20,838 nt of DNA from positions 1 to 20,838 of IMG/VR virus record IMGVR_UViG_3300021961_000771. One strand, 5' to 3'. The stretch is from a virus. Shown one piece after another: positions 1 through 20,838 of this stretch. A program made the translations under genes and the position numbers. The notes under the pieces were generated by a model. It made no database searches and was not told the DNA's origin. It saw only the letters and a program-made list of their open reading frames with translations. The number at the start of each line of letters is the position of its first letter. Position 1 is the stretch's first letter.

Positions 1-1574
1 ATGAGGTTCGTTTATGGACTGTTCCTTTACAAAGAAGTAAATTTGAAAATCATAGTTTATTCCCTGATGCAATAAATGGAAACTCATATACAGCATCAAC
101 CTCGGATTTATTATTCCGTTTAGATTTTGAATATCCAAAAGATAGAACTAAAGATTCGTTTATTAAAAACGTTGCTATAAATGAAAGCTATGCAGAACCA
201 TTTGCATCTGCAAGTAATATGTATTCGGCATCTGCGTATCCATATCAATATACACCATACGATAGAACTGTAACAGCTACTGTTCCATCATTGGGATTTA
301 ATGTTTCTAATAAAATTCGTTTTGAAGAACAAACATTAATAACTGATTTATCTCATAAAGTAAGAGCAACTAAAAAATCATTTGATAGAGCTCCAATAGA
401 CTCAAATCGTTTAGGATTATTCTTTTCTCCAATTAAGGAGCTAAATATGGATATTTTAAAAGCATTTGGTGATTTTAATATTGATAACTATATTGGTGAC
501 CCATCGGATGAATATAAAGATAATTACAAAGAATTAAGTACTCTTAGAAATTATTACTTTGAAAGACTTGATAGAAACATATACGAATACATTCAGTTAG
601 TAAGATATATAGATAAATCTCTTTTTGATGTACTTGATGATTTAGCACCTGCTAGAGCAAAGGTATCTAAAGGATTATTAATCGAACCTCACTATTTAGA
701 AAGAAGTAAAGTAAAATGGACTAAGCCTGAATCCGAAAGAAATGACTTTGATACTACAATTTCTACATTTGATGATGTTTCTATTGATTCTACATTGAAT
801 TACAATGAAGGTGAGTTAAATGCACAAGAGATAGCAACATTAGAAAGTAATTTAAATAACTTTGATGGTGTTGTTGATGCTAACGATGGTGTTATTTTAG
901 AAAGTACAAATCCAACATACGAATCATTAATCGATTACAATTTTGTAGATATATTGGAAACAGAATATCCTACATATCCATCTCAAGGTTCTGTTAATAT
1001 AGAATGTCCTACCGGAGAAAGTTTATATGGAGAAGTTGATTCATTTTCATCAACTCAAATTGGAATGGATAAAAATTCATTAGCTAATTTAGGTTATGGA
1101 TTATATGCAAAACGTGGTAATTCTGTATATAGAACTATTGATGGCATATTTGGAAACCTTGAAACTACTGGAAGTAGAGTTAGTGCATTTTTAGTAAAAG
1201 AAACTAAATCTAAAAAGAAAAAAGTACAAACAGGTGGATACCCAGCAACAACATCCGGTCCTGTTAAATATAGTACAATAACTACATTTGAAGATAAGTA
1301 CTATGTATCATTACTACCTTTTAGTGGAAGTATATCTATTGGAAACGATATAGTGCAGGTAACACCTATCAACGGATACCTCCCAACTCACTATAAATTT
1401 GTAAATGGATTGGGTGAAGGAATGCAACGTTCATTTTGGAAAGGTTCTCAGCAAACTTTAGCAACCACACCTGATGGATTGAGTCCTGTTGAAACATTTA
1501 CAACTAATCCTAACATACTTAGAGTGGCTAAGACTGGTAGAGGTAGTGGTGAACCAATACTTGAAGTAGATTAA
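1..1574 (+). CDS. Large phage structural protein, C-terminal part (5' end outside window)
   Basis: The reading frame is open from base 3 to the TAA at 1572-1574, so at least 524 codons are present and the gene begins before the window. The ATG at 219 is an internal methionine: the 72 codons before it are uninterrupted and read like the same protein (for example RLWTVPLQRSKFENHSLFPD and SDLLFRLDFEYPK). The visible part has no signal peptide or membrane segment and is rich in Tyr, Asn, Ser and Asp. A middle stretch, from about 85 to 170 residues after the internal Met, is more helical and charged (YIQLVRYIDKSLFDVLDDL). I recognise the style from large structural proteins of T4-like marine and Bacteroidota phages but cannot assign a particle position. 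Its place at the head of a run of late structural genes supports a virion role, probably tail or baseplate. Function is inferred mainly from context. Confidence 0.72.
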   Translation, partial: EVRLWTVPLQRSKFENHSLFPDAINGNSYTASTSDLLFRLDFEYPKDRTKDSFIKNVAINESYAEPFASASNMYSASAYPYQYTPYDRTVTATVPSLGFNVSNKIRFEEQTLITDLSHKVRATKKSFDRAPIDSNRLGLFFSPIKELNMDILKAFGDFNIDNYIGDPSDEYKDNYKELSTLRNYYFERLDRNIYEYIQLVRYIDKSLFDVLDDLAPARAKVSKGLLIEPHYLERSKVKWTKPESERNDFDTTISTFDDVSIDSTLNYNEGELNAQEIATLESNLNNFDGVVDANDGVILESTNPTYESLIDYNFVDILETEYPTYPSQGSVNIECPTGESLYGEVDSFSSTQIGMDKNSLANLGYGLYAKRGNSVYRTIDGIFGNLETTGSRVSAFLVKETKSKKKKVQTGGYPATTSGPVKYSTITTFEDKYYVSLLPFSGSISIGNDIVQVTPINGYLPTHYKFVNGLGEGMQRSFWKGSQQTLATTPDGLSPVETFTTNPNILRVAKTGRGSGEPILEVD

Positions 1575-1595
1575 GATTGAAAATATTAATTGGTT

Positions 1596-1603
1596 ATATT
1601 TAT
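1596..1603 (+). promoter_or_regulatory. Candidate late promoter octamer ATATTTAT
   Basis: ATATTTAT ends 31 nt before the ATG at 1635, in the 60-nt gap after the first structural gene. It is one of five copies sitting in gaps ahead of late-type genes. The late-promoter role is inferred from this shared placement; the gap is AT-rich, so a single copy alone would mean little. Confidence 0.42.
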
Positions 1604-1634
1604 TTTAGAAATAAAGCATTAAAAACAATATCAA

Positions 1635-2258
1635 ATGGCATATTTAGATAATACCGAAATTACCGTAGATGCAATTCTTACCAAAAAAGGAAGACAAAAA
1701 TTAGCATCTGGTCAATCATTAAACATTTCAAAGTTCGCTTTGGGTGATGATGAGATTGATTATACATTATACGAACCAGCACATCCAAAAGGTTCTGCAT
1801 ACTATGATTCAGCAATTAGAGCTATTCCTATTACGGAAGCCTCTCCCGATGAAACACAAGTATTAAGATATAAATTAGTAACCCTTCCAAAAGGAACTAC
1901 ACAAATCCCAACTGTAAGATTGGGTGTACCATCAATAGCTGTAAATCAGTTGGAAGGTGGTGTTGGATTAACACCAACAACTTCTCCTGCTGGAAACGCA
2001 AACGCAGGATACACTGTGGTATTAACCGACCAAAGAGCTGGTACATTGACTGTGACTAGAGGAGCAACTGCAGTAGGTAGTGTTCCTGTATTCTTAGGAG
2101 AAGAAATAACAACAACTGCACAGGTAGTAAGTGGTTTAGAATTTAGATTCACTCCAAATCCAAACTTAACAATTGATGTAGCAACTACATTGACCGTTTA
2201 TGGAAACGAAACTGGAGGTTCTCAAACTATACCTGTAACAGTAACATATAAAGCATAA
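1635..2258 (+). CDS. Phage virion structural protein with beta-rich C-terminal domain
   Basis: 207 aa. The N-terminal region (about residues 1-100, opening MAYLDNTEITVDAILTKKGR, then FALGDDEIDYTLYEP and SAYYDSAIRAIPITEA) is a module I recognise from structural proteins of T4-like marine and Bacteroidota phages, whose exact particle position is not known to me. The C-terminal half (about 105-207) is Thr/Val/Gly-rich with alternating strand patterns, ending TLTVYGNETGGSQTIPVTVT, which resembles an Ig-like beta-sandwich of the kind often displayed on phage surfaces. There is no signal peptide or membrane segment. The start has no Shine-Dalgarno sequence but an A-rich leader, as usual for Bacteroidota. 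The next structural gene follows after 13 nt, so the two are probably cotranscribed. The structural role is well supported by context; the Ig-like assignment is from pattern only. Confidence 0.7.
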   Translation: MAYLDNTEITVDAILTKKGRQKLASGQSLNISKFALGDDEIDYTLYEPAHPKGSAYYDSAIRAIPITEASPDETQVLRYKLVTLPKGTTQIPTVRLGVPSIAVNQLEGGVGLTPTTSPAGNANAGYTVVLTDQRAGTLTVTRGATAVGSVPVFLGEEITTTAQVVSGLEFRFTPNPNLTIDVATTLTVYGNETGGSQTIPVTVTYKA

Positions 2259-2271
2259 AAAGACATAAATA

Positions 2272-3513
2272 ATGGCACTAATAAATGACCCTAACGTAAC
2301 CGCCCAGATTGCTGCATTAGCAAACTCTGGTACGGTTGATACAAACCAAATTGTATCTATTTTAAATAGCGTATTACCAGCTGGTCAGCAAATCGCTTCA
2401 AACACAAGTGGTGTAACTACTGGTATTTACAAAAGATTTGGTGATTTTGATAAAGTTAATGCAAAAACGGAAGTAGTAACTACTGGTTTATGGACTGGTG
2501 ATTCTGGTTCTTTAGCACAATTCTTTACAGCATCCGCACAAACAACAGCAACTAGCGGATACTATTACGCTAATGTGTATGATTATAATCCAACAACATA
2601 CTCCGATTCAGCAGAGGTACAATTTGCAATTGCGTATGGACATGTACATGGAAGTGGTTCTATGACATTAGATGTTAATGATTCTGCACTTTTAGCAACT
2701 AAAGCAACTTACGCTCAATATAGAGCAATGTTATTAGACCCAACAGATACTAAATTCTCATTCCAAAATTCAGCTGGTACATTACAAGATTGTAACGCAG
2801 TTTACATTATCAATGTAGCTAGAGGTAGATATAGAGAAAAAATGGATGCTGGTAACTGGTCATTAAAATTAACGGCTGGTAATGGTACATTCACATTCAT
2901 TGATAATAGTGGTAAGAAATTTGGTGATGATTTGGGATTAAGTGGTAGAACATTTAAAGTTGTTTCTGGTTCTTTAAATTTAGGAACTGAAAATGAAGCA
3001 ACTATCAATACAACAACCGATGCATCAACTGGACAAGGATATGGTACATTCTATCCTGATAGAGGTATTATAGTTCTTAACGCTGAAGCAATCGGTGCTA
3101 CATTAGGTACTATTGCAAACCAAACAATTTACACAAAAGATGGTGCTATCATTCAAAGTGGTAGTGTAACCCCATCTCACTCAACTGGAGCTGAAATGTT
3201 TAATCAATATAGATTACTTCAGGCAATCCGTAGAGGTGGTGACTTCGAAGCACGTAGAACTGAAAATATCTCTACTCAGCATTTCTTTGTAAGAGCAACA
3301 AATAGAGAGTTTAACTATTCTAACAATCCTACATATATTGATGCGGATGGTTTCTTTGTAGAAGGTACATTTGAAACTGACCCACAAACATTCATTACAA
3401 CTGTAGGTTTATTAAACGATGCAAACGAATTGATTGCGGTGGCTAAAACATCACAACCAATTGTGAAATCCTTTGATAAGGAAGTTTTAATAAAAGTTAA
3501 ATTATCATTCTAA
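2272..3513 (+). CDS. Phage virion structural protein (T4-like marine phage family)
   Basis: 413 aa. I recognise this as a virion structural protein type common in T4-like cyanophages and related marine phages. Landmarks in order: a short helical N-terminus (1-40), KRFGDFD (about 54-60), a Tyr/Thr-rich beta region with AYGHVHGSGS (about 123-132), the segment NAVYIINVARGRYREKMDAG (about 174-193), IDNSGKKFGDD, GTFYPDRGIIVLNAEAI, then HFFVRATNREFNYSNNP followed by FITTVGLLNDANELIAVAK and a closing strand LIKVKLSF. The last roughly 200 residues are clearly paralogous to the product of 3600-4457. It follows the preceding gene by only 13 nt and is followed by a strong terminator, so it ends a late transcript. 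No enzyme motifs are seen. Tail or baseplate placement is likely but not shown by the sequence. Confidence 0.75.
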   Translation: MALINDPNVTAQIAALANSGTVDTNQIVSILNSVLPAGQQIASNTSGVTTGIYKRFGDFDKVNAKTEVVTTGLWTGDSGSLAQFFTASAQTTATSGYYYANVYDYNPTTYSDSAEVQFAIAYGHVHGSGSMTLDVNDSALLATKATYAQYRAMLLDPTDTKFSFQNSAGTLQDCNAVYIINVARGRYREKMDAGNWSLKLTAGNGTFTFIDNSGKKFGDDLGLSGRTFKVVSGSLNLGTENEATINTTTDASTGQGYGTFYPDRGIIVLNAEAIGATLGTIANQTIYTKDGAIIQSGSVTPSHSTGAEMFNQYRLLQAIRRGGDFEARRTENISTQHFFVRATNREFNYSNNPTYIDADGFFVEGTFETDPQTFITTVGLLNDANELIAVAKTSQPIVKSFDKEVLIKVKLSF

Positions 3514-3537
3514 TTAGAAAATAATATAATACGAAAG

Positions 3538-3570
3538 ACCCCCACACACACAATGGGGGTTTTTTATTTA
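3538..3570 (+). terminator. Strong intrinsic terminator between structural paralogs
   Basis: The stem ACCCCCA (3538-3544) pairs perfectly with TGGGGGT (3554-3560) around a 9-nt CA-rich loop, and is followed by a run of six T (3560-3565) and then ATTTA. It lies 25 nt after the stop of the 413-aa structural gene. It ends that transcript, so the next gene needs its own promoter. Confidence 0.92.
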
Positions 3571-3574
3571 AAGA

Positions 3575-3582
3575 ATATTTAT
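3575..3582 (+). promoter_or_regulatory. Candidate late promoter octamer ATATTTAT
   Basis: This copy sits 9 nt after the terminator T-run and ends 17 nt before the ATG at 3600. Because the strong terminator lies just upstream, a promoter is expected within these few bases, which makes this the best-supported of the five copies. The leader would be short. Confidence 0.52.
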
Positions 3583-3599
3583 ATAAAATCAAAACTTAG

Positions 3600-4457
3600 A
3601 TGTTAAAGGAAATTTCTAAATCGGATATTATAACAAGACCAATTAAAGTTTATAAAGAATGGACTTTGGATGAAAATGATATATTTCCTATTTTTGGTGA
3701 AAATCCAAATAATACTTTTATTGATGTAGATTCTGACGCTAAAAGTCAAGGGTTTAATAAAAAAGTAATTTACGAATCAATTAAAGCGCAATTTTACACA
3801 AACCCAGCAACAGCATCTGCTTTATTTGAAGTTGGTTTAAGAAAATCTTATGCATCTACCGATGAAAGAGTTTTGGAAAATGAAATGGCCATATTTTCAA
3901 TTCCACAACGATATTATGGGGAAGGTATTAAGGTAGGTACAGTTATTTTAGAAGATGAAACATTAAGTAGAACATATAGAGATGATGGATACTCTAATTT
4001 ATTAGATTCTGGTAGTAATATAAAAGGTAATGTATTTTATGATAGAGGATTAGTAGTTGTTACTAAAGATGTAGTTAGTGGTTCTGTATTAAATCAATTT
4101 ACTTTAAGTTATCGTTCAACCAAAACAATATATGAAAACGAAATATTTATTTCAGTATTAGAAAATGAATTCAATGTTTCACAAAACCCATCAGCGGTTG
4201 ATTTTAATGGAACTGATTTTGGTAAAATAAAATTAACATCAATAACATCATCGATAAATCCAACTGTAACTGGTGGATTTGCAGACTTCGAATACAGCTC
4301 ATCAATAGATAGAACTGGTTCATTTTTAGCACCCTATATTACTACGATTGGATTATATGATAATGATTTGAATATGGTGGCTGTAGCGAAACTGCCACAA
4401 CCAATAAAGTCACTACCAGATTATCCAGTAAACTTTATTATTCGTTTCGATACATAG
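3600..4457 (+). CDS. Phage virion structural protein, paralog of the preceding one
   Basis: 285 aa. From about residue 95 it matches the plan of the C-terminal half of the 413-aa protein just upstream. IFSIPQRYYGEGIKVGTVIL corresponds to the KKFGDDLGLSGRTFKV region, GNVFYDRGLVVVTKDVV to GTFYPDRGIIVLNAEAI, ENEFNVSQNP to NREFNYSNNP, and ITTIGLYDNDLNMVAVAKLPQPIKS to ITTVGLLNDANELIAVAKTSQPIVKS. The end, VNFIIRFDT, replaces VLIKVKLSF. It lacks the long N-terminal part of its paralog and instead begins with about 90 residues containing SKSDIITRPIKVYKEW. This looks like an old duplication giving two related virion components. No catalytic motifs are visible. It starts a new transcript after the terminator at 3538-3570. 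Confidence 0.72.
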   Translation: MLKEISKSDIITRPIKVYKEWTLDENDIFPIFGENPNNTFIDVDSDAKSQGFNKKVIYESIKAQFYTNPATASALFEVGLRKSYASTDERVLENEMAIFSIPQRYYGEGIKVGTVILEDETLSRTYRDDGYSNLLDSGSNIKGNVFYDRGLVVVTKDVVSGSVLNQFTLSYRSTKTIYENEIFISVLENEFNVSQNPSAVDFNGTDFGKIKLTSITSSINPTVTGGFADFEYSSSIDRTGSFLAPYITTIGLYDNDLNMVAVAKLPQPIKSLPDYPVNFIIRFDT

Positions 4458-4461
4458 TGTT

Positions 4462-4469
4462 ATATTTAT
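4462..4469 (+). promoter_or_regulatory. Candidate late promoter octamer ATATTTAT
   Basis: This copy lies in the 35-nt gap after the 285-aa structural gene and ends 23 nt before the ATG at 4493. Its flanks (GTT before) match those of the copy at 1596. Function is inferred from the shared placement. Confidence 0.42.
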
Positions 4470-4492
4470 AGGTAATTAAATAACTAAGAAAA

Positions 4493-4723
4493 ATGTCTAA
4501 AATAGTAGAATTATTATTAACTAAAAAGCCAAAAGATTCCCAAGCTAATACAAAAGGTATTGATAAGACTCCTATTGGCGTAGAATTCCCATTTCAAAAT
4601 TCGAAAGATTTGGTAAAAACTGATTTATCAAAACCAAGAGGTGGACAAATAGGTGGTACAACTGGAGGATTTAACCCATCTAAAAAATACGCAGATTCGG
4701 TTAATACTGCAAAAAATAAATAA
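4493..4723 (+). CDS. Small Lys-rich hypothetical protein
   Basis: 76 aa, not recognised. It is basic (many Lys) and low in hydrophobics after residue 10. A Gly-rich patch (PRGGQIGGTTGGFNPSKKYA, about residues 48-67) suggests a mostly disordered polypeptide. There is no signal peptide, membrane segment or known motif. The A-rich leader ACTAAGAAAA precedes the ATG. Its stop codon directly abuts the GTG of the GIY-YIG gene, so the two are probably translated in a coupled way. A candidate late octamer sits upstream, so a minor virion or packaging-related role is possible but unsupported. Confidence 0.6.
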   Translation: MSKIVELLLTKKPKDSQANTKGIDKTPIGVEFPFQNSKDLVKTDLSKPRGGQIGGTTGGFNPSKKYADSVNTAKNK

Positions 4724-5134
4724 GTGAGCTGGAAATTTAATGGAAATATTGTTACAGAGGAAAACACACCGGAAGGTGCAGTTGGTTTTGTCTATAAAAT
4801 GATACATGTCCCAACTGGTAGATTTTATATAGGGAAGAAATCCCTAAATCAAGTTCGAAGATTGAAGCCCCTTAAGGGTAAGACTAGAAAGAGAGTTGTT
4901 AGAAGTGCTTCCGATTGGGAGAAATACTATTCATCAAACGAATGGATTAAATCCGAAGTAAAAGAGGGTAGAGCTGGTGATTTTGAAAGAGAGATTATCC
5001 AGTTTTGCTTTTCCAAAAAATCCTTATCATATTACGAAATTAAATGGCAGTTTCATTACGATGTACTAGCCAACGAACAAGCAATAAACGAAAACCTTAT
5101 GGGAAAGTTTTTCCGTAGGGATATTATAAATTAA
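4724..5134 (+). CDS. SegE-like GIY-YIG nuclease
   Basis: 136 aa. The protein carries a GIY-YIG nuclease core: GFVY at residues 21-24 for the first motif, YIG at 35-37 for the second, basic residues at 45-46 and 54-60, WEKYYSS (65-71), and SYYEIKWQF (102-110) with Glu105 as the likely metal-binding glutamate. It ends with an Asn-containing segment near 122-124. This arrangement matches the SegE-type GIY-YIG domain family of T4-like phages. The start is GTG, immediately after the TAA of the preceding gene. No in-frame ATG occurs before codon 26, and starting there would delete the GFVY motif, so GTG is the best choice. No separate DNA-recognition domain is present, so it may be a free-standing mobile endonuclease or a recruited phage nuclease. 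Catalytic family is confident; target is unknown. Confidence 0.8.
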   Translation: MSWKFNGNIVTEENTPEGAVGFVYKMIHVPTGRFYIGKKSLNQVRRLKPLKGKTRKRVVRSASDWEKYYSSNEWIKSEVKEGRAGDFEREIIQFCFSKKSLSYYEIKWQFHYDVLANEQAINENLMGKFFRRDIIN

Positions 5135-5138
5135 AGTT

Positions 5139-5339
5139 ATGACAATACCTGAAATCGCAAAGAAGTACGGAATCTCCGAAGCTTATTTAAACGCAAAAGA
5201 TGATGCACTTCAAATAGCAGCAGCATCGTTAGTAGACCTTAAAGGAATGGTAACAAATAATGTACCAAGAGAACAAATTGCTAACAAATTACAATTTTTA
5301 GCAGATTTCCTTTATGATGTAAAGAATTCTAACCATTAA
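5139..5339 (+). CDS. Small helical hypothetical protein
   Basis: 66 aa, not recognised. It is probably all helical. The opening IPEIAKKYGISEAYLNAKDD (residues 3-22) resembles the first helices of a helix-turn-helix-like or adaptor fold, but is too short to assign. The second half (DLKGMVTNNVPREQIANKLQ, 33-52, then FLADFLYDVK) is amphipathic. The gene starts 4 nt after the stop of the nuclease gene, so it is probably the last member of that transcript. It ends just before the promoter of the primase operon. Confidence 0.58.
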   Translation: MTIPEIAKKYGISEAYLNAKDDALQIAAASLVDLKGMVTNNVPREQIANKLQFLADFLYDVKNSNH

Positions 5340-5371
5340 TTAGGTTATATCAGATAATTTTCGTATATTTG
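5340..5371 (+). promoter_or_regulatory. Bacteroidota-type housekeeping promoter for primase operon
   Basis: TATATTTG at 5364-5371 fits the -7 element TAnnTTTG. TTAG at 5340-5343, exactly 20 nt upstream, fits the -33 element TTTG at three of four bases. The ATG is 19 nt after the -7 box. The 13-mer TTCGTATATTTGT here (5360-5372) recurs exactly at 17464-17476 before the glycosylation operon. Confidence 0.82.
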
Positions 5372-5390
5372 TGGTATTAATATCCAAACT

Positions 5391-6329
5391 ATGCTATCTG
5401 GTAGGAATAAATTACAAATAATTACAATATTAGACTCTACACTTGGTGTGGGTTCATCCCTAAAGGGTAATGAACAGGCACATCATTGTCCATTTTGTAA
5501 CCACCACAAAAAGAAGTTACAAATCAACTTAGATACGCAAAGATGGCATTGTTGGGTATGTGATTCTAAAGGTAGAAGTATCTATTCACTACTCCGTAAA
5601 CTCAATGTGGATGTAAGAGACCTTAATAAGGTTAAAGATGTTTATGGTGATGAGCCTGAATATGATTCCAAAGAGGAGTATGTAGCTAAGTTACAATTAC
5701 CAAAAGAATTCAAACAATTATATTTCAAACCAACTGGTTCATTTAATCCATCATATAATCAAGCTATACACTATTTAAATAAAAGGGGTATTAAGAAAGC
5801 TGATATAGTAAAACATAATATTGGGTATTGTGAAGATGGATTATATGGTGGTAGAGTAATTATTCCATCTTATGATGATAGTGGTGAACTTAATTACTTT
5901 GTGGCCCGTTCTTTTTATGAAGATGAACCATACAAATATAAGAATCCACCTATTAGTAGGGATGTAATTGTATTTGAAAATCAAATCAATTGGAAAGAAC
6001 CTATCACATTAGTTGAGGGTGTATTTGACTCATTTTCAGTAAAGAGAAATGTAATTCCGTTGCTAGGTAAATTCTTACTTAGTAAATTGAAAAACAAAAT
6101 TATGGAGAATGGTGTTAAGGATGTAACAATTATGTTAGATTCGGATGCAGTTGATGATTCCACTAAACATACCGAATGGTTTCAGAAAAATGGGATTAGA
6201 GTAAAGAATATTATACCAACCGATAAAGATGCTGGTGAAATGGGATTTGAAAAAGTAAACGAACTATTGAAAGGTGCTAAAGAAACCGGATGGGATGATT
6301 TAGTACTTTCAAAACTAAATAATATATGA
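5391..6329 (+). CDS. DNA primase (zinc finger + TOPRIM, gp61/DnaG-like)
   Basis: 312 aa, close to T4 gp61 (about 340 aa). It would make RNA primers for lagging-strand synthesis together with a replicative helicase that is not encoded in this window. The N-terminal zinc ribbon has Cys33 and Cys36 (HHCPFCNHH) and Cys54 and Cys57 (WHCWVC), the usual template-recognition module. The central region holds an RxxIPxxDxxG-like stretch (GGRVIIPSYDDSGELNYFVA, 153-172). The TOPRIM part has the catalytic Glu209 in LVEGVFD and the DxD pair Asp250/Asp252 in IMLDSDA. There is no helicase domain. The gene is first in an operon behind a host-type promoter and overlaps the next gene by ATGA, implying translational coupling with the recombination nuclease. 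Early or middle expression is inferred. Confidence 0.88.
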   Translation: MLSGRNKLQIITILDSTLGVGSSLKGNEQAHHCPFCNHHKKKLQINLDTQRWHCWVCDSKGRSIYSLLRKLNVDVRDLNKVKDVYGDEPEYDSKEEYVAKLQLPKEFKQLYFKPTGSFNPSYNQAIHYLNKRGIKKADIVKHNIGYCEDGLYGGRVIIPSYDDSGELNYFVARSFYEDEPYKYKNPPISRDVIVFENQINWKEPITLVEGVFDSFSVKRNVIPLLGKFLLSKLKNKIMENGVKDVTIMLDSDAVDDSTKHTEWFQKNGIRVKNIIPTDKDAGEMGFEKVNELLKGAKETGWDDLVLSKLNNI

Positions 6330-9300
6330 ATAGATTAAAAACGATTTATCACATTGCGGATATACACATCCGTAACATCAAAAGACACAAAGAGTTTAGA
6401 GAAGTATTCTATGCTATGTTTGATGAGATTAAGAAAAGAGGAACTGATGATGCTATTATTTATTTAGCTGGAGATATTGCACATGCCAAATTGGAAATGA
6501 GTCCTGAATTGGTGAGTGAGATTAGTTGGTTATTTACCGAATGTAACAAATTGTGTACCACTATTGTAATTGCTGGTAATCATGATTGTAATATGAACAA
6601 TGCGGATAGGATGGATGTACTTACTCCAATTGTAGATGCATTAAAGTTACCAAATCTACATTATTTAAGAGATACACAAGTGTATGGGATTGGTGGAGTT
6701 GATTTTGCAGTATTCAGTATATTCGATAATAAAGATAATTGGCCTAAAGCTGATACTCTATTTGGTAATAAGAAGATTGCACTATTTCACGGACCTGTTG
6801 ATAACTCTACAACCGATGTAGGATATGTAGTTAGTAGTAGACACTTTACAACTGATATATTTGATGGATATGATTTAGCACTATTGGGAGATATACATAA
6901 AAGACAAGAAATGATTTCACCAAGCGGATGTAAGGTGGTATATGCTGGTTCATTGGTACAACAAAACTTCGGTGAAACCTTAGATAAGCACGGATTCTTA
7001 GCTTGGGATTTGGATACAATGACTTACGAAGAAATTGATATACAAAACGATTATGGTTATTACACTTTAGATGTTGATGGTGGTATTGTGCCGGATGTAA
7101 CTGATATGCCGAAGTTTCCTCGTTTAAGAGTGAGGATAACTAATACCGATACTGCTGATACAAAGAGAATGATGGCAGATATTACGGCAAAGTATGGTGT
7201 GGAAGATTTTACAATCATTCGTACCGATTCATTCCAAACTAAAAAGACAGGTGATAGAGAAGCAAGGTTGGAGGTAGATAGTGTGAGTGATATAAACCAT
7301 CAAAACTCTTTAATAGGGGAGTATGTGGAACGTATGATGCCATTCGTAACAAAGGAGGACTTAGCTGGGATAGAGAAAATCAATCGTGACATTAATAGTA
7401 GAGTACAACCATCAGAACTACAAAGGAATATAAGCTGGAAGCCTGTAAAGTTTGACTTCTCTAATATGTTCAGTTATGGCGAAGATAATATCATTAAGTT
7501 TGATAAGGTAAACGGACTGATGGGATTATTCGCACCAAACGCACAGGGTAAATCCAGTCTATTTGATGCAATCTCATTTTGTTTGTTTGACAAATGTAGT
7601 AGAGCGTATAAGGCAGCTTCAGTTATGAACAATAGGAAGCAGGACTTCCATTGCCAATTAGATTTCACTATTGATGGGGTAATGTACCATATCCGTAGAG
7701 AGGGTAGAACGATTAATAAAGGAAGAAACGTAAAGGTAGATGTGGACTTTTGGAGAGATAGTGATAGTGGAAGGGAATCTCTAAACGGAACGGAGAGAAG
7801 GGATACCAACCAAATCATTGAAACGTATGTAGGAAGGTATGATGATTTTGTAATGACAGCATTGAGTTTGCAAGGAAACAATGCCCTATTCATTGATAAA
7901 TCACAATCCGAAAGGAAAGACCTCCTTGCTCAATTTATGGGATTGGATATGTTTGATAAGCTGTATGAAACTGCAACGAATGACATTAAAGACGTGAACG
8001 CTCTTATCAGAAATTTCAAGCGTACTGATTTTACGACAGAATTAGCCCAAAAAGAAAACGACTTGAATGAGAAGAAGGTTGAGTATGGGGACTTGGATTT
8101 GGAGAAAAAAGAATTAGAAACTCGTAAAGCAGATTTAGAAGAACAAATTGTAAATCTATCGCAAGAAATAGTTCCAATTCAAGGTAACTTAGATATTGAT
8201 GAATTAAATAGTAAACTTAAAAAAATTGGTGAAGATTTAACAACTTGGGGAGATACTAAGTTTGATAAAACCATAAAACTTACGGAAGCAACGGAATTGG
8301 TTAGGGAAGCTAAAGAAATGATTAATTCTAAGGTTACTATTAATGGTACGGATATTGGGCAAGCTCAAATTGAACTAAATTTAGTTAATGGACAATTGAG
8401 AGAAACAAAACATCAGATTCAATTATTAGAACAATCAATAAATTCTAATAAAGAAAAATTAGCACACTTAGCAGAGCATGAGTATGACCCTAATTGTAAT
8501 TTTTGTATGAACAATGTATTCGTAAAGGATGCAAAAGAAACGGAAAGAAAATTAGCTGAGCAAAATAATCAATTGGAAACTCTTAATATATTGTTAGATG
8601 CTTTTAAAGTGCAATTGGAAGATTTGGATGGAGTTGAGGAGCAATTTGGTAAATGGAAAGAGTGGACTGATGAATATAAAAGATTAATTATTGTAAGAGA
8701 ACGATTAGAAGGTGATATTAGAAATGCAGATTCTAAAATTGAATTACTACAAACTCAAAAAGAAAATGTAAATGCTGATATTGTTAGATATAATGATAAC
8801 GAAGAAACAATCACTAAGAATCAGGCATTAGATATTCAAATTCAAAATGTTCGTAGATTAAAGCAAGGTGTGGAAAATCAAATATCGGATGTAAACAAAC
8901 TTATGCTGAAATTAATGTCAGAGGTGGGTGCCACAAAAACATTCATTGACAATATGAAAGCTAAGATGGAAGAAGTTAAGGAATTGGAAACTAAAAACCA
9001 ACTATACACATTCTACTTAGATGCAGTTAAGAAAGATGGAGTACCTTACGAATTAATATCTAAAGCACTTCCAGCAATTGAAAACGAAGTGAACAACATA
9101 TTAGGACAAGTGGTGGACTTCTCAATATCTATGGATACTGATGGAAAGAACATTAACGCTAGAATCGTTTATGAGGACCAGGAGTGGGCTTTAGAGATGT
9201 GTAGTGGTATGGAGAAGTTCATATCGGGATTAGCGATTAGAGTGGCTCTAATTAACATCTGTAACCTGCCTAGGCCTAACTTCTTAGTAATTGATGAAGG

Positions 9301-9472
9301 GTTTGGAACATTGGATGCAGATAATCTATCATCTTTATTTATGATGATGCAATATCTTAAAACTCAATTCGATTTTATTTGGGTAATTTCTCACTTAGAA
9401 CAAATGAGAGATATTGTAGATGGACTTATCGAAATCAAAAAAGTAGATGGGTTCTCTAAGATTAATTTTTAG
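6326..9472 (+). CDS. Fused Mre11/SbcD-Rad50/SbcC recombination nuclease (gp47-gp46 fusion)
   Basis: 1048 aa in a single frame; T4 and most cells use two proteins. Residues 1 to about 350 form the metallophosphoesterase: ADIH (11-14), GDIAH (49-53), GNHD (84-87), FHG (154-156) and GDIH (188-191). After a short linker, the SMC-like ATPase has Walker A APNAQGKSS (403-411) and a Q-loop Gln near 516. Coiled coils run from about 565 to 710 and 735 to 890, flanking the zinc-hook CNFC (724-727). The C-terminal lobe has the signature CSGMEKF (959-965), Walker B FLVIDE (986-991) and His1023 in ISHLEQ. All catalytic motifs are intact. In T4 the complex resects DNA ends for recombination-dependent replication. 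Pairing with the primase by a 4-nt overlap fits that role. A terminator follows. Confidence 0.93.
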   Translation: MNRLKTIYHIADIHIRNIKRHKEFREVFYAMFDEIKKRGTDDAIIYLAGDIAHAKLEMSPELVSEISWLFTECNKLCTTIVIAGNHDCNMNNADRMDVLTPIVDALKLPNLHYLRDTQVYGIGGVDFAVFSIFDNKDNWPKADTLFGNKKIALFHGPVDNSTTDVGYVVSSRHFTTDIFDGYDLALLGDIHKRQEMISPSGCKVVYAGSLVQQNFGETLDKHGFLAWDLDTMTYEEIDIQNDYGYYTLDVDGGIVPDVTDMPKFPRLRVRITNTDTADTKRMMADITAKYGVEDFTIIRTDSFQTKKTGDREARLEVDSVSDINHQNSLIGEYVERMMPFVTKEDLAGIEKINRDINSRVQPSELQRNISWKPVKFDFSNMFSYGEDNIIKFDKVNGLMGLFAPNAQGKSSLFDAISFCLFDKCSRAYKAASVMNNRKQDFHCQLDFTIDGVMYHIRREGRTINKGRNVKVDVDFWRDSDSGRESLNGTERRDTNQIIETYVGRYDDFVMTALSLQGNNALFIDKSQSERKDLLAQFMGLDMFDKLYETATNDIKDVNALIRNFKRTDFTTELAQKENDLNEKKVEYGDLDLEKKELETRKADLEEQIVNLSQEIVPIQGNLDIDELNSKLKKIGEDLTTWGDTKFDKTIKLTEATELVREAKEMINSKVTINGTDIGQAQIELNLVNGQLRETKHQIQLLEQSINSNKEKLAHLAEHEYDPNCNFCMNNVFVKDAKETERKLAEQNNQLETLNILLDAFKVQLEDLDGVEEQFGKWKEWTDEYKRLIIVRERLEGDIRNADSKIELLQTQKENVNADIVRYNDNEETITKNQALDIQIQNVRRLKQGVENQISDVNKLMLKLMSEVGATKTFIDNMKAKMEEVKELETKNQLYTFYLDAVKKDGVPYELISKALPAIENEVNNILGQVVDFSISMDTDGKNINARIVYEDQEWALEMCSGMEKFISGLAIRVALINICNLPRPNFLVIDEGFGTLDADNLSSLFMMMQYLKTQFDFIWVISHLEQMRDIVDGLIEIKKVDGFSKINF

Positions 9473-9635
9473 TAACAGGTAATACATTTTTAAGTGGGGT
9501 CTTCTTTGAGGACTCCACTTTTTCTTTTACTAGGGTTTCAATTAATCCACTTATCTTATATCCTTTCTCTTTACAAAATTCTTTTAATAATTGATGAACA
9601 TCTGCATCAATTTGTATCATTGCGTACTTTTTCAT
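9462..9635 (-). CDS. Small ribbon-helix-helix DNA-binding regulator
   Basis: 57 aa on the minus strand (ATG at 9635-9633, TAA at 9464-9462). The first 40 residues fit a ribbon-helix-helix fold: a short strand (KKYAMIQID, 2-10), helix 1 (ADVHQLLKEFCKEKG, 11-25), a turn (YKIS) and helix 2 (GLIETLVKEKVE, 30-41), followed by a basic tail. Such proteins bind operators as dimers through the strand, like Arc and MetJ. It is the only minus-strand gene I support here. Its 3' end overlaps the nuclease gene by 11 nt, and it is divergent from the fibre gene across about 90 nt that contain an inverted repeat. Autoregulation or control of the fibre gene is inferred. The gene is short, but the fold match argues against chance. 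Confidence 0.66.
   Translation of the reverse strand: MKKYAMIQIDADVHQLLKEFCKEKGYKISGLIETLVKEKVESSKKTPLKNVLPVTKN
9492..9528 (+). terminator. Intrinsic terminator of the primase-nuclease operon
   Basis: AAGTGGGGTC (9492-9501) pairs with GACTCCACTT (9511-9520), giving a 10-bp stem with one G-T wobble, a 9-nt loop, and a T-rich tail TTTTTCTTTT. It begins 20 nt after the stop of the nuclease gene. The same bases code for the basic tail of the antisense ribbon-helix-helix gene. On the minus strand no T-run follows, so it should act in the + direction only. Confidence 0.87.
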
Positions 9636-9677
9636 AACGTTTCTTTAGTTTTCTTTATAATTCTAATATAATTATAA

Positions 9678-9694
9678 ACATAAAAAATTTATGT
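9678..9694. promoter_or_regulatory. Inverted repeat, candidate operator
   Basis: ACATAAA (9678-9684) and TTTATGT (9688-9694) form a perfect 7-bp inverted repeat with a 3-nt spacer. It lies between the divergent ribbon-helix-helix gene and the tail-fibre gene, 2 nt before the ATATTTAT copy at 9697. A dimeric repressor bound here could control one or both genes. The region is very AT-rich, so chance symmetry is possible. Confidence 0.38.
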
Positions 9695-9696
9695 AA

Positions 9697-9704
9697 ATAT
9701 TTAT
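9697..9704 (+). promoter_or_regulatory. Candidate late promoter octamer ATATTTAT
   Basis: This copy ends 22 nt before the ATG of the tail-fibre gene. The upstream terminator and the divergent gene mean that the fibre needs a promoter in this gap, and no TAnnTTTG-type box is seen here on the + strand. Confidence 0.48.
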
Positions 9705-9726
9705 CATAGAATAATATAAGCACACT

Positions 9727-12700
9727 ATGGCAGTAATAAAGAAATTTGCGGAAAACCTTACCCAAAATCTAACTACATTTCAAACATTTTTAGTAGATAC
9801 TAATCCAAATTCAACATACTTCAAAGTAACTGAATTTAAGGATACATTTACTGGAGGTAAAAATGGGTTTTTGATTGAAGGGTCTGAACATTTGATGGAA
9901 TCTACTGAAATAAAGATTCAAATATTGGATGTAAACGGAAATCCTATATATTATGAACCAGGTAATGGTGTACCTGAATATTATGAAGGAACATCCAAAT
10001 TGGTTGCTGTTTATGTTTATGAAGATACCCCAATTGGTACTGCGAAGATAACAATATTAGGTGAATTAAAAACTTATTTAGATGAAGGTGGAGTTTTACA
10101 GCAAATACCAAATGAATGGAAAAATGTATATAATCTTAAGTGGGAAAAGGAGTTTAAAGTAAATAGATTACTTTCAAACGAAGACAAGGTAAGATTTTAT
10201 AGAAGACCTGAAGTTACAATCGATGAGATAGTAAAACCGATATTTTCAAATGTAGTAACTCCAATAGTTCAAAAAGGTTTTGTAGATGGATTTGCACAAA
10301 CACCGGGTCAAGGTGAAAAACTTACCGATTATACACTACCAACAAATTATTTAATTCAAATAAATGATGGTGGTGCATGGACTGGTTCTGTTGTTGGAAC
10401 TACTATTGAATTTACTGATTTGGGATTCACATCTCAGGCAGATGATGTTATAAGTAAAACTGATTTAACTGTAACAAATCCATATACAATAAATGGTATT
10501 GTGCAAGATTTTTCAAATCAACGATATACGGCATCTTTTAATTATGTAGAGGGTATTGATAATTTAAAGACAGCTTTAACTGGTTCTTTTGCTAAAATTA
10601 ATATTACTGACTTAACCACATTTGTGGGTGATGTTGCTAGGGTAAAGATATTTAGAAAATCTCAATCCGATTTAGCTGATTATCAATTCATACAAGAAAT
10701 TCAATTAGAATCAAATGAGTTGTTAAAAGATTTAGAATCAACAACTAAAAATGAAGAATTCTATGGTACATTTGACCCATTTAATTTTAAAAATTATTGG
10801 ATAACATCTTCAAATAATTTAACAACAGCGTTTAATCAAAATTATTTATATAATTCTGTTAAATTGAATAGTAATGGTGTTAATAAATTTTTTACATCAA
10901 AATCCCTACAAATAACCGAAAATACGGAATATACACTTACATTTAATGTAAGATTGGGAAATCAAACAATATCAACGGCGGATTATGTATCAGTTTACAT
11001 AAGTGGTTCTAGACAATCCACATTTGGAAACGCAACTACTAACGTAGGGGTTCAACAAAATATATTAACTGTAACAGAAGATAACTCTCTTTTACAAAAA
11101 TCACAAATAACAGCCAATTTTAAAGGAGAACAATTTAATAATGCTAAATTATATTTTGATGTAAAAGGAAATGATTGGTACATATCAGATGTAAGTTTAA
11201 GAGCATCACAAGAGAGTTCATTTTCTCCAAATGAAATATCATTTATACAACCAGTTCCAAGAACATTACCAAAAGAAACATTTGATTTCTTATTTCAATT
11301 TTATGATATAAACAACAATTATATACCTGTTGTTGTTGAAGAATCAAAAACATTTGATGGTGGTAACTTAAATCGTATTAACAAAAGTTTGGAATTAATT
11401 CCATCATCTTTGTATTTTCAATTTGATTCTGGTTCTGGTAATGGAAATCCTGTACCACCTAATGTTATTTTTATAGATGTTGTTAAAAACTTTTTAACTG
11501 GTTCGGTTACGTTTACATCACGCTCATTTGATTTTTTCAATACCGAATTATCATCTTCAATGTATGATACTTCATATTGGGCTACAACTCCTTTAAGTAG
11601 TTCATTAATATCACCACCATTTACATCGTGGAAATTTCCTGGTTTATTAAATGATTTAAATACCGATAAACCTTATTTAACTGTACAAAATTTTACTGGT
11701 TCTAGAGATCCCGGTTTAGAAGAAATTTTAGTTCAATTTATAGAATATACCGCAGAATGTGAAGGTGTCGAAGATACTATTATTATTACAAGAGTTATAG
11801 ATGGTAAAGGTGGAGTAAATTACGAAATCAGACCTTATAATGGAACTGTAATTAGAAACTCCGATTCTGCTTCATCTTTAGAAGTTCAAGCAATTCGTAT
11901 TGATGGGGTTAATGAAATAAATTTAAGAAATGGATTACCGGCTGGACGTTCTAATATAAAATTACACGTTCAATCTGGTTCAAAGTATATTACTCTTAGT
12001 GAAGCTAGTGGTAGTGGATGGGTTAAAGGATTGAAACCCGGTATTACTGGGTCTGGTATTATAGATTATAATGCAATATTCAATAGAGATTCAATCGATG
12101 GACAGAGAACATTATATATGATTCCAGTATCACAATCAAATCCATCCGCATCTATTTTAACTGCAATAACTCTTACTGATTTACAAGATGGTTTAGATGC
12201 TGGTATTGTTTTATATGATGCGGATACATTTACAATAAATCCAAGAACTCAAACAAAATTTACTCCACTATTTGCATCAGCTACTGCATCATTTTATAAA
12301 AGAGGTCAATTTGATTCACCATTAAGTTGTTCATTTGAAGTATATCCATCGATGTCAATTAATGAAGATTTTGTTCCTGAATATTGGGTTCAATATGTAA
12401 CGCATAGTTGTGACCCAACTATAACTGTTGTTGCTTATGATGAATTTGGAAATATAATACCATCAAGAGGAAACGCAGCAACTTATCCATTAGGATTGGC
12501 TGTATCTCAAAGTAAACAATTATTAACAAGCTTTGTTTATACTGAACCTTGGACTTCAGCATCAGTATCAGTTGATAAACTATTCACAATAGTACCAGAA
12601 GGTAAACCGGGAGATGAAAGTATTATATTTGAAGTAAATCCAGCGGCAGTAACATTAGCAGCAAATTCAAGAGGTATTGTTAATGATTATAAACCAACAA

Positions 12701-15700
12701 TAACTGATATTAAATTAAAGCAAGGTTCTAGATATTTGGCATTTACTGGAAGTAGAAAGCCAGGTACATTCCATATAGCAACTTCTTCTATATTTTCATC
12801 AAATGTAACTGGTGGTTTGGTTTATTTTGACAACGCATATACCGAATCGTTAATAATAAGTGCATCTTATGGATTCATTAATTTAAGTGGTAGTATTACA
12901 TATCCATTGGAAATTAGACCATATTATACATCATCAGTTTACACAGCAAGTGTGGTTCAACCATATACAAAAGTATTGGAAGGGCCTCCACCAATTCAAA
13001 TCCTAATAACTCCACCAAATGTAACTTTAACAGCAAACGAAGTTGGATATGTAGCTCCGGTAGGATACTCTCCTACAAATACAACGTTGCAGGTAAAAGA
13101 GGGTGATGATTTTTTAATATATACATCATCTCAACATCCTGGTACTTGGAAAATAAATTCAATTGAAACTAGAGGTGGTTCTATATGGAATATAAGAACT
13201 GCATCATTGAATACTGTACCAAATAATTTGGGAACGTTATCAGCAACTGCATCATTTAATAGATTTGATTATCCATATATTTCGGCAAGTGCACTTTATA
13301 CAATTCAAGTATATCCATTTGCATTAGGAAGTGGACATGAATATACATCATCTGTTTTTACTCGTACACAAACATTTACAAAGAATGTATCAGTACCAAA
13401 TGCTAGAACAGTAGAATTAAAAGCAAATCCATACACTATAAATTATGATAGAGATGGATATAGAGTTTCTCCTGAAGGTGATGTTGAACTTAAAGCAACT
13501 GCATTTAATACAACTGGTTCTACATGGTTTAGTTTATTCTTTGTTGATACCGATGGGGCTGAAACCTTATATGATGGTCCATACTATGAAGGAGTTGGTA
13601 TAACCGAAAAGTTATTTTTTATACCTGGTACGGATGCGGCAGGACCTGAAGAAAATAAAACTTGGAAAGTTAAAATTACCGATGGAAATCCTTATACATC
13701 ATCTGTATTAAATCCATATAGAGCAGAAGGACAACTTACAATTGCAGGTATTAAAGCTGGGGCAGATTCTTATAAAATATCTGCAACCAATGAAAGTACA
13801 TCAATAAAAGCAGAATTATTTGATACTGATTTAAACGGAACTGCAATAAAGTTACCAACATATAAAGGTACAAGTGCATTAATAAATGTAACATCGGGAA
13901 ATTATCCAGCACCACAACCAACTGATTATGATTATCTATATAATTTGATTGGTATATTGGGATATTCATCTGCATCTATATTTTATAAATCTCCTTGGAT
14001 TACTTTACCAAACAATAGAGTAACAACAACTCCTGCGGCTATGGCTGATTTAACCTATTGGGATAAGCCGGCTATAAATAAAACTGGTGAAATTGTTTAT
14101 AAAGTTGATTTTGAAGGTTATTCAAATCAAGTAGCAACGGATAATATAAGTAGACCTCCTACTAGACAAACTCAATTTATAACTCAATCTTTTGCAGTTC
14201 AATTTACCGAACCTGCTCCTTATGATGTTAAGATGCAAAATGAAAATTCATCGGCAGTTTATAGAGTATCTGGTGAGCTTGAATTAGGGTCAACATCAAA
14301 TATAATAAGAGCATATAGAGGAAATTATGAATTAACAAATAAACCTTCTGGATTTACAGGAGCTCAAATTGATGCGTATGGTAGTTCATCATACGAATAT
14401 CAATGTACGGTTGAGGTTACATCAAAATCATCTCATATTACTTTAGATAATGGTACTTTAATAGTAGGTAGTTTATTGAGTGGAACGCCTGCATCAATGC
14501 CTGGTATTACAGCTTGGTCTGATCCTGAAAATAACCCAACTGCTGAAATTGTTTATGGTATTAATTGTGAAGGTAGACAAACTATATATAAAACACAATC
14601 ACTATCTGTTCAGTTTGAAGGAGCAGTAGGACCTGGTATTGTAATGAGAGGTGAGTGGAGTCCTAACATTGATTATATTGGACAAGTTGAAACAACAAAC
14701 AATCGTAGAGATGCGGTTACCTATTTAGCAACGCAAGATACAGTAAAATATTACGCAGCAATTAGTGGTAGTGGTCCAGCAACTTATGATAATAATGGTG
14801 TATTGGTTAATTACCATGCACCAACTGTTGATGGTACTAATGCTTGGTGGGAATATTTGGGAGAAGAAGAATTCTTTGTAGCAGCTAAGATTGCAATATT
14901 CGAAGAATCCTATGTTAAGAATACAATCAATGTTGGTACAAAAGATGGAACTGGTGCATTTGCAAATATTGTAATAGCTGGTGGTAGAACTGACCCATAT
15001 ATTGCTATCGGACAAAATGCAACAATTGGTACATCTGGAACTGCTGGTTCTTCATTAAATCCTGGTGGAGCGGTTATTGGATATGAAAGACCTGGCATTT
15101 TCTTAGGAATTTATGAACAAGGAGCTAGTGGTACAACGGGAAGATTTTCAATTGTAAATACTGCCGGTAATCGTTATCTTAAATGGAATGGTAGTGGTTT
15201 AGAAATAGCAGGTGATATTACTGTAACCGGTGGTAATGCGGCAACATCTCAAGCCGTAAGCGGTTCGGTGGCATCTGGGTCATTTACAGCAACTCAAATA
15301 GCAGCAGCAAATACGGCGGTAGCTGTAAATGCTCTTAGTGGTTCATTAGGTGCTATGGCAGCTATTAATGCAATTAATAGTGGTAATGCTACCACATTTA
15401 TAGGACCGGGTGTTATTGTAGCAAATATGTTTGCTGGTACGGCAATACAATCTACAAACTATGTATCTGGTACAGACCCAATTTTTTCCGATACCGGTAC
15501 ATTTATTAATTTGGCTGGAAGTTCAATACGAATGAAAGGATTTGGTGTAAACAGTGCTGGGGATGTATTTTTTAAAGGAAATTTAACTGGAGCAACCGGT
15601 ATATTCCGAGATAATGTAACTGTTGGTACTGGAAGTGTAGCAATTACAATGACATCTACAAATGGTACGGGTAGTTTAATTGGGGCTGGGTTTTCATTGG

Positions 15701-17151
15701 GACCAGAAGGATTAACCGTAACAAACGCAACTATATCTGGTGTAATTAATGCTAGTGGTGGTTCTATTGGAAGTTGGACAGTTGAAAATAATATTCTTAG
15801 AGATGGTAATAGTAGAATTTTCCTTGACCCATCACTTCCCGGTATTGCAATTAAAGAAAGTGGTGATACTAAACTAAAAGTGAATTTTGGAGAATTAACC
15901 GATTTAGGTGGTTCTAGTATTTCTCTTTCAGCCGAAACATTATCATATTTTGATACATTTGCTGTTTCAACTTATATTAACATCGATGAAGAAAGTTCCG
16001 GACAATCGTTTAGTGTAGTAGCCGGTACATATACTGATGGAAGTGTATCTTGGCCTGGTCAAGGTTCGGTAATACAAGCATTTAATCGTGAAGGAAGTAT
16101 AGATATATATTGGGGGTATAGAATTTATAATGGAGCAACTTTAGTATCCGAAGTAATAGTTGACTCTGAGTATTGGGTAGGTGGAGTTGATGATAGTTAT
16201 GCATCATTCTATGGATATAGTGGAAACTTTCAATTTAGTGCACCAGAAGCTGCAAGTACATCATATACTTTTAAAACTTTCGTAAAAGCACAAGGGTATC
16301 AGTACTCTGTTGGTGGAGGTGGTGGTAATTCATTCGCAGTAAGTGCATATATGGTAACACCATCAATAAGCGCAGTAGCAAATGTCGATATTGTTGAATT
16401 GACTAATAAAGGAATTCAAATTGCATCATCTGCTGATAGATTTATAAAATTAAGAAGGGAAGATAATCCATCTATTCCAATTATAGATGGAAAAGGATTT
16501 ATAACATTAACAGGTGATACAGCAAATACATTATTACAATTAAGTGGTACAACCGGTGCAGGTGCAACTTCTATAAACATAGCAAGTGGTACTGGTAAGA
16601 TTGCTATGAATGGTAACAATATTGAAATGGGTACTGGTACTGTGTCTTGGAATCCTGGTGCAAATCCTGGTTCACTAACAACACACAATGTTGGTGGTAA
16701 TCTAAGACCTACCGTTCGAATGGAAAATATTCCTGGTTCGGGTGATTTGGGTGGTACTATTAGAGATATGGAGTTTTCGTTATCACAATGGAAACTTGGT
16801 AGAAATACATCAGCAAGAAGATATAAAGAAGATATTCAAAATTGGACACATCCATCTTTATTGGAAGCTGTAAATAATACTCCTATACGAACTTTCTATT
16901 GGAAAGTAGATGCTGAAAAAGAACATAGACCTCAACAAATTGGAGTTATTGCGGAAGAATTAGAAGGAGCGGGATTGGAGGAATTTGTGGATTATGATTG
17001 GTTTGATAACCCTGATAATCCAGAAGGAGATAAATTATGGATGACTTCTGGTATTGCTAAAGGGGAATTAGTATTCGTACTTTGGAAAGCTTTGCAGGAA
17101 TTATCACAAAAAGTAGAAAGATTAGAAGCACAAATAAGTGGTTCTTTATAA
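9727..17151 (+). CDS. Giant tail fibre with C-terminal S74 intramolecular chaperone
   Basis: 2474 aa, about twice T4 gp34. It is Ser/Thr/Asn/Gly-rich with hardly any Cys. Residues 1-175 form a distinct domain, probably the virion anchor. A long beta region follows with repeats: VNPAAVTLAANSRG...PGTFHI (969-1017) resembles PPNVTLTANEVG...PGTWKI (1094-1143), and 1438-1497 resembles 1590-1633, both ending QSxxVQF. Residues 1642-1712 (GEW to AWWEYLG) resemble a small carbohydrate-binding module (weak). A shaft-like Gly-rich region contains GVINASGGSIGSWTV (from 2005), typical of phage fibres. The S74 chaperone starts near SARRYKEDI: Ser2362 and Lys2367 have the five-residue spacing of the endosialidase catalytic dyad. 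GVIAEELE and a C-terminal coiled coil follow. Trimerisation should trigger self-cleavage before Ser2362. Role: host recognition. Confidence 0.9.
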   Translation: MAVIKKFAENLTQNLTTFQTFLVDTNPNSTYFKVTEFKDTFTGGKNGFLIEGSEHLMESTEIKIQILDVNGNPIYYEPGNGVPEYYEGTSKLVAVYVYEDTPIGTAKITILGELKTYLDEGGVLQQIPNEWKNVYNLKWEKEFKVNRLLSNEDKVRFYRRPEVTIDEIVKPIFSNVVTPIVQKGFVDGFAQTPGQGEKLTDYTLPTNYLIQINDGGAWTGSVVGTTIEFTDLGFTSQADDVISKTDLTVTNPYTINGIVQDFSNQRYTASFNYVEGIDNLKTALTGSFAKINITDLTTFVGDVARVKIFRKSQSDLADYQFIQEIQLESNELLKDLESTTKNEEFYGTFDPFNFKNYWITSSNNLTTAFNQNYLYNSVKLNSNGVNKFFTSKSLQITENTEYTLTFNVRLGNQTISTADYVSVYISGSRQSTFGNATTNVGVQQNILTVTEDNSLLQKSQITANFKGEQFNNAKLYFDVKGNDWYISDVSLRASQESSFSPNEISFIQPVPRTLPKETFDFLFQFYDINNNYIPVVVEESKTFDGGNLNRINKSLELIPSSLYFQFDSGSGNGNPVPPNVIFIDVVKNFLTGSVTFTSRSFDFFNTELSSSMYDTSYWATTPLSSSLISPPFTSWKFPGLLNDLNTDKPYLTVQNFTGSRDPGLEEILVQFIEYTAECEGVEDTIIITRVIDGKGGVNYEIRPYNGTVIRNSDSASSLEVQAIRIDGVNEINLRNGLPAGRSNIKLHVQSGSKYITLSEASGSGWVKGLKPGITGSGIIDYNAIFNRDSIDGQRTLYMIPVSQSNPSASILTAITLTDLQDGLDAGIVLYDADTFTINPRTQTKFTPLFASATASFYKRGQFDSPLSCSFEVYPSMSINEDFVPEYWVQYVTHSCDPTITVVAYDEFGNIIPSRGNAATYPLGLAVSQSKQLLTSFVYTEPWTSASVSVDKLFTIVPEGKPGDESIIFEVNPAAVTLAANSRGIVNDYKPTITDIKLKQGSRYLAFTGSRKPGTFHIATSSIFSSNVTGGLVYFDNAYTESLIISASYGFINLSGSITYPLEIRPYYTSSVYTASVVQPYTKVLEGPPPIQILITPPNVTLTANEVGYVAPVGYSPTNTTLQVKEGDDFLIYTSSQHPGTWKINSIETRGGSIWNIRTASLNTVPNNLGTLSATASFNRFDYPYISASALYTIQVYPFALGSGHEYTSSVFTRTQTFTKNVSVPNARTVELKANPYTINYDRDGYRVSPEGDVELKATAFNTTGSTWFSLFFVDTDGAETLYDGPYYEGVGITEKLFFIPGTDAAGPEENKTWKVKITDGNPYTSSVLNPYRAEGQLTIAGIKAGADSYKISATNESTSIKAELFDTDLNGTAIKLPTYKGTSALINVTSGNYPAPQPTDYDYLYNLIGILGYSSASIFYKSPWITLPNNRVTTTPAAMADLTYWDKPAINKTGEIVYKVDFEGYSNQVATDNISRPPTRQTQFITQSFAVQFTEPAPYDVKMQNENSSAVYRVSGELELGSTSNIIRAYRGNYELTNKPSGFTGAQIDAYGSSSYEYQCTVEVTSKSSHITLDNGTLIVGSLLSGTPASMPGITAWSDPENNPTAEIVYGINCEGRQTIYKTQSLSVQFEGAVGPGIVMRGEWSPNIDYIGQVETTNNRRDAVTYLATQDTVKYYAAISGSGPATYDNNGVLVNYHAPTVDGTNAWWEYLGEEEFFVAAKIAIFEESYVKNTINVGTKDGTGAFANIVIAGGRTDPYIAIGQNATIGTSGTAGSSLNPGGAVIGYERPGIFLGIYEQGASGTTGRFSIVNTAGNRYLKWNGSGLEIAGDITVTGGNAATSQAVSGSVASGSFTATQIAAANTAVAVNALSGSLGAMAAINAINSGNATTFIGPGVIVANMFAGTAIQSTNYVSGTDPIFSDTGTFINLAGSSIRMKGFGVNSAGDVFFKGNLTGATGIFRDNVTVGTGSVAITMTSTNGTGSLIGAGFSLGPEGLTVTNATISGVINASGGSIGSWTVENNILRDGNSRIFLDPSLPGIAIKESGDTKLKVNFGELTDLGGSSISLSAETLSYFDTFAVSTYINIDEESSGQSFSVVAGTYTDGSVSWPGQGSVIQAFNREGSIDIYWGYRIYNGATLVSEVIVDSEYWVGGVDDSYASFYGYSGNFQFSAPEAASTSYTFKTFVKAQGYQYSVGGGGGNSFAVSAYMVTPSISAVANVDIVELTNKGIQIASSADRFIKLRREDNPSIPIIDGKGFITLTGDTANTLLQLSGTTGAGATSINIASGTGKIAMNGNNIEMGTGTVSWNPGANPGSLTTHNVGGNLRPTVRMENIPGSGDLGGTIRDMEFSLSQWKLGRNTSARRYKEDIQNWTHPSLLEAVNNTPIRTFYWKVDAEKEHRPQQIGVIAEELEGAGLEEFVDYDWFDNPDNPEGDKLWMTSGIAKGELVFVLWKALQELSQKVERLEAQISGSL

Positions 17152-17159
17152 ATTTTTAT

Positions 17160-17167
17160 ATATTTAT
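17160..17167 (+). promoter_or_regulatory. Candidate late promoter octamer ATATTTAT
   Basis: This copy is in the 30-nt gap after the fibre gene and ends 14 nt before the ATG at 17182. It sits inside a longer TATA-rich run (17157-17170), so it is the least specific of the five copies. Any transcript from here would have a very short leader. Confidence 0.36.
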
Positions 17168-17181
17168 ATACAAACAAAAAT

Positions 17182-17433
17182 ATGGAAAAGCAAATACAAA
17201 AATTGGAATCTTCTTTAGTGGAAAAACTTAAAGAACTTAACACAAAAAAAAACGAACTTATTATAAATACGGGTCAATTACATTTAGAAATAAAAGAATT
17301 GGAAAAATTAATATCTGTTGTGGAATTTGAATTTGAAGATACGAATAAACAACTAAATTCATTATTATCTGATTTAGAAAAGCAATATCCTAATGGGGAG
17401 ATTGATTTATTACAGGGTACTGTTATTTTCTAA
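17182..17433 (+). CDS. Small coiled-coil protein downstream of tail fibre
   Basis: 83 aa, not assigned to a family. Residues 1-70 are an almost unbroken, highly charged heptad-type helix (KQIQKLESSLVEKLKELNTK, 3-22, continuing to LLSDLEKQ). A short conserved-looking tail with YPNGEIDLLQGTVIF ends the protein. It has no Cys, signal peptide or membrane segment. It follows the fibre gene after 30 nt and could be a fibre-associated oligomerisation or assembly factor, but that rests on position only. The following glycosyltransferase gene has its own promoter. Confidence 0.66.
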   Translation: MEKQIQKLESSLVEKLKELNTKKNELIINTGQLHLEIKELEKLISVVEFEFEDTNKQLNSLLSDLEKQYPNGEIDLLQGTVIF

Positions 17434-17443
17434 AAAAAATAAA

Positions 17444-17475
17444 TTTGGTAATTCAAAAATAAATTCGTATATTTG
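17444..17475 (+). promoter_or_regulatory. Bacteroidota-type housekeeping promoter for glycosylation operon
   Basis: TTTG at 17444-17447 and TATATTTG at 17468-17475, separated by 20 nt, match the Bacteroidota consensus TTTG-N(19-21)-TAnnTTTG completely. The ATG at 17483 is only 7 nt after the -7 box, so the transcript would be leaderless or nearly so. The core 13-mer is shared exactly with the primase promoter. Confidence 0.88.
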
Positions 17476-17482
17476 TTACAAT

Positions 17483-19660
17483 ATGGCAAAGAAAAAGTTA
17501 CTTTATGTATGCCCCCATCTTTCGACGGGAGGGCAACCTCAATACACATACAAACAATTAAAACACTTTATAAACGATTTTGAAATAGAAGTTGTTGAAA
17601 TAAATAATAGTGGTGGTGACGCGTTTGTGGTTCAAAAAAATAGAATTAAATCATTAGTTCCAATACATACGTTGGATACGGATAAATCTAAGATATTGGA
17701 TGTAATAACTCAATTCAATCCTGATATAATACATTTTCAGGAAATACCGGAGTTTGATTTAGATACCAATATATTAGACAAAATCTTTGTTGATGTTAGA
17801 AATTATTTTATAGTAGTAACAACACATGGTTCTTTTACAAATCCAAACGAAATACGATACCAACCAGACAAATATGTTTTAGTTTCGGAATGGAGTAAGA
17901 AACGATTTGAAGAAGCTAATTTAGGAATTGATTTAGATATATGGGAATATCCCATCGAAGAATACACTTTCGATAAAGAAGCTAGACAAAAAGAATTAGG
18001 ATTAGACCCAACTTGGAAGCATGTACTTAATGTTGGTTTATTTTCACCTGGCAAAAACCAAGCTGAAATATTTCAAATAGCAAGGCAGTTAGAAAAATAC
18101 AAAGTAAAATTTCACTTTGTAGGAAATCAAGCTATGAACTATGAGGATTATTGGAAACCACTTATGCAATATAAGCCCGATAATTGTATAGTTTGGGGAG
18201 AACGTGATGATGTAGATACTTTCTATGCAGCATGTGATTTGTTTTACTTTTCATCTAAATTAGAATTAAACCCATTATCAGTTAAGGAGGCACTTTCATA
18301 TAAGATGCCATCTTTATTCCGAAAATTGCACACTTATTTAGATACATACGATACAAATGAATTGGTTAGTTATATTGATGATGATTTAAAACTAACCAAA
18401 CGAATTATATTAGAAAAATTACAACCTGAATTCAATGAAATACCTGGTTGGTTTTCTTATACTGATTTGTACGATGAATTGGTTGAGAAAGTACCAGAAA
18501 ATGCAAATGTAGTTGAAGTTGGAGCTTGGTTTGGAAAATCCACAAATTATTTAGCAAGTAAAATAAGAGAATCTGATAAGAAAATAAATTTTACAACCAT
18601 TGATACTTTTAAAGGAACTGATGATGAGGAATTACATCAAACAATAGTAAATAGTTTTACTGGTGATATATTTTATGAATTTATAGATAATACCACATTA
18701 TCAAAAAACTATGGTACATTTGATATAATAAAAGATACATCAAAAAACGCAGCAAACCAATTCACTAATTGCAGTATAGATTTTATAATGTTAGATGCTG
18801 GGCATTCATACGAAGCCCTTATGGATGATTTGAAAGTTTGGTATAATAAAATTAAACCAGGCGGATATATAACAGGCGATGATTATGGTGTATTTGAAGG
18901 AGTTACTAGAGCATCAAACGAATATTTTTATGGTCAGATTAATAGAGGCAATCGTTCATTTATTCGTAAGAAGCCACGTATTCAAATAAAGCATTTATTG
19001 ACTAGACCTGATGATATGAGAGAAATGGTTAGTATTCAATCTATTAAGCAATTGGAAAAATACGGAATGGTATATCAGCCAATTGTAAATGAAGTATATG
19101 AAGGATTGGCACCTGCTGAAAATTGTAGAAGGCCGGAACATATAAGTAAAGATAATAAGCCCGGTGAATTATACCCTGGTGCTGGGTTGGGTTGGATGAC
19201 TGGTAGACACTATGGTTGTTATTTAGCACATAGAGGAGCATTGGAAACAATCGATACCAAAAACTTTGATTACACTTTAATATTTGAAGCTGATGCATTT
19301 ATCTATACTGGATTGGAAGAATTTGTTGAGATAGTACATAGAGCTTGCTTTATTTCAGAACTACATGATGTGTATTATATATCATTAGCGGATAACCCAT
19401 CAAGAGGTAAAGAAAAAATAGATGAACTATTTTCAAAAACAGCATTTAATCAAGACCTTGCACATGCGTATTTAATACCAAATAGAACTAAGGGATGGTG
19501 GTTAGATAGGATTGTTGATTGTGGTTGGGATGTTGGTGACCTTTGGTTCAATCATGTATTTTATAATCACCCCAAACCAAGATACACTACAAACAAAGTT
19601 TATAGTAAACAAGCCGAAGGATTTTCCCTATTGGATTTAACAGTTAAAACTTGGAGTTAA
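17483..19660 (+). CDS. Three-domain glycan enzyme: GT-B glycosyltransferase, SAM methyltransferase, GT25-like transferase
   Basis: 725 aa. The ATG at 17483 is preferred over an in-frame ATG at 17393 because the promoter lies between them and the protein then opens with a typical GT-B strand (KKLLYVCPHLSTGGQPQYTY). Domain 1 (about 1-315) is GT4-like, with the C-lobe strand VLNVGLFSPGKNQAEIFQ (181-198) and the donor-site region LFYFSSKLELNPLSVKEALS (253-272). Domain 2 (about 320-480) is a class I methyltransferase of the Methyltransf_24 type: SAM loop VVEVGAWFGKS (343-353), then FIMLDAGHSYEALMDDL (434-450) and KPGGYITGDDY (458-468). Domain 3 (about 510-725) resembles GT25 LPS glycosyltransferases: GCYLAHRGALE (578-588) and TLIFEADAFI (598-607), where EAD replaces the usual EDD. 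It overlaps the next gene (TAATG). It probably builds or caps a methylated glycan. Acceptor unknown. Confidence 0.82.
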   Translation: MAKKKLLYVCPHLSTGGQPQYTYKQLKHFINDFEIEVVEINNSGGDAFVVQKNRIKSLVPIHTLDTDKSKILDVITQFNPDIIHFQEIPEFDLDTNILDKIFVDVRNYFIVVTTHGSFTNPNEIRYQPDKYVLVSEWSKKRFEEANLGIDLDIWEYPIEEYTFDKEARQKELGLDPTWKHVLNVGLFSPGKNQAEIFQIARQLEKYKVKFHFVGNQAMNYEDYWKPLMQYKPDNCIVWGERDDVDTFYAACDLFYFSSKLELNPLSVKEALSYKMPSLFRKLHTYLDTYDTNELVSYIDDDLKLTKRIILEKLQPEFNEIPGWFSYTDLYDELVEKVPENANVVEVGAWFGKSTNYLASKIRESDKKINFTTIDTFKGTDDEELHQTIVNSFTGDIFYEFIDNTTLSKNYGTFDIIKDTSKNAANQFTNCSIDFIMLDAGHSYEALMDDLKVWYNKIKPGGYITGDDYGVFEGVTRASNEYFYGQINRGNRSFIRKKPRIQIKHLLTRPDDMREMVSIQSIKQLEKYGMVYQPIVNEVYEGLAPAENCRRPEHISKDNKPGELYPGAGLGWMTGRHYGCYLAHRGALETIDTKNFDYTLIFEADAFIYTGLEEFVEIVHRACFISELHDVYYISLADNPSRGKEKIDELFSKTAFNQDLAHAYLIPNRTKGWWLDRIVDCGWDVGDLWFNHVFYNHPKPRYTTNKVYSKQAEGFSLLDLTVKTWS

Positions 19661-20805
19661 TGATATACGATAATTTGGTAAAAAATAAAAATAATAAAAT
19701 TGATATAGAAAACAAAGTTCATTATCATTTTGTAAAAGGTCCTTTTGTTGAAATTAAAGGACAAAAAAAGGCGGAATATACCGTTGAGTTTGTAGATAGA
19801 AAGAATGACAAAGTTTTATTTAAATCAACAATAGGAAATAATTGTTGGTGTAAATGTAGTATAGAATATTTTGTAGATTGGAAAATTATAATTTATGAAA
19901 ATGGAAAACATTGGGCAGAATATAATTACGAACCAAAAGGTAAAAAAGTTTATGTAGCATTGGATTCTAGAGCATTGGGAGATACATTAGCTTGGTTTCC
20001 GTATTTAGAAGAATTTAGAAAAAAACATAATTGTAAATTGGTTGCATCAACTTTTATGAATGATTTTTTTTCAACGGAATATCCTAACATAGAATTTATA
20101 AAACCCGGTGATACTGCAGATGGTTTATATGCTATGTATTGTATTGGGTTATTTTATAATGAAGATGATTCTATAAATTTATTTAAAAATCCAATTGACC
20201 CAAAGACAGTAACACTCCAAAAAATGTGTTCTGATATATTGGGATTACAATACAAAGAAATAAAACCAAACTTGCAAAGAAAAAATCCACCTTTGGAAAA
20301 AATAAAGCAAGTATGTATTGGAGTATTCGGAACAGCACAATCTAAATTTTGGAATAACCCAACTGGTTGGCAAGATGTAGTAGATTGGTTAAACAACAAA
20401 GGATATACAGTAAAATTAGTATCAAAAGAAGGTGATGATTATATGGGTAACAAATTACCAAAAGGAATTGTACATCACCCAAATGGACCTATTGAATTGG
20501 TGATGGATGAATTAAAAAAATCAAAAGCATTTATTGGTATTGGTAGTGGTTTAAGCTGGTTAAGTTGGTCTTTGGATGTGCCTACTGTATTAGTAAGTGG
20601 ATTTTCCTATGATTGGGCGGAGATGCAAGATTGTATTAGAATTACTGCACCAAAAGGAAAATGTGAAGGTTGTTTTAATAGATTACGATTAAATGCTGGA
20701 GATTGGAATTGGTGCCCGGACCATAAAGGTACTGAAAGACAATTTGAATGTACAAAATCAATTACATCGGAAATGGTAATTAAAGAATTAGAAAAGTTTT
20801 TGTAA
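19660..20805 (+). CDS. Autotransporter-type heptosyltransferase (GT9, TibC/Aah-like)
   Basis: 381 aa from the ATG at 19660; a TTG nine bases earlier is possible but unneeded, because the TAATG overlap couples it to the upstream gene. The N-terminus (1-95) is a beta domain. The GT9 fold follows: KVYVALDSRALGDTLAWFPY (96-115), VCIGVFGTAQSKFWNNPTGW (218-237), and the donor-site stretch FIGIGSGLSWLSWSLDVPTV (291-310) leading into LVSGFS. The C-terminus has four cysteines, C335-x2-C338, C352 (NWCPDH) and C364 (FECTKSI), in the arrangement I know from the iron-finger of bacterial autotransporter heptosyltransferases. In bacteria these transfer heptose from an ADP-heptose donor to Ser of adhesins. 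Here the likely acceptor is the phage's own fibre or another surface protein (inference). LPS or another glycan is an alternative acceptor. Confidence 0.83.
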   Translation: MIYDNLVKNKNNKIDIENKVHYHFVKGPFVEIKGQKKAEYTVEFVDRKNDKVLFKSTIGNNCWCKCSIEYFVDWKIIIYENGKHWAEYNYEPKGKKVYVALDSRALGDTLAWFPYLEEFRKKHNCKLVASTFMNDFFSTEYPNIEFIKPGDTADGLYAMYCIGLFYNEDDSINLFKNPIDPKTVTLQKMCSDILGLQYKEIKPNLQRKNPPLEKIKQVCIGVFGTAQSKFWNNPTGWQDVVDWLNNKGYTVKLVSKEGDDYMGNKLPKGIVHHPNGPIELVMDELKKSKAFIGIGSGLSWLSWSLDVPTVLVSGFSYDWAEMQDCIRITAPKGKCEGCFNRLRLNAGDWNWCPDHKGTERQFECTKSITSEMVIKELEKFL

Positions 20806-20838
20806 TGAAAAAGATTTGGATAAATGGTTGTTTTGATG
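20805..20838 (+). CDS. Nucleotidyltransferase, HldE/RfaE type, N-terminal fragment (3' end outside window)
   Basis: Only 11 codons are visible: MKKIWINGCFD. The start overlaps the stop of the heptosyltransferase gene (TAATG), the same coupling as the previous pair. NGCFD after a short strand is the opening motif of HxGH cytidylyltransferase-like enzymes, and GCFD rather than GTFD favours the ADP-heptose synthase (HldE C-terminal domain, RfaE2) branch over TagD-like enzymes. An ADP-heptose-forming enzyme beside a heptosyltransferase would be coherent, but the short fragment limits certainty. Confidence 0.68.
   Translation, partial: MKKIWINGCFD

Follow-up and report, generated by a model that had tools for sequence, protein, structure and literature searches.

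What do the sugar-transfer genes that follow the giant tail fibre of this virus modify, and with which sugar? The window analysed here is a 20,838-base IMG/VR virus record and represents the entire assembly. A sequence-only reading had placed a fibre, a three-domain transferase, a heptosyltransferase and the start of a nucleotidyltransferase in this order, and the ORFs confirm that layout. The features are listed below.

9727-17151, plus strand: tail fibre of 2474 aa with a C-terminal Peptidase_S74 chaperone (ORF and Pfam)
15028-15060, plus strand: GTSGTAGSSLN segment of the fibre, residues 1768-1778
16810-16989, plus strand: Peptidase_S74 (endosialidase chaperone) domain of the fibre (Pfam, 2e-7)
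17182-17433, plus strand: coiled-coil protein of 83 aa
17483-18427, plus strand: GT4 domain of the three-domain transferase, with a PHLSTGG motif (PF00534, 4e-10)
18512-18886, plus strand: SAM methyltransferase domain of the transferase (Pfam TylF/Methyltransf_24)
18962-19660, plus strand: GT25-fold glycosyltransferase domain of the transferase (by fold; Pfam GT25 just 0.005)
19660-20805, plus strand: BAHT-family O-glycosyltransferase (TIGR04414), assigned to the collagen-tract branch
20662-20751, plus strand: iron-finger cysteines C335, C338, C352 and C364 of the BAHT
20805-20838, plus strand: first 11 codons (MKKIWINGCFD) of an HldC-like nucleotidyltransferase gene cut by the contig end

The transferase ORF spans 17393-19660, and its true start is most likely the ATG at 17483 (MAKKKLL...), as judged from alignment with relatives. 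TAATG stop-start overlaps join the genes for the three-domain transferase (GT4-methyltransferase-GT25, hereafter GTMT), the BAHT and the HldC-like protein, the last of which begins with the ATG at 20805 and occupies the final 34 bases of the window. The 83-aa coiled-coil protein is homologous to a protein of about 130 aa located beyond the other end of the module in relatives. A comparison with PHROGs returned nothing useful for the window fibre or the BAHT.

The GT4 and TylF-like methyltransferase domains of GTMT were found by Pfam, and AlphaFold models were used for GTMT domains (mean pLDDT of 71 and 77). In the model, the solved folds nearest to the methyltransferase include the sugar O-methyltransferases SpnH, MeT1, NovP and MycF. 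The C-terminal domain has a GT25 fold according to Foldseek, its nearest named folds being human COLGALT1, a collagen galactosyltransferase (9e-8), and mimivirus R655 (2e-7), along with many viral GT25 proteins. The proposed methyltransferase and two extra glycosyltransferase domains are thus all present, the first two identified by Pfam and GT25 by fold. The methyltransferase domain is absent from the relatives L059, L158 and LR756501, so capping would be optional. L385, L384 and L390 have a PHLSTGG GT4 domain directly joined to the BAHT; GT4-BAHT fusions also occur in L382, L389, L249 and L294, and L385 encodes GT4, BAHT and FkbM as a single protein. A 1226-aa fusion in the 190-kb Microcystis phage Mel-JY01, running from GT4 to BAHT, is annotated as an FkbM methyltransferase only.

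A single scan of IMG/VR found 137 encoding relatives, 80 of which were kept. Their shared gene order is fibre, coiled coil, GTMT, BAHT, optional HldC-like and HldA-like genes, coiled coil, NMNAT-like protein, p227, terminase and portal, so that the succession of fibre, extension and capping domains and BAHT proposed for the window is conserved across the family. GTMT lies upstream of the BAHT in all 61 contigs with room for it. As to whether giant fibre and heptosyltransferase occur together, a fibre homologue lies upstream of the module in 49 of the 55 contigs with room. When relatives were picked by their terminase instead, 20 of the 24 with enough upstream sequence carry a BAHT and two end just before it; L161 has its BAHT farther upstream in the record, and L162 has an unrelated sugar cassette at the module site. 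The nearest relative, L002, is intact and its BAHT is 96% identical to that of the window.

The window BAHT scores 279.3 bits against TIGR04414, above the curated NCBIfam cut-off of 200, as do most of its relatives' BAHTs, and aligns over its full length with TibC (4rap, 2e-55). Residues equivalent to the catalytic D110, the phosphate-binding T226 and K230 and the heptose-binding W305 of TibC, whose roles are described in PMC4358343, are conserved and are invariant across the BAHT comparison. All four iron-finger cysteines are kept (C335, C338, C352 and C364, corresponding to TibC C339, C342, C358 and C370), and the hydrophobic residues of the thumb tip are Tyr and Met. At the position of TibC R286, an adenine contact that served as a mark of membership, the window BAHT has Val. 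This position is hydrophobic in most of the window's branch and is Arg in 7 of 7 enzymes of the strand-loop-strand (SLS) type; in the window family, Gly takes the place of P300. In a tree with an assumed root, built from genomes that are not independent of one another, the SLS class stands alone on its own branch (100/100) and the window family groups with the BAHTs of bacteria and phages bearing Gly-(Thr/Ser)-Ser tracts. The TIGR04415 acceptor repeats were found neither in the window fibre nor, above cut-off, in 20 related records; because this partner is absent, the window BAHT was filed as a sister branch rather than as an autotransporter heptosyltransferase. The description of the enzyme as TibC/Aah-like is right as to family, but the enzyme lies outside the TibC/Aah-like branch. 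A tblastn search of INPHARED with the window BAHT matched 4 of 50,697 records, and in the open-licence literature (preprints excluded, few subscription papers included) we found no report of phage BAHTs or phage ADP-heptose auxiliary genes.

The window breaks off within its nucleotide-sugar gene, and this part of the module was followed in relatives. In L002, an HldC-like nucleotidyltransferase of 128 aa (11155-11541) is followed by an HldA-like kinase of 247 aa (11531-12274). The former best matches HldE domain II (95 bits, TIGR02199 cut-off 181.5) and the latter HldE domain I (95.5 bits, TIGR02198 cut-off 345); since both score under the curated cut-offs, the genes are named HldC-like and HldA-like only. 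The predicted HldE-like nucleotidyltransferase thus corresponds to a real gene start, but to one of two separate genes rather than to a fused HldE. Among 79 informative relatives, 24 have both genes, 15 the HldC-like gene only and 40 neither, and none has the kinase alone. A sugar-supply function would accordingly apply to about half of the relatives, not to the family as a whole. Neither GmhA (SIS_2-type) nor HldD was found above cut-off in 20 records, including the complete Mel-JY01, so heptose precursors would need a host source. The HldC and HldA genes of L158 are separated by a 198-aa gene, at first taken for a possible GmhA and then rejected as 2OG-Fe(II) oxygenase-like.

A candidate acceptor came from Gly-(Thr/Ser)-Ser collagen-like repeats (GTSG), which were spotted among the neighbours of distant BAHTs. 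We examined 301 bacterial genomes from the order of Methylomicrobium (G027), whose BAHTs fall into two classes scoring about 660 and about 310 bits; phage BAHT scores lie in the range of the latter. BAHTs of the 660-bit, SLS class lie beside a TIGR04415 protein in 3 of 7 cases and beside a GTSG protein in none of the 7. In the 310-bit class a secreted GTSG protein adjoins the BAHT in 9 of 10 cases, with L205, which comes from another genome, included; the neighbour of the tenth is a decayed Ser-rich homologue. A strict codon pattern of three GT(S/T) triplets was matched 65 times in five of these genomes (3.6-5.1 Mb), always less than 2 kb from a BAHT and at one place per genome. Few BAHTs turned up among 369 genomes sampled from the class of G027 and 395 from the phylum of G029.

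The association also holds in viruses when the tract is the starting point. Viral contigs of at least 30 kb were chosen by GTSG DNA alone (n = 40) and compared with records chosen by a random 15-mer (n = 20), the two sets being only roughly matched in size and taxonomy. TIGR04414 matches occurred in 19 of the 40 GTSG contigs (18 above cut-off) and in 0 of the 20 random ones (p = 8e-5); among GTSG contigs of at least 80 kb, 9 of 11 have a BAHT. The close adjacency of BAHT and tract was mostly rejected for phages, since the BAHT lies within about 1.5 kb of the tract in one of the 19 contigs and enrichment at the locus was 9/120 versus 0/53 (p = 0.06). The link in phages is thus one of co-occurrence within a genome. 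GTSG fibres are present in all six window-family contigs with enough downstream sequence (G001, G020, G004, G011, G009 and G014), with 353 and 181 motifs in G001 and 53 in G004; where tested, the G001 and G004 fibres match PF01391. In this family most of the tracts belong to fibre proteins other than the adjacent one, at distances of some 16-60 kb, and the window stops short of where a collagen-like fibre would be expected. Across 27,492 triplets from all GTSG proteins collected, X is Thr or Ser in 88%, Y is Ser in 79% and Pro makes up less than 0.5%. These counts from relatives make collagen-like G-(T/S)-S tracts the candidate acceptors of the window's BAHT branch. We consider it rather probable, from gene content and association, that the genes following the fibre work together as a module for O-glycosylation of virion fibres, with such proline-free tracts as its substrate.

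The reading proposed earlier, in which the enzyme modifies Ser/Thr loops of the adjacent 2474-aa fibre that are unrelated to collagen-like tracts, now appears unlikely. It draws on the fibre homologue that so regularly precedes the module, and on the GTSG motifs of the family's fibres (median 4, 1.0 expected). The window fibre itself has 4 short motifs where 1.05 are expected, a count reached in 27 of 1000 shuffles, and this small number makes its acceptor role doubtful; GTSGTAGSSLN is the sole tandem collagen-like motif of the window, and no Pfam collagen (PF01391) match was found in the fibre. Its supposed richness in Ser and Thr is weak, as the 19.2% S+T resembles that of two other uncharacterised window proteins (17.8% and 19.4%). 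In some relatives the fibre contains 8-11 GXY triplets, for the most part immediately before GPGVVYRG. The idea retains some ground in Mel-JY01 and in the 266-kb phage G020, both of which have GTSG tracts in the homologue of this very fibre; in Mel-JY01 there are 149 consecutive triplets, and the fibre is split by the record ends and still in frame. Against it stand the absent TIGR04415 repeat and the persistence of the BAHT where the fibre changes: L048, L059 and L080 keep the enzyme though their fibre is recognisable only in part, and L044 and L045 keep it with fibres devoid of GTSG motifs, L044 having a collagen-like fibre of 53 motifs about 16 kb away.

A module that alters host surface glycans (LPS) and so blocks superinfection is disfavoured, and we regard it as quite improbable. 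The GT9, GT4 and GT25 families include LPS enzymes, seroconverting phages are known, and the different sugar cassette at the same site in L162 would suit such a role. However, the BAHT scores 24 bits as LPS heptosyltransferase I and 279 as protein O-heptosyltransferase, it retains the iron finger, with which TibC binds its acceptor and assembles its ring (PMC4358343), its cellular sisters adjoin a secreted repeat protein, and the module lies among virion genes (fibre, terminase, portal). It is rather unlikely, though less so, that the collagen-like fibres are glycosylated with a sugar other than heptose and that the HldC-like and HldA-like genes make a related NDP-sugar. The Val at R286 and the Gly at P300 are in keeping with this, as are the low scores of the two gene products and the 40 relatives with neither Hld gene. 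On the other side, these products have precisely the two HldE halves as their best matches and are encoded within the operon, and W305, K230, T226 and D110 are invariant.

The TibC/Aah enzymes of TIGR04414 and the window BAHT thus share the family, the catalytic Asp, the phosphate and heptose contacts, the iron finger, the thumb-tip region and a location near a large surface or virion protein. Unlike them, the window BAHT is on a separate branch without a strand-loop-strand acceptor, its adenine-contact Arg is replaced, its partner is a Gly-(Thr/Ser)-Ser tract, and phage BAHTs are often fused to GT4 and methyltransferase domains. The supply genes resemble the two domains of HldE (RfaE), but are short, separate, in reversed order and well under the cut-offs, and half of the family lacks both. 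The glycosylation of collagen-like Gly-X-Y tracts predicted here and the GT25 fold recall BclA and other bacterial collagen-like proteins and the COLGALT1/GT25 enzymes, and a methylated sugar cap is known for BclA (PMC6222408). In contrast, the tracts here are G-(T/S)-S with nearly no Pro, the predicted first transferase is a BAHT and the context is that of a virion. The EPcl tail proteins of E. coli prophages are likewise collagen-like phage fibre proteins; they are Pro-rich, and recombinant forms stained as unglycosylated (PMC3368898), whereas the tracts described here are devoid of Pro and occur together with a transferase. The BAHT family has until now been known for coating bacterial adhesins, and the phage branch probably sugar-coats proline-free collagen-like tail fibres.

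On the favoured reading of a virion-fibre glycosylation module, the BAHT-family enzyme would add the first sugar to Ser/Thr of the Gly-(Thr/Ser)-Ser tracts carried by fibres of the phage itself, in the host cytoplasm during fibre folding, and might also modify the short GTSG loop in the fibre encoded alongside. The Hld genes, together with the conserved W305, K230, T226 and D110, suggest ADP-heptose as the donor. Heptose as the first sugar is likely yet unproven because the adenine-contact Arg is Val, and the donor nucleotide or sugar may differ for the same reason. The GT4 and GT25 domains would next lengthen the glycan, which the methyltransferase domain would methylate; where present, the HldC-like and HldA-like enzymes would top up ADP-heptose from host heptose-phosphate. 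The glycan would stiffen or shield tracts that have nearly no proline. Threonine glycosylation is a known collagen stabiliser (Bann et al. 2000, as cited in PMC3368898), and sugar in place of proline fits proline-less tracts with a dedicated transferase. Shielding or the tuning of adsorption is an equally open benefit. As a tentative and somewhat doubtful generalisation, large phages and some bacteria of the methanotroph order may have a Gly-(Thr/Ser)-Ser triple helix stabilised by dense O-glycosylation from this BAHT branch, not by proline.

These results suggest what the acceptor may be for one branch of a transferase family previously tied to virulence autotransporters, and they would explain the giant proline-free Gly-Thr-Ser tracts of many environmental phages. 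The bacterial pair of a secreted GTSG protein and a BAHT consists of two genes and is small enough for direct testing. The phage module would constitute a testable case of phage-encoded fibre glycosylation.

The predicted glycosylation module that follows the window's fibre is bordered on both sides by small, mutually homologous coiled-coil proteins (window 17182-17433; 12318-12713 in L002, the nearest intact relative). Between the module and the terminase, nearly all relatives encode a protein that carries an NMNAT-like domain at its N-terminus (L002 12743-15427 and homologues) and varies greatly in length, from 780 to 1170 aa. In L158, an inserted 2OG-Fe(II) oxygenase-like gene (3468-4061) separates the HldC-like gene from the HldA-like gene. 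The module site is occupied in L162 (205-5305) by a different cassette, in which inspection by eye assigned two genes as NAD-dependent epimerase-like, one product as RmlC-like and further genes as split transketolase-like.

Upstream of the window's fibre, a single 1048-aa protein (6326-9472) fuses an SbcD-like phosphoesterase to an SbcC-like ATPase and is immediately preceded by a short DnaG-like primase. This arrangement is also kept in Microcystis phage Mel-JY01 and in the 266-kb relative. The product of window 4724-5134 is a GIY-YIG protein of the SegE type; its top PHROG match, PHROG 447, carries the label "NAD synthetase", apparently in error.

A NodU/CmcH-type carbamoyltransferase adjoins the tail genes of the window-family phage G001 (121267-122946; L186 4268-5947), with a DUF6734 gene close by. 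In the Mel-JY01 record (PP395634.1), an unannotated collagen-like fibre gene spans the record start, and the annotation at the record ends instead gives hypothetical genes on the opposite strand. Finally, the partner of the cellular O-glycosyltransferase (BAHT) in L410 (partner at 2787-3460) has decayed, its Ser-rich tract being interrupted by an in-frame stop; the adjoining BAHT appears intact.
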